The notes beneath the pieces were generated by a model, which saw only the letters and a list, made by a program, of their open reading frames with translations, was not told the DNA's origin and did no database searches. From NCBI RefSeq assembly GCF_029626025.1, contig NZ_JARUBF010000001.1, positions 4,930,001 to 4,994,000 of the forward strand: a stretch of 64,000 nucleotides of DNA, in the 5' to 3' direction. The DNA comes from Solwaraspora sp. WMMD406 (GTDB taxonomy: Bacteria > Actinomycetota > Actinomycetes > Mycobacteriales > Micromonosporaceae). Positions 1-64,000 of the stretch are shown here, piece by piece. The position numbers were made by a program, and so were the translations under genes. The first letter of the stretch is position 1. Each line of letters opens with the position of its first letter.

Positions 1-1209
1 CAGCGGCACCGGGGCGAGCCGGACGATGTCCGGTTCCCGGGCGTCGGCGATCACCCCGTGTTCGTGGCGCAGGCGGGCGGTCAGCGTGCCCGCCCCCACC
101 CCGCCACCGATTCGCAGGGACAGTTGGCAGCCGCGCCGGGCCGGGTCGCGGGGGGTGACGACGCTGACCGGCCGGCCCGGCAGCATCTCGTCGAGCAGCT
201 GTTCGAGGTAGCCGGTGAGCCGTTCGCTGCGCTCGCGCAGCGCCGCCATGCCGACCTTGTCGAAGATCTGCAACGAGGTACGGACCGGACCCATGGCGAA
301 GATCGGCGGGTTGGAGATCTGCCAGGCGTCGGCGCTGGCGGGTGGCCGCGACACCGGGGTCATCTCGAACCGGGTGGCTGGTTCCGTGCTCCACCAGCCT
401 TCGAAGCGGGCCAGCGTCGGATCGCCGTGGTGGCGTTCGTGCACGTACGCGCCGGCGAGGGCACCCGGACCGGAGTTGAGGTACTTGTAGGAGCACCAGG
501 CGGCGAAGTCGACACCCCAGTCGTGCAGCCGCAGCGAGACGTTGCCGGCGGCGTGCGCGAGGTCCCAGCCGACGATCGCGCCGACGGCCCGGCCCGCCTC
601 GGTGATCGTCGGGATGTCCAGCAGCTCACCGGTGAGGTAGTTGACCCCGCCGAGCAGCACCAGCGCCACCCGGTCGCCGTCGGTGCGCAGGTAGTCGACG
701 ACGTCTTCGGTGCGCAGCGTGTCCTCGCCGGAACGGGGCCGCAGCCGGATCACCGTACAGTCGGGGTCGAGGCCGTGGAAAGCGGCCTGGCTGCGCACCG
801 CGTAGCTGTCCGACGGGAACGCCGAGTCCTCGATGACGATCCGGGTGCGCTCGCCGGCCGGCCGGTAGAACGACACCATCAGCAGGTGCAGGTTGACCGT
901 CAGCGAGTTCATCACCACGGCCTCGCTGGGCAGGGCGCCGACCAGTCGCGCGGCCGGCTCGGTGAGAAGCGCGTGGTACGGCAGCCACGGCCGGCCGGCT
1001 TCGAGGTGGCCTTCGACGCCGAGCCGGGCCCAGTCGTCGAGGTCGTCGAGCAGTTCGGCCCGGGTGGCCTTGGGTTGCAGGCCGAGGGAGTTGCCGGCGA
1101 AGTAGGCCGCCTCGGCGTACTGCCCGCCGCTGGCCGGCGGGATGTGGAACAGGTCGCGGTGCCCGGGGTCGGCGGCGTCGCGGCGCCGGGCGTCGTCCTC
1201 TGTGAACAT
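1..1209 (-). CDS. kynU: Kynureninase, 3' end cut by window edge
   Basis: PLP-dependent hydrolase that converts kynurenine to anthranilate plus alanine. About 403 residues are visible from ATG 1209 and the C-terminus runs off position 1. Family signatures seen: an N-terminal YFAGNSLGLQP segment, AFPSDSYAV, a GWDLAHAAGN motif with the cofactor-binding Asp, and CSYKYLNSGPG, whose Lys should form the Schiff base. It lies 11 bp downstream of the tryptophan dioxygenase stop on the same strand, so the two are almost certainly co-transcribed. A kynurenine-to-anthranilate route can serve tryptophan breakdown or supply anthranilate to secondary metabolites; the window does not show which. Confidence 0.93.
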   Translation of the reverse strand, partial: MFTEDDARRRDAADPGHRDLFHIPPASGGQYAEAAYFAGNSLGLQPKATRAELLDDLDDWARLGVEGHLEAGRPWLPYHALLTEPAARLVGALPSEAVVMNSLTVNLHLLMVSFYRPAGERTRIVIEDSAFPSDSYAVRSQAAFHGLDPDCTVIRLRPRSGEDTLRTEDVVDYLRTDGDRVALVLLGGVNYLTGELLDIPTITEAGRAVGAIVGWDLAHAAGNVSLRLHDWGVDFAAWCSYKYLNSGPGALAGAYVHERHHGDPTLARFEGWWSTEPATRFEMTPVSRPPASADAWQISNPPIFAMGPVRTSLQIFDKVGMAALRERSERLTGYLEQLLDEMLPGRPVSVVTPRDPARRGCQLSLRIGGGVGAGTLTARLRHEHGVIADAREPDIVRLAPVPL

Positions 1210-1220
1210 GCGGCAGCCTC

Positions 1221-2114
1221 TCACATGCCGGTCCGGGCGGACCAGATCTCCGGGAACACCACCCGGTTCATGCTGCGTTGCAGCCAGGCCAGCCCGGCGG
1301 AGCCGCCGCTGCCGACCTTGGCGCCCATGGTGCGCTGTACCGCCTTGAGGTGTTTGTAGCGCCAGTCGCCGAACTGTTCGGCGACCTCGGTCAACGCCTC
1401 GCCGAGCTGCCGCAGATGGTTGTCCGGGGTGTTGACCCGGTAGACCTCCACCCAGGCGGCTTCGACGGCCGGGTGTGGTTCGTGTTCGGTGGCGACGTCG
1501 CGGGTCAGCAGGTCGGCCGGGATGTCGTGGCCGGCGCGGACGAGCAGGGCGATGACGTCGTCCCACAGGCTCGGCGTCCGCAGCGTCTGCTCCAACCCGG
1601 CGTACACCTCGGGTTGGCGGCGGAACGGGCGGATCAGCGACGGGGTGCGGATGCCGAGGGTGAACTCCAGCTGCCGGTACATCGCCGACTGGAAACCGGA
1701 GCCCTCGCCGAGCAGGTTGCGGAACCGGTTGAAGTCGGCCGGGGTCATCCAGCGCAGCGTCTGCCAGGAGGCGTTGAGGCCTTCCAGGTGCAGGGCGGCG
1801 CGGCGCAGCGGGGCCAGCGCCTCCCACACCTGGTCGGCGCGGATCAGGCGTTGGGCGTGGCGCAACTCGTGGCGGGTCAGCCCGAAGTACAGCTCCATGA
1901 TCTGGCTGACCATCAGGAACGACATCTCGCCGGGGTCGTCGCTGAGGGTGCGCTGCAGGCTGTGCAGGGTGCTGGCGTGCACGTAGGCGTCGTACGGGAC
2001 CCGGTCGCCGAACTCCAGGGTCGGCTCGCCGGCGTTGGCGGCGGCGCGGGCGTCGCGTTCGTCGGCGTCCACCGGCCGGACGGCGGGCGGGCTGGCCACG
2101 TCGGTGCTGTTCAC
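1221..2114 (-). CDS. kynA: Tryptophan 2,3-dioxygenase
   Basis: Haem enzyme that opens the tryptophan indole ring to N-formylkynurenine. I chose GTG 2114 because a strong AAGGAGG lies 8 nt upstream of it; an in-frame ATG at 2144 (MGDTAKE) has no ribosome site. Seen: GEGSGFQSAMYRQLEF, matching the family's SGFQS..YR..EF motif, and WRYKHLKAVQR with the haem-ligand His, then the GSGGSAG loop. In the helix that normally carries the distal active-site His (HQxxELW), this protein reads VSQIMELYF, so Ser replaces that His. Its neighbours are kynureninase downstream and a divergent Lrp-type regulator. Confidence 0.9.
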   Translation of the reverse strand: MNSTDVASPPAVRPVDADERDARAAANAGEPTLEFGDRVPYDAYVHASTLHSLQRTLSDDPGEMSFLMVSQIMELYFGLTRHELRHAQRLIRADQVWEALAPLRRAALHLEGLNASWQTLRWMTPADFNRFRNLLGEGSGFQSAMYRQLEFTLGIRTPSLIRPFRRQPEVYAGLEQTLRTPSLWDDVIALLVRAGHDIPADLLTRDVATEHEPHPAVEAAWVEVYRVNTPDNHLRQLGEALTEVAEQFGDWRYKHLKAVQRTMGAKVGSGGSAGLAWLQRSMNRVVFPEIWSARTGM

Positions 2115-2200
2115 GTCGGCTGCCTCCTTCGCTGTGTCGCCCATGATTGCCCACTTGCGGTGCGTGGCTGAATACCGGATCAACGGCGGTACGGGGGCGC

Positions 2201-2212
2201 GACCTGCAGGTC
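2201..2212. promoter_or_regulatory. Palindrome GACCTGCAGGTC in the kynA/Lrp divergent promoter region
   Basis: A perfect 12-bp palindrome lies in the 135-bp gap between the divergent kynA and Lrp-family regulator genes, just upstream of a possible plus-strand -10 (TAGATT, 2219-2224). Position and symmetry fit an autoregulatory Lrp/AsnC-type operator; this is inference. Confidence 0.35.
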
Positions 2213-2249
2213 CGTGGCTAGATTGGGGTGATCGGTTAACGAAGGGAAA

Positions 2250-2693
2250 GTGTCCGTGGACGAGATGGATTGGGCGCTGCTGCGCGAGTTGCAGACCGAT
2301 GCCCGACTTTCCTTCAGTGAGCTGTCCCGCCGGGTGCACCTGTCACCGCCGGCGGTGGCCGAACGGGTCCGCCGGCTGGAGGAATCCGGGGTGATCGGCG
2401 GCTACCACGCCCACGTCGACCTGACCCGGGCCGGCTGGACGGTGGTCGCGCTGATCCGGATGTCCTGCTACGGGTCGCACTGCATCCTGCGGGATCCGCA
2501 GGTGCCGACCTGGCCGGAGATCCGGGAGATCCATCGGATCACCGGGGACGCCTGTTCGATGGTGAAGGTGGCGGCGGCGTCGATGGACGCCTTCGAGGAC
2601 GTGATCGACCGGCTCGCCCCGTACGGTCAGCCGTCCAGCACCATGGTGCTCTCCACTCCGCTGGGCTGGCGGCCGGTCACCGCCGCCGACTGA
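2250..2693 (+). CDS. Lrp/AsnC-family transcriptional regulator
   Basis: A 147-residue regulator with an N-terminal winged HTH (residues ~4-50: DEMDWALLRELQ, then LSFSELSRRVHLSPPAVAERVRRLEESG) and a C-terminal RAM-like ligand/oligomerisation domain. GTG 2250 lies 4 nt after GAAGG. GTG 2256, two codons later, has the more usual spacing to the same site and may be the true start. It is divergent from kynA-kynU and 50 bp upstream of a PLP enzyme gene, so it probably senses tryptophan or a kynurenine-pathway amino acid and controls one or both. The ligand is not deducible from sequence. Confidence 0.9.
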   Translation: MSVDEMDWALLRELQTDARLSFSELSRRVHLSPPAVAERVRRLEESGVIGGYHAHVDLTRAGWTVVALIRMSCYGSHCILRDPQVPTWPEIREIHRITGDACSMVKVAAASMDAFEDVIDRLAPYGQPSSTMVLSTPLGWRPVTAAD

Positions 2694-2743
2694 CGAATCT
2701 GGCTGGCCCACCTCTGACACACCTCGATTGAACGGAGGCAACC

Positions 2744-3904
2744 GTGACGACAGCACCGCAGGGGCCGTGGGTGCCGCTGGACCGGGCCCGGCACCGGACC
2801 AGCGTCAAGTGGCGGATCTATCCGCCCGACGTACTGCCGGTGTGGGTGGCGGAGATGGACGTCGAGCTGGCGGTGCCGATCGTCGACGCGATCGAGTCGG
2901 CGGTGCGGGCCGGGGATCTCGGGTACGCCACCGGGGCCGGCTACGCGGAGGCGGTCGCCGGGTTCGCGGCGGCACGTTGGGGCTGGGACGGTCTGGATCC
3001 GGCGCGCACGGCGATCGTGCCGGACGTGATGCTCGGCGCGGTCGAGATGCTGAGGCTGGTGACCGGGCCGGGCGACACCGTGGTGGTCAACCCGCCGGTG
3101 TACCCACCGTTCTACGGCTTCCTACGCAACCTGGAGCGGCGGGTGTGCGCGGCCCCGCTGGACGACGCCGGCCGGCTGGACCTCGATGTGCTGGCCGAGG
3201 CGTTCACCGCCGCCCGCGCCGGTGGCCGGAGTGCGGCGTACCTGCTGTGCAGCCCGCACAACCCGACCGGGACGGTGCACACCGCCGACGAGTTGGCCGC
3301 CGTCGCCGAACTGGCCGGCCGGTACGGCGTACGGGTGGTGGTCGACGAGATCCACGCGCCGATGACCGCGTCCGGTGTGACGTTCGTGCCGTACCTGTCG
3401 GTGCCCGGCACCGACGACGGTCTGACACTGATCTCCGGGTCGAAAGGCTGGAACCTGGCCGGGTTGAAGGCCGCCCTCGCGGTCGCCGGGCTGGCGGCCG
3501 CCGCCGACCTGGCCCGGTTGCCGGAGGAGGTCGGCCACGGGGTCAACCATCTCGGGGTGATCGCGCACACGGCGGCGTTCCGTGACGGCGGCGACTGGCT
3601 GGACACCGTACGGTCGGCGGTCGACGCCAACCGGCGGCTGCTCGCCGACCTGTTGGCGGACCACCTGCCGCAGGTCGGGTACGCACCGGGTCAGGCGACG
3701 TTCCTGGCCTGGCTGGACTGTCGTGGCCTCGGGCTCGGCGGAGATCCGGCGGCGGTGTTCCTCGACCGGGGGCGGGTGGCGCTCAGCTCGGGCGTGGACT
3801 TCGGTGCCGGCGGCGCCGGGCATGCCCGGTTGAACCTGGCCGCCGCCCCGGAGACGATCACCGAGGCGGTACGGCGGATGGCGGCGGCGGTAGCCGTCGC
3901 CTGA
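2744..3904 (+). CDS. PatB/MalY-type PLP-dependent aminotransferase or C-S lyase
   Basis: A 386-residue fold-type I PLP enzyme. GTG start with GGAGG 6 nt upstream. Seen: [14 protein letters not shown], the N-terminal signature of the MalY/PatB subgroup; [20 protein letters not shown] with the Asp that contacts the pyridine nitrogen; and [12 protein letters not shown], whose Lys is the Schiff-base residue. In this subgroup some enzymes are cystathionine beta-lyases and others aminotransferases. Its position after the Lrp regulator and opposite kynA-kynU makes a role on tryptophan or kynurenine derivatives possible, but that is guilt by association. Confidence 0.85.
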
Positions 3905-3906
3905 TG

Positions 3907-4440
3907 TCACCAGGGCTCGGGGATGACCAGCGCGAGGCAGCGCTGGGTCCCGGGCACCGGCTGATAGCAGGCTGACGCCTCCAAGTTGACCGTCGACTCT
4001 GGTCGATTCGATTCGGTAGACGTCCACGGTGAACCGGCACGACGCCGGCCAGTGCCCGCGACGACGACGTGCCGTCGCTGGTGGGGCGCGGAGCACATAG
4101 GACTTGACGTGCTCCAACCCGCTGCCGACAGCACCGCAGCGGCAGCGCCGGTTCGGGGGCGCTCTGCCGCACCTGCTGCGTGGTGCGCGGGCTTTCCGAC
4201 CTGCCGCCAGGAAACCTGGTGGTCAGCGACTACTGACCGGCATCGGCGTCGCGGCGCGGGCGGCGAACGTCGGCGTGGTGCCCAGACTCGGCCGGTCCCG
4301 GTTCGCAGGCACGGCCCTGGACGGTGAGCTGGGTCGGGCGGTCGGGCACCTGGTTGGCGGCTGCGGCCGCTGGTGCCGCCGGCACCAGCGGCACCGCCAG
4401 CAGGCTCGCCACGCCAGTGGCGAGGCGAGACGGTCAACCG
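3907..4440 (-). pseudogene. Decayed secreted protein (LamG/surface-protein type), N- and C-terminal scraps only
   Basis: No intact gene exists here, but two minus-strand pieces read as coding. At ~4440-4230 a signal-peptide-like stretch (ATGVASLLAVPLVPAAPAAA) is followed by PDRPTQLTVQGRACEPG. The sequence then shifts frame and continues as DRPSLGTTPTFAARA, the kind of N-terminus common in large secreted LamG-type proteins of Micromonosporaceae. At ~4017-3907 a second piece ends ACYQPVPGTQRCLALVIPEPW and a stop, which looks like a native C-terminus. Most of the body is missing, so this is probably the footprint of an internal deletion plus frameshifts. The family assignment rests on remembered sequence style. 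Confidence 0.5.
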
Positions 4441-4706
4441 GACAGGCGCCGGACACCGTGACCGACGTCGAACGTCAACGGGCGCCTGCCGCCCGGCGTG
4501 TCCACCCCCGGCGATGTGGATGTGAATGCCGGAGCAGATCGGCCACCGGACGCCAGTGCCCGGCGATCCCCGTCCCCACGAGACTTCACGCCGCGGCAGT
4601 CGATCGACACGATGCGTGGTCGGGCTCGGGCGGTGCGCCCGCGTCGCCGTGAACGTGCGCATCACCTACCGACGACGTCGGGCCGGGGTTCCGGTCGGGT
4701 GGGTTA
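4441..4706. other. No recognisable gene
   Basis: Between the decayed secreted-protein gene and the XRE regulator operator I see only out-of-frame GC-rich open frames without ribosome sites or family motifs. It may be further decayed sequence from the same deletion. Confidence 0.4.
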
Positions 4707-4723
4707 GTTCGATACCATCGAAC
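4707..4723. promoter_or_regulatory. Inverted repeat upstream of XRE-cupin gene (candidate operator)
   Basis: GTTCGAT-ACC-ATCGAAC: perfect 7-bp arms around a 3-nt spacer, 53 bp before the regulator start in an AT-richer patch. XRE-cupin regulators commonly bind their own promoter, so this is a candidate autoregulatory site. Confidence 0.4.
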
Positions 4724-4775
4724 AAGAATCGGCGCGGCCCGGCGGGCGGTCCGCACCGCCGCAGTGGGAGGTCCG

Positions 4776-5393
4776 GTGCGCAGGTCAGACCGCGTCGTCG
4801 CCGACGGCGACGTACGCCAGGATCTGGTCGGCGCCCGGATGCGCCAGTTCCGCAAGGAGCAGGGGCTGACCCTGCGCGGTCTGGCCAGCCGGGCCAACCT
4901 GTCGATCGGATTCCTGTCCCAGGTCGAGCGGGGCGTCTCGTCGATCGGGCTGACCGCGCTCAACGGTGTCGCCGCCGCCCTGGACCGGCCGGTCGCCGAG
5001 TTCTTCAACGAAGAGCCGGCCGAGCCGCCGCCGGACCCGGACGCCAAGCTACCGGTGCATTTCACCCTCACCCGCGCCGACAACGGCGCCACCGAGTACG
5101 TCTCCGGTCAGCAGACCTACCGGATGCTGTCGGATCGCGGCCCCAACCTGGTGCTGGAGCCGATGCTGGTGCACATCGCGCCGGGCGGACGCCGCGACGA
5201 GGCGTACGGGCACGCCGGCGAGGAGTTCGCCTACGTGGTCAGCGGCGAGCTGCTCTACGAGGTCGACGGCGTCGAACACCGGCTCTACCCGGGCGACAGC
5301 CTGCACCTGCGGTCGAGCACCCCGCACCGGCTCTACAACGACACCGACCAGGTGACCACTGTGGTGTCGGTGGTCACTCCACGGCTGTTCTGA
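4776..5393 (+). CDS. XRE-family regulator with C-terminal cupin domain
   Basis: About 205 residues: an N-terminal HTH_3 domain (LVGARMRQFRKEQGLTLRGLA, then LSIGFLSQVERGVSSIGLTAL) and a C-terminal cupin_2 small-molecule domain with GHAGEEFAYVVSGEL and YPGDSLHLRSSTPHRLYN. GTG 4776 follows GGGAGG by 4 nt; an in-frame GTG at 4764 overlaps that site. Such regulators often repress amine, amino-acid or heterocycle catabolic genes. It converges on the end of the long minus-strand HyuAB/ABC operon and could be its regulator, although their promoters are 17 kb apart. Confidence 0.88.
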   Translation: MRRSDRVVADGDVRQDLVGARMRQFRKEQGLTLRGLASRANLSIGFLSQVERGVSSIGLTALNGVAAALDRPVAEFFNEEPAEPPPDPDAKLPVHFTLTRADNGATEYVSGQQTYRMLSDRGPNLVLEPMLVHIAPGGRRDEAYGHAGEEFAYVVSGELLYEVDGVEHRLYPGDSLHLRSSTPHRLYNDTDQVTTVVSVVTPRLF

Positions 5394-5476
5394 CCGCCGC
5401 TCGCCGGTGATCGGACATCATGTTCACCACCACCTAACATTTCCGAACGGACATCAGTCCGCACGGCAGCCACCGG

Positions 5477-6610
5477 TCAACGGCCCAGTTTGCGGTCGAC
5501 CTCGGCCATCGTGGCCGTCCAGATGGGCGCGGCCGGGTCGATCACCGAGAAGTGGTCGCCGGGCTGCTCCCGCCAGCCGGGATCGTCGCCGGCGGCCCGG
5601 GCCGCCACCACGTACCGGCGGTTGACGTCGATCAGGTCCAGGTCGTCGTCGGCGCCCTGCACGATCAGCTGCGGTACGCCGAGCGGCAGCCGCGCCATCG
5701 GATCCGAGGCGGCGTACACCTGCGGAACGGTGTCGCGACCGCCGCCGAGCGCGGCGGCGACCGCCCCGGTGCCGACCTGTCGCCGCTCCCCTTCGGCCAG
5801 ATCGAGCACGCCGGCCAACGACACCGCGAGCGCCACGGCCACCGGACCGTTGTCGGCGGCCAGCCGCAGCGCCAACTGTCCGCCGGCCGAATGGCCGAAC
5901 ACCGCGACCCGGTCCAAATCCAGCAGACCGGCCGGCACCGCGCCGCCGGTCAGCTCCGGCAGGTCGGCCAGCACCGCCAGCCCGGTCGCCACATCGGTGG
6001 TGGTGGCCGCCCAGCCGTGCCGGTCCGGTCGGCGGTACTCCAGGTTCCACGCGGCGTAGCCCCGGTCGGCCAGGTCGATGGCGAGCGCGTCCATCAGGTC
6101 CGCCGCCCAGATCGACCGCCAGAAGCCGCCGTGCAGCAGCACCGCCACCGGCAGCGCCGCACCGCCCGGGTTCGGCGGCAGCCGCAGCTCGCCCCACTGG
6201 TCCGGGTCAGGGCCGTACGGGATCCGCGACGCCGGGCGGCGCAGCCGGTGCACCGCGTGCCGGATCGCCCAGGCAAGCCCCCACACCCCCCGGCCGTACA
6301 GGTGGACCGCGCCCGGGTCGGTCTGCTGAGGGCCGGTGACATCAAGGTCGTAGTGGACGGTGCGGGCCGCCCAGTCCTCGCCGCAGGTCAGCAGCGCCCG
6401 TACCGCCTCGTCCGGACCGGGTAGCAGCACGGCGGCACCGCCCGGGGCGAGGCCGGCGAGCTGCCGCCGCACCTCGACGGCGTCGGCGGCGGCCACGACG
6501 TCGCTGTCGACGCCGAGCGGCACGGCCTCGCGGGCGGCGAGGTCTCGCAGCAGCTCCGGATCGGCGGCCAGTCCCGGTCCGACGACGACGAGCACCCGGT
6601 CCACTGTCAT
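5477..6610 (-). CDS. Alpha/beta hydrolase, kynurenine-formamidase-like, with N-terminal dehydroquinase-like domain
   Basis: A 377-residue protein. The C-terminal part (from ~150) is an alpha/beta hydrolase: HGGFW oxyanion motif, GHSAGG nucleophile elbow, and Asp and His later in ADDDLD and GDHFSVI. HGGxW is characteristic of arylformamidases (N-formylkynurenine hydrolysis). The first ~130 residues (VLVVVGPGLA, AAVLLPGPDEAVRALL, GRGVWGLAWAIRHAV) resemble in layout the type II dehydroquinase fold but lack its obvious catalytic residues. It is the last gene of the long operon, overlapping the preceding gene by one base (TGATG). It could supply the formamidase step missing from kynA-kynU 4 kb away, or act on a ring-opened amide made by the operon. 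Confidence 0.75.
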   Translation of the reverse strand: MTVDRVLVVVGPGLAADPELLRDLAAREAVPLGVDSDVVAAADAVEVRRQLAGLAPGGAAVLLPGPDEAVRALLTCGEDWAARTVHYDLDVTGPQQTDPGAVHLYGRGVWGLAWAIRHAVHRLRRPASRIPYGPDPDQWGELRLPPNPGGAALPVAVLLHGGFWRSIWAADLMDALAIDLADRGYAAWNLEYRRPDRHGWAATTTDVATGLAVLADLPELTGGAVPAGLLDLDRVAVFGHSAGGQLALRLAADNGPVAVALAVSLAGVLDLAEGERRQVGTGAVAAALGGGRDTVPQVYAASDPMARLPLGVPQLIVQGADDDLDLIDVNRRYVVAARAAGDDPGWREQPGDHFSVIDPAAPIWTATMAEVDRKLGR

Positions 6611-7617
6611 CAGGTCGCCTCCCTCCGCAGCATCGGCAGCACCGCGCCGCCGAGCAACTCGACCCCACGATCGTCGGTCAACCCGTGCGGCGTGCCGAAC
6701 TCGACCCGGCGCACACCTGCGTCGATCAGCGCCTGCGCCTGGGCGGCCACCTGCTCCGGGGTGCCGGAGAAGGCGAACCGGTCCAGCAGATCGTCGGGGA
6801 CCAGCCGGCCCGCGTCGACGTCGCGCCCGGCCGCCACCAGCGACTTGACCCGCGCCAGCAGGTCGTCCGGGACGGTTACCGTCGGGTCGAGGTCGGCGAC
6901 GACCGCCAGGTACATCGCCACTTCCGTGCGGGCCTTCGCCCGGGCTGCTTCGCCGTCGGTGTCCACCACGGTCACCGCGCCGAAGACGATGCCGATGTCG
7001 TCGACGGAGCGGCCGGCGGCGTCGGCACCGGGGCGGATCCGGTCGCGGATCACCGCGACCATGTCGGGGTTGGCGCTGCCGCCGACCTTGAGCTCGTCGG
7101 CGATCCGGCCGGCGAGGGCGGCACCGCGCGGCCCCCAGGCGCCGAGCAGCAGCGGCGGGTCCGGGCGCCGCACGGCGTACCGCAGCGTGGTGTCGGGGGC
7201 GAGCCGGAAGACCTTGCCGTCGAAGCCTGCGGTGTCGCCACGGAGCAGCCGGTAGACGACGTCGGCGGCCTCGGCTAGCACGGTGAGCGGGCGCGGCTGG
7301 TCGATGCCGACCGCGCCGAGCCAGGTGCCCCGGGCCAGCCCCAGGTAGGCCCGCCCGTGCGAGGCCAGGTCGAGGGCGGCGAGCTGCCCGGCGATCTCGT
7401 ACGGCGCCATCGAGTACGGGTTCAGGCAGGCCGGGCCGAGCCGGACCCGTCGCGTGACGGCGGCCATTTCCAGCAGCGGGAAGATCGGCGGCTGGTACAT
7501 CAGGTCGCCGAAGACGGTGAGCACGTCGAAGCCGTACGCCTCGGCGGCGCGGGCCAGCCGGGCGTAGTCACCGGCGCGTTTGTCGCTCTGCAGGCCGAGT
7601 CCGATTTCGACGATCAC
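6610..7617 (-). CDS. LLM-class (probably F420-dependent) oxidoreductase
   Basis: A 335-residue luciferase-like TIM barrel (IEIGLGLQSDKRAGDYARLA, VRLGPACLNPYSMAPYEIAG, GRAYLGLARGTWLG). GTG start preceded by GGAGG. Related actinobacterial proteins use coenzyme F420, occasionally FMN, to reduce or oxidise small molecules. It is co-transcribed within the HyuAB/ABC operon and is translationally coupled to the formamidase-like gene. The exact substrate cannot be read from sequence. Confidence 0.85.
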   Translation of the reverse strand: MIVEIGLGLQSDKRAGDYARLARAAEAYGFDVLTVFGDLMYQPPIFPLLEMAAVTRRVRLGPACLNPYSMAPYEIAGQLAALDLASHGRAYLGLARGTWLGAVGIDQPRPLTVLAEAADVVYRLLRGDTAGFDGKVFRLAPDTTLRYAVRRPDPPLLLGAWGPRGAALAGRIADELKVGGSANPDMVAVIRDRIRPGADAAGRSVDDIGIVFGAVTVVDTDGEAARAKARTEVAMYLAVVADLDPTVTVPDDLLARVKSLVAAGRDVDAGRLVPDDLLDRFAFSGTPEQVAAQAQALIDAGVRRVEFGTPHGLTDDRGVELLGGAVLPMLRREAT

Positions 7618-7645
7618 GCGAACCTCCGCAGGGATGAGAGTCGGA

Positions 7646-8005
7646 TCAGGTCAGGTCGGCGGAGTTCATCCGCCGTTTGCAGGTCCGTTCGACCCGCATG
7701 ACCAGACCCTCCTCCGGGTCGGGGCAGGCGAACAGGGTGTCGCGTTCCAGCCAGTCCCCCGGCGGCATGTCGCGCTGCTTGGCGGCCAGGAACGGCAGCA
7801 CCGACGCGAGCGCGTACACGCAGAAGTGTTTGCCTTCCGGGATCTTCAGGTGGGCGCTGTCGGTCAGCTCGAAGTGGTCGCCGACGGCCATCCCGCAGAC
7901 CGACCGGCCGTCGATCCGGTCCACGCTGACCCGCAGGTCGTAGACCTCCATGTCGCCGTCGCCGGTCGTGTCACCGCCGCCGGTGCCGGCAGCCTGGTCG
8001 CTCAC
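7646..8005 (-). CDS. TIGR04076-family small protein
   Basis: About 119 residues from GTG 8005, which overlaps the upstream quinone-reductase stop as GTGA and has AAGGAG nearby. Conserved features: an N-terminal VYDLRVSVDRI strand, a Cys pair pattern (SVCGMAVGD, HFCVYALASVLPFL), AKQRDMPPGDWLERD, then ACPDPEEGLVMRVERT. The family is uncharacterised and often accompanies redox or catabolic genes. The first ~18 residues are Gly/Thr-rich and may not be conserved; an internal Met before EVYDL is an alternative start. Confidence 0.75.
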   Translation of the reverse strand: MSDQAAGTGGGDTTGDGDMEVYDLRVSVDRIDGRSVCGMAVGDHFELTDSAHLKIPEGKHFCVYALASVLPFLAAKQRDMPPGDWLERDTLFACPDPEEGLVMRVERTCKRRMNSADLT

Positions 8006-9003
8006 GGTTGCTCCTTCGGGTCGATCCGGACGACGATCTTGCCGGTGGTACGCCGGTCGGCCAGGTCCGCGAGCGCGGCCGGGGTGCCGGCCAGGTCGAC
8101 GACCCGGTTGACCGGGGGCCGGACCGCGCCGGTCCGGATCAGGTCGAAGATCCGCTGGTACGCCTGGGCGACCGCGTCGGGCCGGGCCCACGGATACGTC
8201 GAGCCCCAGGAGAGCCCGATCAGGCTGTGGTTGCCGGCGATCAGCCGCATCGGGTCCACCGGTGGCGGGGTGCCGCCGGCCGCGCCGACCGCGACGAGGC
8301 GGCCGTCGACGGCGAGGCAGTCCAGCGACCGGGTGAACACGTCACCGCCGACCGGGTCGACGATCACGTCGACGCCGGCACCGCCGGTGGCGTCGCGTAC
8401 CGCGTCGACGAAGTCGGTGGCCAGGTAGTCGACGGCCACGTCGGCGCCGTTGTCGCGGCACAGCGTGGTCTTCGCCGGCCCGCCGGCGGTGCAGATAACC
8501 CGGGCGCCCCGGGCGCGCGCCAGCTGGGTGGCGGCGACCCCGACGCCGCCGGCTCCGGCGTGCACCAGCACCGTCTCACCAGCGTGGAGCGCGGCGCGCT
8601 CCAGGGCGAACCAGGCGGTCTGGTAGGTGACCGGGACGGCGGCGGCGACACCGTCGTCGATGTCCGCCGGACGCGGTACGGCGAGCGTCGCGTCGATGGT
8701 GACGGTGTCGCCGAGCGCCCCGTGCGGCAGCGCCGGGCAGGCCACCACGTCGACCCCGGCGAGGGCCTCGGCGCCGGCACCGGTGGCGACGACCCGGCCG
8801 GCCAGTTCGACGCCGGGGGTGAACGGCGGCCGTGGCCGGACCGGGTACTCGCCCCGGCACAGCATCACGTCGAGGAAGTTCAGTCCGACGGCGGCGACCG
8901 CGATCCGTACCTGGCCGGGGCCGGGCGGCGGGTCGTCGGGCAGGTCCGCGACGGTGAGCACCTGGTCCGGTTCGCCATACCCGGTGGCGATCAGTCGTCT
9001 CAT
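8002..9003 (-). CDS. Zinc-independent MDR oxidoreductase, NADPH:quinone reductase-like
   Basis: A 333-residue medium-chain dehydrogenase/reductase. It has a GroES-like N-terminal domain (LNFLDVMLCRGEYP, TPGVELAGRVVATG) and a Rossmann domain with HAGAGGVGVAATQLA, followed by an NADP-type AGGPAKTTLCRDNGAD segment. It has no structural or catalytic zinc Cys cluster, which places it in the quinone oxidoreductase group. ATG 9003 overlaps the upstream NTF2-like stop, and its own stop overlaps the next start, so it is tightly embedded in the operon. It is likely a reductase for an enone or quinone-like intermediate. Confidence 0.88.
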   Translation of the reverse strand: MRRLIATGYGEPDQVLTVADLPDDPPPGPGQVRIAVAAVGLNFLDVMLCRGEYPVRPRPPFTPGVELAGRVVATGAGAEALAGVDVVACPALPHGALGDTVTIDATLAVPRPADIDDGVAAAVPVTYQTAWFALERAALHAGETVLVHAGAGGVGVAATQLARARGARVICTAGGPAKTTLCRDNGADVAVDYLATDFVDAVRDATGGAGVDVIVDPVGGDVFTRSLDCLAVDGRLVAVGAAGGTPPPVDPMRLIAGNHSLIGLSWGSTYPWARPDAVAQAYQRIFDLIRTGAVRPPVNRVVDLAGTPAALADLADRRTTGKIVVRIDPKEQP

Positions 9004-9431
9004 GCCGGGCCGCCGGCAGGTGTGCGGGCCGGTTCCGCCGGGTGGCGGACCAGTTCCGAGTGGTGGTGCACGATGCGCCAACCGTCGTCGGTGCGACGCA
9101 GCACGTCGGTGACCCGGCTGTGCTGCGCCGCGCCGCCACCGGCGGGCACCGCGACCAGCACGTAGCGGGCCAGCGCGGTGTCGCCCCACACGTCGACCCG
9201 CAGCTCCTGCGGGGCGAGCCGGTCCAGCACCGGCCGGGCACCGGTGGCGTCACGCCGCGCCCGGTAGGCGTCCAGTTCGGCGCGGGTACGCAGCGGGCCG
9301 GGCAGGTGCGTCTCCCAGGTGGTCACCTCGGGGTGCAGGTGCCGGTCGAAGCCGGACCGGTCGCCGGCCAGGAACGCGGCGTACATGTCACCGATGCCGG
9401 CGGCGATCTCGGCGCTGTCCGATCCGGACAT
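9000..9431 (-). CDS. NTF2-like (SnoaL/DUF4440-type) protein
   Basis: A 143-residue cone-shaped alpha+beta fold protein: AAFLAGDRSGFDRHLHPEVTT, a central polar strand region, then VTDVLRRTDDGWRIVHHHSELV, the typical C-terminal beta strand of NTF2/SnoaL-like enzymes and ligand binders. ATG 9431 has GGAGGAG upstream. Family members include isomerases, cyclases and binding proteins, so no reaction can be assigned. It sits between an amidohydrolase and a quinone reductase in the operon. Confidence 0.8.
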   Translation of the reverse strand: MSGSDSAEIAAGIGDMYAAFLAGDRSGFDRHLHPEVTTWETHLPGPLRTRAELDAYRARRDATGARPVLDRLAPQELRVDVWGDTALARYVLVAVPAGGGAAQHSRVTDVLRRTDDGWRIVHHHSELVRHPAEPARTPAGGPA

Positions 9432-9451
9432 GTCGCTCCTCCTCACGTCGG

Positions 9452-10720
9452 TCACCGGGCGGCCCAACCCGTACGGTCGTCACGGACGATCCGGCCACCG
9501 GACATCACCCAGCGGATGCCCCGGAAAGCGGACGTGTCGGCGACCGGGTCGGCGTCCATCGCCACCAGGTCGGCGTACTTGCCGGCCTCGACGGTGCCGA
9601 GGTCGGCGTCGGCGCCGAGCCAGCGGACCGGCCCCAGCGTGCCGGCGTACAGCGCGCGGGTCGGGCCGATGCCGCCGTCGGACATGTACTCCAACTCGCG
9701 TACCGAGGCGTTGGTGCCTTCGAAATGCCAGAACGGTGGCATGTCGCTGCCGAGCAGCACCTCCACCCCGGCGGCGAGGGCCATGGCGTAGCTTTCCAGG
9801 TGTCGCGGCCCGGCACCGAGCGAGCGGCACTGCATCCACTCCGGTACGCCGAGTTCGTCGAAGAACTCCTTGCACCGGGTGACCAGCAGGGTCGGGACGA
9901 GGGCGGTGCCGAGCCGCGCCATCCGCGCGGCGACGGTCTCGGTGAGCTGGTATCCGTGTTCGACGCAGTCCAGGCCGAGTTCGACGGCTTCGCCGATGAC
10001 CGGTGCCGGGCCGGCGTGGGCGGTGACCTTGCGGCCCCAGGCATGCGCGGTGTCGATGACGGCGGCCATCTCGTCGGGGAAGAGTTGCCGGGTGTGGATC
10101 GCCTCGTGCTCACCGGCGATCCCGCCGGAGATCATCACTTTGATCAGGTCGGCACCGGCTTTGATCTGACTGCGGACGCCACGCCGGAATCCGTCCGCGC
10201 CGTCGCATTCCAGCGTGTCGGTGCTTTCGTGGCCGTGCCCGCCGGTGCAGACCAGCGCCCGGCCGGCGGTGAAGATCCGTGGCCCGGTGACCCGGCCGGC
10301 GGTGATCGCCCGGCGCAGCGCGAAGTCGGCGTGGTCCTTCTCGGCGACGCAGCGCACGGTGGTCACCCCGGACAGCAGCGTCCGGCGGGCGCCGTCGGCC
10401 ATGTAGAAGGCCAGCTCGTGCGGGGTCATGTTCTTGACGTTCTGCCCACCCGGGCCGGGCAACGACAGCGACAGATGGGTGTGCATGTTGGTCAGCCCGG
10501 GCGTCAGGTACGCCCCGTCGAGGTCGATCTCGGTGACGTCGGCTTCAGCCCGCGCGGCGGCGGTCACCTCGGCGGCCGGGCCGACGGCGGCGATCCGCTC
10601 GTCCCGTACCCAGACGGCGGCGTCGGCGACCGGGCCGACGCCGTCGAGGATCCGGGCGTCGACGACGGTGCAGTTGGTCAGGACGGTGTCGACCGGGTCG
10701 GGGCGGGCGGCGGCGCTCAT
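9452..10720 (-). CDS. Amidohydrolase (imidazolonepropionase/prolidase-like subgroup)
   Basis: A 422-residue metal-dependent TIM-barrel hydrolase. Seen: LTPGLTNMHTHLSLSL with the HxH pair, DLIKVMISGG with the Lys expected to be carboxylated, KVTAHAGP and CVEHGYQ with the further His ligands, and VLLGSDMPPFW with the catalytic Asp. The composite beta-sandwich ends (ILDGVGPVADAAVWVRDERI and GKYADLVAMDADP) are typical. This subgroup cleaves cyclic amides, Xaa-Pro dipeptides or imidazolones. Together with HyuA/HyuB and an oligopeptide-type importer, it suggests successive hydrolysis of an imported cyclic amide or small peptide. Confidence 0.88.
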   Translation of the reverse strand: MSAAARPDPVDTVLTNCTVVDARILDGVGPVADAAVWVRDERIAAVGPAAEVTAAARAEADVTEIDLDGAYLTPGLTNMHTHLSLSLPGPGGQNVKNMTPHELAFYMADGARRTLLSGVTTVRCVAEKDHADFALRRAITAGRVTGPRIFTAGRALVCTGGHGHESTDTLECDGADGFRRGVRSQIKAGADLIKVMISGGIAGEHEAIHTRQLFPDEMAAVIDTAHAWGRKVTAHAGPAPVIGEAVELGLDCVEHGYQLTETVAARMARLGTALVPTLLVTRCKEFFDELGVPEWMQCRSLGAGPRHLESYAMALAAGVEVLLGSDMPPFWHFEGTNASVRELEYMSDGGIGPTRALYAGTLGPVRWLGADADLGTVEAGKYADLVAMDADPVADTSAFRGIRWVMSGGRIVRDDRTGWAAR

Positions 10721-10749
10721 GCCGGCGTCCGATCATCGATGATGCTCAT
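10717..10749 (-). other. Ten-codon coupling mini-ORF between HyuB and amidohydrolase
   Basis: ATG 10749 overlaps the HyuB stop (ATGA). The frame reads MSIIDDRTPA and its TGA overlaps the amidohydrolase ATG, again as ATGA. A frame that exactly bridges two genes with ATGA at both ends would let ribosomes re-initiate twice. It could instead be a relic of a longer amidohydrolase N-terminus after an indel. Confidence 0.35.
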
Positions 10750-12506
10750 CGGAACCTCTTTCGGTACGGGACGGGTACGCCGTAGACGTCGCGGGCGGCG
10801 GCCGGTGACACGTAGCCTTCGGCGACGTCTTCGCGGACCGCCTCGGGATCGCGGTCGCGTGGGTCGCCGTGCCCGCCGCCGCCGGCGGTGAGCAGGGTGA
10901 TCCGGTCACCGGGTACGACCGGGGTCCGTTTGGTGCTGACCCGGTGCTCCCGGTCGGTGCCCGGGTGCACGATGACCTGGATCGGATCGGGCCGCGCGCC
11001 ACCGTCGAGGGCCCACGGCGACGACTTCGTCTTTTTGATCACCGACAGGAACTCGCCCGGCGTGGTGAACCGGATGTCGCGGCGCAGCCCGGGTCCGCCC
11101 CGGTGTCGGCCGGCGCCGCCGGAGTCGGTGCGCGTCTCGACCCGTTCGAAGAACATCCCGGTACGGGCTTCGAGGACCTCGACCGGGGTGTTGCGGGCCT
11201 GGGTCTGGCACAGGTGGTTGGCCGGGCCGATGCCGTCGTGCCCGGGTGCGGCACCCCAGCCGACCGGGTCGTTGTTGCTGACCGCGTAGAGCTGCCCGGT
11301 GTCGGGGTGGGTGCCGACCATCATGAACCCGGGCACGTCGCCGCCGGACGAGGCGGCCAGCCGGTCCGGCATGCCCTGGGCGAGTGCCTGGTAGATCAGC
11401 TCCATCGCCACGGTGCCGGTCCACTGGGTGAAGGTGGCGGCCGGATAGACGGCGTGGAACAGGCTGCCCGGTTCGGCGACCACCCGCAGCGCGGTGAAGT
11501 GCCCGGCGTTGGTCTGCTCGGTCGGGGTGGTCAGCGCCTTGAACGCGACCCGGGCGGTGGCGATCGTCGACCCGTACGGCAGGTTGACCGGACCGGCGAC
11601 GGCGGGTGACGACCCGGTGAAGTCGATGGTGCAGGTGCCGTCGGCGATGGTGACGGTGACCTGCATCCGGATCGGTTCGTCGGTGATGCCGTCGTCGTCG
11701 AGCCAGTCGACGGCGGTCCAGGAGCCCTGCGGCAGCGCGGCGAGGGCGTCGGCGGTGGAGCCTTGCGCGGCGGCGATCGCGGTGTCGACGACCGTGCTCA
11801 CGGTGGCCGGGCCGAACCGCTCGATCAGCTCGATCAGCCGCCGTTCGCCGGTCCGCAGTGCCGCGACCTGGGCGTGCAGGTCACCGATGACCAGGTCGGG
11901 CATCCGCGAGTTGAAGCGGATCAGTTCGATGATCTCGTGCGCCTCCTCGCCCCGGCGGAACACTTTGGTCCCGGGGAAGATGATGCCTTCCTGGTGCATG
12001 TCGGTGGAGTCGAGCACGTATCCCGGGTCTTTGGCACCGAGGTCCATCCAGTGCGCCCGTACGCAGAGGAACCCGACCAGGGTGCCGTCGCCGGCCGGGC
12101 CGTCACCGCCGGCACCGTCCCCGGCCGGGTCAGGCAGGAACACCGGGGCGAACAGGGTGGCGTCGTAGGCGTGCGCCGCGTTCCAGTACGGGTAGTTGAG
12201 CAGCACGATGTCGCCGGGGTGCAGGTTGTCCCGGCCGACGTACTCGACGCCTTTGCGGATCGAGTAGTCGTTGGCGCCAAGGAACCGGCTCAGCCCGGTC
12301 GATTCGGCGACCAGTCGCAGCCCGGCGTCGTAGATGGAGATGCCGAAGTCGTACACCTCGTAGATGACCGGGTTGAACGCGGTGCGCACCAGCGCGGAGC
12401 GCATCTCCTCGGCGGCGGCGACCAGGTAGCTGCGCACGACTTCGGCCGCCGCGCCGTCCACTGTAGGTGCCGCTGGCCCGCCGGACCCGGCCGAAGGGCT
12501 AGCCAT
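10746..12506 (-). CDS. hyuB: Hydantoinase B/oxoprolinase family subunit, second paralogue
   Basis: 586 residues from ATG 12506, overlapping the upstream paralogue's stop by 8 bp. HyuB-type signatures include RTAFNPVIYEVYDFG, LNYPYWNAAHAYD, DSTDMHQEGIIFPG, MFFERVETRTDSGGAGRHRGG and ITLLTAGGGGHGDP. HyuB subunits work with HyuA in ATP-dependent opening of hydantoins or 5-oxoproline, or as acetone/acetophenone carboxylase-like subunits. It is strikingly similar to the preceding HyuB, with long identical blocks, so it arose by tandem duplication. It carries a private Gly/Asp-rich insertion (GDGAGGDGPAGDGT) near residue 150. Confidence 0.88.
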   Translation of the reverse strand: MASPSAGSGGPAAPTVDGAAAEVVRSYLVAAAEEMRSALVRTAFNPVIYEVYDFGISIYDAGLRLVAESTGLSRFLGANDYSIRKGVEYVGRDNLHPGDIVLLNYPYWNAAHAYDATLFAPVFLPDPAGDGAGGDGPAGDGTLVGFLCVRAHWMDLGAKDPGYVLDSTDMHQEGIIFPGTKVFRRGEEAHEIIELIRFNSRMPDLVIGDLHAQVAALRTGERRLIELIERFGPATVSTVVDTAIAAAQGSTADALAALPQGSWTAVDWLDDDGITDEPIRMQVTVTIADGTCTIDFTGSSPAVAGPVNLPYGSTIATARVAFKALTTPTEQTNAGHFTALRVVAEPGSLFHAVYPAATFTQWTGTVAMELIYQALAQGMPDRLAASSGGDVPGFMMVGTHPDTGQLYAVSNNDPVGWGAAPGHDGIGPANHLCQTQARNTPVEVLEARTGMFFERVETRTDSGGAGRHRGGPGLRRDIRFTTPGEFLSVIKKTKSSPWALDGGARPDPIQVIVHPGTDREHRVSTKRTPVVPGDRITLLTAGGGGHGDPRDRDPEAVREDVAEGYVSPAAARDVYGVPVPYRKRFR

Positions 12507-14187
12507 CGACGTCGACCCCGTAGACGTCGCGGGCGGCGGCCGGCGACACGTAGCCTTCGGCGACGTCTTCGCGGACCGCCTCGGCATCCCGCCCGCGCGG
12601 GTCGCCGTGCCCGCCGCCACCGGCGGTGAGCAGGGTGATCCGGTCACCGGGTACGACCGGGGTCCGCTTGGTGCTGACCCGGTGCTCCCGCTCGGTGCCG
12701 GGGAAGACGATCACCTGGTTCGGGTCCGGCCGGGTGCCGCCGTCGAGCGCCCACGGCGCCGACTTCGTCTTTTTGATCACCGACAGGAACTCGCCCGGGG
12801 TGACGAACCGGATGTCGCGGCGCAGCCCCACGCCGCCCCGGTGCCGGCCGGCGCCGCCGGAGTCGGTGCGCATCTCGACCCGTTCGAAGAACATCCCGGT
12901 CCGGGCTTCGAGGACCTCGATCGGGGTGATCCGGCCGGTGCTGCCGGAGACGTGGGTGGCGGCGTTCGTCCCGTCGTGGTCGCGGGTGGCGCCCCAGCCG
13001 ACCGGGTCGTTGTTGCTGACCGCGAAGAGCTGCCCGGTGTCCGGGTGGATGCCGACCATCATGAACCCGGGCACGTCCCCGCCGGACGAGGCCGCCAACC
13101 GGTCCGGCATGCCCTGGGCGAGCGCCTTGAGGATCAGTTCGACGGCGACGATCCCGGTCCACAGGGTGAACGTCGGCTGCGGGTAGACGGCGTGGAACAG
13201 GCTGCCCGGCTCGGCCTTGACCCGCAGCGGCGCGATGGTGCCGGCGTTCGAGGGCTGGTCCGGCGAGGTCAACGACTTCAGGATGACCTTGCAGATCGCT
13301 CCGGTGGCCCCGTACGGCATGTTGATCGGGCCGGGCACCGCCGGTGACGAGCCGGCGAAGTCGACGGTGAAGGTGCCGTCTGCGATGGTCACGGTGACCT
13401 GCATCTTCACCGGGTCGTCGGTGATGCCGTCGTCGTCGACCCAGTCGGTGGCGGTCCACGACCCCTGCGGCAGCGCGGCCAGGGCGGCCCGGCTGCGCGC
13501 CTCGCCGTCGGCGATGATCGCCTCGACGGCGGCGTCCACGGTGGGCCGGCCGAACTTGGCCAGGATCTCCAGGAACCGCCGCTCGCCGGTGCGCAGCGCG
13601 GCGATCTGGGCGTGCAGGTCGCCGAGCACCTCGGCCGGCATCCGCGAGTTGAACCGGATCAGTTCGTGGATCTCGTGCACCGGCTCACCCCGCGACACCA
13701 CCTTCGTGCCGGGGAAGATCAGCCCCTCCTGGTGCATGTCGGTGGAGTCGAGCACGTACCCCGGGTCCTTGGCGCCGAGGTCCATCCAGTGCGCCCGCAC
13801 ACAGAGGAACCCGACCAGGGTGCCATCGCCCTCCGGATCGGCCTCATCGGGCTGAAAGACCGGCGCGAACAGGGTGGCGTCCGAGGCGTGCGCCGCGTTC
13901 CAGTACGGGTAGTTCAGCAGCACGACGTCGCCGGAGTGCAGGTTCTCCCGGCCGACGTAGTCGACCCCTTTGGCGAGCGAGAAATCGTTGGCGCCGAGGA
14001 AGAAGGTCAACCCGGTCGCTTCGGCGATCAGCCGCAGGTCGGCGTCGTACATCGACATGCCGAAGTCGTGCACCTCGTAGATCACCGGGTTGAACGAGGT
14101 ACGGATCAACGTGGCCCGCATCTCCTCGGCGGCGGAGATCAGGTAGCTGCGGACCACTTCGGTGGTCGCGCCGTCCAGAGTGCTCAC
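12499..14187 (-). CDS. hyuB: Hydantoinase B/oxoprolinase family subunit, first paralogue
   Basis: 562 residues from GTG 14187 (VSTLDGATTEVV). The start overlaps the HyuA stop as GTGA and has GGAGG 5 nt upstream. Motifs are shared with the next gene: LNYPYWNAAHASD, GAKDPGYVLDSTDMHQEG, ARTGMFFERVEMRTDSGGAG, IKKTKSAPWALDGG. It should pair with the adjacent HyuA as the alpha/beta enzyme. Two HyuB copies with one HyuA suggest alternative beta subunits or a mixed complex, which is inference. Confidence 0.9.
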   Translation of the reverse strand: MSTLDGATTEVVRSYLISAAEEMRATLIRTSFNPVIYEVHDFGMSMYDADLRLIAEATGLTFFLGANDFSLAKGVDYVGRENLHSGDVVLLNYPYWNAAHASDATLFAPVFQPDEADPEGDGTLVGFLCVRAHWMDLGAKDPGYVLDSTDMHQEGLIFPGTKVVSRGEPVHEIHELIRFNSRMPAEVLGDLHAQIAALRTGERRFLEILAKFGRPTVDAAVEAIIADGEARSRAALAALPQGSWTATDWVDDDGITDDPVKMQVTVTIADGTFTVDFAGSSPAVPGPINMPYGATGAICKVILKSLTSPDQPSNAGTIAPLRVKAEPGSLFHAVYPQPTFTLWTGIVAVELILKALAQGMPDRLAASSGGDVPGFMMVGIHPDTGQLFAVSNNDPVGWGATRDHDGTNAATHVSGSTGRITPIEVLEARTGMFFERVEMRTDSGGAGRHRGGVGLRRDIRFVTPGEFLSVIKKTKSAPWALDGGTRPDPNQVIVFPGTEREHRVSTKRTPVVPGDRITLLTAGGGGHGDPRGRDAEAVREDVAEGYVSPAAARDVYGVDVDG

Positions 14188-16271
14188 TTCGCCTCCTCCA
14201 GGGTGACCAGCAGGTAGCCGTGCGGGTCGACCTCGACGCGCTGCCCGCTGGGCACCACAGTGGTCGAGGTGCCCTCGTCGACCAGGGCCGGCCCGGCGAA
14301 CCGGTCCCCCGGGGCCAGCTTCGACCGGTCGTAGACGGCGAACGACGCCACCTCGCGGGTGCCGAAGTCGAAGGCGTCGCGGTGGCCGAGCAGTGCCCGC
14401 GTCGGGTCGCCGTCGCGCGTCGGGTCGCCGTCGCCGGCCGCCGGACGGACCAGCTCCGGGCGGGTGGTCCGGCCGATGCCGCGTACCCGCAGGTTGAGGA
14501 TCTGCAGCCGGTTGCTCATCGCGTGGCCGTACCGGGTGCGGTGCAGTTCGGTAAAGGCGGCGCGGATCGCGTCGCGGTCCAAGTCGGTGCCGATCGTGAC
14601 GATCAGGCTGTGTTCCTGGCCGAGGTAGCGCAGCTCCAGTTGGCGTTCCAGCACCGCCGAGGCGGCGTCCACACCTTGCTCCACCAGGGAGCCGACCGCT
14701 TCGGCTTCGACCTCGGCGAACGTCGACTCCAGCACGGCCAGGTCGACGCTGCCCTCCGGCGCGTCGGCGTCCAGGGTGGCCAGCACCGTACGGGAGAAGT
14801 CGTCGACGATGTCGGCCGACAGCATCCCCCAGGCGGAGAAGCCGGACGGGGCGAACGGCACGACGACCTCCCGAATCCCCATCTCGCGGGCCAGCAGCGG
14901 GGCCAGCAGCGGCCCGGCGCCACCGAAGGCCAGCAGCGAGAACACCCGGGGGTCGTGGCCACGTTCCACGGTGATCTGGCGGACCGCGCCGACGGTCCGG
15001 GCCAGTAGTACGTCGTAGACGCCGGCTGCGGCCGCCGTCGGGGTCAGTCCCAGCGGGGCGGCGATCTGCTCGTCGAGGGCGGCCCGCGCCGCCGCGGCCT
15101 GCAACCCCATGGTGCCGGCCAAGAAGCGGTCCGGGTCGACGTAGCCGAGCACCACCGAGGCGTCGGTGACGGTCGGCCGCTGCCCGCCCCGGCCGTAGCA
15201 GACCGGACCCGGATCGGCGCCCGCACTCTGCGGACCCACCTTGAGCAGCCCCCGGTCCAGCCAGGCGATCGAGCCGCCGCCGGCACCGATGGTGCGGATG
15301 TCGTACGTCGGGATCAGCAGCGGGAAGTGCTCCAGCTGCGCCTCGTAGGCGGCGACCGGGCTGCCGCGTTCGATCACGCAGGCGTCCAACGACGTACCGC
15401 CGATGTCGAAGGTCAACAGGTTGTCCCGGCCCAACGCGCCGGCCAGGTAGGCGGCGCCGACGATGCCGCCGGCCGGGCCGGACAGCACGGTGTGCGTCGG
15501 CGACGTCTTGGCCATCGCCGAGGTCATCGACCCGCCGCCGGAGCGCATGATCAGGAACCGGCCGGTGAAGCCCCGGGCGGCCAGCCCGGACTCCAGCTCG
15601 TCGACGTAGCGTTCGAAGATCGGCCGGATGTAGGCCTCCAGCACGGTGGTGCTGGTCCGCTCGTACTCGCGGTGCTCCCGCACGATGTCCGTCGACACCG
15701 AGACGCTGACCTGCGGGTACGCCTCGCGGATGAGCGCGGCGGCGGCGCGCTCGTGGCGCGGGTCGACGTGCGAGTGCAGGAAGCAGACCGCGATCGAACC
15801 GACACCTTGGCCTTCGACCAGGGTACGGGCGGCGGCCCGGACGCTGTCCGGGTCCAGCTCGGTCACCACCCGGCCCCGGTAGTCGAGCCGGCCGGTGACC
15901 CCGGCCGTGTACCGGCGTTTGACCAGGCTCTCCGGCCGCTCGTATTGGAAGTCGTACATGTGGTCGGCGGGCACGTTGCCCCGGCCGAGCAGAAAGATGT
16001 CCCGGAAACCCTCGTTGGTGATGATCCCGGTGGCCCCGCCCCGGCGTTCCAGTACGGCGTTGAGCCCGAGCGTGGTGCCGTGAATGAACAACTCCACCTG
16101 CGACAGGTCGGTGCCGAGCGCGGTCACCGCGTCCAGCACGCCCTCCCACGGGCGGGCCGGGGTGGTCGACGCCTTACGGAACCGGACCTGGTTGGTGCGG
16201 GTGTCGAGTTCCATCGCGTCGACGAAGGTGCCGCCGATGTCGACAGCGAGCCGGATGTGGGGTGCGGACAT
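14184..16271 (-). CDS. hyuA: Hydantoinase A/oxoprolinase family ATPase subunit
   Basis: A 695-residue actin/Hsp70-like ATPase-fold protein: LAVDIGGTFVDAMELD at the N-terminus, LFIHGTTLGLNAVLER, SGPAGGIVGAAYLAG, a second nucleotide-fold motif LTFDIGGTSLDACVIE, and HDPRVFSLLAFGGAGPL. The C-terminal region RLQILNLRVRGIG is also typical. In the family, this subunit uses ATP to activate the substrate carbonyl for hydrolysis or carboxylation together with HyuB. It lies just downstream of the ABC ATPase gene (10-bp gap), so import and processing are one transcription unit. Confidence 0.92.
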   Translation of the reverse strand: MSAPHIRLAVDIGGTFVDAMELDTRTNQVRFRKASTTPARPWEGVLDAVTALGTDLSQVELFIHGTTLGLNAVLERRGGATGIITNEGFRDIFLLGRGNVPADHMYDFQYERPESLVKRRYTAGVTGRLDYRGRVVTELDPDSVRAAARTLVEGQGVGSIAVCFLHSHVDPRHERAAAALIREAYPQVSVSVSTDIVREHREYERTSTTVLEAYIRPIFERYVDELESGLAARGFTGRFLIMRSGGGSMTSAMAKTSPTHTVLSGPAGGIVGAAYLAGALGRDNLLTFDIGGTSLDACVIERGSPVAAYEAQLEHFPLLIPTYDIRTIGAGGGSIAWLDRGLLKVGPQSAGADPGPVCYGRGGQRPTVTDASVVLGYVDPDRFLAGTMGLQAAAARAALDEQIAAPLGLTPTAAAAGVYDVLLARTVGAVRQITVERGHDPRVFSLLAFGGAGPLLAPLLAREMGIREVVVPFAPSGFSAWGMLSADIVDDFSRTVLATLDADAPEGSVDLAVLESTFAEVEAEAVGSLVEQGVDAASAVLERQLELRYLGQEHSLIVTIGTDLDRDAIRAAFTELHRTRYGHAMSNRLQILNLRVRGIGRTTRPELVRPAAGDGDPTRDGDPTRALLGHRDAFDFGTREVASFAVYDRSKLAPGDRFAGPALVDEGTSTTVVPSGQRVEVDPHGYLLVTLEEAK

Positions 16272-16281
16272 CGTCGTGGGG

Positions 16282-18441
16282 TCACCTTTCGGAAGCGGTG
16301 GCGTCCGTCGACGCCGACGCGGTGGTCGGGACGGTCAGCAGGTCGGGGATCTCCGGTGCCCGCCAGCAGGCCGCCCGGCTGGGCCCGTACGGCCGCAGGT
16401 GCTGGTGCTCGCTGCGGCAGCGGTCGGTGGCGAACGGGCAGCGGGCGGCGAGCGGGCAGCCGGCCTCGGCGTCGGCCTCCTCCAGGTCGGTGAGCAGCTC
16501 GACCCGGCCGCCGCCGAAGCCGGCCCCGAGGCTCGGCGCGCTGGACAGCAACGCCCGCGTGTACGGGTGCGCCGGACGGGTGAAGACCTCGTCTACCGGG
16601 CCTTCCTCGACGATCCGGCCCAGGTAGAGCACGATCACCCGGTCGGCGAACCCGCGTACCGTGGCCAGGTCGTGGGAGATGAAGATCGAGCCCCGGTCGC
16701 GGTCGGCGGCGACGTCGCGGATCACCTCCAGGATCTGTGCCTGCACGGTGACGTCCAACGCCGACGTCGGCTCGTCGAACACGATCAGGTCGGGGTCGCC
16801 GACCAGGGCGCGGGCGATGCCGACCCGCTGGGCCTGGCCGCCGGAGAGTTCGTGCGGGCGGCGGGCCAGGATCGACCGGTCCAGGCCCATCCGGTCCAGC
16901 ACCGTGCCGACCCGCTCGGCCCGCTCGTCGGCCGGTACGCCGAGGGCCCGCAACGGTTCGCCGATGGCGTCGGCGACGCTGCGGCGCGGGCTGAGTGAGC
17001 CGAACGGGTCCTGGAACACCATCTGGGCGCGGGTCCGCAGGGTGCGCAGCGCCCGGCCGCGCAGGTCGGCCATCCGGGCGCCGCCGATCTCCACGGTGCC
17101 GTCGGCCGGCTCGACCAGTCCCAGGATCAGTTTGGCCAGGGTCGACTTGCCGCAGCCGCTCTCCCCGACGACGCCGAGGGTCTCGCCGGCGGCCACGGTC
17201 AGGTCGACGCCGCGCAACGCGTGGTGTCCGCCGCGCCCGAACCGGCTGCGGTAGACCACGTGGGCGTCGGCGATCCGCAGCACCGTCCGGTCGGCGGCGG
17301 CGGTCGGCTCCGCGTCGCCGGTCGTCGTGCCGCCGGTCGACGTGCCGGTCGACGTGCCGACAGTCGTCGAGGTGCCGGCGGTCAGCGGCCCGGTCTGCGG
17401 GTGGAAGCAGGCCAGCGTCCAGCCGGCGCTGCCAGCACCGAAGCCGGCGGCGGTGCTGTCCGACACGGCGGCCGGCCCGGCCCCGGTCGGCGGGCGCAGC
17501 GTGGCGCAGTGGTCGGTGGCGTGCGCGCAGCGCGTCACGAACGGGCAGCTCGTCGGCGGCCGCGTCAGCAACGGCATGCCGCCAGCGGTGGCCCGGACCG
17601 GCCGGCCGTCGACGTCGGGCACCGAGGCGAGCAACGCCCGGGTGTACGGGTGGGCCGGCGCGCGCAGCACCGTGGCCACCGGCCCGCTCTCCACGACGGT
17701 GCCGGCGTAGAGCACCACCACCCGGTCGCAGACCTCGGCGATCGAGGCCAGGTCGTGTGAGATCAGCAGTACCCCGCGCCGGTCGGTGTCGGCGGCGTGG
17801 CGGAACTGCCGCAGGATCTCCCGGGCCAGGGTGACGTCCAGGCCGGTGGTGGGTTCGTCGGCGATCAGCAGGCCGGGCGCGCAGCCGGTGGCCAGCGAGA
17901 TCATCACCCGCTGCGCCATCCCGCCGGACAGCTCGTGCGGGTACGCCGCCAGCCGTCGCTGCGGGCTGCGGATGCCGACGGCCGCGAAGAGTTCCTGGGC
18001 GGTCTCGCGGGCCTGCTGGCGGGTCACGCCCTGATGGGTGACGAGCCGGTCGGCCAACTGTCGACCGACGGTACGGGTGGGGCTGAGCGCGCCGCGCGGG
18101 TTCTGGAAGCAGATCGCCGCGCCGTGGCCCCGGTGGCGGCGCAGCTGCTCCGGTCCGAGCCGCAGCACGTCGACGGACTCACCATCGCCCGGACCAGCGG
18201 GACTGTCGCCGCCGTGGAAGCGGACCCGGCCGGTGGCCCGCGCGCCGCCGGGCAGCAGCCCGACGATGGAGCGGGCCACCATGGACTTGCCGCCGCCGCT
18301 CTCGCCGACCAGGCCGACCACCTCGCCCCGGTCGACGTGCAGGCTGACGTCGCTGAGCGCGGCCACCTGCCGGCCGGGCCGGCGGATCAGCACCGACAGG
18401 TTCTCGATGGCGAGCAGTTCGCGGGTCGTCGTCGGGTCCAT
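16282..18441 (-). CDS. Fused double ATP-binding subunit of an oligopeptide-type ABC importer (DppD-DppF fusion)
   Basis: About 720 residues with two complete ABC cassettes in one chain. Cassette 1: Walker A GESGGGKS, signature LSGGMAQR, Walker B LLIADEP. Cassette 2: GESGCGKS, LSGGQAQR, LIVFDEP. Each is followed by the oligopeptide-transporter C-terminal motif (HPYTRALL, then a Cys-rich CPFVTRC...C or CPLAARC...C). A Thr/Gly-rich linker (GTSTTVGTSTGTSTGG) joins them. Usually these are two genes. ATG 18441 is used here; a GTG at 18450 overlapping the permease stop is an alternative. It powers uptake through the two adjacent permeases. Confidence 0.92.
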   Translation of the reverse strand: MDPTTTRELLAIENLSVLIRRPGRQVAALSDVSLHVDRGEVVGLVGESGGGKSMVARSIVGLLPGGARATGRVRFHGGDSPAGPGDGESVDVLRLGPEQLRRHRGHGAAICFQNPRGALSPTRTVGRQLADRLVTHQGVTRQQARETAQELFAAVGIRSPQRRLAAYPHELSGGMAQRVMISLATGCAPGLLIADEPTTGLDVTLAREILRQFRHAADTDRRGVLLISHDLASIAEVCDRVVVLYAGTVVESGPVATVLRAPAHPYTRALLASVPDVDGRPVRATAGGMPLLTRPPTSCPFVTRCAHATDHCATLRPPTGAGPAAVSDSTAAGFGAGSAGWTLACFHPQTGPLTAGTSTTVGTSTGTSTGGTTTGDAEPTAAADRTVLRIADAHVVYRSRFGRGGHHALRGVDLTVAAGETLGVVGESGCGKSTLAKLILGLVEPADGTVEIGGARMADLRGRALRTLRTRAQMVFQDPFGSLSPRRSVADAIGEPLRALGVPADERAERVGTVLDRMGLDRSILARRPHELSGGQAQRVGIARALVGDPDLIVFDEPTSALDVTVQAQILEVIRDVAADRDRGSIFISHDLATVRGFADRVIVLYLGRIVEEGPVDEVFTRPAHPYTRALLSSAPSLGAGFGGGRVELLTDLEEADAEAGCPLAARCPFATDRCRSEHQHLRPYGPSRAACWRAPEIPDLLTVPTTASASTDATASER

Positions 18442-18446
18442 CGCGC

Positions 18447-19343
18447 TCACCGCCGTTTCGCTTCGGCGCGTTCCTGCAGGCCTTCGCCGAGCAGGCTGAA
18501 CCCGAACACGCTGACCAGCAGGAACAATCCGGGCGGTACGGAGGTCCACCAGCGGCCGGCGACCACGTCCGGTGAGCCGAGGCTGATCATCGATCCCCAT
18601 TCGGCGGTCGGGACCGCGATGCCCAGCCCGAGGAAGGACAGCCCGGCCAGGGTCAGCATCGCCCAGCCGCAGCCCAGCGGGGCGATCACCCGTACCGGGG
18701 TGAGGCTGTTCGGCAGGACGTGCCGCCAGAGCACCCCGACCGGTGACGCGCCGGAGGTGACGGCGGCGTCGATGAACGGCAGTTCGCGGACCGAGCGGAC
18801 CTCGGCGCGCACCAGTCGGGCGTAGCCGGGGGCGTTGACCAGGGCGATGGTGAGGATCAGGTTGACCGTGCCGCCGCCGAGCAGGGCCGCCACGGCCAGG
18901 GCGAGGATGAACGTGGGGAACGCCTGGAAGATGTCGAGCAGCCGCATCAGCAGGTCGTCGATCCAGCCGCCGAAGTAGCCGGCGACCAGCCCCAGGGTGG
19001 TGCCGACGATCACGGCGAGGGCGACGGCGGCGACCGCGATGCCCAGGTCGAGCCGGCCGGCGTGCAGCACCCGGCTCCACACGTCCATCCCGTTGATGTC
19101 GGTGCCGAGCAGGTGGCTGCCGCCGGGTGGTAGCAGCGTGCCGGCGGGGTCGATCTCCTCCGGGCCCCACGACGACAGCAGCGGGGCGGCCAGCGCGGCG
19201 AGCGCCACCACGGCCAGGATCGTCGCGCCGACGGCGATCAGCACGGTGGCGAACCGGCCGCCCCGGGCGGTGCCGGCGGCCACCACCGGGGCGGCGTCGT
19301 CGGCGCCGTCGCCTGGTCCGCCGGCCGCGCGCAGGTCAACCAT
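18447..19343 (-). CDS. ABC transporter permease, DppC type
   Basis: A 298-residue membrane protein with an N-terminal TM helix (FATVLIAVGATILAVVALAA), the periplasmic LLGTDINGMDVWSRVLHAGR motif of the second permease of dipeptide/nickel importers, and the EAA cytoplasmic loop region (VTSGASPVGVLWRHVLPNSL). Start ATG 19343 overlaps the upstream permease stop by one base. It forms the heterodimeric channel with the next gene upstream. Confidence 0.92.
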   Translation of the reverse strand: MVDLRAAGGPGDGADDAAPVVAAGTARGGRFATVLIAVGATILAVVALAALAAPLLSSWGPEEIDPAGTLLPPGGSHLLGTDINGMDVWSRVLHAGRLDLGIAVAAVALAVIVGTTLGLVAGYFGGWIDDLLMRLLDIFQAFPTFILALAVAALLGGGTVNLILTIALVNAPGYARLVRAEVRSVRELPFIDAAVTSGASPVGVLWRHVLPNSLTPVRVIAPLGCGWAMLTLAGLSFLGLGIAVPTAEWGSMISLGSPDVVAGRWWTSVPPGLFLLVSVFGFSLLGEGLQERAEAKRR

Positions 19344-20353
19344 CAGATCTTCACTCTCGGGTCGAGGATCGCGTGCACGACGTCGGCGATCAGGAAGACG
19401 AGGACGTAGCAGACCGCGATGAGCAGCACGCTGGCCTGCACCACCGGGAAGTCGCGGTAGAGCAGCCCGCGTAGCGCCCACTGGCCGAAGCCCTGCCACG
19501 AGTAGACGTACTCGATCAGCACGGTGGAGCCGATCGCGGTGCCGAACACCAGCGCGGCCAGCGACGGCAGCCGTACCAGGGTGGCTCGGATCAGGTAGCC
19601 ACGGCGCAGCAGCCGGTCGCGCAGCCCGTGCGCGGCGGCGGCGGTGTACGCCTCGGAGTGCAGCACCTCCAGGGCGGAGGCGCGGACGCTGCGCAGCAGC
19701 GGCGCGACGACCACGATCGCCAGGGTGGCCACCGGCAGCGCCAGGTGCCCGAGCGCGGAGGTGAACGCCGGCCCGTTGGCGGTCAGCGCGGCGTCGATCA
19801 GTTCGGCGCCGGTGATCGGGGTGAGGTTGGTGTCCGGGTCGACCCGGCCGCTGGGGGCCGGGAACCAGCCGAGCACGCTGTAGCCGACCAGGACCAGCAC
19901 CAGTCCGAGCCAGAACTCCGGCACCGAGTTGCCGATCAGGGCCAGCACCCGGATGCCGTGGTCGGCGGCCCGGTCGGCGCGGCGCGCCGACCAGATGCCG
20001 CCGACCACGGCGACGAGCACCGCGACGGTGACCGCCAGCACCACCAGTTGCAGGGTGGGGCCGACCCGCAGGGCCAGTTCACCGGCGACCGCGTTGCCGC
20101 TCTGGATCGAGGTGCCGAGATCGCCGGTGACCAGACCGCCCAGGTAGTCCAGGAACTGCTTCCACAGCGGCTGGTCCAGCCCGTAGCGGGCACGCGCCGC
20201 CGCGGCCTCCACCTCAGTGGCGTTGGGGCCGAGGATGGTCCGGATCGGGTCCCCGGGCAGGACCCGGACCAGGACGAAGGTCGCGACGATCACGCCGAGC
20301 AGCACCGGGACGAGCTGCAGCAGCCGGCGGGCGACGAAACGGGCGATGCGCAT
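19343..20353 (-). CDS. ABC transporter permease, DppB type
   Basis: 336 residues. N-terminal ARFVARRLLQLVPVLLGVIV and FVLVRVLPGDPIRTILG are the hallmark of first permeases of the Dpp/Opp family. The EAA loop reads AAAHGLRDRLLRRGYLIRAT and the last helices contain IEYVYSWQGFGQWALRG. Co-transcribed between the binding protein and DppC-like genes. Confidence 0.92.
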   Translation of the reverse strand: MRIARFVARRLLQLVPVLLGVIVATFVLVRVLPGDPIRTILGPNATEVEAAAARARYGLDQPLWKQFLDYLGGLVTGDLGTSIQSGNAVAGELALRVGPTLQLVVLAVTVAVLVAVVGGIWSARRADRAADHGIRVLALIGNSVPEFWLGLVLVLVGYSVLGWFPAPSGRVDPDTNLTPITGAELIDAALTANGPAFTSALGHLALPVATLAIVVVAPLLRSVRASALEVLHSEAYTAAAAHGLRDRLLRRGYLIRATLVRLPSLAALVFGTAIGSTVLIEYVYSWQGFGQWALRGLLYRDFPVVQASVLLIAVCYVLVFLIADVVHAILDPRVKI

Positions 20354-20375
20354 GGGCGCTGGTTGCCGCCGGCGG

Positions 20376-22034
20376 TCAGGCCGAGGCGCTCAGGTACCGC
20401 AGCCGGGCCAGCCCGTCCATGGGCTGGACCCAGCCGGTGACCTGATCGCGGACCGGCAGGTTGAAGTTGGGCTGGCAGAGGATCACCCAGGGCACGTCGG
20501 CGGCGAGGATCTCCTGGACCCGCAGCCACAGCGCGTTGCGTTCGTTGGCGTCGACGATGGTGTGCGACCGCTCGTAGATCTCCTCGAGCTCCGGGTTGAC
20601 GTAGTTGGAGTAGTTGAGGTTGGCGCCCTCGACGAAGCTGGTGGCCAGCATGTACTCGACGTCGTTGACCCACAGCTGGCCGGAGGTGATCTGCAGCGGG
20701 ATGTTCTTCTGCTGCCGGCGCTCGGCCAGGGTGGCCGGGTCCAGCGGGGTCAGTTCCAGTTCGATGCCGACCTTGCGGGCCTCGCTCTGGACCAGTACGG
20801 CGATCTGCTGCTGGGTGTCGTTGTCGGTGGCGTACACCAGCTCGGAGGTGATCTGGCCGACCCCGGCGGCGGCGAGCGCGGCGCGGGCGGCGTCCGGGTC
20901 GTAGCCGTACGGGTACCCGCGCTCGTCGTAGCCGGGCATGTCCAGCGGCACCAGGCTCTTCGTCGGGCGGGCGTCGCCGCCGTACACGTTGGCGATGATC
21001 TGCTCGTACGGCACCGCCTGGGCGAGGGCCTTACGGACGTCGACGTTGTCGAACGGCGCGGTGGTCACCGACATCTGGATGGCGACCTGTTCGTTGCTGG
21101 CCGCCGAGATGACCGTGATGCCGTCCGCGTTCTTGAGATCGGCGATGTCGCGTTGGCTGATGCCCAGCGCCACGTCGATGTCGCCGGCCTGCAGTTGCAG
21201 TCGCTGGTTGGCGGCGGCCGGCACCACCGAGATCCGGATGGTCTTGGTCTGCGCCGGGTCCGGGCCGGGGTAGTTCTCGTTGGCGGTGAGCACGATCTCC
21301 TGGCCCTGCACGGCCCGTTCGACGTTGAAGTAGCCGCCGGTGGGGGCGTTGTTGGCGAACCATTCGGCGGCCCACGGGTCGGCGTCGGTGGCGTGCTGCT
21401 TGGCTTCTTCCGAGTCGAACACGTACAGCGAGATGGCCTGGATCTGCCGGGTCAGCGCGCTCGGGAAGGCCTGGGTGAACTCGACCGTGTAGTCGTCGAC
21501 CACGCGTACCTGGTCGGGCTCGGTCAGTCCGATGGTCCGGTAGATGCCGGCGACGTTGGCCTGGGCGGCGAACGCCCGGTCCTTGGACCATTTGACGTCG
21601 GCGGCGGTCATCTCGTTGCCACTGGCGAAGGTGACCCCTTGGCGCAGCTTGAGGGTCCAGACCGTCTGGTCGGCGTTGGGCTCGAACGACTCGGCGAAGG
21701 TGGCGACGATGTTCTCGGTGTCGAGGATGCGGGAGCCGTCGGCTTCGGTCACCCCGTAGTCGATCATGTACGGGAAGACGTTCTTGTACAGCATCAGGGC
21801 GACCGGGTCGAAGCCCACGAAGTCCTGGTCCCAGCTGCTGAGGTAGCTGGAGACGGCGATCCGGAGGGTGTCCGAGCCGGTGCCGGGCGAGGCGTCGTCG
21901 GAGCCGTCGGTACGCGAGCCGGAGGCGCACGCGCCGGTGGCGAACAGCAGTGCGCCGATGCCGCCGAGCTGGAGCACCGACCGGCGGGAGATAGCGGACG
22001 AGGCGGTGCCGCCTCGCGGAGAGGTACCAGCCAT
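20376..22034 (-). CDS. Tat-exported solute-binding lipoprotein of the oligopeptide ABC importer (SBP family 5)
   Basis: 552 residues from ATG 22034, with GGAGG 9 nt upstream. The N-terminus carries a twin-arginine motif (SRRSVLQLGG) and a lipobox-like LFATGAC, so it is probably a Tat-secreted lipoprotein. SBP_bac_5 features include TVWTLKLRQGVTFASGNEMT, the ADVKWSKDRAF region and FDNVDVRKALAQAV. It is the first gene of the ~16.5-kb operon, which places substrate capture before HyuAB and the hydrolases. Substrate unknown; family members bind peptides, nickel, sugars and other small molecules. Confidence 0.92.
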   Translation of the reverse strand: MAGTSPRGGTASSAISRRSVLQLGGIGALLFATGACASGSRTDGSDDASPGTGSDTLRIAVSSYLSSWDQDFVGFDPVALMLYKNVFPYMIDYGVTEADGSRILDTENIVATFAESFEPNADQTVWTLKLRQGVTFASGNEMTAADVKWSKDRAFAAQANVAGIYRTIGLTEPDQVRVVDDYTVEFTQAFPSALTRQIQAISLYVFDSEEAKQHATDADPWAAEWFANNAPTGGYFNVERAVQGQEIVLTANENYPGPDPAQTKTIRISVVPAAANQRLQLQAGDIDVALGISQRDIADLKNADGITVISAASNEQVAIQMSVTTAPFDNVDVRKALAQAVPYEQIIANVYGGDARPTKSLVPLDMPGYDERGYPYGYDPDAARAALAAAGVGQITSELVYATDNDTQQQIAVLVQSEARKVGIELELTPLDPATLAERRQQKNIPLQITSGQLWVNDVEYMLATSFVEGANLNYSNYVNPELEEIYERSHTIVDANERNALWLRVQEILAADVPWVILCQPNFNLPVRDQVTGWVQPMDGLARLRYLSASA

Positions 22035-22142
22035 GGGAGAAGTCCTCCGTCGTGAACGGCGAGGGTGACCTGATGTGTGTGGCGTGGAGTGGGTGGCAGA
22101 TCCCACGTCGGGCGGCAGGTCGGCTGACCCAGCCACCTCCGT

Positions 22143-22189
22143 GTTCTATCAGGCTGAACGTTTGTGAACAAGAGGTGAAACTCGTTCAC
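22143..22189 (-). promoter_or_regulatory. Operon promoter with overlapping GTGAA repeats
   Basis: On the minus strand, TTGTTC (22171-22166), a 17-nt spacer and TAGAAC (22148-22143) fit a housekeeping-type promoter ~110 bp before the binding-protein start. The -35 lies inside GTGAACAA (22164-22171, plus-strand reading). Just upstream is an inverted repeat GTGAA-ACTCG-TTCAC (22175-22189). Binding there would block the -35, suggesting repression of the whole operon. Confidence 0.5.
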
Positions 22190-22250
22190 GCGCATATTCC
22201 CGCAAGTGGAGATGCGATAGAACCGAAAGGAGGAGAGACCCGAGGCCGAG

Positions 22251-22279
22251 TTGTTCACAGATTTTCACACAATTGATAC
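22251..22279 (+). promoter_or_regulatory. Divergent candidate promoter sharing the TTGTTCAC box
   Basis: Plus-strand TTGTTC (22251-22256), a 17-nt spacer, then TGATAC (22274-22279). The -35 sits in TTGTTCAC, the exact reverse complement of the GTGAACAA in the minus-strand promoter 79 bp away, and a further TTTTCAC follows. The -10 is weak and no gene starts nearby except the lipoprotein at 22532, so this may be only an operator. Confidence 0.3.
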
Positions 22280-22436
22280 ACAACCGAGAGCACCGCACCG
22301 GCGGCCTGGCCGACGTGACGGCACAGCGGCGCTACGGGCCGGCCGCCGCCGAGGCCCGCCGACGTCCCGCCGGTCGCCGACCGGACCTGCCTCGCTGGCG
22401 GCCACCCGGCCACCCGGCCACGGTCACCACCCGTGA

Positions 22437-22465
22437 TCGACAAAAATTGATGAGCGGCCTATGCT
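22437..22465 (+). promoter_or_regulatory. Promoter of the lipoprotein gene
   Basis: TCGACA (22437-22442), a 17-nt spacer, TATGCT (22460-22465): a good sigma-70-like match ending ~65 bp before the ATG. Confidence 0.5.
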
Positions 22466-22531
22466 CCCGACTGACCTCTGGTAGCGCTCCCACCGTCCGA
22501 CGCCGGAGGCGCACCGATAGGAGGTAGTGTC

Positions 22532-23035
22532 ATGCGCTCCATTGCGGGCGTTCTCGTCGGAGTGGCCGCGCTGGTGCTGGTCGCCGGATGCACCACACCG
22601 CCCGGCCGCGACACGGTCGGCCCATCCGCCGCCGCGCCCACGCCCAGCCAGTCGCCCATCCAGGTCAACGTCGCCGACGCGCTCGCGGTCGCCCAGCAGG
22701 AATTCAGCCTGATCGCCGGCGGCGACTGGACCGGGGCCTGGCAGCTCTGGACCGAAGAGGCCCAGAAGTCGGTGCCCGAGGAGGTCTTCGTCGACGCGAA
22801 CGAGACCTGCCCGGTCCAGCCAGGGGTGGAGTTCGAACTCCAAGAGGTGACGCCGGTCAGCGAGACCGCGGTCGACCTCACCTGGCGACGGGACGACCGG
22901 GTCGGCAACAGCTCGCTGCGGCTGGAAGACGACACCTGGCGGTTCGACCCAGGCGGCGGCATGCTCGTCGAGTACGCCTCCGGCGCCGACGAGACTATCG
23001 AGGCGCGTCGCGCCGCCGGCGACTGCCCGTCCTGA
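22532..23035 (+). CDS. Small secreted lipoprotein, unknown function
   Basis: 167 residues. ATG with GGAGG 7 nt upstream. Signal peptide SIAGVLVGVAALVLVAGC ends in a clear lipobox (LVAGC), so it should be anchored outside the membrane. A Pro/Thr/Ser linker follows. The globular part (ALAVAQQEFSLIAGGDWTGAW, then LEDDTWRFDPGGG) resembles NTF2-like or DUF4878-type extracellular domains in layout. No enzymatic motif is visible. It is monocistronic, facing a converging small gene. Confidence 0.75.
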   Translation: MRSIAGVLVGVAALVLVAGCTTPPGRDTVGPSAAAPTPSQSPIQVNVADALAVAQQEFSLIAGGDWTGAWQLWTEEAQKSVPEEVFVDANETCPVQPGVEFELQEVTPVSETAVDLTWRRDDRVGNSSLRLEDDTWRFDPGGGMLVEYASGADETIEARRAAGDCPS

Positions 23036-23051
23036 CCTTGAAGGCGGTTAC

Positions 23052-23092
23052 CCGGCCCGGAGGCAACGGACCCTGACCGTGCTCCGGGCCGG
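23052..23092. terminator. Convergent terminator hairpin
   Basis: Eleven-base arms CCGGCCCGGAG / CTCCGGGCCGG around a 19-nt loop, between the lipoprotein stop and the end of the converging small gene. Confidence 0.5.
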
Positions 23093-23116
23093 CCAACCTG
23101 TCGCGGCTCACCGCCC

Positions 23117-23293
23117 TCAGCGGCGCCGCTTGTTCCGGTGCAGTGCGTCCCCCGCCTGCCGCAGCAGCTTCGAGGTACGCGACGACGGGCCCCTGCGGGA
23201 CTCCACCACCGAGCTGAGCTTGCGCGCCCCGGCCGCCGCCAGCGGCACAGCGACCGCGACGACCGCCCAGCGCTTGATCATCCTACCGACCAT
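23117..23293 (-). CDS. Small basic protein with one hydrophobic segment
   Basis: 58 residues from ATG 23293 with a strong GAAGGAGG ribosome site 5 nt upstream. MVGRMIKRWAVVAVAVPLAA forms an N-terminal hydrophobic segment, followed by a basic, Ser/Arg-rich tail ending NKRRR. I recall similar short proteins as conserved in Micromonosporaceae, without function. The excellent ribosome site is the best evidence that it is real. Confidence 0.65.
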   Translation of the reverse strand: MVGRMIKRWAVVAVAVPLAAAGARKLSSVVESRRGPSSRTSKLLRQAGDALHRNKRRR

Positions 23294-23673
23294 GGTCGCC
23301 TCCTTCGGTCCGGCGTCGACACCCGGCACGTCGCGCCGGCATCGACCTGGCTGGTGCCGTGTCGACGGGTCCGGCGCGTGCTGTCGGCAGACACATACCC
23401 AGCAGCCCGCTCCGCTAAGCCTGGCCCGGACCCGATCCGCCGCCGGGTCGGCCGGGGTGGTGCGGAAAGGACAGGATTTCGCCGTGTCGGGCTGGTTCTG
23501 TCGACGGCGCAGGTGCGCGGTGGCGGTGGCCGTGGCGGTCAGCTCGGGTGCGTAGCCGGGCGGCAGGTGCGCCTGGATGATGACCGGCGGTCGCCCGAAC
23601 GCCCCGGGTGAGCCGGCCGCGCGATAGGTTGGACATCGACAGAGGTCGGTAGCTGGTCGGCGGGCAGCTCGGA
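23294..23673. other. No supportable gene
   Basis: About 380 bp between the small basic protein start and the sulfatase stop. A long minus-strand frame runs through it, but I see no ribosome site or family motif. It presumably holds the promoter of the small gene. Confidence 0.4.
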
Positions 23674-25782
23674 TCAGCCGGTGGTGGGCAGGCGGCGCAC
23701 GGTCGGCGCGGCCCCAGCCGGGTCGCCGCCGACCGGGCCCGAGTCGACGACCAGGAACAGCTCCAACCGGTTGGCGCCGGCGACGAACAGTCGCTCGTCC
23801 GGGATCAGCCCGACGAAGCGGAGCTGACCGGCACGGTCGCGCGCCACCTGGACGACGGTACCGACCCGCCCGTTCAGCGCGACCGCGACCGGGGCTCCGA
23901 CAGGCACCGATTCCGGCAGGGTGCCGTGCACCAACGCCGGGATCTTGCCGCGCTCCGCCCGGACGTCCTGGTACTCGGACAGATTCGCCACGGTCGCCGG
24001 CGGGCCGGTGCCGAGCACCGTCAGATCGTCGACCGCCGCGCCGACCAGGTCGGCCGCCGGCAGCGGCGGGAACACCGGCCGGGCGCTGGAACCCGCCCGT
24101 ACGGCCGCGAAGTGGGCCGGTCCGTCGACAGTCACCGGCTCGCCCGGTCGCCGGTCGAACCGCTTGTCGGTGGTCTCCCGCTCGCCGCGCAGCGCGGAGA
24201 TGCCGTCGGTACGCCACGGAACCTGCACCCCGGCGTGGTCGGCGACGGTCGGCAGCAGGTCGACCTGCTCCCAGTTGCGGTCGTCGGTCCGCCCGGCCTG
24301 TTGGCCTGGCTCCTTGACGAACAGCGGCACCCAGGCGAGCTCGGCGGCGGCGGTGAACTCGTCGTCCATCTCCCGGCCGGTGACCCCCTCGCTGAAGCTG
24401 CCGCCGTGGTCTGATGTCACCACGATCAGCGCGTCGTCGTAGAGGCTGCTCGCCCGCAAGACGCGCAGCGCCTCACCGAGCAGAAGGTCGGTGTAGCCGA
24501 CCTGCTGCAGGTGCCGCTGGTGGGTGAGCCGGGCCCACCATGGCCCGTCGTACGGCAGCCCGCCCGGACCGTCGTACCGCATCCCGCTCGGCAGATAGGT
24601 CCACGGCGAGTGGGGCATCAGCAGATGCAGAAAGTGCAGCGTCGGGGTGTCCCGTGGTTGCAGCGAACCGAGAAACCCGGTGAACCTGGCCGGCTGGTTC
24701 TCCTTCAACCTGCTCATCCGGAACTCGGGGCCGGACTCGGGCGCCTTGTCGTCGGCCCGGATGTCGTCGGCCACCGTCGGCTCGCGGAAGCTGGCAGCCG
24801 GGTCATCCAGCGAATCGTCCGGTGAGATCAACTGGCCGTACAGTGCCGTGGTCTCCCGCAGCATCACCGGCAGGCTGCCCCGGTCCTGCCCGGGACGCCC
24901 CCGGCAGTGCTGCGGCGGGCACAGTTGGGTGACGTTTTCCCAGGCCTCGATCTGGTAGGTCGGTCCGAGCAAGGTGAACAGGTTGTCCGGGTGCTGCGAG
25001 TAGTGCGGGGTCAACTCCCCGGTCGGGTACCGCCCGGTCAACATCGCCGGCACCGCGTTGACAGTCTTGCCGCTCACCGTGGTGGCGTTGCGGTACCAGG
25101 TCGATCCGGCGGCCAACTGGGCGAAGTTCGGCACCCGGTCGGCGTCGATCTCACCCCGCTCATCGAGCAGCGACACCAGCGGGAACTCGTCGAGGATAAT
25201 CATGACGACCGGCGGATGGGGACCGATGCTACGCACCGGCGCGTCGGACGTCTCCCGGCCGAGCAGCACCGCCGACGACGGAGAGGCGAAGACGAACAGC
25301 AGCACGAAGGCCAGCGGACCGACCGCCGCGACCCGCAGCACCTGCCGGGTGATCGTCAGTCGGGCGTACGCGACGGCTAGTCCGACTCCGATCAGCAGGG
25401 CGAAAACGGTCAACGGAGCACCGCGCAGGCCGGACAACAGTTTGCCGACCTGCACCGCGAGCAGCGCGCCGAGACAGCCGACGACGACTAGGTGGGTCCC
25501 CCGCGCGGCCGGTGCACCCAGCAGCCCGGTCAGTAGTACCACACCCCACAGCAGTACGGGTGGAACCAGCACGACGATCGCCACCAACGCCAGCACCGAG
25601 GCCGGACCGGCACCGTGGAAGAAGAAGAAATCCGGGCTGCGGCCGAGCACGTCCAGCAACGGCTGCGCGACGACCAGGCCACACAACGCGGCCAGCTCCA
25701 GCAACGCGGGGACTGGTGCCAGGGCTGGGGCTGGGGCTGGGCGCACCGCGTCGGTACGGCGGTCACGGGGCTGCTCGGTCAC
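23674..25782 (-). CDS. Membrane-anchored sulfatase/phosphotransferase-fold protein
   Basis: 702 residues, GTG start. The first ~190 residues hold about five hydrophobic helices (e.g. ASVLALVAIVVLVPPVLLWG). The outward-facing alkaline-phosphatase-fold domain follows: VVMIILDEFPLVSLLDERG with the first metal Asp/Glu; SGKTVNAVPAMLTGRYPTG, whose Thr is the likely nucleophile; HLLMPHSPW; and IVVTSDHGGSFSEG with the metal Asp-His. The layout fits LtaS- or phosphoethanolamine-transferase-like surface modifiers rather than soluble sulfatases, since no CxPxR formylglycine site is visible. The target is probably a cell-envelope polymer or lipid. Confidence 0.85.
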   Translation of the reverse strand: MTEQPRDRRTDAVRPAPAPALAPVPALLELAALCGLVVAQPLLDVLGRSPDFFFFHGAGPASVLALVAIVVLVPPVLLWGVVLLTGLLGAPAARGTHLVVVGCLGALLAVQVGKLLSGLRGAPLTVFALLIGVGLAVAYARLTITRQVLRVAAVGPLAFVLLFVFASPSSAVLLGRETSDAPVRSIGPHPPVVMIILDEFPLVSLLDERGEIDADRVPNFAQLAAGSTWYRNATTVSGKTVNAVPAMLTGRYPTGELTPHYSQHPDNLFTLLGPTYQIEAWENVTQLCPPQHCRGRPGQDRGSLPVMLRETTALYGQLISPDDSLDDPAASFREPTVADDIRADDKAPESGPEFRMSRLKENQPARFTGFLGSLQPRDTPTLHFLHLLMPHSPWTYLPSGMRYDGPGGLPYDGPWWARLTHQRHLQQVGYTDLLLGEALRVLRASSLYDDALIVVTSDHGGSFSEGVTGREMDDEFTAAAELAWVPLFVKEPGQQAGRTDDRNWEQVDLLPTVADHAGVQVPWRTDGISALRGERETTDKRFDRRPGEPVTVDGPAHFAAVRAGSSARPVFPPLPAADLVGAAVDDLTVLGTGPPATVANLSEYQDVRAERGKIPALVHGTLPESVPVGAPVAVALNGRVGTVVQVARDRAGQLRFVGLIPDERLFVAGANRLELFLVVDSGPVGGDPAGAAPTVRRLPTTG

Positions 25783-25873
25783 CGCGCACTCTTATCACAG
25801 TCGTCGGCACCTCCGCGTGGTCGGCGGGCCGGCAGCGGCTGAGCGCACAGATGGGCGTGGTTGGTCCGACCCA

Positions 25874-25916
25874 CCGGCCGGGTCGGGTCCGGCTGCACCG
25901 GACCCGACCCGGCCGG
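25874..25916 (-). terminator. Strong hairpin terminator after the H1-like gene
   Basis: Perfect 19-bp stem (left arm begins CCGGCCGGGTCGGG, 25874-25892; right arm 25898-25916) with a 5-nt loop, ~70 bp after the minus-strand stop at 25984. Confidence 0.7.
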
Positions 25917-25983
25917 ACCGAAACACCTCGTCGCACGCTGCCGCCAATCGCAAAACGTGTGGCCGTGCGACACCGCCGAGCGG

Positions 25984-26889
25984 TCAGTGCTGACCGGCGG
26001 CCTGCTTACGGCGCAGGGTCCGCAGCCAACTCTGCGCGGTGTGTCGAGGAACCGAGTAGTGTGCGGCCACCCCGCTGGTGGTACCCAGCTGGGCGAACAC
26101 CGCGCCGAGGTCGTCCGGCGCACGTCGGTAGCTGCGGGTGCCGGTGCCGGTGGCCGTCCGGTCGGCCGCGTCGGTACGCCTACCACGGCGCGGGGTCGAT
26201 CCCGGTCCACCGGATGCCGCCTGCGTGGTGGCACCCGCTGTGGTGGCGGCACTCGCCGCGGACGTCGTACCGGCAGCCGTCGTACCGGCTCGCCGGGTCT
26301 GCCTACCTGCGGCAGCGGACGTCCGGGCTCCGGCCGTGGTTTTCCCACTCGCGGCCACGGACTTGCCACCCGTGGACTTCCTACCCGCGGTCGCCGACTT
26401 TCCGGCCGTGGCTGCGCCTTTCTTGCCAGCGGCTGCGCCTTTCCTGCCAGCGGCTGCGGCTTTCCTGCCAGCGGCTGCTGGCCTACGGGGTCGAGTCGGC
26501 ACGGCGACCGGCGGCCGGACGTCGTCGGAAGACCGCGCATCGTCGGAGGACCGGACGTCGGCCGCGTCGGTGGTCGGTGCCGTCGCTCCACCATCGACCA
26601 ACTCATCGACTGACGCTAATGCCGGACGCTCGGCGGGGCCGGCCTCGGCCGCTGGCGGGATCGGCGTGGATTCGGCAGCGATCGGATGATCCCCGGATGG
26701 ACCCACAATCGACCTGAGGAGTCGCTCGACATTGAGTGCGGACAACTGGTCCGCGATGAGGCCCGCGCCGGTGCCGGCGCGGACCAGTAGTTCGGTGATC
26801 CGGGTACCGGAGCCGGTCACCTCGACGCGCAACGTGGTGGTCGCCCGGGTGTGATCGTCCGGGGCGATCGTGATGGTGTATGAACTCAC
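25984..26889 (-). CDS. Histone H1-like Ala/Lys-rich protein with C-terminal HTH
   Basis: About 301 residues from GTG 26889 (VSSYTITIAPDDHT), which follows GGAGG by 11 nt; ATG 26907 is a possible earlier start. There are three parts. A conserved N-terminal ~65-residue beta/alpha domain reads SSYTITIAPDD...TTTLRVEVTGSGTRITELLVR. A long low-complexity basic tail has repeated AAAGRKGAAAGKKG-type units, as in bacterial H1-like DNA compactors. A C-terminal helix-turn-helix-like segment reads GVAAHYSVPRHTAQSWLRTL. It probably binds DNA as a nucleoid-associated protein or regulator. It is monocistronic, with its own terminator. Confidence 0.75.
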   Translation of the reverse strand: MSSYTITIAPDDHTRATTTLRVEVTGSGTRITELLVRAGTGAGLIADQLSALNVERLLRSIVGPSGDHPIAAESTPIPPAAEAGPAERPALASVDELVDGGATAPTTDAADVRSSDDARSSDDVRPPVAVPTRPRRPAAAGRKAAAAGRKGAAAGKKGAATAGKSATAGRKSTGGKSVAASGKTTAGARTSAAAGRQTRRAGTTAAGTTSAASAATTAGATTQAASGGPGSTPRRGRRTDAADRTATGTGTRSYRRAPDDLGAVFAQLGTTSGVAAHYSVPRHTAQSWLRTLRRKQAAGQH

Positions 26890-26907
26890 GTGTTGTGGAA
26901 CCTCCAT

Positions 26908-27272
26908 GACTGCGGACGCCGCCGGTGCGGACCAGCCCCGTCGAGGTCACGGCCCGGCAGTACGCCTGACGATATCCGCAGCCAAGCTACCCCTTGGTAG
27001 ACGGAACCACCAGGTAGGGTTTAACTCCCCACAGGAGCATGGGAAAGCAGAGCTGGATCGCCGCTCATCCGGCGTCGCGACATCGCCGAGAGATGCCGTA
27101 CGGGAAACCTTGCGGCACAACGGATCTTAACATTTGTCTAGCTGGATTTATCCGAAGCTCCGTGACATGATCGGCCGAACGTGACCCCTCGCTTCCAATT
27201 AGTCACCAGGCCGGCCAGTGGAAATCCCACCGGCCGGGTGCTGACGAATGGAGCTGACGTGCAGGAAGACCC
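26908..27272. other. Divergent intergenic region, AT-richer than surroundings
   Basis: About 365 bp separate the H1-like gene and the diterpene P450. It includes the most AT-rich stretch nearby (27120-27170, around CTTAACATTTGTCTAGC) and should hold the cassette promoter. I could not fix a convincing -35/-10 pair or a known riboswitch. Confidence 0.5.
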
Positions 27273-28748
27273 ATGACGAACACCACGACACCGCCCCGGG
27301 GTCACCCGGCGTCGGCGACGACCATCTCGGCCTGGCGGATCCTTCCCTCATTGGTCCGCGATCCGCTGGCCACATTGGTCCGTCTCGCCGACCACGCCGA
27401 CGGGCGAGTCGTCCGGCTGGGGCTCGGACCGGTCCGCCCATATCTGATCACCGACCCGGCGCACGTCGCGCATGTGGTACGGGACAACTCCGGCAACTAT
27501 CTGCGCGATGGTCGAGGACTGCTCTGGCAACCGATCAAGCGGCTTTTCGGCGACGGAGTCCTCAGCGAAGGACCCGTCTGGGAATCCAGCCGCCGAACCC
27601 TGCAACCGTTGTTCACCGCACGGCGGGTCGATGCCCTGACCGAGGATCTCGCTGACGCGATCGACGCGGCGATGGAGCCCCTCGCCGAGGCCGCGTACGC
27701 GGGACGGACCGTCGACATGGGGCGGGAACTGTCCCGCATCGTCTGCCGGGCGGTCGTACGGGTGTTGTTCGCCGACCGGTTCTCGGTGACCGACGCGCTA
27801 CGGATCACCGCGGCGCAGGACACCATCGCCACCGCGGTGCTCCCCCGGTTGCTGCTGTCGTTCGTACCCAACTCCGTCCCGGTGCCCGGCGATCGCGCGT
27901 TCCGCGACGCGGTACGGACCATCGACGGTATCGTCCTGCCGGTGGTCCGACAGGTGATGGCGCAACCAGCCGACGGCGGCGACGTCCTGGCCACTCTGGT
28001 CCGGGGGGTCGACGCGCACGGCCGACCGCTGGACGAGACGCAGATCCGCAACGATACCGTCGCCATGTTCGCCACCAGCACCGAAACGACGTACGGGGTG
28101 CTCACCTGGCTCTGGCCGATCCTGCAGGCGCATCCGGAGGTGGCGGCCCGGTTGTACGACGAGGTCGACGAGGTCGTTGGCGCCGGTCCGGTCCGTGGCC
28201 ACCACCTGACCCGGCTGCGGTACACCCGGATGGTCCTCGACGAGCTGTTGCGGCTGTACCCGGTGGCCTGGCTGATGCCCCGTACGGCGGTCGCCGCCGA
28301 CACCATCGGCGGCGTCGGCGTCGAAGCGGGAGCCCACCTGTTGCTGAGCCCCTATCTCACCCAACGCCTGTCCGGTGTCTGGCCCGACCCCGAGCGGTTC
28401 GACCCCGAACGGTTCGACCCCGAACGGACCGACCCCGAACGGACCGACCAGCGGCCCGCTGACACCGACCCGGCCGGGGGCTGCCCGGCCGGCTCCGGAC
28501 CGCTGACCAGCCGACCCGTTCGACGTCCCCGGTACGCGCACTTTCCCTTCGGCGGCGGACCACACCAATGTCTCGGCCAGCACCTGTTCTATCTCGAAGG
28601 ACTGTTGATCGTGGCGTCCATCGTGAGCCGGTTCCGGATCTCGGTGCCGGACGGTCGCGTTCCCCGGCCCCGGGCCGGCGCGTCGCTACGGACCAGCCAT
28701 CCGGTCCAGGTCACGCTCCGACCGGTCGCACCGACCAGGATGGATTGA
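27273..28748 (+). CDS. Cytochrome P450 of the diterpenoid cassette
   Basis: 491 residues; ATG preceded by AGGAAG. Seen: I-helix MFATSTETTY (Glu271-Thr272 pair, but AGG/D replaced by ATST), the ExxR motif E324-LLR, and the haem-thiolate loop FPFGGGPHQCLGQ with ligand Cys433. Longer than most soluble bacterial P450s because of an insertion before the haem loop containing a tandem DPERF/DPERT repeat (residues ~372-391) and a Pro/Gly-rich stretch. It should oxidise the diterpene scaffold made by the next two genes, whose starts overlap in series. Needs separate ferredoxin and reductase partners; a ferredoxin gene lies at 41.0 kb. Confidence 0.92.
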   Translation: MTNTTTPPRGHPASATTISAWRILPSLVRDPLATLVRLADHADGRVVRLGLGPVRPYLITDPAHVAHVVRDNSGNYLRDGRGLLWQPIKRLFGDGVLSEGPVWESSRRTLQPLFTARRVDALTEDLADAIDAAMEPLAEAAYAGRTVDMGRELSRIVCRAVVRVLFADRFSVTDALRITAAQDTIATAVLPRLLLSFVPNSVPVPGDRAFRDAVRTIDGIVLPVVRQVMAQPADGGDVLATLVRGVDAHGRPLDETQIRNDTVAMFATSTETTYGVLTWLWPILQAHPEVAARLYDEVDEVVGAGPVRGHHLTRLRYTRMVLDELLRLYPVAWLMPRTAVAADTIGGVGVEAGAHLLLSPYLTQRLSGVWPDPERFDPERFDPERTDPERTDQRPADTDPAGGCPAGSGPLTSRPVRRPRYAHFPFGGGPHQCLGQHLFYLEGLLIVASIVSRFRISVPDGRVPRPRAGASLRTSHPVQVTLRPVAPTRMD

Positions 28749-29662
28749 TGCAGACTTCGGCGCTGTCGTTGTCCGCCGCCGACAACCTGGGGGCCGCCGC
28801 CGAACACGGGCGCGTGTGCGCGATCGCCGCCACCGGACAGCGTGACCTGATGGCCCGGGCGGCGGCGTACCCCGGGCTGTTTCCGGCCGCGCCGTTCGAC
28901 GCCACCGTGTTCGCCGCAGTCTCGATGGCCACGGCCTTCGGCGCACCGTGGTGCACGCCCGAACAACTACGCCTGGCCAACCGTACGGCGTTGTGGGTGT
29001 TCGCGGTCGACTGGTTGATCGACTACCGGGCCAGCGTGGCGTCCGACGTAGATGATGTGATCCGCGCCTGCCAGGCGGTCGCACACGGCGCGTCGCCGGC
29101 CGGCGACGACGAGGTGGGCGGGTTCCTCGCCGAACTCGTCGCCGAACTGGCGACGTCACCGGCCTTCGCGTCGGGCCGGCAGCGGTGGAGCACGGAGCTC
29201 GACCGGATGCTGCTGGCCATGCGCCGGGAGTGGCGGTGGAAGACGGCCCGGCGGGACGACCCAGCAGGCGACCAGCCGACCTTCGCCGACTACCTCGACA
29301 ACGCCGACAACTTCGGGTCGACGTTCGTCAACGTCTCCCACTGGCTGCGCAACGCGGACGGACCGGCGATCGCCCATCTCGATGAGCTGACGACTGTCAG
29401 CCGCGAGGTGCAGCGGGTGCTCCGGCTGGTCAACGACCTGGCGACACAGGGTCGGGACCGTGGCTGGGGCGATCTCAACGCGATGATGTTCACCTCCGAC
29501 CGGGCCGCGATCCACGCACAGATCAACCAACTCGTGGACCGGTGCCGGGTGCTGCTGCGACCGTTGGAGATCCGGTGCCCCAAGGAGGCGGCCTACCTGT
29601 CCCGCCAGATAGGTTTCAGCAGCGGCTTCTACCGGGTCGCCGACTTCTGGGGCCGGCTGTGA
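28748..29662 (+). CDS. Class I terpene (diterpene) synthase
   Basis: 304 residues; ATG overlaps the P450 stop (TGATG). All-alpha class I terpene cyclase. The first metal motif is D88-WLI-D92 instead of DDxxD. The second is N229-D230-LA-T233-QGR-D237, matching the NSE pattern NDxx(S/T)xxx(E/D). Length and WVFAVDWLIDY style fit the small actinobacterial synthases that ionise a bicyclic diphosphate made by a class II partner, as described for labdane-type pathways such as cyslabdan and raimonol. The direct class II neighbour supports that two-step role; the product is unknown. Confidence 0.85.
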   Translation: MQTSALSLSAADNLGAAAEHGRVCAIAATGQRDLMARAAAYPGLFPAAPFDATVFAAVSMATAFGAPWCTPEQLRLANRTALWVFAVDWLIDYRASVASDVDDVIRACQAVAHGASPAGDDEVGGFLAELVAELATSPAFASGRQRWSTELDRMLLAMRREWRWKTARRDDPAGDQPTFADYLDNADNFGSTFVNVSHWLRNADGPAIAHLDELTTVSREVQRVLRLVNDLATQGRDRGWGDLNAMMFTSDRAAIHAQINQLVDRCRVLLRPLEIRCPKEAAYLSRQIGFSSGFYRVADFWGRL

Positions 29663-31488
29663 CCGTGGACGAACACGCGCCCGAACGCACCGTACCCGGG
29701 CGTGCTGGGACGGCGGACCGGCCACCGACGTCAGCGGCGGACCGGCCACCGACGTCAGCGGCGGCCCACACCTCCGTCGCGCGCCGCGACAGGCCGGCCG
29801 ACCCGCACGCCGCCGGGCCGACCGCCGCCGACCTACACGCCGCCGGGCCGCACGCGGGCTGGTCGGCGGCGGCGCAGGAGGTGGTCGACGGATTGACCCG
29901 CCAGCCCTGGGGCCGCAGCAGCGTCTCCGTCTACGAGACCGCGCGGCTGGTCAGCCAGGCACCCTGGCTACCCGGCCATCAGGAACGCGTCCGCTATCTC
30001 CTCGGGCGGCAGCACCCCGACGGCAGCTGGGGCCCGCCGGGTGGGTACGGCCTGGTGCCGACGTTGAGCGCCACCGAGGCGTTGCTGGCAGGCGGGCCGA
30101 TGTCGGCCGACGGCACGGTGCCGAGCACCGCGTACGACGAGGCCGCGCTCCGCGGGCTGGCCGCCGTACGGCGGATGTTGACCCCCGTACTGGCGGTCGC
30201 CTTACCCGACACGCCGGCGGCCGACATCATCGTGCCGGCGTTGGTCGCCAAGGTGAACCGGCGGCTCGACCGACGCCGGGTCGTGCCGTCGGCACCGGGC
30301 CGATGGACCGACCAGCCACCGTTGTCCTTGCCGGCCGGGCTGGACTCCCGGCGGCTGGCCGCGGTGCGGTTGCTGCTGGGCACCGGCGGTCGCCTGCCGG
30401 CGAAGCTGCTGCACGCGTTGGAGGTGCTGACCGACGAGCCCGGGCCGGTCCGGGTGCCGACCGCGGCACCCGGGCGCCCCGGCCCGCCGGCCGGCCCGGG
30501 CACCATCGGCGGATCTCCGGCCGCGACCGCCGCCTGGCTGGGCATCGTCGGGACCGACCACACCGGGGCCGACGAGGCCCGCGCCTATCTGCGTACGGTG
30601 GTCCGCGAGTACGGCGGCCCGGTCCCCTGTGCCACGCCGATCACCGTCTTCGAACGGGCCTGGGTCCTGGCCACCATGCTCCGCTGTGACCTGCCGATAC
30701 GGGTACCGCCGGAGGTCGTCGCCGGGCTCCGGGACGCCGTCACCCCGACGGGCGCGGCGGCCGGTGCCGGGCTACCGGCCGACGCCGACACCACCGGAGT
30801 GGTCCTGCACGTCCTCGCGCTGCTGGGTGAACCCGCCGACCCCACGGTGCTGCGTGGCTACCAGGTCGACGGTCACTTCGCGACCTGGCCGGACGAGGAC
30901 GGTGCCTCGGTGACCACCAACGCGCACGTCCTCGACGCCCTGGGCACGGTGGTCGCCACCGGCGCGTGGGGAACCGTGGCGGGTGGATCGGCGTACCGCC
31001 GGGACCACACCGATCTGGCGGCGGCCCGCCGCTCGGTGACCGCCTGGCTCTGCGACCGGCAACAGCCCGACGGGTGCTGGTCCGACCGGTGGCACGCGTC
31101 GCCCTACTACGCCACCGCCGCGTGTGCCCTGGCCTTGCACGAGCACGGCACCGGGCCCCGTTCCGCCGCGGCCGTCCTGCGCGCCGTCGACTGGGTGTTG
31201 CGCACCCAACGCCCGGACGGTTCCTGGGGCCGTTGGCAGGGCACCACCGAGGAGACCGCGTACGCGGTACAGGTGCTGCTCGCCACCACCACACCACCGA
31301 GCGCCCGTATGCGTGACGCGGCGTTGCGCGGGGCCCGCCACCTTCGACTGTCCGATGTTGATCGGGGACCGGCGTTGTGGCACGACAAGGACCTCTACCA
31401 GCCGGTGTCGGTGGTGCGGGCCACAGTGATCGGCGCCGGGGAACTGGTCTGGCGGATGGTGACAGGTGGCCTCAACAGGCACGCTTGA
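29659..31488 (+). CDS. Class II diterpene cyclase (labdane/halimane-type diphosphate synthase)
   Basis: 609 residues from GTG 29659, overlapping the class I stop (GTGA). Alpha-barrel cyclase with QW-like repeats (QHPDGSWG, QQPDGCWSD, QRPDGSWGRWQG). The protonating motif reads D375-A-D377-T-T rather than the usual DxDD, a variant I recall from some bacterial class II diterpene cyclases. It should cyclise GGPP by protonation to a bicyclic diphosphate. The first ~65 residues are low complexity with small tandem repeats (DRPPTSAA, then HAAGP) and look dispensable. No GGPP synthase is present in the window, so that precursor must come from elsewhere. Confidence 0.87.
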   Translation: MTVDEHAPERTVPGRAGTADRPPTSAADRPPTSAAAHTSVARRDRPADPHAAGPTAADLHAAGPHAGWSAAAQEVVDGLTRQPWGRSSVSVYETARLVSQAPWLPGHQERVRYLLGRQHPDGSWGPPGGYGLVPTLSATEALLAGGPMSADGTVPSTAYDEAALRGLAAVRRMLTPVLAVALPDTPAADIIVPALVAKVNRRLDRRRVVPSAPGRWTDQPPLSLPAGLDSRRLAAVRLLLGTGGRLPAKLLHALEVLTDEPGPVRVPTAAPGRPGPPAGPGTIGGSPAATAAWLGIVGTDHTGADEARAYLRTVVREYGGPVPCATPITVFERAWVLATMLRCDLPIRVPPEVVAGLRDAVTPTGAAAGAGLPADADTTGVVLHVLALLGEPADPTVLRGYQVDGHFATWPDEDGASVTTNAHVLDALGTVVATGAWGTVAGGSAYRRDHTDLAAARRSVTAWLCDRQQPDGCWSDRWHASPYYATAACALALHEHGTGPRSAAAVLRAVDWVLRTQRPDGSWGRWQGTTEETAYAVQVLLATTTPPSARMRDAALRGARHLRLSDVDRGPALWHDKDLYQPVSVVRATVIGAGELVWRMVTGGLNRHA

Positions 31489-31514
31489 GCACCATGCCGC
31501 GACGCTGCTAGCGT
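31485..31514 (+). promoter_or_regulatory. Candidate conservon promoter inside the end of the cyclase gene
   Basis: TTGAGC (31485-31490), an 18-nt spacer, TAGCGT (31509-31514). It overlaps the cyclase stop codon and would start transcripts ~65 nt before the leader ORF, letting the conservon be expressed apart from the cassette. Read-through from the cassette is equally possible. Confidence 0.35.
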
Positions 31515-31587
31515 GCGCCGTGCCCATGCGCTCAGTACCGCCACGGCACCGACGACGGTTTCATGACCACGCAGGAGTGGCAGGCAA

Positions 31588-31626
31588 ATGACGAGTTACC
31601 CGCAAGTCCGGCCGGGGACGGTGTAA
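31588..31626 (+). other. Twelve-codon leader ORF coupled to the sensor kinase start
   Basis: ATG 31588, with AGGAG 10 nt upstream, reads MTSYPQVRPGTV and stops at TAA 31624-31626, whose last A is the first base of ATG 31626 (TAATG). It is too short for normal gene calling. The arrangement suggests translational coupling of the kinase to a short leader peptide. Confidence 0.4.
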
Positions 31627-34103
31627 TGGTTTCTCGCAGTTCTCGTCTGCGTACCAAGATCGTCGCACTCCTGGTTTCGCTCTGCGCGCTGTGGGCGTTC
31701 GCCGCCTGGGTAACCCTGCGCGACGGTTTGAATCTCCTCTGGGTGCAGACCTACGACAGTGAGATCTACCAGCCGAGCGAACCGCTGCTACTCGGATTGC
31801 AGGCCGAACGCCGTCTCGCCGCCGAGTATCTCGGGGATCCCAGTGAGCGACGGCGCGCGGCGCTCGACGATTCGATTCGGGACAACAGCCAGTTGGCTCG
31901 GGACTTTCAAACGTCGGCGCGGAGTTGGCGGGCGGAACTCGCCGCCGGCGACGAACTGCGGTCGCGGGTGGCCGAGACGGTGTCGCTGTTGGAAGGCCTC
32001 GGCACCACCCGTACGGCGGTGCAGGCGGCTGACCTCGACCGGTCCGACGCGGAAGCCGCCTACACCGCGACGATCGACGCTTTCTTTCACATGTTCGACG
32101 CGCTGGGCAATCTCGACGAGCGCGACATCGCCGACGACACCGCCGCGCTGATCGACCTCAACCGGGCCCGGGAACTCGTCTCCCAACAGGACGCGTTGAT
32201 CGCCGGGGTGCTCGCGGCCGACCGACTCACCGCCGCCGAATACACCCGGTTCGTCCAGCTGGTCGGGGCCGAACGCTTCCTGATCGACAGCACCGTGCCA
32301 CGCCTGCCAGACCGGGACCAGACCCGGTACGCCGACCTCGTCGACTCCGGCGGCCACCAGGGTCTGCGGACCACGCAGGAACGGATCGTCTCGACCAGCC
32401 GGGCGGGTGCCCCGCTGCCGGTCGACGGCACCGACTGGAACTCTGCCACCGAGTCGACTCTCGGCGAGTTGCACACGATCGTGCTCGCCGGCGGCGACGA
32501 TCTCGTCGACCGCGCGGCGCCGGTCGCCATCGGGGTGTTGCTCCGGCTGCTGCTGGCCGCCGGGCTCGGCATGTTCGCCGTCATCGCCTCCATCATCATG
32601 TCGATCACCACGGCCCGCGCGATCGTCGCCCAGTTGGAACGGCTCCGCGACGCGGCGCACCAGCTGGCCGAGGAACGGCTGCCCGGGGTCGTGGAACGAC
32701 TCGGCCGAGGTGAGGAGGTCGACGTCGCGGGTGAGGCCCCGCCGCTGGAGTTCGGAAACGACGAGATCGGCCAGGTGGGCCGGGCGTTCAACCGGGTCCA
32801 GGAAACCGCCGTACGTACCGCCGTGGAACAGGCCGAACTCCGACGCAGCGTCCGTGACGTCTTCCTCAGCCTGGCCCGACGGACCCAGGCCCTGGTGCAC
32901 CGCCAGCTCACCCTGCTCGACGCCATGGAACGCCGCGAGGACGACGCCGACAAGCTCGAAGAGCTGTTCCGGGTCGACCACCTCGCCACCCGAATGCGCC
33001 GCAACGCCGAGAACCTGATCGTGCTCTCCGGCTCGACCCCCGGTCGGACCTGGCGCCGCGACGTGCCGATGGTCGACGTGCTGCGCGGGGCGATCGCGGA
33101 GGTGGAGGACTACACCCGGGTCACCGTGTTGCCGGTCGGCCCGGTGGCGCTGGCCGGCCGGACCGTCGGCGACGTCATCCACCTGTTGGCGGAGTTGATC
33201 GAGAACGCGCTGTCGTTCTCGCCACCGCACACGACCGTCCAGGTGAAGGGTCAACTCGTCGCCAACGGCTACGCGGTGGAGATCGAGGACCGCGGCCTGG
33301 GCATGAGCGACGACGAACGCGACGCGGCCAACGAGCGCGTCGCCAGCCACCCGGAGTTCCGGTTGTCCAGTACGGTGCGGCTCGGACTGTTCGTGGTCAG
33401 CCGACTCACCGAGCGGACCGGCATCCGGATCCATTTGAAGGAGTCCCCGTACGGCGGCACCACAGCGGTGGTGCTGATCCCGCTCGACCTGATCGTGGTG
33501 ACGGCCGACGACGGTTCGGGCGACGACGGTTCGGGCGACGACGGTTCGGCCGCCCACGGTTCGGCCGACGACGGTGTCGCCGATGCGCACCGCCGATCCG
33601 ACCCCGCGCCCGAGGCCGCGAGCACGAACGCCGGTCACGGACCGGAACCTGAGATCGCCGCGGCCCGGCCGCAACGTCACCAGACCATACGGGCGGTGGC
33701 GTCGGTGGTGACGGCGTCGCCGCCGCCCGCCGCGTCGGCGGGACCGTCGGTCGACACACCGACCGGTTCGCTGGCCGGGCCCCTCGCCGGTTCGCTCACC
33801 GACACCCCGTCGACGGCACCGCCAGCGGCCCGGAGCTCGACCTACACGCCGTCTGGGCTGCCGGTGCGGGTACGACCCACCATCGGTCCACCGCCGGCCG
33901 CCGCCCCGCCGCGCCCTACCGGTGGCCTGACCGACGACACGGCCGACCTCACCGGCGGTACCTCCCGACCACCCGAGCAGGTACTGCGCATGATGAGCGC
34001 ATATCAGAGCGGCACCCGGCAGGGCCGCTCCGACGCCGCCCGGCTGGGTGCGGACCCGGACCCGCCCGACGACCAGCCCGCAGACGACCGTACGGGGCAG
34101 TGA
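31626..34103 (+). CDS. cvnA: Conservon sensor-kinase-like protein CvnA
   Basis: 825 residues from ATG 31626; an in-frame ATG at 31563 would add 21 residues but lacks a ribosome site. Order: TM1 (IVALLVSLCALWAFAAWVTL), a ~280-residue extracytoplasmic nitrate/NIT-like sensor domain, TM2 (LLLAAGLGMFAVIASIIM), a HAMP-like linker, a degenerate dimerisation helix (FRVDHLATRMRRNAENLIVL), and a GHKL ATPase domain with the N-box ELIENALSFSPP and the G1 motif EDRGLGMSDDE. A long Pro/Ala/Asp-rich tail follows, with a tandem DDGSGDDGS repeat. In conservons this protein signals to the downstream GTPase; autokinase activity is often doubtful. First gene of the complete cvnABCD set. Confidence 0.92.
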   Translation: MVSRSSRLRTKIVALLVSLCALWAFAAWVTLRDGLNLLWVQTYDSEIYQPSEPLLLGLQAERRLAAEYLGDPSERRRAALDDSIRDNSQLARDFQTSARSWRAELAAGDELRSRVAETVSLLEGLGTTRTAVQAADLDRSDAEAAYTATIDAFFHMFDALGNLDERDIADDTAALIDLNRARELVSQQDALIAGVLAADRLTAAEYTRFVQLVGAERFLIDSTVPRLPDRDQTRYADLVDSGGHQGLRTTQERIVSTSRAGAPLPVDGTDWNSATESTLGELHTIVLAGGDDLVDRAAPVAIGVLLRLLLAAGLGMFAVIASIIMSITTARAIVAQLERLRDAAHQLAEERLPGVVERLGRGEEVDVAGEAPPLEFGNDEIGQVGRAFNRVQETAVRTAVEQAELRRSVRDVFLSLARRTQALVHRQLTLLDAMERREDDADKLEELFRVDHLATRMRRNAENLIVLSGSTPGRTWRRDVPMVDVLRGAIAEVEDYTRVTVLPVGPVALAGRTVGDVIHLLAELIENALSFSPPHTTVQVKGQLVANGYAVEIEDRGLGMSDDERDAANERVASHPEFRLSSTVRLGLFVVSRLTERTGIRIHLKESPYGGTTAVVLIPLDLIVVTADDGSGDDGSGDDGSAAHGSADDGVADAHRRSDPAPEAASTNAGHGPEPEIAAARPQRHQTIRAVASVVTASPPPAASAGPSVDTPTGSLAGPLAGSLTDTPSTAPPAARSSTYTPSGLPVRVRPTIGPPPAAAPPRPTGGLTDDTADLTGGTSRPPEQVLRMMSAYQSGTRQGRSDAARLGADPDPPDDQPADDRTGQ

Positions 34104-34169
34104 CGACGCCAGATGCGCCGCTGAGTCCGCTGACGGCAGGACCAGCCGGCACGAAGAGGGGAACGACTG

Positions 34170-34589
34170 ATGCAGCAGACCGCCTCGATCGCGGACCTGA
34201 CCTGGTTGCTCGACGACCTGGTCGGACGAGTGAAACAGGCCGATCACGCGATCGTTCTGTCGGTGGACGGCCTGCTGATGGCCTCGTCCCGGAACCTCGG
34301 CCGCGACGACGGCGAGCACCTCGCGGCGATGGCGGCCGGCATCCAGAGCCTGGCCCGTGGCGCCGGCAAGCGGTTCCGGGGCGGCTCGGTGCGGCAGACC
34401 ATCATCGAGATGGAGTCGTCGTTCCTGTTCGTGACGGCCGCCGGGCACGGCGCGTGCCTGGCCGTGCTGGCCAGTGAGGAGACCGACGTCGGCCTGATCG
34501 CCTACGAGATGGCCATGCTGGTGACCAGAGCCGGCAAGTACCTGGCGTCCCGGACCCGGCCCACCGATACCTCTACCACAGAGAAATGA
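34170..34589 (+). CDS. cvnB: Conservon roadblock/LC7 protein CvnB
   Basis: 139 residues. ATG with GAGGGGAA upstream. Roadblock fold: LTWLLDDLVGRVKQADHAIV, LSVDGLLMASSRNL, ESSFLFVTAAGHGACLAVL, DVGLIAYEMAML. In Streptomyces conservons CvnB associates with CvnA and the GTPase CvnD and resembles MglB-type GTPase regulators. Lies 66 bp after cvnA. Confidence 0.95.
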   Translation: MQQTASIADLTWLLDDLVGRVKQADHAIVLSVDGLLMASSRNLGRDDGEHLAAMAAGIQSLARGAGKRFRGGSVRQTIIEMESSFLFVTAAGHGACLAVLASEETDVGLIAYEMAMLVTRAGKYLASRTRPTDTSTTEK

Positions 34590-34598
34590 CCTGTCACG

Positions 34599-34985
34599 AT
34601 GAGCCAGCCCGACGATTCCAGTCCGGAGCGGTGGATCGACGACCACGCGGGGCCGGTGGTCCGTCCGTACGCGATGACCCGGGGCCGCACCCGTCCCAGC
34701 CGAGGCCGGTTCGACCTCATCTCGCTGGTCTTCGCCACCCCACGGACGCCCCCACCCGAGGCGGGTCTCGGTCCGGAGCATCTCGCCATCCAGGATCGGT
34801 GCTACGAGCCACTGTCGGTCGCTGAGGTGGCGGCCTACCTGGACCTGCCGCTGGGGACCGTCCGCGTCCTGCTCGGTGACCTATTGGAGCACGGTCTGGT
34901 GCAGGTGCAGGAACCGAGACCGGCGTCGACCCATACCGACGACAGCGTATTCGAGGCGGTAATCAATGGACTACGAGCGCTCTGA
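34599..34985 (+). CDS. cvnC: Conservon DUF742 protein CvnC
   Basis: 128 residues of the DUF742 family, with a winged-helix-like core (LSVAEVAAYLDLPLGTVRVLLGDLL) and the N-terminal VVRPYAMTRGRTRP motif. It overlaps cvnD by 20 bp. Its molecular role is poorly defined in the literature; in conservons it interacts with the other components. Confidence 0.94.
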   Translation: MSQPDDSSPERWIDDHAGPVVRPYAMTRGRTRPSRGRFDLISLVFATPRTPPPEAGLGPEHLAIQDRCYEPLSVAEVAAYLDLPLGTVRVLLGDLLEHGLVQVQEPRPASTHTDDSVFEAVINGLRAL

Positions 34986-35568
34986 TCAGCGAATCGACGA
35001 GGTCGTCGCGCCGACCGCCGTCAAGGTCCTGATCGCCGGCGGGTTCGGGGTGGGCAAGACCACCCTGGTCGGCTCGGTGAGCGAGACCCGACCGCTGCGG
35101 ACCGAGGAGTTGCTGACCGAGGTCGGGGTGGCCGTCGACGACGTCTCCGGAGTCGAGGGCAAGACCACGACGACCGTCGCGATGGACTTCGGGCGGATCA
35201 CCGTGAGCAAGGATCTGGTTCTCTACCTGTTCGGCACACCCGGCCAGGAGCGGTTCCTGTTCGTGTGGGACGAGCTGTCGCTCGGCGCGCTCGGCGCGGT
35301 GGTCCTCGCCGACACCCGCCGCCTCGCCGACTGCTTCCCGTCCATCGACTACTTCGAGCAGCGGGGCACCCCTTTCATCGTCGCGGTCAACTGTTTCGAC
35401 GGGGCTCGGCAGTACGCGCTCGACGAGGTCCAGCTGGCGCTGAATCTCGACCCGGAGGTGCCGGTGGTGCTGTGCGACGCCCGGCAGCGGCAGTCCGGCA
35501 AGGAGGTGCTGATCACGTTGTTGCAGCACGCCCGGGGTCACTCGAAACGGACCGCCGTCGTCGGGTGA
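34966..35568 (+). CDS. cvnD: Conservon small GTPase CvnD
   Basis: 200 residues, Ras-like. G1 P-loop GGFGVGKTTLVGSVSE, G3 FGTPGQERFLF, G4 VNCFDGA (NxxD in place of NKxD, usual for this family) and G5-like DARQ. Start ATG 34966 lies inside cvnC. Acts at the membrane with CvnABC as a signalling switch, comparable to eukaryotic GPCR or MglA systems. Confidence 0.95.
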   Translation: MDYERSDQRIDEVVAPTAVKVLIAGGFGVGKTTLVGSVSETRPLRTEELLTEVGVAVDDVSGVEGKTTTTVAMDFGRITVSKDLVLYLFGTPGQERFLFVWDELSLGALGAVVLADTRRLADCFPSIDYFEQRGTPFIVAVNCFDGARQYALDEVQLALNLDPEVPVVLCDARQRQSGKEVLITLLQHARGHSKRTAVVG

Positions 35569-35634
35569 CGGTCCCGCTGGCTCGGCGAGACGTCCTCCGG
35601 TTGCCCCGCCCCGGCTGTTGCCCGCGCCCGCGAC

Positions 35635-35649
35635 AGGTACGCCGTACCT
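35635..35649. promoter_or_regulatory. Inverted repeat upstream of the DoxX gene
   Basis: AGGTACG-C-CGTACCT: perfect 7-bp arms, 67 bp after the GTPase stop and 134 bp before the DoxX ATG. Candidate operator; a second GTACGGCAC half-like element follows. Confidence 0.3.
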
Positions 35650-35782
35650 GGTAGGGCCGACGTACGGCACTGCCGGGCGGGACTTGTGGCCCTGCCGGCC
35701 GGTCGCGCCATCCCCAGATCATTGATGTGTCGGAAGGGCCAGCCCCGGCCGACACGGCGAACGGATTGGGGAGGGGATTGCG

Positions 35783-36337
35783 ATGACACGATCGACTCAG
35801 ACGACACCAGCGGCCCGCAGCGGACTGGGACAGGCACCGGGAACACCGACTGCCGCACGATTCGGCGAGGTGATCTGGGCGGTCACCCGGGTGGCACTCG
35901 GGTTCGTCTTCCTCTGGGCCTTCCTGGACAAGCTGTTCGGTCTCGGCAAGGCGACGCCCACGGAGCGAGCCTGGCTCAACGGCGGTTCGCCGACCACCGG
36001 ATTCCTGAGCAACGTGGAGGGTCCGTTCGGCGGCTTCTTCTCAAGCATGGCCGGACAGGCCTGGGCCGATTGGCTCTTCATGATCGGTCTGCTCGGCATC
36101 GGTGTCGCCCTCTTGCTGGGCATCGGAATGTGGGTAGCCGCGGTCTCGGGATCGCTCCTCCTGGGCCTGATGTGGCTGGCGTCGCTGCCGATCGCGACGA
36201 ACCCGTTCCTGGACGATCACCTGGTTTACGCGCTGGTGCTGCTCGGCCTGGCCGCTACGGGTGCCGGCCTGCGCTACAGCCTGGCGGGCTGGTGGCAGAG
36301 CCTGGCGGTGGTACGGCAGAACAACTGGCTCCGCTAA
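35783..36337 (+). CDS. DoxX-family membrane protein
   Basis: 184 residues; ATG with GGGGAGGGG 6 nt upstream. Four hydrophobic segments (e.g. VALGFVFLWAFLDKLFGLG, WLFMIGLLGIGVALLLGIGM) in the DoxX/SURF4-like arrangement. The family includes thiosulfate:quinone oxidoreductase subunits and proteins of redox-stress modules; a specific activity cannot be given. It follows the conservon at 214 bp with its own possible operator, so it is probably a separate unit. Confidence 0.85.
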   Translation: MTRSTQTTPAARSGLGQAPGTPTAARFGEVIWAVTRVALGFVFLWAFLDKLFGLGKATPTERAWLNGGSPTTGFLSNVEGPFGGFFSSMAGQAWADWLFMIGLLGIGVALLLGIGMWVAAVSGSLLLGLMWLASLPIATNPFLDDHLVYALVLLGLAATGAGLRYSLAGWWQSLAVVRQNNWLR

Positions 36338-36350
36338 CAAATCCATAACA

Positions 36351-36377
36351 GGCCCCGCTGATTCGATCAGCGGGGCC
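36351..36377 (+). terminator. Rho-independent-type terminator after DoxX
   Basis: GGCCCCGCTGAT-TCG-ATCAGCGGGGCC: perfect 12-bp stem, 13 bp after the stop. Confidence 0.75.
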
Positions 36378-36865
36378 GCTTCGTGTCGGCACCCCGATGA
36401 GCCGATCTCAGGTCCGCTGGCCGGTGCCCGCTACCTGGTGGAATATGCACATGAGCGCCGGCTGCGGCTTTCGCCGCAGCCGGCACCCACGTCCATCAAA
36501 CGACAGCATCCGAGCGTCCGAACCGGACACTCACCACCTACGGCGGTCGTCGCCTGAACCAGGCGATCAACGCTGCACCTCGTATCCTAGAGAACCGCTG
36601 TCCGTTCGGTAATGGATTGTGGGGCATCCCACGCCCGCCAGTCCGCTGGCGGCAGCCGTGGACGGCCGGCCGGATGCCCGACCACACCGGGGATTCGGCG
36701 GCCACAAGGACCGGGCCGGGCCCCGAATGACCGCCCTAACCAGATCTTCCGACCCCCTCTGGCGCTGCCAACCCCACGGGAAGAAAGGCGGAAGTGTTGC
36801 GGAATCGTACGTCAATGCGTCAGACTCAATTCTGAACCCGGCCGTATCCTGAGGAGTGAGCATCT
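36378..36865. other. Intergenic region with a second hairpin; no gene
   Basis: About 490 bp. Contains an 11-bp-stem hairpin at 36457-36484 (GCCGGCTGCGG / CCGCAGCCGGC). The rest holds short frames only. A stretch near 36540-36590 could encode GGRRLNQAINAA, faintly like the end of an IS110-type transposase, but it is too short to call. The lsr2 promoter should lie in the last ~100 bp. Confidence 0.5.
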
Positions 36866-37210
36866 GTGGCCAAGAAAGTCATTACTCTGCTGACCGACGA
36901 CCTCGACGGCAGCGAGGCCGATCGGACCGTAGAGTTCTCGCTGGACGGCGTCAGTTACACGATAGATCTGTCCGAGAAGAACGCGGGTAAGCTGCGGAAA
37001 GCACTCGACGCCTACATCGCTGCCGGCACCAGGGTCAGCCGAAGTGCCGCCACTGGACGCGGCTCGCGGGGCAGCTATGCGGCCGCGCCGGCCCGTTCCG
37101 ACCGCGAGCAGAACCGGGCGATCCGCGAATGGGCCGCCAAGAACGGCTACACGGTGTCCGAACGCGGGAGGATCCCGGCGAACGTCATCGCCGCCTATCA
37201 CAAGGGCTGA
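36866..37210 (+). CDS. lsr2: Lsr2 nucleoid-associated protein
   Basis: 114 residues; GTG start with AGGAG 9 nt upstream. N-terminal dimerisation domain ([39 protein letters not shown]) and C-terminal DNA-binding domain with the AT-hook-like RGR in [18 protein letters not shown]. Lsr2 is the actinobacterial H-NS analogue that silences AT-rich horizontally acquired DNA. Its location beside mobile elements may be coincidental. Confidence 0.96.
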
Positions 37211-37420
37211 CCACAAGAGGCTGACACGGACGGCCCGGCACGTACGACGGCGCCGACGACACCTGGGGGCGTCAATTCCGTCCCCAGGCCGGCGGCGGCG
37301 TGTGCCGGCCCACCGCCGACCTTCCACCGAACCGCCGATCCGTCGCCGCGCAGCGGGATAGCGGCCACGACGGGACAGCGGCCCGCAGCCGGCCCGCAGC
37401 CGGCCGAGGGTCGGGATCGG

Positions 37421-38332
37421 TCAGAACGAAACGTGATCGAACGCGAACTCGCCATCCATGTCGGATCGCCGCAGCCGCAGCTGACGCAACTCGTCGGCGA
37501 GGTCGGCCCGCCCACGTAGCGACTCATCGGCCAAGCCCAGCGTCTTCAGCCGCTCGCCCACGGCAGCCGCGGCCAGGTCCTCGGCCAATCGTCCATGATC
37601 CACCCCGCAGTGCAGCCGGTACGCCCGAATGCGTACCCGCTCGAAGAGGAATCCGCCGTCGCGTACGGTCAGCCAGGCCCATCCCTCCGCGGCACCGTCC
37701 TTCCACCGGACGTGCAGACCCCGCAGCAACGGATCAGCAAGCTGCCGGCTCACGAAAGCGTCCACCGCACCGGCCCGGGCCACCGCCCCCAGATCGTTCA
37801 CGTATCCGGTCCGACCGTCCGGGAGCCGACCGATGATGTCCCGATAGCCGACCCCCGCGCCGGGCTGGTCCGGCTCCGCTTCCCCGGCTTCGGTGAACGT
37901 CCGCGCGTCGATCACGTACTCGACGATCCGACGCCCCGCATCGGCGGGCCGCAAGGCGGACGACTCGATTCGCAGCGTCCGGAGACCCAGCGCGTCGCAC
38001 ACCGCGTCCGTCATCCGGTCCTCGCGCCACTCGGCCGCTGTCCGCCGGGCCGGATCCACCAGATCCACCACGAAGACGGGACGGTAGTCCTCCGGATCAC
38101 AGACCACGAAGTCCCACTGGACGCGGGTCGCGACGCTCCACTGACGAGTCGTGACACCCGGCGGCCGGCGATACGCGATCTCGCTGAGCCGCCGATCCCG
38201 CACAATCACCTGGCCGGCGCGTTCCAGCAGAGCACCACTGCGCAGGCCGAGTCCGGCGTCATGCTCCGCCCGGCTCAGGACAGGACGGAGCCAGGCAGCC
38301 TGCCCGGCGCGTTCGTTGAACATGGTCATCAT
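37421..38332 (-). CDS. DUF2726-like protein, 5' end displaced by an IS insertion
   Basis: 303 residues remain from ATG 38332. The N-terminal half resembles DUF2726/restriction-endonuclease-like domains (LSEIAYRRPPGVTT, RVQWDFVVCDPEDYRPVFVVDLVDP), where D...(D/E)x(K/D) residues could form a nuclease-type core. The C-terminal half is unassigned. Rejoining the sequence across the ISAs1 block and its 10-bp duplication extends the frame upstream as VTDHDRDQWATKA before MMTMF. The element therefore probably sits inside the original 5' coding region, at about codon 8. Translation could restart at the internal ATGs, but native start and promoter are ~2.4 kb away. Confidence 0.65.
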   Translation of the reverse strand: MMTMFNERAGQAAWLRPVLSRAEHDAGLGLRSGALLERAGQVIVRDRRLSEIAYRRPPGVTTRQWSVATRVQWDFVVCDPEDYRPVFVVDLVDPARRTAAEWREDRMTDAVCDALGLRTLRIESSALRPADAGRRIVEYVIDARTFTEAGEAEPDQPGAGVGYRDIIGRLPDGRTGYVNDLGAVARAGAVDAFVSRQLADPLLRGLHVRWKDGAAEGWAWLTVRDGGFLFERVRIRAYRLHCGVDHGRLAEDLAAAAVGERLKTLGLADESLRGRADLADELRQLRLRRSDMDGEFAFDHVSF

Positions 38333-38343
38333 TGCCTTGGTCG

Positions 38344-38353
38344 CCCACTGGTC
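38344..38353. repeat. Left copy of 10-bp target-site duplication
   Basis: CCCACTGGTC immediately outside the left inverted repeat; the same 10 bp occurs at 40793-40802 immediately outside the far right end. Confidence 0.9.
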
Positions 38354-39711
38354 CAGGGCTATTGCGTAGTCGGGTAACTCCTGGTCACGGCGTCGATGAG
38401 GTCTGTAGAACGGCGGTTCGCTCGTCGGGTGGCGCGGGCGATGTTGGGTTCGCCGTTGCTGCGGTGGTAGCCGACCGCGGTGTTACGGAGTGTGGCGAAG
38501 ACGGCGGGTCCGTTTCCGGTCCGGGCGTGATGGGCATCCTCACGTAACGTGACATCGCGGACGTAGTGCAGGCGGTTCTCGATATGCCACTCCGCCCGGG
38601 CCCAGGTGCCGAGGTCGGCGGGTCGGGCCTGTCCAGCGGGCAGGGACACCGTCAGGTACGCCGTTTCGCGGCTGGTCCTGCCCTTCACCGTGCGGGTACG
38701 GGTGATCCGGACGGCCTGCTGGGCGTAGGGGAAGCCGAGCCCGCCGGGGGTCGCCACGGTGACAGCTTTGACGGTGCGGGTCTCCGTGCGGCCGTGTCCG
38801 GTGTCCCGGGTCCGGGCTCCAACCGGGACCTGCGCCCAGGGAACAGCTTTGAGCTGGGCGAACGTGGTCGGCCGGTTGGCTTTGACCGTGACCATCAGAT
38901 GTCCGCCGGCGGCGGCCAGGTACTCGGCGTGTCCGGTCTGGGCGTGCAGGGCGTCCGCGACGACCAGGACGTCGGTCAGCGATCCCAGCTGGGCGGCGAC
39001 CAGGCGCAGCAGGGGCGTGAACGCCGGGATCTCATTCGACTTCGCGGCGATCTGGACCTGGGCGAGCACGACGCCGGTGCTGGTGTCGTAGGCCGACAGC
39101 AGATGGATCTGACGTCCGTCGGCGAGTCGGGCGCCGCGTACGACCTTGCCGTCGACGGCGATGACGAGGCGCCACCGCCGCCCGCTGCGGGTGACGGGTG
39201 TCGTGCGTGCCAGTAGCCAGCTGGCCAGCACCGTCGACAGGGCCTGCGCGTCGACGCGGATCAACAGCCGCCACACCGTGGTCGCGGCGGGAACCCGGTC
39301 GGTGAAGCCGAGCCTCGCCCACGCGGTGCGGTCCAGGTCCCGTACCCAGTCGGCGATCGCGGCGAAGGTACATGCCCCGGCCAGTACCGCGCACACCGCG
39401 ACGGCGAGCACGCTGACCAGGGGGTAGCGGCGGCCACGCGGATCACGCGGATCGGGTACCGCCCTCAACGCGGCGAACAGGCCGTGATGCTCGCTGTCGG
39501 TGACCGCCGCCGGTGGTGGCGTATCGGTGGGTCGGTGCGGAAGCAGAATCTCGGTGGGTGATGATGGCATCGGCGGGTGCGGTCCTTCTCGTGATCATGT
39601 GGCTTCGCAACTTCATGATCACCAACGGGCCGCGCCCGTCCTGCATAGACCCCCGAATTCCTCCCGAACTCCCAGCTCAGCCAGCCCTCAACCGACTACG
39701 CAACAGCCCTG
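38354..39711 (-). mobile_element. Complete ISAs1-family insertion sequence
   Basis: 1358 bp. The left terminal inverted repeat CAGGGCTATTGCGTAGTCGG (38354-38373) matches the right end (39692-39711, reverse complement CAGGGCTGTTGCGTAGTCGG) with one mismatch. It carries one full transposase gene on the minus strand, whose stop lies within the left repeat. Its right end abuts a truncated direct repeat of itself. Confidence 0.92.
38359..39570 (-). CDS. ISAs1-family transposase, full length
   Basis: 403 residues with the N-terminal DDE_Tnp_1-associated helical domain (LFAALRAVPDPRDPRGRRYPL), then an RNase-H-like DDE core: VIAVDGKVVRGARLADG, DVLVVADALHAQTGHAEYL and WHIENRLHYVRDVTLREDAH with the catalytic Asp/Asp/Glu. 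Cuts and pastes the surrounding element. Intact, so the element may be active. Confidence 0.95.
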   Translation of the reverse strand: MPSSPTEILLPHRPTDTPPPAAVTDSEHHGLFAALRAVPDPRDPRGRRYPLVSVLAVAVCAVLAGACTFAAIADWVRDLDRTAWARLGFTDRVPAATTVWRLLIRVDAQALSTVLASWLLARTTPVTRSGRRWRLVIAVDGKVVRGARLADGRQIHLLSAYDTSTGVVLAQVQIAAKSNEIPAFTPLLRLVAAQLGSLTDVLVVADALHAQTGHAEYLAAAGGHLMVTVKANRPTTFAQLKAVPWAQVPVGARTRDTGHGRTETRTVKAVTVATPGGLGFPYAQQAVRITRTRTVKGRTSRETAYLTVSLPAGQARPADLGTWARAEWHIENRLHYVRDVTLREDAHHARTGNGPAVFATLRNTAVGYHRSNGEPNIARATRRANRRSTDLIDAVTRSYPTTQ

Positions 39712-40651
39712 GTCCAGCGGGCAGGGACACCGTCAGGTACGCCGTTTCGCGGCTGGTCCTGCCCTTCACCGTGCGGGTACGGGTGATCCGGACGGCCTGC
39801 TGGGCGTAGGGGAAGCCGAGCCCGCCGGGGGTCGCCACGGTGACAGCTTTGACGGTGCGGGTCTCCGTGCGGCCGTGTCCGGTGTCCCGGGTCCGGGCTC
39901 CAACCGGGACCTGCGCCCAGGGAACAGCTTTGAGCTGGGCGAACGTGGTCGGCCGGTTGGCTTTGACCGTGACCATCAGATGTCCGCCGGCGGCGGCCAG
40001 GTACTCGGCGTGTCCGGTCTGGGCGTGCAGGGCGTCCGCGACGACCAGGACGTCGGTCAGCGATCCCAGCTGGGCGGCGACCAGGCGCAGCAGGGGCGTG
40101 AACGCCGGGATCTCATTCGACTTCGCGGCGATCTGGACCTGGGCGAGCACGACGCCGGTGCTGGTGTCGTAGGCCGACAGCAGATGGATCTGACGTCCGT
40201 CGGCGAGTCGGGCGCCGCGTACGACCTTGCCGTCGACGGCGATGACGAGGCGCCACCGCCGCCCGCTGCGGGTGACGGGTGTCGTGCGTGCCAGTAGCCA
40301 GCTGGCCAGCACCGTCGACAGGGCCTGCGCGTCGACGCGGATCAACAGCCGCCACACCGTGGTCGCGGCGGGAACCCGGTCGGTGAAGCCGAGCCTCGCC
40401 CACGCGGTGCGGTCCAGGTCCCGTACCCAGTCGGCGATCGCGGCGAAGGTACATGCCCCGGCCAGTACCGCGCACACCGCGACGGCGAGCACGCTGACCA
40501 GGGGGTAGCGGCGGCCACGCGGATCACGCGGATCGGGTACCGCCCTCAACGCGGCGAACAGGCCGTGATGCTCGCTGTCGGTGACCGCCGCCGGTGGTGG
40601 CGTATCGGTGGGTCGGTGCGGAAGCAGAATCTCGGTGGGTGATGATGGCAT
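39677..40651 (-). pseudogene. C-terminally truncated ISAs1 transposase
   Basis: 324-residue frame, identical to the full transposase up to SLPAG and then running across the junction into 8 foreign residues (PGLLRSRL...) and a stop. The last ~90 native residues, including the WHIENR Glu motif, are missing, so it cannot be catalytic. It might act as a trans-inhibitor. Confidence 0.92.
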
Positions 40652-40792
40652 CGGCGGGTGCGGTCCTTCTCGTGATCATGTGGCTTCGCAACTTCATGAT
40701 CACCAACGGGCCGCGCCCGTCCTGCATAGACCCCCGAATTCCTCCCGAACTCCCAGCTCAGCCAGCCCTCAACCGACTACGCAACAGCCCTG
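39712..40792 (-). mobile_element. Truncated tandem copy of the same ISAs1 element
   Basis: 1081 bp repeating 38631-39711 in direct orientation with no difference that I found. It lacks the left 277 bp, including the left inverted repeat and the transposase C-terminus with its catalytic Glu. Its right inverted repeat (40773-40792) is followed at once by the second 10-bp target duplication. The complete and truncated copies are thus bracketed by a single duplication. Confidence 0.92.
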
Positions 40793-40802
40793 CCCACTGG
40801 TC
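40793..40802. repeat. Right copy of 10-bp target-site duplication
   Basis: CCCACTGGTC directly after the right inverted repeat, matching 38344-38353. Confidence 0.9.
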
Positions 40803-40986
40803 ACGGTCGTGATCCGTCACATCGCTACTCGCCCACTCGTCGCCGGGTCGGCGAAGTCCCGACCATGCTAGTGGTCGACACCGCCGCCAACGTGCCGTCA
40901 TCGGCGAAACCGCCCGACGCGCGGCCCGAGCCCGCCGTCACCGGCCGGTCCGCCGATGACGGCGCCGACGGACCCGACCGGGCCGA

Positions 40987-41232
40987 TCAGCGGCGGGGCG
41001 GTACCGGCCCGACTGGAAGCAGCCGCAGTGCCAGCTCAGGACAGTTTGCGACCGCGAGAGCGGCGTGCCCGCGCAACTGTGACGGGACCACCGGTTCCCT
41101 GCTGCCGTCCCGGGAAACCGGGAATCCCCAGTCGTCGTGGGTCAACAGCTCAGGTAGCAGCTCGATGCAGAGCCCGCGACCATCGCACGCCGCCCAGTCG
41201 ATCTGCAGCCGCCGGGCGTCCGGATCGTTCAC
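40987..41232 (-). CDS. Ferredoxin, single-cluster [3Fe-4S]-like
   Basis: 81 residues from GTG 41232 with AGGAG 7 nt upstream. IDWAACDGRGLCIELLPELL has Cys-x5-Cys, and LAVANCPELALRLL has the final Cys-Pro. The position usually holding a further Cys is absent, as in actinobacterial [3Fe-4S] ferredoxins that serve P450s. Last gene of the four-gene redox operon, 10 bp after the ferric-reductase-like stop. It could feed electrons from that membrane protein, or serve the diterpene P450 at 27 kb. Confidence 0.85.
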   Translation of the reverse strand: MNDPDARRLQIDWAACDGRGLCIELLPELLTHDDWGFPVSRDGSREPVVPSQLRGHAALAVANCPELALRLLPVGPVPPRR

Positions 41233-41242
41233 CTGTCCACTC

Positions 41243-42358
41243 CTAGCGGCGCCACCCCGTAGAGACCGTCTCCGAGCCCTCACCATAGCCGCCGCCATCG
41301 GCCCAGCCGTGCCACTGGTAGCCAGCGTCACCTGGCGCATCCGTCCAGGCCGGATCACGGTAGGCCGGGTCCGTCCAGGCCGGGTCGCGTCGGTCGGCCT
41401 CGCCGCCGTGGTCCGGATACCCCGACCGGCCGTACTCGTCGTCGACGACGCCCGGCTCCGGGTAGCCACCCCACCGGGCGTCCGGGTGGATCTGCGCCCC
41501 GTACCCCGGCTCGGCGCGGCCGTGGCGGGAGTAGCTCAGCTCGTCGTCGCCCTGCCGGCGGTGTCCCTGATACGACGGCTCAGGCTGATACGGCGTGGGT
41601 CGGCGATACATGTCGATCGGGGAAGCCGCCGCCGCGTACCCGTTGGACGGCACGGCGGCGTAGCCACCGGACGGGGTCGCCGTCCGGGCGGGCGACCCAT
41701 AGGGCCAGTGGCGCGACGCGTCGTCAGGCGGCGATCCCACCACAGTCGTCTCCTCCTCGACGACGCCGGTGGTGGACCGGGCCGCCGCGCCACCGGTCAC
41801 CACTGTCGAACGTCGAGGCGATCGGCGGGCTCTCGGCCGGATCCACAGCACCAGTCGCCAGACCAGCGCACCGAGCACGGCCAGCAGGCAGGCCGCCGAG
41901 ACCGCCCACATCCAGGACTCACCGCTGTCGGTGCCGGTCCCGACCGCGTGCCCGAAGGCCGCCGGCCACGACGCGTACGCCAGCCAGTGGATCGTGCGCC
42001 ACAGCCGCACCCCGATCCGCCGACGGAGCAGGCTGGTCACCACCAGGACCAGCATGACGTCGCTGGCGATCGTGCCCAACCCCAGGTAGATCGGCCGGTA
42101 TTCGGCACCGAACGGGACGAACAAATCGAAGACCCGCAGCTTCGCGTACGGATCGAACAGCAACGTCACGATGTGCACCGTCAGCAGGCCGATCGCCAGC
42201 AGGGCCGCGTTGCGGTGCACCAGGCTGACCGCGAACCGCGGCAACCCGAACACCGGACGGCCGGAGCGGCTGCCCACACCGAGCACGACGACCACCGAGA
42301 GCAGGATCAGCGCCATCACTCCGGTGCCACGCGCGACGAACCACCCTGCCTCGGTCAC
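41243..42358 (-). CDS. Ferric-reductase-like transmembrane cytochrome protein with disordered C-tail
   Basis: About 371 residues from GTG 42358 (VTEAGWFVARGTGV), overlapping the ApbE stop as GTGA. Five or six TM helices with paired His suited to haem ligation (AVSLVHRNAALLAIGLLTVH, LWRTIHWLAYASWPAAFGH) place it in the ferric-reductase-like TM domain family (MsrQ/YedZ-like). From ~residue 190 the protein is a cytoplasmic low-complexity tail rich in Tyr, Pro, Gly and Asp with DPAWTDP repeats. It probably passes electrons across the membrane within this module. Confidence 0.82.
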   Translation of the reverse strand: MTEAGWFVARGTGVMALILLSVVVVLGVGSRSGRPVFGLPRFAVSLVHRNAALLAIGLLTVHIVTLLFDPYAKLRVFDLFVPFGAEYRPIYLGLGTIASDVMLVLVVTSLLRRRIGVRLWRTIHWLAYASWPAAFGHAVGTGTDSGESWMWAVSAACLLAVLGALVWRLVLWIRPRARRSPRRSTVVTGGAAARSTTGVVEEETTVVGSPPDDASRHWPYGSPARTATPSGGYAAVPSNGYAAAASPIDMYRRPTPYQPEPSYQGHRRQGDDELSYSRHGRAEPGYGAQIHPDARWGGYPEPGVVDDEYGRSGYPDHGGEADRRDPAWTDPAYRDPAWTDAPGDAGYQWHGWADGGGYGEGSETVSTGWRR

Positions 42359-43299
42359 CGCGTCCCCTCCTTCGCCGACCAACCGGCTACGGTCCGCACC
42401 ACGCCGTCGTCGGCCACCAGCCGGCTCGGCGCCCCCAGCTCCGCCAGCCACCGCGTGGCCCGGCCACCCCGGACCAGCGCCGCCGTGCTCAGGGTGTTGG
42501 CCCGTACGCAACTGAACGCGGCGACCGACACCGTCCGCCACACCCGCCGCGCCGGTTGACCGGTACGCGGATCCACGATGTGGTGCAGCGTGACGTCCGA
42601 TCCGGACCACTGCCGGCTGACCGTGCTCGAGGTGGCGACCGCGCCACCGGCCGGCAGGTTGATCACACAGTGCGGTTCTCCGGGACGGTCCTGGACCCGG
42701 ACCCGCCAGCCATCCGCCGGAGCCGGGCCAGCGGTCGCGATGTCCCCACCGAGCGCCACCAGCGCACCCACCCGGCAGCGACGGGCGACCTCCCGCGCAC
42801 ACCGGTCAGCGGCCCAGGCCTTGGCGGTCGCCCCGAGGTCGAGGTGCACCCCGGCGGGGACGGTCAGCTCATCGTCCCGCAGCCTGATCTGGCGCCAACC
42901 CGCCACCGGCACGGGCGTCGGCGGCTGCGGCCGCGGCCGCACCGCACGCAGGACGACCCAGCGCAGATCCGCGTCGTAGCCGAGCTCACCCAGCGCCGTG
43001 CCGACGGTGGGATCGACGTCCCCGTCGGTGTCCCGGGCGGCCCGCAGCGCCACCGATACCAGCCCGGCGAACAGCGGACTCACCCGCACCGGTTGCCCAC
43101 CCGTACGGCAGGCCCGCACCAGTTCGGAATCGGGCCGGAAGCGGCTCGCGGCGCCGTCGACCGCCGCCAACACGTCCTCGGCGATCTCGCGGGCCGCCGG
43201 CACCGCCGCCGGATCCGTCACCACCAGCCGCGCCAGAGTGCCCCACACCTCCCACTGGGCGCAGTCCGGTCCGACCGGCAGGGTCTCCAGCAGCGGCAT
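42355..43299 (-). CDS. apbE: ApbE-family FMN transferase
   Basis: 314 residues from ATG 43299. Family motifs: DTDGDVDPTVGTALGELGYD, LDLGATAKAWAADR (canonically DLGGxAKG), VALGGDIATAGPAP, and HHIVDPRTGQPA with the Asp/Thr catalytic region. ApbE attaches FMN covalently to a Ser/Thr of target flavoproteins. The obvious FMN-binding target domain is not encoded in this operon, so its acceptor is elsewhere, or the small anchored protein upstream serves as a scaffold. Confidence 0.9.
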   Translation of the reverse strand: MPLLETLPVGPDCAQWEVWGTLARLVVTDPAAVPAAREIAEDVLAAVDGAASRFRPDSELVRACRTGGQPVRVSPLFAGLVSVALRAARDTDGDVDPTVGTALGELGYDADLRWVVLRAVRPRPQPPTPVPVAGWRQIRLRDDELTVPAGVHLDLGATAKAWAADRCAREVARRCRVGALVALGGDIATAGPAPADGWRVRVQDRPGEPHCVINLPAGGAVATSSTVSRQWSGSDVTLHHIVDPRTGQPARRVWRTVSVAAFSCVRANTLSTAALVRGGRATRWLAELGAPSRLVADDGVVRTVAGWSAKEGTR

Positions 43300-43303
43300 C
43301 CGG

Positions 43304-43702
43304 TCACGACCCGCCCGAGGTCGCCTGGCCGGACGCGCCACCGCCATCGGTCACCGGTGGAAACCCCTCGGCTGCCGGCGGGTCTGCCGCCTCCTGCGGT
43401 GGCTGGTCAGGCGGGTTTCCGTCGGCCGGCGTACCCGGGGCTTCGTCGCCGACGGACGCCGCGCCCGATCCGGTGCTCCCCCCGGCGCCGACGTCGTCGG
43501 CTGGCACCTGGTCCGCTGGCGGGTTGGGCTGCTGACCGGCCGACCCACTGTCCACGGTCCCGGCCGGTACGGTGGCCTTCTGGTCGGCGACGTGGTCGGC
43601 GTGCGCCGCGACGGCGACCCCGAGTGTGCCGGCCAGGCTCACCGCGGCCAGGCCACCGGTCAGGATGGTCACCCGGCGAAGCCCGCGTTCACGTTCGCCC
43701 AC
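43304..43702 (-). CDS. Small membrane-anchored Pro/Gly/Asp-rich protein, first gene of redox operon
   Basis: 132 residues from GTG 43702, GGAGG 5 nt upstream. A basic N-terminus (GERERGLRRVT) and one TM helix (ILTGGLAAVSLAGTLGVAVA) precede a wholly low-complexity extracytoplasmic part (NPPADQVPADD, PPDQPPQEAAD). I recall similar short proteins preceding ApbE/ferric-reductase genes in related actinomycetes. Function unknown; possibly an assembly or anchoring factor. Confidence 0.7.
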   Translation of the reverse strand: MGERERGLRRVTILTGGLAAVSLAGTLGVAVAAHADHVADQKATVPAGTVDSGSAGQQPNPPADQVPADDVGAGGSTGSGAASVGDEAPGTPADGNPPDQPPQEAADPPAAEGFPPVTDGGGASGQATSGGS

Positions 43703-44004
43703 TGTCGCCTCCCTCGTCCACCGGCTGACAGTGCAACCCGCTGCCGGCGATGAACCCACCGGCTCGCGGTGAGTCCTGTCGTCGACCGGGGATACGGCTG
43801 GGATCGGTGACCGGTTCAACGGACGGCCGGAGCTCGCCGACAAGTCGTCAGGTTTTACCGACAACCGATTTACAGCGCCGAAGATCGATGACACCGTGTC
43901 CACAGCGGAGGGCGACCGTCCCCCGCTGCGGGCCGCCGGTCGGATCGGCCAGCGGCCACCCGATCGATCGTCGACGGAGGGAAACGGATGTCGGAGGGAC
44001 AGCG
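43703..44004. other. Divergent promoter region, no gene
   Basis: About 300 bp between the redox operon (minus) and the metalloprotease (plus). An AT-richer stretch near 43850-43875 (GGTTTTACCGACAACCG) may carry promoters. No defined site could be fixed. Confidence 0.4.
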
Positions 44005-45933
44005 ATGAGGTCCAGAGCGGCAACCCTGATAGCGGTAGCGGCGGCACTACTCATGGTCGTTTCAGTTGCTCCGGCCAGCCAGGCCGCCGCACCGCGATTC
44101 GCGCATCTCAATCCGGGCGGCGCCCCGGACCTGACCGAGAAGGTTCCGGTCAACGTCGTGTTCCTCGGCTACAGCCGGAACCAGGTCGACCGGTCCGACT
44201 ACCTCGCCGAGCTACCGCAGCGGTACGAACCGGTGGTGCGGTCCCGGCTGTGGTACGACACCGTGGAGAAGCTCGGGCTCACCTACACCTACGACTACCG
44301 GATCAGGTACGCCGACAAGCGCTACGAGGACCGCTTCTTCGGTGAGCTCTCCCGACTCGCCGAGCCGGCTCCGCTCACGCTCTACCAGGAGCTCTACAAC
44401 GAGCAGGAAAACAACGTCACCACGATCACCGAGAACTACGAGATCGACGCCCCGAGCGTGGAGCGTTGGCTCGCGCTGAACCCGCCGGCCGGGGTCGACA
44501 CCCGCCGCAACACCATCTTCTTCATCAACTGGTACAGCCGCGCCGACTTCCGCTTCCACGTCTACACCAAGACCAACGAGCCGGACCCGGACACCGGCTA
44601 CAACTTCGGCGCCGAACGGGACAGCCGCAAGATCATGGCCTGGGGCGGCACCACCGCCGACGACGAGGAAAACGGACTCGGTTCGACCCGGCGGGTCTGG
44701 TTCCACGATCTGTCCGCCGGGCCGGAGTCCTGGACCGAGAACTGGAACGTCGACACCCCGGACCTCGACGGCAACGGCGTCGAGGACTACCGGATGCCGC
44801 CGACCTGGGAGTACACGGCAGACGGCTACCGCTCCCCCGACGCGCTCAGCGGCGACCTCGGGCTGATCACCCGCTATGTGGCGTTGAACCTGCTGTTCAC
44901 CACCTCACCGCTGTATCCGGCGGAGCTACCGAGCGCCGGGCCGCCCACCTCGATCAACATCGACAGCAACACGTACGAGGGTTGGCCGGGGGTGGACGCC
45001 TCCACCGAGTACATCGACCAGGAACTGCTGGAGTCGGAGCTGGCGAAGTTGCGGTGGCGCAACCTGCTCGACTACGACAGCCAGGATCTGGCGTTCGAGG
45101 GTGAAGCGCAGCGCTGCTACGTCGCGGTGATGGAGAACGACGAATCCTGCTACCCCGAGCTGGGCTACCCGCCGTTCGCCAACTTCTACCTGCAGAACAC
45201 CTTCGAACTCGACCGGGTACTCGACGACCAGGACCGAGTCGACTACGAGATGCCGGTGTTCAACTACGCGGTGCCGGCGGGGACCCCGGTGCCGGCTCTC
45301 GGTTTCGCCGAGGACAACTACACCGACGGCACCCAGTCGTACGTCTTCGCGTTCGTCTCGCCGGAGATCACCGAGTCGGGTTACGGCCTGACCACCACCC
45401 TGATCCACGAGGTCGGCCACCACCTGGGCATGAGTCACCCGCACGACGGCTACGACAGCGAAACCGGCGTCGACTACGGCCCGGAGGACGACTACTTCTT
45501 CGCCTGGGCCGGCGACGAGGTCAACTCGATGATGAGTTACATCGACCTGAACTGGGACTTCAGCCAGTTCGACCGGGACAACAGCGACCGGTTCCTGACC
45601 GCGGCGTACGCGGAGGCGGCGAACCTGCTGGCCGAGTCGGTGTTGGCGAGTCCGCACGCCAGGCGGGCCACCCGCGAGCTCCGGGAGGCCGACAGGTTGC
45701 TCGGGCAGGCCCAGCGAGAGCTGTCTCGGCACGACTACCGTGACGCCCTGGTGTCGGCGGAGTGGGCGTACCGCGCGGTCGTCGAGGCCGCCGAGAAGGT
45801 GGGCGTCTCGGCCGACACGGTCGCCGAGACCATGGCGGTCGAAGCGAAGCAGGCTCGGGACACCAGCGACCTGACCGGAACGCACGAGTTCATCGACACT
45901 CTGCACCCGGACGGGCCGCGTAGCCAGCCCTGA
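44005..45933 (+). CDS. Secreted zinc metalloprotease (metzincin-type HExxHxxGxxH)
   Basis: 642 residues from ATG 44005, with GGAGG 7 nt upstream; a longer in-frame extension upstream is non-coding. Sec signal peptide (TLIAVAAALLMVVSVAPASQA). The long N-terminal domain is acidic and Tyr-rich. The zinc site is LIHEVGHHLGMSHPHDG, with three His and the catalytic Glu, followed ~50 residues later by NSMMSYIDLNWD, a Met-turn-like segment. The C-terminal ~110 residues are helical. Likely an exported protease for nutrient scavenging. The specific peptidase family cannot be fixed without a search. Confidence 0.82.
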   Translation: MRSRAATLIAVAAALLMVVSVAPASQAAAPRFAHLNPGGAPDLTEKVPVNVVFLGYSRNQVDRSDYLAELPQRYEPVVRSRLWYDTVEKLGLTYTYDYRIRYADKRYEDRFFGELSRLAEPAPLTLYQELYNEQENNVTTITENYEIDAPSVERWLALNPPAGVDTRRNTIFFINWYSRADFRFHVYTKTNEPDPDTGYNFGAERDSRKIMAWGGTTADDEENGLGSTRRVWFHDLSAGPESWTENWNVDTPDLDGNGVEDYRMPPTWEYTADGYRSPDALSGDLGLITRYVALNLLFTTSPLYPAELPSAGPPTSINIDSNTYEGWPGVDASTEYIDQELLESELAKLRWRNLLDYDSQDLAFEGEAQRCYVAVMENDESCYPELGYPPFANFYLQNTFELDRVLDDQDRVDYEMPVFNYAVPAGTPVPALGFAEDNYTDGTQSYVFAFVSPEITESGYGLTTTLIHEVGHHLGMSHPHDGYDSETGVDYGPEDDYFFAWAGDEVNSMMSYIDLNWDFSQFDRDNSDRFLTAAYAEAANLLAESVLASPHARRATRELREADRLLGQAQRELSRHDYRDALVSAEWAYRAVVEAAEKVGVSADTVAETMAVEAKQARDTSDLTGTHEFIDTLHPDGPRSQP

Positions 45934-45964
45934 TCCAGCTGCACCACGCGGCGTCCAGCCGCAC

Positions 45965-45998
45965 CATGCGGCCGGGACGACATCGTCCCGGCCGCATG
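45965..45998. terminator. Bidirectional terminator between converging genes
   Basis: CATGCGGCCGGGACG-ACAT-CGTCCCGGCCGCATG: perfect 15-bp stem followed by TCTTTGTT, 31 bp after the protease stop and facing the converging CBM2-protein gene. Confidence 0.8.
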
Positions 45999-46125
45999 TC
46001 TTTGTTCCGCTGGCGGCTTCTTGTGCCGAGTGATCGTGACCGGGCGCACCACCCTTACAGCATCCTAGGTGGCTGGCCAGATGATCGCCGCCAGATCATC
46101 GCTCCCGGAGCAACTCGTGGCCAGG

Positions 46126-46863
46126 TCAGCTCGTGCAGGTCATCGCCGGGAGAGCGGTCGGCGCGGCGTTCGTCGACACCACCATGCCGAACGAGGCCGT
46201 TCCGCCGGCTGCGACGGCGCCGTTGTAGCCGGCGTTGGCCACCGTGACCGCCGCCCCGTCGGTGGTCACCACACCATTCCAGGCAGTCTGGATCCGCTCG
46301 TCGCCGGCCCACCGCCAGGACACCCGCCAGCCCTCGATCGCCCCGACACCGGCGTTGCGTACGGTGACCGTCGCGACGAAGCCGGTGCCCCAACTCGCGT
46401 CGAGGGTCGCGGTGGCGGTGCAGGTCGCCACCGGCAGGGTCCATGCGGGTCCGCCGACGACATAGGTGTCACGCCGGCCCTCGGCGTCACTGAACCGGAA
46501 CCAGTACTCGGTGTCCGGGGTCAGCCCGGCGAGTGTGACGTCGCCGTGCCGGTCCGGGCCGGACACCTGCTCCGCCACCGGATCGCGCCACTGCTGCGCG
46601 TCGGCCTGGCTGGCGAACAGGGTGACCGTGATCGGTGGTACGTAGCCGCACGGCGGACCGACCAACAGCATCGAGTAGCTGACGGTCAGCGTGGTCGGGG
46701 TCGCTCCGGTCACCCTGCCCGTGATCGGCAGTGCCGGCGGGCACGTCACGCCCGGGGTCGGGGCGGTGGTGGCCGGCGCGGTCGGCTGGGCCGCCGCCGC
46801 CCCGGCCGAGGCGGTGAGGGCGATGGTTACGGCGGCGAGGAGCACACCGACTCGATACGGCAT
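46126..46863 (-). CDS. Secreted protein with Fn3-like and CBM2 domains
   Basis: 245 residues from ATG 46863, with AAGGAG 5-6 nt upstream. Signal peptide VGVLLAAVTIALTASAGAAAA. A middle domain (LPITGRVTGATPTTLTVSYS, then TLAGLTPDTEYWFRFSD) reads as fibronectin type III. The C-terminal ~95 residues form a CBM2-like carbohydrate-binding module (TATLDASWGTGFVATVTVRN, IEGWRVSWRW, AWNGVVTTDG, ASFGMVVS) bounded by Cys. No catalytic domain. Lies just downstream of the GH6 cellulase gene but behind a terminator hairpin; presumably a cellulose- or chitin-binding accessory protein. Confidence 0.8.
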   Translation of the reverse strand: MPYRVGVLLAAVTIALTASAGAAAAQPTAPATTAPTPGVTCPPALPITGRVTGATPTTLTVSYSMLLVGPPCGYVPPITVTLFASQADAQQWRDPVAEQVSGPDRHGDVTLAGLTPDTEYWFRFSDAEGRRDTYVVGGPAWTLPVATCTATATLDASWGTGFVATVTVRNAGVGAIEGWRVSWRWAGDERIQTAWNGVVTTDGAAVTVANAGYNGAVAAGGTASFGMVVSTNAAPTALPAMTCTS

Positions 46864-46887
46864 CACGATCTCCTTCGTGGACGCGGA

Positions 46888-46920
46888 GGTGCCGGCCGCA
46901 CCGCCGGTACGGCCGGCACC
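46888..46920 (-). terminator. Hairpin after the GH6 gene
   Basis: GGTGCCGGCCG / CGGCCGGCACC, 11-bp stem with an 11-nt loop, 35 bp past the GH6 stop. Confidence 0.55.
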
Positions 46921-46954
46921 AGGTCAGCGCCGTCGGGTCATCGGCACTGTCGGA

Positions 46955-48838
46955 TCACAGCGGTGGGTACGCGTTGGCCATCAGCTCACGGAACTGCGCC
47001 GAGAACCAGTGACCAGAAACCGGCGCGTTCGGCAACGCACCACTCATGTTGTTGTTGTTCCGCGGGTTACCCGTGTACGTCGGGTCGCACATCCGGTCGA
47101 AGCCCTTACCCTCGTCGTTCGGGATCTCCGAGCTCGAACCATCCGACTCACCCGGCGGCTTGATCCACACGTACGCGTCGATACCACTGGCCGGCGCGGC
47201 GGTCGGCCGCTCACCCAGACCCGCACCGGACTGGTTACACCAGTTGCCCTTCTGGAACCGACGGTCGATCCGCGACTCGTCCACCCGGGTGTTCACGTCC
47301 CCGGCGCTGCTCGGACCGGTCGGCCGGTCCGGCCCACCCCACCCGTTACGCGACGTGTCGATCAACATCCCGATGTTCGAGTTGAACCCGGCCTGCACCA
47401 ACCGCTGCCGGAACGCCTGCGCGAACGACAACTCGTCGTTGTACATGTTCCAGTCGATCCACGTCGACGGACGCGTCGTCGAGTCCACCGTGATGTACGG
47501 CTCCCGCAACGCCGAGTAGTTCGCCGTGTTCGTGATGAACCCGTGCACATCCGACGGCGACGCCCCGGACGCGTTGGCGGCCTGCGCGATGAGCTGCGCC
47601 GACGGACCGAAGTTGTCGTCCCAACCGATCCAGCCGTGGTGCCCGGCGTCGATGTAGTTGTACACATTCGGCACATCACCGAGCTGAGCGACCGCGTACC
47701 CCACACCACTGACGTAGTTACCGTTGGCCAACATCACGTCACACTCAGGAGTAGCCGTCGGCCGACTACCCACATTCGTCACCAGGTTCGGCAACGAATC
47801 GATCTCGATCACCGCGACGATCCGCAGAGCCGCGTACGCCGGCCGCGCCACGATCTCCGCGATCGGATCGATGTACTCCGTCCGATAGACGTCGATCTCC
47901 TCCGGACCGAGCTCACCGTTGGACGCCAACGCCGCACAGTCACGACCCGGCAGGTTGTAGATCACCACCTGGAACACCAACGGCCGACCACCGTTCGCCG
48001 CGTCCTGCCGCACCGCCTCGTCGAGGTGATCCGCCAGACCCATGTCACCCGTCGTCGGACTGTTGTTGCCATAGATAGCGCTCGTCCGGTCCAACCACAC
48101 ACCGGTCGGCTCGTCCGCGATCCGGCTACCACCCGGCTCCGCCGCCGCGTTCGCACTCCAGATCGGATTCACGTACACATCCGCACCCACATACGGGTTG
48201 TCCACCCGCGGACCACCCGTCGGAGGCGGCGACGTCGGAGGCGCCGTCGTCGGAGGCGCCGTCGTCGGAGGCGCCGTCGTCGGAGGCGCCGTCGTCGGAG
48301 GCGCCGTCGTCGGAGGCGCCGTCGTCGGAGGCGCCGTCGTCGGAGGCGCCGTCGTCGGCGGGGGTGCCGTGGTGACCGGCGGCGGAGTCGTCGGTCCGGT
48401 GCCGCCGTTGCAGGCCACCCCGTTGAGGGTGAAAGCGGTCGGGCTGGAGTAGCTGCCGGACCAGCGGCCGTTGAAACCGATTGAGGTGGACGCGCCGGTG
48501 CCCAGGTTGCCGTTCCAGGAAGCGTTGGTCGCGGTGATGGCACCGGAGCTGCCGCTCCAGTTCGCCGACCAGCCCTGGGTCAGGCTCTGGCCAGACGGCA
48601 GGGTAAACCGCAAGGTCCAGTTGCTGACCGGGTCCTGCCGGTTGTTGATGGTGATGTTGGCGGTGAACCCGCCGGTGCCGGAACCTTCGGTCCAGGTATT
48701 CGCCTGATAGGTGACGTTGCAGACGACAGCGGCCTGGGCGGCGGTGGCGGGAACGATCAGGGCGGCGGCGACCAGTGCGCTCGCGCCGCCAGCGGCGAGA
48801 AGTCCGCGACGAGCGGTGCGTCTCGGGACAGGTGACAT
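46955..48838 (-). CDS. CBM2-linker-GH6 cellulase, probably exo-cellobiohydrolase (Cel6B type)
   Basis: 627 residues. N-terminal signal with arginine pairs (RRTARRGLLAAGGASALVAA; Sec or Tat). CBM2 (CNVTYQANTWTEGSGTGGFT, NWTLRFTLPSGQSLTQGW) is followed by a TTAPP-repeat linker and a GH6 catalytic domain of ~420 residues. GH6 motifs: RIADEPTGVWLDR, VIYNLPGRDCAALASNGEL with the proton-donor Asp, IDAGHHGW, and DAYVWIKPPGESDG. The catalytic-domain length is that of processive Cel6B enzymes rather than the ~290-residue Cel6A endoglucanases. Exported and cellulose-bound. Confidence 0.93.
   Translation of the reverse strand: MSPVPRRTARRGLLAAGGASALVAAALIVPATAAQAAVVCNVTYQANTWTEGSGTGGFTANITINNRQDPVSNWTLRFTLPSGQSLTQGWSANWSGSSGAITATNASWNGNLGTGASTSIGFNGRWSGSYSSPTAFTLNGVACNGGTGPTTPPPVTTAPPPTTAPPTTAPPTTAPPTTAPPTTAPPTTAPPTTAPPTTAPPTSPPPTGGPRVDNPYVGADVYVNPIWSANAAAEPGGSRIADEPTGVWLDRTSAIYGNNSPTTGDMGLADHLDEAVRQDAANGGRPLVFQVVIYNLPGRDCAALASNGELGPEEIDVYRTEYIDPIAEIVARPAYAALRIVAVIEIDSLPNLVTNVGSRPTATPECDVMLANGNYVSGVGYAVAQLGDVPNVYNYIDAGHHGWIGWDDNFGPSAQLIAQAANASGASPSDVHGFITNTANYSALREPYITVDSTTRPSTWIDWNMYNDELSFAQAFRQRLVQAGFNSNIGMLIDTSRNGWGGPDRPTGPSSAGDVNTRVDESRIDRRFQKGNWCNQSGAGLGERPTAAPASGIDAYVWIKPPGESDGSSSEIPNDEGKGFDRMCDPTYTGNPRNNNNMSGALPNAPVSGHWFSAQFRELMANAYPPL
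48236..48355 (-). repeat. Eight 15-bp tandem repeats coding the TTAPP linker
   Basis: Eight near-perfect copies of CGGAGGCGCCGTCGT (plus strand), each giving one Thr-Thr-Ala-Pro-Pro unit between CBM2 and GH6. Such repeats are prone to length change by slippage. Confidence 0.9.
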
Positions 48839-49045
48839 GGCTGGCTCTCCTACCGGGGTCAGGGTGTGCCGCCACGGCTGAGGGGTGACCGGCGGTCCTG
48901 TCCGGACGGGCGACAGGACGGGACCGGGCAGCGACGTGGCGTGGCGGATCGGGAGAGGATCGCCCGGCGCGGTGGCACGCCACCTCGCTCATCCTCTCGG
49001 CTCGAAACGAGCTGCTCGCACTGGCTCCCGGTGCGACTGAGCCGA

Positions 49046-49063
49046 ATTCTCGCATGTGAGAAT
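49046..49063. promoter_or_regulatory. Inverted repeat upstream of GH6 (candidate operator)
   Basis: ATTCTC-GCATGT-GAGAAT, perfect 6-bp arms, ~210 bp before the GH6 start in an AT-richer patch. It is not the CebR-type TGGGAGCGCTCCCA box, which I did not find here. Confidence 0.3.
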
Positions 49064-49250
49064 GATCGATACAATCGCCGATTCGTCGTGGGTTCGCGGT
49101 GCCGTGGAACCGTCCCCACGCCGGCTGCCGATCGAGTACGGGCGATTTACAACGCGGGTCGACGCGTCGTAGGGTCGGCATATCGGACGGCAAGTACGGG
49201 GATAGTTGTCTGCCGCCGTCCTGGGCATCTTTGGTGCTCTTAAGGCTGCT

Positions 49251-49847
49251 ATGGTGTTCGATGTGAACTTGAAGGAGTGGGCGGCGTCGCAGGGCATCGC
49301 GTACGTCGCCGCTCGTCGGCAGTACGCGGCCGGGACGCTGCCCGTTCCCACGTACCGACTCGGCCGCCTGATCATGGTCGGCGACCCGCTCGCCGCTGCC
49401 CCGACTGACACCGGGCAGGTCGTGGTGTACGCCCGGGTGTCGTCCGCCGACCAGGAAGCGGACCTGGACCGGCAGGTCGCCAGGGTCACCGTGTGGGCGA
49501 CCGGCCAGCGGCTGTCGGTGTCGCGGGTGGTGACCGAGGTGGGGTCCGCGGTGGACGGACATCGCACGAAGTTCCTGGCCCTGCTCCGAGACCCGACTGT
49601 GTCGACGATCGTGGTGGAACACCGGGACCGGTTCGCCCGCTTCGGCGCCGGGTGTGTCGAGGCGGCACTCGCCGCGCAGGGCCGGCGCCTCCTGGTTGTC
49701 GACCCGGCCGGGGTGGACGACGACCTGGTCGGTGACGTGACGGAGATCCTCACCTCGTTGTGCGTTCGCCTGTACGGGCGGCGGGCGGCGGCGGACCGGG
49801 TCCGCCGGCCTGTCGAGGCTGTCACCGCAGCGGGCGGTCCGGTGTGA
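49251..49847 (+). CDS. tnpA: IS607-family serine recombinase TnpA
   Basis: 198 residues from ATG 49251 (MVFDVNLKEWAASQG); GTG 49263 is an alternative. A MerR-like N-terminal HTH (LKEWAASQGIAYVAARRQYAAG) precedes a serine-resolvase domain with VVYARVSSADQEADLDRQVAR, in which the catalytic Ser follows YARVS. IVVEHRDRFARFG and the C-terminal RLYGRRAAADR helix are also conserved. Appears intact, so it could still mobilise the element or relatives in trans. Confidence 0.9.
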   Translation: MVFDVNLKEWAASQGIAYVAARRQYAAGTLPVPTYRLGRLIMVGDPLAAAPTDTGQVVVYARVSSADQEADLDRQVARVTVWATGQRLSVSRVVTEVGSAVDGHRTKFLALLRDPTVSTIVVEHRDRFARFGAGCVEAALAAQGRRLLVVDPAGVDDDLVGDVTEILTSLCVRLYGRRAAADRVRRPVEAVTAAGGPV

Positions 49848-50913
49848 AGACGATTCAGGCGTACCGGTTCGCCCTGGATCTCACCCCGGGCCAGGAACGC
49901 GCGGTGCTCGGGCACGCCGGGGCGGCGCGGGTGGCGTACAACTGGGCCCTCGCGCGGGTCAGAGCGGTCATGGACATGTGGTGCTGCCCCGACTGGGTCG
50001 GCTGAAGGTGCACGAGTCCACCCGCAGACTCGCCCGCCGTGTGGAAGCCGGCACCGCCCGGATCATGTCCGCCACCGTGCGCCGCGACGGCAGGCGCTGG
50101 CACGTCGCGTTCACCGTCGAGGTCGACCGCGCCCAACGCGCTGTGACCCGGCCCGGTTCGGTGATCGGGGTGGACGTCGGCATCACGCACCTCGCGGTGC
50201 TGTCCACCGGTGAACCGGTACCGAACCCGCGACACCTCGCCGGCGCGCGAGGTCGGCTACGGACACTCGGCCGGACCCTGTCGCGCCGGCAAGGCCCGGA
50301 CCGGCGCACCGGCCGACGTCCGTCGAACCGGTGGCAGCGCGCCTCCGCCCGCCTCGGACGGGCACACGCCCGGGTCGCTCGTCTGCGCCGCGACGGCCTG
50401 CACAAGCTCACCACCCGACTGACCCGCGAACACGGCACCGTCGTGGCCGAAGACCTCCATGTGGCCGGGATGCTGGCCAACCGCGGGCTGGCCCGGCACA
50501 TCACCGACGCCGGATTCGCCGAACTGCGACGGCAACTCGCGTACAAGACCGGATGGAACGGCGGCAGGCTGCTCGTGGCCGACCGCTGGTACCCCTCCTC
50601 CAAAACCTGCTCGGGCTGCGGCACGGCGAAAACCAAGCTGGCCCTCTCCGAGCGTGAGTACCACTGCGCGGCCTGCGGCCTGGTCATCGACCGCGACCAC
50701 AACGCCGCCCGTAACCTGGCCGCCCTGGCCGCCGGGTACGACACCGCCGGGAGTGGCCCGGTGGCAGCACGTGGACCGACCAGAAGACCCCCGTACGCGG
50801 GCAGGTGGCCGCGAAGCGTGAACCCGGCACGGCACCCGCCGGTCAGACCGGGACCGTCCCACCGCAAGGCGGGACCACCCACCGCGTGCTCACTAGAGCA
50901 CACTGAGAGGTAA
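49844..50913 (+). pseudogene. tnpB: TnpB nuclease gene with internal deletion and frameshift
   Basis: GTG 49844 overlaps the tnpA stop and encodes a normal TnpB N-terminus (KTIQAYRFALDLTPGQERAV, RVAYNWALARVRAV). After ~45 codons the frame shifts and the sequence resumes as HVVLPRLGRLKVHESTRR, a segment that normally follows after another ~80-100 residues. The deletion therefore removes the missing middle of the N-terminal RNA/DNA-binding lobe. Downstream parts are intact in the second frame: RuvC Asp in IGVDVGITHLAV, Glu in VAEDLHVAGM, the zinc ribbon CSGCG...CAACG and the last Asp in IDRDHNAARN. Guided nuclease activity is unlikely. Confidence 0.88.
50760..50913 (+). ncRNA. Possible omega-RNA region at the tnpB 3' end
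   Basis: IS200/IS605 and IS607 TnpB genes usually encode their guide (omega) RNA across the 3' end of tnpB. This stretch is GC-rich with hairpin potential (e.g. GACCGTCCCACCGCAAGGCGGGACCA). The assignment is by analogy only; no covariance evidence. Confidence 0.25.
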
Positions 50914-50919
50914 TGGACC

Positions 50920-52539
50920 ATGCCAGAGACGATCGGCCTTGGCGCGCCATGGATGAGCCTGGCTGACAGTCATGTGCTCGCGGCCCAGCGGTGGGTCAAC
51001 GCCACCTACGCCGGCGCGCCGGGCTACATCCGGTGTCCGGAGGACGGGCTCACCGGCTGGCCGACGGTGCTCTCCCTGACCCAGGGACTGCAGCACGAAC
51101 TCGGCATCTCCCCCACCGTCCAGAACTTCGGGCCGGGCACCCTCAGCGCGGTCAAGGCACACGCCTGGATGCCGCGCGAGGACAACAACGCCAATCTGAT
51201 CCGAATCTACAACGCCGCGCTGTGGTGCAAGGGTTACCCGGCCTCCACCGACCAGGCGGTCTGGACCAGTGTCTCCGAGGCCTCGTTGAGCCAGCTCTAC
51301 ACCGACGCCGGCCTGTCGTACGCCAATCAACGGTACCGCCGGGCGATGTGGCCGCAGGTCGCCCGCGCGATGCTGCGCATGGATCAGTTCCGCCTGGTCC
51401 CGCAGGGCGACGCCACGGTCCGGCGGATTCAGCAGCGGCTCAACTCGCGCTACGTGTCCGACGTCCGGATCCCGGCGATGAACCTGGTGCCGTGCGACGG
51501 GATCTACTCGCGGGACGTCCAGCAGGGCTTCATGATGGCCGTCCAGTACGAGGTGGGCATCCCGTTGTCGTCGATCAACGGCAACTTCGGGCCGGGCACT
51601 CAGGCGGGGCTGCGCGGCGTCGGTTCCGGCCGCCTCACCGGCAACCTGCGCCATCTGTTCCGTTCGGCGTGCTACTTCAACTCGCCGACGATGGTGCCGG
51701 GCGACCCACAGGTGCCGTTGGCGTACCGCCCGGAGGACATCGACACCGACACCGACACCGACACGGCGACGCACCTGGAGTGGCTGAGCGCCTTCCAGCG
51801 TTTCTCGCAGATCCCGATGACCGTCACGAACGACTACACCACGTGGGCCCAGCTATTGGTGTCCTCCGGCGACCCGGACCGGCCCGCCACCGGCTGCGAC
51901 TGCATCACCGAGATCACCGCGACCCGGGGCGCGCAGCTGATGGCGGCCGGCTACCGGATCGTCGGCCGCTACCTCGACGAGCACCTGCCGCCGTCGGATC
52001 CGCATTTTCTCGGCAAGGCGCTCAAGCCGGACGAGCCGCAGACCATCCTGGACGCCGGGCTGCGGTTCTTCCCGATCTTCCAGTACAACGGCACCCAGCT
52101 GGTCAACTTCACCTACGACAAGGGCTACGACCAGGGCCGGATCGCCCATCAGAAGGCGGTCGAGCACCGGATCCCCGCCGGCGTCTGCATCTACTTCGCG
52201 GTCGACTTCGACGCACTCGACGACGACATCGACAGCGGTGTCAAGCCGTACTTCCAGGGTGTCAAGGCCGCCCTCGCCGACCTGGGCGACCGCTACCAGT
52301 TCGGGGTGTACGGGGCGCGCAACGTCTGCATCCGCGTTTCCCGCGAGGTCGGTGCCCGATGGTCGATGGTCTCCGGCATGTCCTGGGGCTACTCCGGCAA
52401 CCTGGGCTTTCCGCTGCCGGATAACTGGGCGTTCAACCAGATCCGAGAGTACGAGTTCCAGCCCGGCTGGGGCCTCGACCATGACGTCTGGCGGGATGGT
52501 GCCGACCCCGGTGTGTCCGCCCTCGTGCCCGTCCCGTGA
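50920..52539 (+). CDS. DUF1906 glycoside-hydrolase-like protein with peptidoglycan-binding-like N-terminus
   Basis: 539 residues. ATG with GAGAGG upstream. The N-terminal ~270 residues hold two repeats with FGPGTLSAVKAH / FGPGTQAGLRGV, resembling peptidoglycan-binding-domain ends. The C-terminal ~220 residues form the DUF1906/Rv2525c-like TIM-barrel domain (YRIVGRYLDEHLP, LRFFPIFQYNG, IPAGVCIYFAVDFDALDDDI, RYQFGVYGARNVC, DHDVWRDGADPGV). The family is thought to act on cell-wall glycans. No signal peptide is visible, so export would need another route. A DTDTDTDT run (51740-51765) is a small coding microsatellite. Confidence 0.8.
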   Translation: MPETIGLGAPWMSLADSHVLAAQRWVNATYAGAPGYIRCPEDGLTGWPTVLSLTQGLQHELGISPTVQNFGPGTLSAVKAHAWMPREDNNANLIRIYNAALWCKGYPASTDQAVWTSVSEASLSQLYTDAGLSYANQRYRRAMWPQVARAMLRMDQFRLVPQGDATVRRIQQRLNSRYVSDVRIPAMNLVPCDGIYSRDVQQGFMMAVQYEVGIPLSSINGNFGPGTQAGLRGVGSGRLTGNLRHLFRSACYFNSPTMVPGDPQVPLAYRPEDIDTDTDTDTATHLEWLSAFQRFSQIPMTVTNDYTTWAQLLVSSGDPDRPATGCDCITEITATRGAQLMAAGYRIVGRYLDEHLPPSDPHFLGKALKPDEPQTILDAGLRFFPIFQYNGTQLVNFTYDKGYDQGRIAHQKAVEHRIPAGVCIYFAVDFDALDDDIDSGVKPYFQGVKAALADLGDRYQFGVYGARNVCIRVSREVGARWSMVSGMSWGYSGNLGFPLPDNWAFNQIREYEFQPGWGLDHDVWRDGADPGVSALVPVP

Positions 52540-52557
52540 GCGAGTGAGGACCCGACG

Positions 52558-53220
52558 ATGATCACCAGACGCAGCCTGATCAGCGGTGCCGTCGGCACCG
52601 TCGGTGCCAGCGTGCTCGCCGTGGCACCCGGCGGACCGGTCAGCGCGACCGACCGGCGATGGGCCCGCGCCGTGTCCGCCAACGGCTGGCGGATCGAGTC
52701 CGCCGCCGTCGCCGTCTACCGGGTCACCGGGTCCGCCGCCTCGGTGGCGCTGCGCCGCGGCCCGGCCGCCGCGGTGCTGCTGCACGTTGCCCGACGCTGG
52801 CACTACGAGATCGCTCCGCTCGACACCGGAGAGGGCGGCGGGATCACCGGCCACGACGCCAATCGGACCGTACGGGTCGACGTCGAGTCGAACTACCTCT
52901 CCGGTACGGCCGTCGCGGTGTATCCCACCGCCTACCCGCTCGGCGGTAGCGAACCGCTGTGGCCGCACCAGGAGGCCGTCGTCCGGGACATCCTGGCGGA
53001 CTGCGGCGGCACGGTGGCGTGGGGCGGTGACCTGACTCCGACGATGCTGTCCCATTTCCACGTCGTCGCCCGGCCCGGTGACCCGACCCTGGCCCAGGTC
53101 GCCGCCCGACTCGACCCTGGCGCACAGGTCGCGGTCCGGTCGCAGACCGCTGGTGCCGTCGCCGACCCGGCCGCGCCGGAACGCCTCGAACTGGCCCGCC
53201 GGTTCGCCGGCTCACGCTGA
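52558..53220 (+). CDS. Tat-exported degenerate M15 (VanY-like) peptidase-fold protein
   Basis: 220 residues; ATG with GAGGA upstream, 18 bp after the DUF1906 gene. Twin-arginine signal (MITRRSLISGAVGTVGASVL). The core follows the M15 D-Ala-D-Ala carboxypeptidase layout, but the zinc motif SNHxSGTAxD appears as SNYLSGTAVAV, so the His and Asp ligands are replaced. The later VAWGGDLTPTMLSHFHVV retains the WGGD and HFH-like end. Probably a binding rather than a catalytic protein. Operon partner of the DUF1906 protein, hence likely cell-wall related. Confidence 0.7.
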   Translation: MITRRSLISGAVGTVGASVLAVAPGGPVSATDRRWARAVSANGWRIESAAVAVYRVTGSAASVALRRGPAAAVLLHVARRWHYEIAPLDTGEGGGITGHDANRTVRVDVESNYLSGTAVAVYPTAYPLGGSEPLWPHQEAVVRDILADCGGTVAWGGDLTPTMLSHFHVVARPGDPTLAQVAARLDPGAQVAVRSQTAGAVADPAAPERLELARRFAGSR

Positions 53221-53289
53221 CCAACCTGGGACAGCTGGCCCCCTGGTGGGCCGGCGACAGGTCGTAGCGGGCCCACTCCATCCGATGGG

Positions 53290-54556
53290 TTACCGAACCC
53301 GTACGCGCTGACGTACCCCGGAGCTGGGCGCGTAGCTCCGATCACCGGAGTAGGCAACGTGGACCGGGTGGATTCCCGCCGGCAGGTGCCCTCGGCCCGG
53401 CTGTCGGTGTAGAGCAACTCCCGGCCGTCCGCGAAGTACCGTGAGGTGATCCGTCCGTCGAAGATCTGCTCGTACCGGACGCCGTCCGCTACCGCGACGC
53501 CGGCGGATCCGGGCTGAACACCGACAGCACCGTACTGTCGAGTCGATAGGTCGTCACCACGCCGGTACCACGGTGCACGACGGTGGCGACCGCCGGCATC
53601 CGGGTGGCGCCTCCGGTCAGGAAGACCGCCGCCAGATCGCCGCCACCGAGCTCGACATCCGCGAGCACCGACCGCGCACTGTCCACGGTCCGCTCCAGCA
53701 GCGGTGCTGCGAGCTGGTCGAGTTCCTCGCGTCCGAAAGGTACGTCCGCTTCGATCAGCGGAACGTGGATGGTGGTGGTCGAGGTCCGGGCCAGCATCTC
53801 CTTGCCGGCCCGTACGTTCTCCCACAGCCGCCCCGCCGCCCGACGGTCGGTCGGGGTCTTCGGGTCGACCAGCCGAAACCAGTCGGCGGGGCCGCGCTTG
53901 GCGATCGCCGTACCGAGATGCGACACGATCGCCGCGTCCACGTTCGAGTCCGCCGACGTCGGCCAGTCCGCCGCTGGCGAGCACGACGAACCCGGTGTCG
54001 GTCCGGCGCAGCACCGACACGTCGAACGTTCCCGCACCCAGGTCGTAGACGAGGGCGTGGTCACCGACCGGAACGCGACCGCTGGCGACCGACTCGAACC
54101 GGTAGGCGGCCGCGACCGGTTCCCGCTCCAGACGTACGGTCGGCAGCACCGACGTGACGGCGGCGAGCAGCACCGCGCGCCGCCGCCGCCCACGACGCCG
54201 GCAGGTGACGACGGCCTCGGTGACCGGTGTGCCCGCCACCCTGGCCGCTTCGAAGGCGACCTGGCCGACGACGGCACCGATCAACCGGTGGACCGGGATC
54301 TCGTCCTGGCCGAGCAGCACCACGCCGTCGTCGACGCACCGCTTCGGGTACGGCTCGAAGCGCTCCGGGTAGGCCTGTGCCTGATGCACGGCGTCCCGCC
54401 GACTACCAGCCGACCGGTCGGATCGAGGCAGACCACCGAAGGCAGCAGGGGTGACCCGTCGAAGAGCAGCGGACGTGGTGTCTGATCACCGATCGCCAGC
54501 ACGGCGACCGTGTGGGAGGTGCCGGAGTCGATGCCGAGCCGCGCTCGCGCTGTCAC
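53290..54556 (-). pseudogene. Hsp70 (DnaK-like) family pseudogene with several frameshifts
   Basis: GTG 54556 begins RARLGIDSGTSHTVAVLAI, the Hsp70 phosphate-1 motif. After LDPTGRLVVG a one-base loss near 54400 shifts the frame to HQAQAYPERFEPYPKRC and continues through VYDLGAGTFDVSVLR. A one-base gain near 53950 then restores the first frame (DAAIVSHLGTAIAKRG, VFLTGGATRMPAV), which stops at 53489. Beyond that, RYEQIFDGRITSRYFADGRE and, after another shift, IHPVHVAYSGDRSYAPSSG (an Ig-like repeat style) run to a stop at 53290. Four indels in 1.3 kb argue for true decay rather than sequencing error. Confidence 0.72.
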
Positions 54557-54600
54557 ACCGGCCACTGTAGGAGGCACCGGCGCGCCCGCCACCGGCGCGC

Positions 54601-55521
54601 TCAGTCCAGCGGCGTCAGCCGTACCCGTCCGATCAGCTCACGCACCGCCTCGGCGCGGCCGGTGCCCAAACCGTGCCGGGTGACGTTCACCGCGCCGGCC
54701 GCCGCGCCGGTACGAACCGCTTCCTCGAGACTGCCGCCCCGGGTGAGCACGGCCGCCACACCGGCGGTCATCGAATCGCCGGCTCCCCGGTGGTCGACGA
54801 TTTCCAGCTGCGGCACCCGTACCTCGACCAAGTCGTCGTCGAGCAGCGCGAGCGCCGGTTTCTCGGCCCGGCTGATCAACACGGCCTCCGCGCCGTCGGC
54901 GCGCAACTGGTGTGCGGCCCGCGACAGCGCGTCGACGCTGTCGTCGGCCGCCCGGCCCGCCTCGATCACTTCCTCATGGCTGACCTTGAGAAAGGACACC
55001 CCGCCGCCTAGTACGGCGGCCAACTGCCCACCGGACAGGTCGGCCACCACCTGGGAGCCGTTGGCCCTCAGGTCGCTGGCGAGTCGCCGGTAGACGTCGT
55101 CGTCGACCACCGACGGGTGGGCCGGGCCGCTGAGCACGCTGACCGCCGCCCGCATTCCCTCGGCCAACGCGAGGCCGTACAGCTCGTCGATGTCGTGCCG
55201 GATCAGCGGGGCACCCGGGTTCTCCGCGATCTCGCTGCGGCTGCCCTCCCGGCGGTCGTGGACGTACCATCCGCTGCTGGACTTGCGCGGAACCATCCGC
55301 AGTTCCAGTTCCTCGTCTTCGAGCGCCCTGCCGAGCACCGCACCGACCTCTCCGCCGACGGCGGCGCAGAGCACCACCCGGACACCCAGCGAGCTGATCA
55401 TGCGCGCCTGCCAGATGCCCTGGCCACCGGCGTGCAGGTGCAGTTCGAGTACGTCGGCCTGCTGCTCGATCGTCACCGACAGCACCGGAGCCGGGGCGAA
55501 CACCATCACGTGGTCCCTCAT
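54601..55521 (-). CDS. PfkB-family (1-phosphofructokinase-like) carbohydrate kinase
   Basis: 306 residues from ATG 55521; only a weak GGGGA lies upstream. LHLHAGGQGIWQARMISSLG is the substrate-binding GG motif, FLKVSHEEVIEAG the mid-domain motif, and VDHRGAGDSMTAGVAAVL the C-terminal GAGD signature with the catalytic Asp. The family phosphorylates fructose-1-P, tagatose-6-P, ribose and others. FruK-like features (N-terminal VFAPAPVLSVTIE; GGQG) suggest a sugar phosphate. No PTS or sugar operon lies nearby to narrow this. Confidence 0.85.
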   Translation of the reverse strand: MRDHVMVFAPAPVLSVTIEQQADVLELHLHAGGQGIWQARMISSLGVRVVLCAAVGGEVGAVLGRALEDEELELRMVPRKSSSGWYVHDRREGSRSEIAENPGAPLIRHDIDELYGLALAEGMRAAVSVLSGPAHPSVVDDDVYRRLASDLRANGSQVVADLSGGQLAAVLGGGVSFLKVSHEEVIEAGRAADDSVDALSRAAHQLRADGAEAVLISRAEKPALALLDDDLVEVRVPQLEIVDHRGAGDSMTAGVAAVLTRGGSLEEAVRTGAAAGAVNVTRHGLGTGRAEAVRELIGRVRLTPLD

Positions 55522-55725
55522 ACGGGTACCATTCCCCTGATCCGGGGAGATTACGCCAGGGCGGGCGCTCCGGTGGTTCTCCGTCCCGTGCCCTGATGGT
55601 CCATCGACAGCCATCTGCTGAATCCGTGTGCCGGCGTTCACCTGTCCGACGCCTGGCCAACGCCGCACCGACTGGTCGGGGCAGCAGCATGCCATCGGAC
55701 GAGAAACCGACCAGATTGGACGACC

Positions 55726-57828
55726 ATGGTCACACTCCGATGGCGTCGCGCGGTGGCCACCGCGCTGGCGACGGTCACCGCCGTGTCCGCCGTGGGCGGA
55801 CCCGCTCACGGCACGGGTCCCACGCACCTGCGGGAATCCGGTCAGTCGGCCGGCGCTGCCGGCGACCGACAGCGCCACCAGCACGTTTTCGACCTGCAGG
55901 CGCACCGGGGCGGGCTCGGCCTGCGGGTGGAGAGCACCCTCGCCGCTTTCGGCAACGCGCTACGGCTCGGGGTACGCACACTGGAACTCGACGTACAGAT
56001 CACCCGCGACGGCCACGCGGTCGTCACCCACGACCGGCGAGTCAGTTCCGCGAAGTGTACGGATACCGCCCCGGTGAGCACCGACGACCCGGATTTCCCG
56101 TATGTCGGCAAGTTCGTGCACACCCTCACACTGGCCCAGGTCCGCACCCTCGACTGCGGCAGCCGCACCCTCCCCGGCTACCCGGGCCAGACCCCGGTGC
56201 CGGGTGCCACCATGCCGCTGCTGCGCGAGGTCCTCGACCTGGTCAAGCGATACGAGGCGAACCAGGTCCGGCTCAACGTCGAGACCAAGGTGGAAGCGGG
56301 CGCACCACACGAGACCGCTCCCCGCGAGCAGTTCGTGCAGGTCACCGCAGCCGAAATCCGGGCAGCCGGGCTGCTGCGGCAGACCACCGTCCAGAGTTTC
56401 GACTGGGGCGCGCTGATGCGGATGCGCCAGGTCGAGCCCCGACTGCCGCTGGTCGCCCTGACCAACTACGACTTCCTGCAGGTCGGAGCGCCCGGTGCCT
56501 CGCCGTGGCTCGGCGGGATCGACATCGACGACTTCGGCGGCGACCCGATCCGGGCGATCAAGACCTTCGGCGCGACGTCCTTCTCCCCGGTGCACGGCTT
56601 CCCGCAGAACGGCACCGTCACCGACCCCGACTACCGGCCGTACGTGACGAAGGATCTCGTCCGGCACGCGCACCGGCACGGCATCACCGTCGTTCCGTGG
56701 ACGGTCAACGACGTACCGACCATGGCGAAGCTGATCGACGACGGCGTCGACGGTCTCATCACCGACTACCCGGACCGGCTGCGGGACCTGATGGCACAGC
56801 GGCGGATGCGGCTACCGAAGCCGTACGCGTCGCCGTTCGACATCCAAGCCCACCGCGGTGGACGTTGGGAACGTCCGGAGAACACGCTGCCGGCGTTCGC
56901 GTACGCCCTGGCCGACCCGGACGTGTCCACCCTGGAGCTCGACACCGGGATGACCCGCGACGGACACCTGGTGGTGCTGCACGACCGCACGGTCTCCGGC
57001 TCACACTGCGCCGACACCCGCCCGGCCCGCCCCGGCGACCCGATGTTCCCGTACGTGGGCAAGCGGGTCCGGGATCTCACGCTGCGCCAGATCAAGACCC
57101 TCGACTGCGGTTCGGTGCCCGTGGCCGACCTGCCCGAACAGGTGCTGGTCCCGGGCGCCCGGATCCCGACGCTGCCGGAGGTGTTCGCGTTGGCCCGCGA
57201 CAGCGGGCGGCGGGACATCCGGTTCAACATCGAGACGAAGATCAGTCCGTTGGTCGACGACACCGCGCCGTACCAGGTCTTCACCGCCGCGCTGGTCCGT
57301 GCGGTGGAGCGGGCCCAGGTGGTGGACCGGGTGACGATCCAGTCGTTCGACTGGCGCACGATCATGCTGGCCCGCGAGCTCAACCACCGGATCGCGACGG
57401 TCGCCCTGGTCTGGCAGTACGGGCCGGCCGAGTGCGCGTCACTGGCCGACGAGTGCTCGCTGCGGGCGGTGTACGGCGACCCGTCGGTACGCAGCCCGTG
57501 GACCGGCGGCCTGGACTGGTGGCGCTACCGTGACCTCGGCAAACTGGTACGCGCGGCTGGTGCCACCACGGTGTCGGCCAACTGGCAGGTGCACGACCCC
57601 GAGCAGCCCACGGCTCCACACCCGGACTGGTACCTGCGTCAGGACCCGAGCTACTTCCACGGTCCGGTGGTGCCGACGTTGCGGCAGCGCGACCGGCTGC
57701 TGGTGGTGCCGTACACGATCAACGACGCCGCGTACATGCAACGGGCGATCGACCTCGGCGTGGACGGCATCATCACCGACGACCAGCGGACCTTGATCGA
57801 GGTGGCGATCCGCAACGGCCTGCGCTGA
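55726..57828 (+). CDS. Secreted glycerophosphodiester phosphodiesterase with two GDPD domains
   Basis: 700 residues. N-terminal signal (RAVATALATVTAVSAVGGPA). Two tandem GDPD TIM-barrels. Domain 1 (~55-365): AHRGGLGLRVESTLAAF, TLELDVQITRDGHAVVTHD. Domain 2 (~375-695): AHRGGRWERPENTLPAF, TLELDTGMTRDGHLVVLHD. Both keep the catalytic His pair and metal acids; domain 1 has EST for the usual ENT. Each has a paired Cys insertion (KCTDTAP...LDCGS; HCADTRP...LDCGS), likely a disulfide. Hydrolyses glycerophosphodiesters to glycerol-3-phosphate outside the cell. The internal duplication is the unusual point. Confidence 0.9.
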   Translation: MVTLRWRRAVATALATVTAVSAVGGPAHGTGPTHLRESGQSAGAAGDRQRHQHVFDLQAHRGGLGLRVESTLAAFGNALRLGVRTLELDVQITRDGHAVVTHDRRVSSAKCTDTAPVSTDDPDFPYVGKFVHTLTLAQVRTLDCGSRTLPGYPGQTPVPGATMPLLREVLDLVKRYEANQVRLNVETKVEAGAPHETAPREQFVQVTAAEIRAAGLLRQTTVQSFDWGALMRMRQVEPRLPLVALTNYDFLQVGAPGASPWLGGIDIDDFGGDPIRAIKTFGATSFSPVHGFPQNGTVTDPDYRPYVTKDLVRHAHRHGITVVPWTVNDVPTMAKLIDDGVDGLITDYPDRLRDLMAQRRMRLPKPYASPFDIQAHRGGRWERPENTLPAFAYALADPDVSTLELDTGMTRDGHLVVLHDRTVSGSHCADTRPARPGDPMFPYVGKRVRDLTLRQIKTLDCGSVPVADLPEQVLVPGARIPTLPEVFALARDSGRRDIRFNIETKISPLVDDTAPYQVFTAALVRAVERAQVVDRVTIQSFDWRTIMLARELNHRIATVALVWQYGPAECASLADECSLRAVYGDPSVRSPWTGGLDWWRYRDLGKLVRAAGATTVSANWQVHDPEQPTAPHPDWYLRQDPSYFHGPVVPTLRQRDRLLVVPYTINDAAYMQRAIDLGVDGIITDDQRTLIEVAIRNGLR

Positions 57829-57844
57829 GCAGGTCCGGTGAGCC

Positions 57845-57880
57845 GCCGGTCGGCACCGCCCTGGGGCGGTGCCGACCGGC
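57845..57880. terminator. Bidirectional terminator
   Basis: GCCGGTCGGCACCGCC-CTGG-GGCGGTGCCGACCGGC: perfect 16-bp stem in the 58-bp gap between the converging GDPD and glycosyltransferase genes. Confidence 0.8.
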
Positions 57881-57886
57881 CGGTGG

Positions 57887-59074
57887 TCACTCTCGGGCAC
57901 TGGCCCGCCGGTGCGGCGCCGCGTGACCGTCACGTTCCGGGCCGAGGCCGTGCGCGCGCAGGAATCCGTCGACCGACGCCGACCAGGGAAACCTCTCGGC
58001 GCGGCGGCGGGCCGCCGCGCGGCGCGGCGGCTCCGGTCGCTCGGCCAGTGCACAGATCGCGTCGGCGAAGCCCGCGCCGCCGCCGGTGGCGGCCAGGCCC
58101 GCGTCGCCGACGACCTCCGGCAGGGCGCTCTCAGCGGCGACCACCACCGGAGTGCCGCTGGCCAACGCCTCCAGCGCGGCCAGCCCGAAGGTCTCGATCG
58201 GTCCGGGGGCGATCACCACGTCGGCGCTGGCCAGCAGCCGGGCGATCTCGTCGCGGTCGCCGATGTAGTCGGCGAAGTGCACGTCGAGCCCGGCGGCGCC
58301 GGCCTGGGCCCGTAGCCCCGCCTGCCGGGGGCCGGTGCCGACGAACACCCCGACCGCAGGCACGCCGCGTCGGCGCAACTCGGCGAGCGCGGCGAGCGCC
58401 CGTTCGGGGCATTTCTCGGCGGACAGCCGGGCACAGTGCAGCACCAGCAGTTCGCCGCCCGGGGCGTAGCGCTCGCGGACCGCCGGATCGCGCCGACCGG
58501 GGTGGAACTGGTCGAGATCGACGCCGAGCGGCACCCGGACCAGGTCGGCCGCGCCGATCCGGGCGAACTCGCGGGCCGCCCATTCGGTGGTGCAGACCAC
58601 CCTGTCGTAGCGGGCGGCGGTGGCGGCGTTGAGTCGGTCAGCGATCGGGCCGGTGAGCCGGTCGGTGAGCCGCCCCGACCGTTCCCGACCGCCGAACGGC
58701 AGCCGGAGCAGGCCGTCGAGGGTCTCGTGGGAGACCATCAGCGCGGGTACGCCGTGCCGGCGGGCCCACTGCCCGGTCCAGCGCAGCGTGGTCCGGTCGG
58801 AGACCTCCAGCCGGTCCGGTGCCAGGTCGCGCAGCAGCCGCCGCATCCGGTGGCGCGCCACGATCACCCGGTAGCCGCCGGTGCCGGGAACCACCGGGCC
58901 CGCGACGGTGATCACCCGCCCCTGCGGGGTGTCCTCGGTCGTGTCGGTGGTACCGGGAACGACGAGTACCGGCTCGTGACCGGCGGCCAGATAGCCGGCG
59001 CCGAGTTCCCGCAGCGCGGTCCGCAGACCTCCGGAACTACCGGTGATGAAATTCGCCAGCCGTACGATCCTCAT
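57887..59074 (-). CDS. Glycosyltransferase family 4
   Basis: 395 residues from ATG 59074. GT-B fold: N-terminal IVRLANFITGSSGGLRTALREL acceptor loop, VPLGVDLDQFHPGRRD, LVLHCARLSAEKCPERALAAL, and APGPIETFGLAALEALASG with the Ex7E donor-binding pattern. The style resembles PimB/MgtA-type mannosyl- or glucosyltransferases of actinobacteria. Acts in the cytoplasm, probably on a lipid or polyprenyl acceptor. Monocistronic. Confidence 0.88.
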   Translation of the reverse strand: MRIVRLANFITGSSGGLRTALRELGAGYLAAGHEPVLVVPGTTDTTEDTPQGRVITVAGPVVPGTGGYRVIVARHRMRRLLRDLAPDRLEVSDRTTLRWTGQWARRHGVPALMVSHETLDGLLRLPFGGRERSGRLTDRLTGPIADRLNAATAARYDRVVCTTEWAAREFARIGAADLVRVPLGVDLDQFHPGRRDPAVRERYAPGGELLVLHCARLSAEKCPERALAALAELRRRGVPAVGVFVGTGPRQAGLRAQAGAAGLDVHFADYIGDRDEIARLLASADVVIAPGPIETFGLAALEALASGTPVVVAAESALPEVVGDAGLAATGGGAGFADAICALAERPEPPRRAAARRRAERFPWSASVDGFLRAHGLGPERDGHAAPHRRASARE

Positions 59075-59182
59075 GAGGCGGTCACCATACGGTCAGGATG
59101 CGGTCGTCCGGCAGACCGCCGGTGCACGCGCCCGTGACGTGTCGGCGAACTGTCGTTGACTGGTTGGCCGGCGCGCCGCTGG

Positions 59183-59665
59183 TCAGGACCAGCCGTAGCC
59201 GCCCCGCAACGCGTGGCACACGCGGTCGAAGCGGGTCCGGTCCAGGATGGCGCCTTCGCGCCGGATGCTGTCTTCACGCATGGTCAGTACCCGGTCCAGC
59301 CGGATCCAACTCGGTCGCCCGTCGTCACCCCAGGTGCCGAGTTCCAGCCAGTGTCGCTGGCCGTCGCGGTCCGACTGGCTGGACAGCATCAGCCCGTAAA
59401 GGGTACGGCTGCGGCGGCCGACGACCAGCACCGGACGGTCCTTGCCCTGGCGCGGATCGTCCTCGTACGGCACCCAGGTCCAGACGATCTCGCCAGGATC
59501 GGCGTGCCCGTCGAGCTCCGGCGCGTACGACAGTTGCCGACGCTGCAGCGCCGCGACCTGGCGTGGTCGGGCGACCCGCGCGGGGGTCGGACGGCGCTGT
59601 GTCGGGACGCGCTGGCCAGTGAGCCGGCCTACGGTGGCGGTCACGCCCTGCCAGAGTCTTCCCAC
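59183..59665 (-). CDS. PemK/MazF-like protein without a visible antitoxin
   Basis: 160 residues from GTG 59665 (VGRLWQGVTATVGRLTG); start uncertain and ribosome site weak. The C-terminal ~110 residues have the PemK fold pattern (GEIVWTWVPYEDDPRQGKDRPVLVVGRR, LMLSSQSDRD, SWIRLDRVLTMREDSI). The GxxR(P/V)xLV motif resembles MazF-type ribonucleases. The usual small antitoxin gene is missing on either side, so this may be one of the stand-alone actinobacterial PemK-like proteins rather than an active toxin. Confidence 0.75.
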   Translation of the reverse strand: MGRLWQGVTATVGRLTGQRVPTQRRPTPARVARPRQVAALQRRQLSYAPELDGHADPGEIVWTWVPYEDDPRQGKDRPVLVVGRRSRTLYGLMLSSQSDRDGQRHWLELGTWGDDGRPSWIRLDRVLTMREDSIRREGAILDRTRFDRVCHALRGGYGWS

Positions 59666-59769
59666 GGCGGTAGAGCCTAGCGGCGGCCGGGCAACGACCG
59701 GCGGCCGGGCAGTGACCGCCGGACAGTCGGCCGACGACCGGTCACCTCCCGTCACCTCCCGTCACCGAG

Positions 59770-59798
59770 TTGTGGCCCAAAGATCGATCGACTAGGGT
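59770..59798 (+). promoter_or_regulatory. Promoter of the second ABC transporter operon
   Basis: TTGTGG (59770-59775), exactly 17 nt, TAGGGT (59793-59798). It would give a leader of ~240 nt before GTG 60046, a 5' region with no gene. Confidence 0.45.
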
Positions 59799-60045
59799 CG
59801 GTGCCACGACAGCCGGGCGGGATGCCCGGCACAGCAGCGCCCGGCGCGCGGCACCGGCGTCACGCGACGCCCGGCACGTCGGCCGGGCCGGCGGCGACGG
59901 CGACACGCCGAGTCCGCTGGATCGCCCCTGGTCGTCCCGGCGATCCGCCCCGGCGGGGCCCGCTTTCCCGGCCACCGTCCCCAGCCCGTCCCGCCCGTAC
60001 CGGCCACCTCCGCCCGTACCGGCGACCACCAGGTAGGAGACGACG

Positions 60046-61638
60046 GTGATCCGTACCCCCGGCCACCCCGACCGACGGCGATCGACACACGGCGTCACGA
60101 CCCGTACGGCCCGGTGGCGGCGGGCCCGTGCGACGCTGGCCGCCACCGCCGCGCTCGTCCTGACCGCCTGCTCCGCGGGCGAGTCGCTGGAGACCGACGA
60201 GGGTGCCGACCCGCAGGCCGGCACCCTCGTCGTGGCCATCTCCAGCGAACCGGACAGTCTGGACGTCCACGTCTCCACCGCGTCGCCCACCTTTCTGGTG
60301 TTGGAAAACGTCTACGACACGCTTGTCGAACCGGCTCCCGACCTCAGCTTCCAACCCGCGTTGGCCACCGATTGGGAAGTCAGCGACGACCTGCTCACCT
60401 GGACGTTCCACCTACGGGACGGCGTGACCTGGCACAACGGACAACCGTTCGTCGCCGACGACGTGGTCGCCAGCTTCGACCGGATCACCGACGGGGAGAC
60501 CGCCGCCAACGCCTGGCGCTTCGAATCCGTCGACGAGGTGCGGGCGGTCGACGACCGGACCGTCGAGTTCGTCCTCAACCGCCCGACGCCGAACCTGCTG
60601 GCCAACGTCGGCGGCTTCAAAGGCATGGCGATCGTCGCCCCCGAACTGCTCGACGGCGACGGGCTGACCACCGACGCGATCGGCACCGGGCCGTTCCGCT
60701 TCGTCAGCTACACCCCGGGCGACCGGATCATCCTGGAGGCCAACCCGGACTACTGGGGCGACGGACCGCACGTCGACCGGGTCGAGTTCCGGTTCATCTC
60801 CGAACCCACCACCGCGTTGACCAACCTGCGCACCGGAAGTGTGCACCTGACCAACAACGTCCCGCCGCAGGAGGCCGGCGCGCTCCGCGACGACCCCGAC
60901 GTCGAACTCGGCCAGGTCGCCAGCAACGACTACTGGTACTTCACCTGCAACTTCGACCGGCCGCCCTTCGACGACATCGACGTTCGCCGGGCGCTGTCGT
61001 TCGCCATCGACCGCGAACAGGTCGCCCAGGCCGCGTTCTTCGACGCGGCGACGCCGGTGCAGTCGGCGATGCCGCCGGGCAACTTCTGGGCCACCGACTA
61101 CGCGCCGTTCGACTACGACCCGGAGCAGGCCCGTGAGCTGCTCGCCGGCGCCGGCGTCGACGGGCTGACCGTCGACCTGATGCTGACCAACGAGTTCCCG
61201 CACACCCTCCAGGCCGCTGAGGTGATCGCCAGCCAGTGGCAGGACGTCGGGGTCGAGGTGGAGATCCGTACCCTGGACTTCGCCAGCTGGCTCGACGAGC
61301 AGGGCGCCGGCAGCTACGACTGCTACGTCCTCGGCTGGTTGAACAACCTCGACGGCGAGTACGCCTACTACGCCCAGCACCACTCGACCGGCTCGTTCAA
61401 CTTCCACGGCTACGCCGACCCGCAGGTCGACCAACTGCTCGACCAGGCCCGGGCCAGCGTCGACGACGCCGACCGCAAGCCGCTGTACGACCAGGCCGCG
61501 CGGTTGATCATCGACGACGTCAGCTACGGCTACCTCTACAGTCCACAGGCGTCGTTGGCCTGGCTGCCGACCGTGGAAGGCGTCGAGATGCACCCGGACG
61601 GCAAGACCCGGCTGCGCACCGTACGGCTGACGGGCTGA
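60046..61638 (+). CDS. Solute-binding lipoprotein, SBP family 5 (second ABC operon)
   Basis: 530 residues; GTG with TAGGAG 6 nt upstream. Signal ATLAATAALVLTACSAG ends in a lipobox (LTAC). Family features: LVVAISSEPDSLDVHVSTAS, TWTFHLRDGVTWHNGQPFVA, IGTGPFRFVSYTPGDRIIL, FDDIDVRRALSFAIDREQVA, and YAYYAQHHSTGSFNFHGYAD. Unlike the 20.4-kb binding protein it uses the Sec route. Captures a peptide-like or other small ligand for the permeases that follow. Confidence 0.93.
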   Translation: MIRTPGHPDRRRSTHGVTTRTARWRRARATLAATAALVLTACSAGESLETDEGADPQAGTLVVAISSEPDSLDVHVSTASPTFLVLENVYDTLVEPAPDLSFQPALATDWEVSDDLLTWTFHLRDGVTWHNGQPFVADDVVASFDRITDGETAANAWRFESVDEVRAVDDRTVEFVLNRPTPNLLANVGGFKGMAIVAPELLDGDGLTTDAIGTGPFRFVSYTPGDRIILEANPDYWGDGPHVDRVEFRFISEPTTALTNLRTGSVHLTNNVPPQEAGALRDDPDVELGQVASNDYWYFTCNFDRPPFDDIDVRRALSFAIDREQVAQAAFFDAATPVQSAMPPGNFWATDYAPFDYDPEQARELLAGAGVDGLTVDLMLTNEFPHTLQAAEVIASQWQDVGVEVEIRTLDFASWLDEQGAGSYDCYVLGWLNNLDGEYAYYAQHHSTGSFNFHGYADPQVDQLLDQARASVDDADRKPLYDQAARLIIDDVSYGYLYSPQASLAWLPTVEGVEMHPDGKTRLRTVRLTG

Positions 61639-61647
61639 GCGACCACG

Positions 61648-62592
61648 ATGGGCCGCTTCCTGCTGCGGCGGGCGCTGCAGACGGCGATCGCGATGCTCGG
61701 GGTCAGCGTCGCCGTGTTCCTCATCGTCCACCTGGTGCCGGGTGACCCGATCCGGCTCGCCCTCGGCACCCGCTTCGACGAGGAGCTCTACCAGGCGATG
61801 CGGGCCCGCGCCGGGTTGGATCAGCCGCTGTGGACACAGTACGGCGACTGGCTGGCCCGGGCGGTCACCGGCGACCTCGGGGTCAGCTTCCGCAGCGGCG
61901 AACCGGTGACCCGGCTGCTGCTGGCCCGGCTCGGCCCGACCAGCCTGCTCGCCGTGGCCGCACTGCTGGTCGCCCTGGCCGTCGCGCTGCCGTTGGGCAT
62001 CGTCTCCGCGGTCAGGTCCGGCTCCGTGATCGACCGGATCGCCACCGCGTTCAGCCAGTTGTGGGTCTCGGTCCCGGACTTCTGGAGCGGGATCATGTAC
62101 ATCCTGCTCTTCGCTCTGGTGCTGGGCTGGCTCCCGGCGTCCGGCTACGTCTCGCCGATCGACGATCCGGTCCGGGCGCTGCGACATCTGATCCTGCCGG
62201 CGTTGACCGTCGGACTGATCTCGGGGTCGGTGCTGACCCGGTTCGTCCGCTCGGCGGTGCTGGAGGCGATGCAGCAGGACTACGCCCGTACCGCCCGGGC
62301 CAAAGGGCTCAGTCGCTGGCGGACGGTACGCCGGCACGTGCTGCCCAACGCCTGGATCTCCATCGTCACCGCGGTCGGCCTGCAACTCGGGTTCCTGCTC
62401 GGCGGCGTCGTGGTGGTCGAGGTCATCTTCGAATGGCCGGGCCTGGGCCGGCTCGCCTACGACGCGGTCATCCGCCGCGACTACAGTCTGCTGCAGGGCG
62501 CGGTGCTGGTGATCGCGATGATGTTCCTGCTGGTCAACTTCCTGGTCGACCTGCTCTACAGCTACCTCGATCCCCGGGTACGGCATCGATGA
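61648..62592 (+). CDS. ABC transporter permease, DppB type
   Basis: 314 residues; ATG 9 bp after the binding-protein stop. RRALQTAIAMLGVSVAVFLI and HLVPGDPIRLALGTRF mark the first permease of the family. EAA loop YARTARAKGLSRWRTVRRHV; last helices VEVIFEWPGLGRLAYDAV. Overlaps the next permease start (ATGA). Confidence 0.94.
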   Translation: MGRFLLRRALQTAIAMLGVSVAVFLIVHLVPGDPIRLALGTRFDEELYQAMRARAGLDQPLWTQYGDWLARAVTGDLGVSFRSGEPVTRLLLARLGPTSLLAVAALLVALAVALPLGIVSAVRSGSVIDRIATAFSQLWVSVPDFWSGIMYILLFALVLGWLPASGYVSPIDDPVRALRHLILPALTVGLISGSVLTRFVRSAVLEAMQQDYARTARAKGLSRWRTVRRHVLPNAWISIVTAVGLQLGFLLGGVVVVEVIFEWPGLGRLAYDAVIRRDYSLLQGAVLVIAMMFLLVNFLVDLLYSYLDPRVRHR

Positions 62593-63449
62593 CCCGTCGC
62601 GTGTTCGCCGTACTGCTGCGCAACCGGCTCGCTGTCGCCGGGCTGGTGGTGCTCGCCGGGTTGGCAGTCGTCGCCGCTTTCGGCGCGATGCTGGCACCGT
62701 ACGATCCCAACGCGGTCGACGTGCCCGGCCGCCTCGCGGCGCCGTCGCCGGACCACCTGTTCGGCACCGACAACCTCGGCCGTGACGTGTTCAGCCGGGT
62801 GCTGGTCGGTGCCCGGGTGTCGCTGCGGGTCGGTTTCGTCGCGGTCGGCATCTCGTTGACCGCCGGCCTGGTGATCGGGCTGGTCGCCGGCTTCTACTCC
62901 GGCCCGGCGGACTCGCTGTTGATGCGGACCATGGACGTGCTGTTCGCCTTTCCGGCGATCCTGCTCGCCATCGCGGTGCTGGCCATCCTCGGCCCCGGCA
63001 TCACCAACGCCATGATCGCCATCGGCATCGTCTACACCCCGATCTTCGCCCGGATCGTGCGGGCCGCGACGACCGTCGTCGCCACCGAGACGTACGTCCG
63101 GGCGGCCCGCGCGATCGGCGCGTCCGACCTGCGGATCCTGCTGCGGCACGTGCTGCCGAACATCACCGCCCCGGTGATCGTGCAGACCTCGCTGAGCCTG
63201 GCGTTCGCGATCCTGGCCGAAGCCGCGCTCTCCTTCCTCGGTCTCGGCGTGCAACGACCCGATCCCGCCTGGGGACGGATGCTCGCCGAAGGGCGTGAGT
63301 TCGTCAGTCAGGCACCGTGGATGGGGATCTTCCCCGGCCTGGCGGTCTTCTGCACCGTGCTGGCGTTCAACGTGGTCGGGGACGCGCTGCGCGACGCGCT
63401 GGACCCGCGCCAGCGGTCGGTCATCGAGTCGAGAGGACGAACGGGTTGA
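62589..63449 (+). CDS. ABC transporter permease, DppC type
   Basis: 286 residues. LAVAGLVVLAGLAVVAAFGAM TM1, LFGTDNLGRDVFSRVLVGAR periplasmic motif, EAA loop YVRAARAIGASDLRILLRHV, and AEAALSFLGLGVQRPDPAWG near the C-terminus. Second channel subunit; its stop overlaps the ATPase start. Confidence 0.94.
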   Translation: MTRRVFAVLLRNRLAVAGLVVLAGLAVVAAFGAMLAPYDPNAVDVPGRLAAPSPDHLFGTDNLGRDVFSRVLVGARVSLRVGFVAVGISLTAGLVIGLVAGFYSGPADSLLMRTMDVLFAFPAILLAIAVLAILGPGITNAMIAIGIVYTPIFARIVRAATTVVATETYVRAARAIGASDLRILLRHVLPNITAPVIVQTSLSLAFAILAEAALSFLGLGVQRPDPAWGRMLAEGREFVSQAPWMGIFPGLAVFCTVLAFNVVGDALRDALDPRQRSVIESRGRTG

Positions 63450-64000
63450 CGGACGCGGTGACGAACGGGATGACAGACACGCTGACGGACCGGACACCGG
63501 ACGCGGTGCCCTCGGCGGCACCGGTGTTGTCGGTCCGCGACCTGAGCGTCTCGATCGGCACCCGACGCGGCGTCGCCCGAGTGGTCAACGGCGTCAGCTA
63601 CGACGTACGGGCCGGGCAGACCCTGGCGATCGTCGGCGAATCCGGTTCCGGCAAGACCGTGGCCGCGTTGGCGGTGATGCGACTGCTGGACCCACCGGCG
63701 AAGGTCAGCGGCGAGGTGCTGCTCGACGGCGTCGATCTGCTGAAAGCCTCGGAACGCCAGCTGTGCCGGATCCGGGGCAACCGGATCGCGATGATCTTCC
63801 AAGACCCGATGACCTCGCTCAACCCGGTGAAGACCATCGGCTCCCAGCTGATCGAACCGCTCCAGCTGCACCAGCGCACGACCGGCTCGGCGGCCCGGGA
63901 CCGGGCGGCCGAACTGCTCGATCTGGTCGGCATCCCGGCGGCCCGGCACCGGCTGGACGACTACCCGCACCACTTCTCCGGTGGGATGCGCCAACGGGTG
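63446..64000 (+). CDS. ABC transporter ATP-binding protein (DppD type), cut by window end
   Basis: 185 codons visible. TTG 63446 overlaps the permease stop (TTGA) with AGAGGA upstream; GTG 63458 and ATG 63470 are in-frame alternatives. Walker A GESGSGKTVAALAV, Q-loop FQDPMTSLNPVKTIG and the start of the signature HFSGGMRQRV are present. Whether this operon also has a fused double ATPase, like the one at 16-18 kb, lies beyond the edge. Confidence 0.93.
   Translation, partial: MTDAVTNGMTDTLTDRTPDAVPSAAPVLSVRDLSVSIGTRRGVARVVNGVSYDVRAGQTLAIVGESGSGKTVAALAVMRLLDPPAKVSGEVLLDGVDLLKASERQLCRIRGNRIAMIFQDPMTSLNPVKTIGSQLIEPLQLHQRTTGSAARDRAAELLDLVGIPAARHRLDDYPHHFSGGMRQRV

Follow-up and report, generated by a model that had tools for sequence, protein, structure and literature searches.

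The three overlapping diterpenoid genes of Solwaraspora sp. WMMD406 make up just the front end of a seven-gene operon; its other four genes form a complete conservon (cvnA–D; 31563–35568) that starts 74 bp downstream of the class II cyclase gene, outside the coordinates first noted for the cassette. Our comparisons with related operons demonstrate, at the level of sequence, that (i) cassette and conservon are linked; (ii) the conservon belongs to a dedicated clade; and (iii) the cassette and the sensor domain of CvnA are exchanged as a single allelic block, while the remaining chassis stays conserved. A tentative reading of this pattern, to which we give slightly less than an even chance, is a diterpenoid pherotype system: Micromonosporaceae would make allele-specific oxidised diterpenes as private signals, the cognate NIT domain would read them, a Ras-like G-protein would relay the reading and the whole would be exchanged as a unit.

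Organization of the seven-gene operon

Coordinates refer to the window, i.e. the whole stretch of 64,000 nucleotides that was analysed. The features are as follows:

26908–27272, + strand: intergenic region 5' of the P450 gene, presumed promoter region
27273–28748, + strand: P450 (491 aa; PF00067, E 1.6e-57)
28748–29662, + strand: class I diterpene synthase, a Sat1646 relative (304 aa; PF19086, E 3.4e-7)
29659–31488, + strand: class II diterpene cyclase (609 aa from a GTG start; PF13243, E 8.9e-13)
31563–34103, + strand: cvnA, membrane sensor kinase-like (NIT PF08376, E 6.6e-36; HATPase PF02518, E 3.9e-12; HAMP PF00672, E 7.3e-6)
31794–32504, + strand: NIT sensor domain of CvnA (aa 78–314), predicted extracytoplasmic
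32760–33512, + strand: kinase half of CvnA (aa 400–650), the conserved chassis
34170–34589, + strand: cvnB, roadblock/LC7 protein (PF03259, E 5.3e-28)
34599–34985, + strand: cvnC, DUF742 protein (PF05331, E 2e-35)
34966–35568, + strand: cvnD, small GTPase-like, overlapping cvnC (PF03029, E 1.3e-32)

The head-to-tail overlaps and motifs described in the first-pass annotation were all found: the class I ATG overlaps the P450 stop codon in TGATG and the class II GTG start overlaps the class I stop codon in GTGA, while the class I protein carries D88WLID92 and N229DLATQGRD237 (the Mg-binding DxxxD and NDxx(S/T)xxxD motifs) and the class II protein, which has a low-complexity N-terminal extension, carries the acid motif D375ADTT (D375, D377). 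Among 99 standard-order operons, the class I start overlaps or lies at most 10 nt from the P450 stop in 92, and the class II start is similarly placed relative to the class I stop in 85, both counts being generous because the nearest possible starts were used in relatives. A scan for sigma-70-type promoters and terminators gave no matches, including in the 26908–27272 region.

Conservons are G-protein systems of actinobacteria. The one described here resembles Cvn8 of Streptomyces coelicolor in its cvnA-cvnB-cvnC-cvnD order, its domains and its adjoining biosynthetic cluster. By contrast with conservons such as Cvn8, the WMMD406 type forms its own clade among those compared, has the three-gene diterpene cassette in front and has a CvnA with a NIT domain that is exchanged together with the enzymes. 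Hydrophobic segments of CvnA lie at aa 29–54 and 314–359. The NIT domain model (pLDDT 83) matches NasR (4akk) with E 3.3e-5 and TM 0.69, and the invariant NIT Glu-Arg (CvnA residues 82–83) aligns with a Glu-Arg of NasR, the Arg of which we take to be nitrate-binding. This alignment makes a nitrate-like ligand possible.

The P450 could itself be a conservon accessory protein rather than a biosynthetic enzyme, since CvnE accessory proteins are P450s according to PMC13343842. That source associates CvnE and CvnF with sensor-less CvnA proteins, whereas the CvnA of WMMD406 has a clear NIT domain (E 6.6e-36); moreover, the P450 gene lies upstream, overlaps the class I gene and co-varies with the cyclases (r 0.83 between P450 and class I over 104 operons). 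These points speak against a CvnE-type role, which we reject as highly improbable. The best NCBIfam relatives of the P450 are terpene oxygenases, all scoring below family cut-offs.

Identity of the cyclases and predicted product

Family and sequence matches bear out the earlier call of a compact cassette for a diterpenoid, made up of class II, class I and P450 genes. For the class II protein, the match to PtmT2, a class II diterpene cyclase, spans residues 72–593 (369 bits), while the best match to a squalene-hopene cyclase covers residues 457–538 only (50 bits), which rules out the latter identity. For the class I protein, sequence (292 bits; 47% identity) and superposed predicted model (TM 0.91, 47% identity) both agree with Sat1646, which rules out an unrelated prenyltransferase. 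Placement in either of these groups had been named as grounds for abandoning the cassette; by sequence, and for class I also by model, neither protein belongs there.

Labdane-type (cyslabdan, raimonol) or halimane pathways had been suggested as the nearest described systems, but the nearest characterised one is terp1/sat of Salinispora. Cyslabdan and raimonol clusters contain class II and class I cyclases and a P450, as here, and carry a GGPP synthase. We set them apart by gene content and by the weaker structural match of the (E)-biformene synthase LrdC (TM 0.66 and 18% identity to the WMMD406 class I protein, against 0.91 and 47% for Sat1646). The halimane synthase Rv3377c has the class II fold and acid motif in common with the WMMD406 class II protein, but the match is only 93 bits and Rv3377c has Ala at the base site where WMMD406 has Asp576. 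The Asp at this site (D502 in PtmT2) is that of bacterial class II copalyl diphosphate synthases, whereas Ala stands there in Rv3377c, which forms a halimane, and Gly in Tpn2, which forms a clerodane; D576 thus rules out a halimane product.

The terp1 operon (Salinispora arenicola CNS-205) and the sat cluster (Salinispora sp. PKU-MA00418) likewise consist of P450, class I and class II genes. A terp1/sat-type locus from our set (L112; class I identical to Sat1646 at 279 of 285 residues, counted from the alignment) has the same three-gene order as WMMD406, no polyprenyl synthase match in its vicinity, as in the WMMD406 operon, and a conservon downstream. WMMD406 and L112 are 49% (class I), 45% (class II) and 52% (P450) identical in the enzymes and only 38% in the sensor domain, and the WMMD406 class I protein has Phe85 and Phe189 where Sat1646 has Thr85 and Tyr183. 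Gene order and the missing GGPP synthase had been read as signs of a new product; both are common to terp1/sat and so do not point to novelty. PMC9814573 gives a pimarane-type product for terp1/sat and normal CPP for the Salinispora relative SaCPS; the terp1/sat product is isopimara-8,15-diene, with isopimara-8,15-dien-19-ol for terp1.

In the WMMD406 class I protein, V84, F189 and Y295 occupy the Val84, Tyr183 and Tyr288 sites of Sat1646. The set associated with 8,15-diene specificity (the Tyr183–Tyr288 dyad and Val84) is therefore incomplete, with Val84 and Tyr295 kept and Tyr183 replaced by Phe189. Since the published Y183F mutant of Sat1646 gives isopimara-8(14),15-diene, another double-bond isomer is expected, and residue comparison points to a probable isopimaradiene product that is not the 8,15-isomer. 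Because Phe189 sits at a site where Tyr183 determines the product of Sat1646, the WMMD406 product may still be new, on this account rather than for the reasons first given. Over 123 loci, eight different residues are found at the site equivalent to Tyr183; among 113 loci, the class II base site holds Asp in 98 and Gly in 15.

The reported absence of a GGPP synthase holds: no polyprenyl synthase matched at E 1e-6 in the flanks (up to ~10 kb per side) of the 123 loci, and a search elsewhere in the WMMD406 genome found four polyprenyl synthase genes. In outline, the following pathway is very likely: GGPP would come from a synthase encoded elsewhere; the class II enzyme, judged by homology and its matching residues (DxDTT, D576), would convert it to a copalyl-type diphosphate; the class I enzyme would form an olefin of the isopimaradiene type that is probably different from the 8,15-diene; and the P450 would oxidise this olefin, by analogy with terp1.

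Linkage of cassette and conservon among relatives

A class I match occurs in 175 of the 354 Micromonosporaceae genomes. We sampled 79 class I places from 78 genomes (G113 twice) by rank or few contigs, not by linkage, leaving out the G222 region, which was a 10-base placeholder. Together with 50 named loci and WMMD406 these gave 130 loci, of which seven with identical class I (match residues 21–250) were dropped; the remaining 123 comprise WMMD406, 78 loci from this sample and 44 named loci.

Of the 123 loci, 107 have 7.5 kb or more on either side, and in 100 of these a complete cvnABCD lies close to the class I gene. Given the 3–8 DUF742 matches per genome in eight genomes counted, we estimate the chance of a DUF742 gene in such a 16-kb stretch at ~1%. 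The linkage persists where genes are rearranged: the conservon of L099 and L164 is divergent, and L168 and L170 have a permuted order. It is also found in another family, in Sinosporangium (L106 and L110). In the conservon tree, a branch with support 90/81 separates the 15 terpene-linked conservons, including two from Sinosporangium, from the 32 others; six terpene-linked loci were added to this tree by hand, and three of the 44 DUF742 loci (L195, L208 and L215), without a cvnB or cvnD match, were left out. Might the conservon be a chance neighbour, unrelated to the diterpene of an ordinary biosynthetic cluster? Conservons are common, as the DUF742 matches in each of the eight genomes indicate, and L059 and L060 have cyclases without a conservon. 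Yet the linkage counts, the rearranged and Sinosporangium loci and the single clade contradict this explanation, which we find scarcely credible. A functional coupling of cassette and conservon can be held with high confidence. Among the literature matches listed, none linked a conservon with a diterpene operon.

Within the GTDB genus that holds Micromonospora (160 species genomes), 146 have a class I match, as counted from the match listing. Nine of the 14 class I-less genomes have no cvnB above 65% identity and the remaining five keep a close cvnB (79–81% identical). Four of these five (L258–L261) have a full conservon without an adjoining cyclase or P450, and the fifth (L262) ends at a contig end. 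The sensor allele of L258–L261 is at a distance of at least 0.49–0.53 from every enzyme-linked allele, while the kinase halves are 0.07–0.09 from the nearest. In one further genome (G166), the conservon lies apart from the three enzymes, and the sensor allele, of group 10, is mismatched with the Sat1646-like residues of the cyclase.

Co-variation and exchange of enzymes with the sensor domain

All seven genes lie within 9 kb in 108 loci. Dropping L077, L115, L139 and L159 (short cvnA or class II matches) left 104 operons for distances, a set that differs from the 104 standard-order loci and includes the rearranged L099, L164, L168 and L170. Over these operons, NIT distances correlate with those of P450, class I and class II (r 0.83, 0.81 and 0.86) but only weakly with those of the kinase half of their own CvnA (r 0.46) and of CvnBCD (0.49), while kinase and BCD correlate at 0.91. 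Partial correlations are 0.75–0.81 (permutation p 0.001); the contrast is smaller in rank correlation, where class I tracks the chassis nearly as closely as it does the sensor (class I against kinase 0.62, BCD 0.67 and sensor 0.70).

Exchange is visible in pairs with BCD distances below 0.06: of 536 such pairs, compared between species, 223 have NIT distances above 0.5, with mean P450, class I and class II distances of 0.44, 0.44 and 0.47 and a kinase distance of 0.04. Close pairs can differ by 44–58% in enzymes and sensor against 4% elsewhere; in those pairs that we inspected, the operons occupy one and the same chromosomal site. In the DNA of three swap pairs, identity is high on both flanks and about 37–76% through enzymes and sensor. 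The exchanged block of these relatives begins roughly 200–400 bp upstream of the P450 gene, and identity is at least 93% again by 3.6–3.75 kb past the beginning of the class I gene, around residues 330–400 of CvnA. In quick trees, the 22 NIT allele groups (cluster thresholds set by us) can be explained by 21 changes on the enzyme tree, as few as that number of groups allows, but take 38 on the chassis tree. WMMD406 itself differs from its nearest relatives by 0.30–0.38 in the enzymes, 0.43 in the sensor, 0.09 in the kinase and 0.11 in BCD.

We compared these values with a control conservon in 56 genomes (55 of the 160 matched, and G226), 54 of which are also in the operon set. Its NIT–kinase r is 0.86, and none of its 70 close pairs has a NIT distance above 0.5; in the same 54 genomes, r is 0.86 in the control against 0.35 in the terpene-linked conservon. 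Swap pairs share genomes (the 168 of the 54-genome set come from 26 genomes) and represent somewhat more distant species (control kinase median 0.12, against 0.07 in non-swap pairs).

A possible explanation for the joint exchange is hitch-hiking, i.e. diverse diterpenes are favoured, the enzymes are exchanged and the first part of cvnA is carried along, homology resuming in its kinase-coding part. This is conceivable because the sensor-coding end of cvnA adjoins the class II gene in the standard order and the P450 gene in the divergent loci and L170. The exchanged block is indeed unbroken and stops at the point from which the sequence is conserved again, and the product-determining residues vary strongly in both cyclases. 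In L170, moreover, the sensor pairs with its physical neighbour, the P450, and not with class I: P450 and sensor are of one allele group, the class I is different (0.54–0.59) and the class II base residue is another. However, a passenger needs no divergence of its own, whereas the terpene-linked sensor is on average more divergent (0.53) than both the enzymes (0.37–0.43) and the control sensor (0.30), although the kinase diverges less in the terpene-linked conservons (mean 0.105) than in the control (0.195). We consider hitch-hiking rather improbable.

A candidate diterpene signal and its receptor

The comQXP pherotype locus of Bacillus subtilis varies in a similar manner: its signal-synthesis genes and the sensor half of its kinase form one variable block (PMC6334282 and PMC4008528), while the kinase half is conserved. 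The loci are not homologous; here, diterpenoid enzymes stand in place of a modified peptide and a G-protein module in place of a response regulator, and the likeness is one of variation and exchange pattern in sequences.

Because relatives exchange the cassette together with the CvnA sensor, we favour the reading that the diterpene may be a signal for which the operon also encodes the receptor. Either by itself or as one component of a cue, the diterpenoid would be sensed by the extracytoplasmic NIT domain of the cognate CvnA, and this CvnA would act through CvnB and CvnC on the GTPase CvnD. We give even chances to the diterpenoid being the ligand of its own CvnA. This explanation as a whole, with P450, class I, class II and conservon as one seven-gene functional unit in which the cassette makes an oxidised tricyclic diterpene and the conservon senses and transmits, seems reasonably likely.

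Alternatively, the conservon could be a pathway-adjacent regulator that senses an outside cue (nitrate or a competitor compound) and switches the operon, the diterpene being defensive or physiological and not the ligand. Such a role would agree with (i) Cvn8 of S. coelicolor, which represses its adjoining lanthipeptide cluster according to PMC8510531 and PMC13343842; (ii) the NIT fold, which is that of the nitrate receptor NasR with the conserved Glu-Arg kept; (iii) the terp1 product, which according to PMC10301674 was not observed in pure culture, as would be expected of a silent cluster; and (iv) the genomes that have the conservon without the enzymes. It does not predict a sensor that tracks the enzymes rather than its own kinase, or a sensor allele as distant as that of the enzyme-free L258–L261 beside their close kinase halves. 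We regard an outside cue as unlikely, though a serious candidate.

If the private-signal reading is true, the operon would encode a bacterial diterpene hormone with its receptor and provide a first ligand class for conservons. For each strain, genomics names a class of candidate ligands together with a candidate receptor, and the variable class I and class II sites would make the pairing of each diterpene with its sensor allele a direct prediction.

Operon organization and predicted products

The head-to-tail cassette proposed in the first-pass annotation was recovered in full (P450, class I and class II diterpene cyclase genes, with the TGATG and GTGA overlaps), and a complete conservon (cvnA–D, an actinobacterial G-protein system) starts 74 bp 3' of the class II gene, spanning 31563–35568.

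Genes of the seven-gene unit
27273–28748 (+), P450 gene: Pfam p450 domain
28748–29662 (+), class I gene: Pfam Terpene_syn_C_2 domain
29659–31488 (+), class II gene: Pfam SQHop_cyclase domain
31563–35568, first gene, cvnA: NIT, HAMP and HATPase domain matches
31563–35568, second gene, cvnB: roadblock domain match
31563–35568, third gene, cvnC: DUF742 domain match
31563–35568, fourth gene, cvnD: GTPase-like domain match

The assignment of both cyclases also held against characterised enzymes. For the class I protein, the match to Sat1646 scores 292 bits, and an AlphaFold model of this protein (pLDDT 90) fits Sat1646 with a TM of 0.91 at 47% identity, far above the (E)-biformene synthase LrdC (TM 0.66). 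Residues 72–593 of the class II protein align with PtmT2, itself a class II cyclase (369 bits), versus a local match of only 50 bits to squalene–hopene cyclase. By itself the cassette is ordinary, another member of the type of terp1, a characterised Salinispora pimarane operon; it is the seven-gene unit that is unusual. Tandem repeats (15-bp and 24-bp units) occur at 28384–28449, inside the P450 gene before its haem region, and at 29711–29772, within the low-complexity stretch that extends the class II protein at its N terminus.

The Salinispora cluster that encodes Sat1646 is nearly identical to terp1. Sat1646 is reported to convert copalyl diphosphate to isopimara-8,15-diene, and complete terp1 to yield isopimara-8,15-dien-19-ol (PMC9814573); isopimara-2-one-3-ol-8,15-diene is reported from a Micromonospora isolate (PMC4584356). 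In an alignment with Sat1646, the window's class I enzyme retains Val84, Tyr295 (=288) and the Mg-binding residues; the Tyr183 position is taken by Phe189. Because the Y183F change in Sat1646 is reported to abolish the 8,15-diene and give the 8(14),15-diene (PMC9814573), isopimara-8(14),15-diene is predicted to be a more likely product than the 8,15-diene, by extrapolation from one mutant of a 47%-identical enzyme. The class II protein contains D375 and D377, and D576 aligns with PtmT2 D502, a site that is Gly in Tpn2 (clerodane) and Ala in Rv3377c (halimane) (PMC9814783). Since Asp is kept here, a copalyl-type product of normal, ent or syn configuration is expected. The cassette lacks a GGPP synthase, as first noted: the genome has four polyprenyl synthase genes, none nearby, and GGPP would be supplied by a synthase encoded elsewhere.

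Linkage of cyclases and conservon

We surveyed 123 distinct class I loci, with named loci in Dactylosporangium, Virgisporangium, Actinomadura, Sinosporangium and, many times, Micromonospora. P450, class I, class II, cvnA, cvnB, cvnC and cvnD lie in this order on one strand in 104 of them. Where at least 7.5 kb was available on each side (107 loci), 100 have a full cvnABCD nearby, and 99 of these also have P450 and class II (L078 lacks the P450). The conservon is still linked where it is inverted (L099, L164) or where gene order is permuted (L168, L170). Full cvnABCD was not found in seven (L045, L046 and L047, which are decayed, L059, L060, L105 and L108). DoxX-like and Lsr2 genes follow as in the window only in its own genus (7/123 loci, including the window). 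Genome G155 almost certainly belongs to Salinispora, judging from its class I protein (279/285 residues identical to Sat1646), and its operon (L112) has the same seven genes as the window; G266, another candidate, has a less similar class I protein.

Several other arrangements were observed. The Actinomadura loci L105 and L108 have P450, class I and a cvnA-like gene, with no cvnBCD match and no class II match, and thereby combine terpene synthase and CvnA-like sensor in a second way; in L105 the CvnA-like protein has a NIT domain and its gene is followed by an ECF sigma factor gene, and L108 has two class I-like matches. Two Micromonospora loci (L083, L085) carry an extra cvnB-C-D set directly 3' of the operon; this set is preceded by a weak P450 match, and its cvnA match is short in L083 and missing in L085. 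L266 (G218 C1:242001–262000) has another class II cyclase, a distant one (43%), together with a weak P450 match and a class I-like gene of low similarity (25%); no conservon match lies in these 20 kb. Conservons with a short-chain dehydrogenase just upstream, in L264 (G214, 6462–7478) and in L265 (G184, 12838–15199, with a P450 between dehydrogenase and cvnA), are perhaps further enzyme-plus-conservon operons.

DUF742 matches number 3–8 per genome in eight genomes (one of six in G155 falling below the cut-off). In a CvnB+C+D tree, 15 terpene-linked rows split from 32 others as a dedicated clade (support 90/81, not starred); without the long row L168, the 14 remaining rows have support 97/91. 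The sister group has eight loci; the seven that were read have no cyclase or P450 match.

The operon is intact in four of seven genomes of the window's genus. In the other three, the class I protein lacks D88 and D92, the class II match is partial, P450, cvnA and cvnB were not detected, and cvnD is retained in one; enzyme and signalling genes have decayed together. A class I match is missing from 14 of 160 genomes in the GTDB genus that includes Micromonospora (our count of the listing). In nine of them no cvnB exceeds 65% identity, and five (G290, G235, G153, G209 and G305) retain a close one (79–81%); the readable loci (L258–L261) have a full conservon and no cyclase or P450. In G166, enzymes (L059) and conservon (L257) lie at separate places; its sensor belongs to allele group 10 and its class I residues are Sat1646-like, an apparent mismatch.

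Exchange of enzymes together with the sensor

We then compared distances among 104 complete operons, taking CvnA residues 78–314 as the NIT domain, the predicted extracytoplasmic sensor. NIT distances track enzyme distances (Pearson 0.83 for P450, 0.81 for class I and 0.86 for class II) much more closely than distances in the kinase half of that CvnA (0.46) or in CvnB+C+D (BCD; 0.49), whereas kinase half and BCD, together the chassis, correlate at 0.91. Rank correlation narrows the contrast (0.69, 0.70 and 0.69 with the enzymes versus 0.42 with kinase and 0.47 with BCD; class I itself reaches 0.62 with kinase and 0.67 with BCD). In sliding windows the co-variation switches at about CvnA residues 320–420, and the start of the variable tail past residue 640 tracks neither side well.

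Sensor distance is bimodal in the 536 pairs with BCD below 0.06 (259 pairs below 0.25, 223 above 0.5). Mean P450, class I and class II distances are 0.08, 0.15 and 0.17 in the former versus 0.44, 0.44 and 0.47 in the latter, and the kinase half stays at 0.04 in both. DNA profiles of three swap pairs, with close chassis and distant sensor and enzymes (L054/L143, L117/L156, L149/L151), are mostly 89–99% identical upstream (a few bins at 45–77% in the last two), about 37–76% from just ahead of the P450 through the sensor, and at least 93% again by 3.6–3.75 kb after the class I start; a second variable stretch lies at about 4.5–4.8 kb. Flanks are common to both members in six swap pairs. In the pairs examined, the exchange is thus at the same chromosomal site.

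At thresholds chosen by us, the adjusted Rand index of sensor allele groups is 0.90 against P450, 0.95 against class I and 0.81 against class II groups, and lower (0.23–0.54) against chassis groups. On the enzyme tree the 22 sensor groups require 21 changes, the minimum possible, versus 38 on the chassis tree. Median dN/dS within groups (0.07–0.38, by a simple count) indicates purifying selection on the parts. The window does not belong to a swap pair. Every part of it is closest to L042–L044 of its own genus, and it has the same contrast (enzymes 0.30, 0.30 and 0.38, sensor 0.43; kinase 0.09, BCD 0.11).

A sister conservon, matched in 160/160 genomes of the GTDB genus that includes Micromonospora, served as control. 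In 56 of these genomes, NIT distances of the control correlate with those of the attached kinase half at r 0.86 and with those of BCD at 0.85, and no NIT distance exceeds 0.5 in 70 close pairs. Across 54 genomes with both conservons, NIT–kinase r is 0.35 in the terpene-linked one versus 0.86 in the control, and among 75 pairs close by the control the sensor exceeds 0.5 in 39 versus 0. These pairs are non-independent (168 swap pairs come from 26 genomes), and swap pairs are from somewhat more distant species than non-swap pairs.

Possible ligand of CvnA

The layout of variation resembles that of comQXP, the Bacillus subtilis pherotype locus, with the diterpene cassette as the synthesis part. 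In comQXP, a single variable block holds the genes for signal synthesis and the sensor part of the kinase (PMC6334282, PMC4008528), and the kinase half is conserved. This likeness favours a diterpenoid as the CvnA ligand, a reading to which we give about even chances. A plainer explanation, that the conservon merely regulates the adjacent diterpene cluster, has a precedent in Cvn8, reported to repress an adjacent lanthipeptide cluster (PMC8510531), and seems less likely to us. The sensor may instead bind nitrate or another anion: its domain is flanked by two hydrophobic segments, its predicted fold resembles that of NasR, a nitrate receptor (E 3.3e-5), and its conserved Glu-Arg aligns with the NasR Glu-Arg, whose Arg we take to be the nitrate-binding residue. 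Ligands of CvnA NIT domains are described as untested in PMC13343842. If the diterpenoid is indeed the ligand, the operon would be a terpenoid signalling system, for which the matches listed in our search of the literature on conservons and diterpenes include no close precedent.

Other features of the window

An Ala/Gly/Lys repeat-rich ORF with no Pfam match lies upstream of the cassette (25984–26907, −). Adjacent DDE transposase genes of one family (PF13808, PF01609) lie at 38359–39570 (−) and 39677–40651 (−), the latter with its catalytic domain matched in part only. An IS605 OrfB/TnpB-like gene (49978–50913, +; PF01385, PF07282) is overlapped at its 3' end by an Rfam Transposase-2 RNA (50813–50879, +; RF03015, 68 bits).
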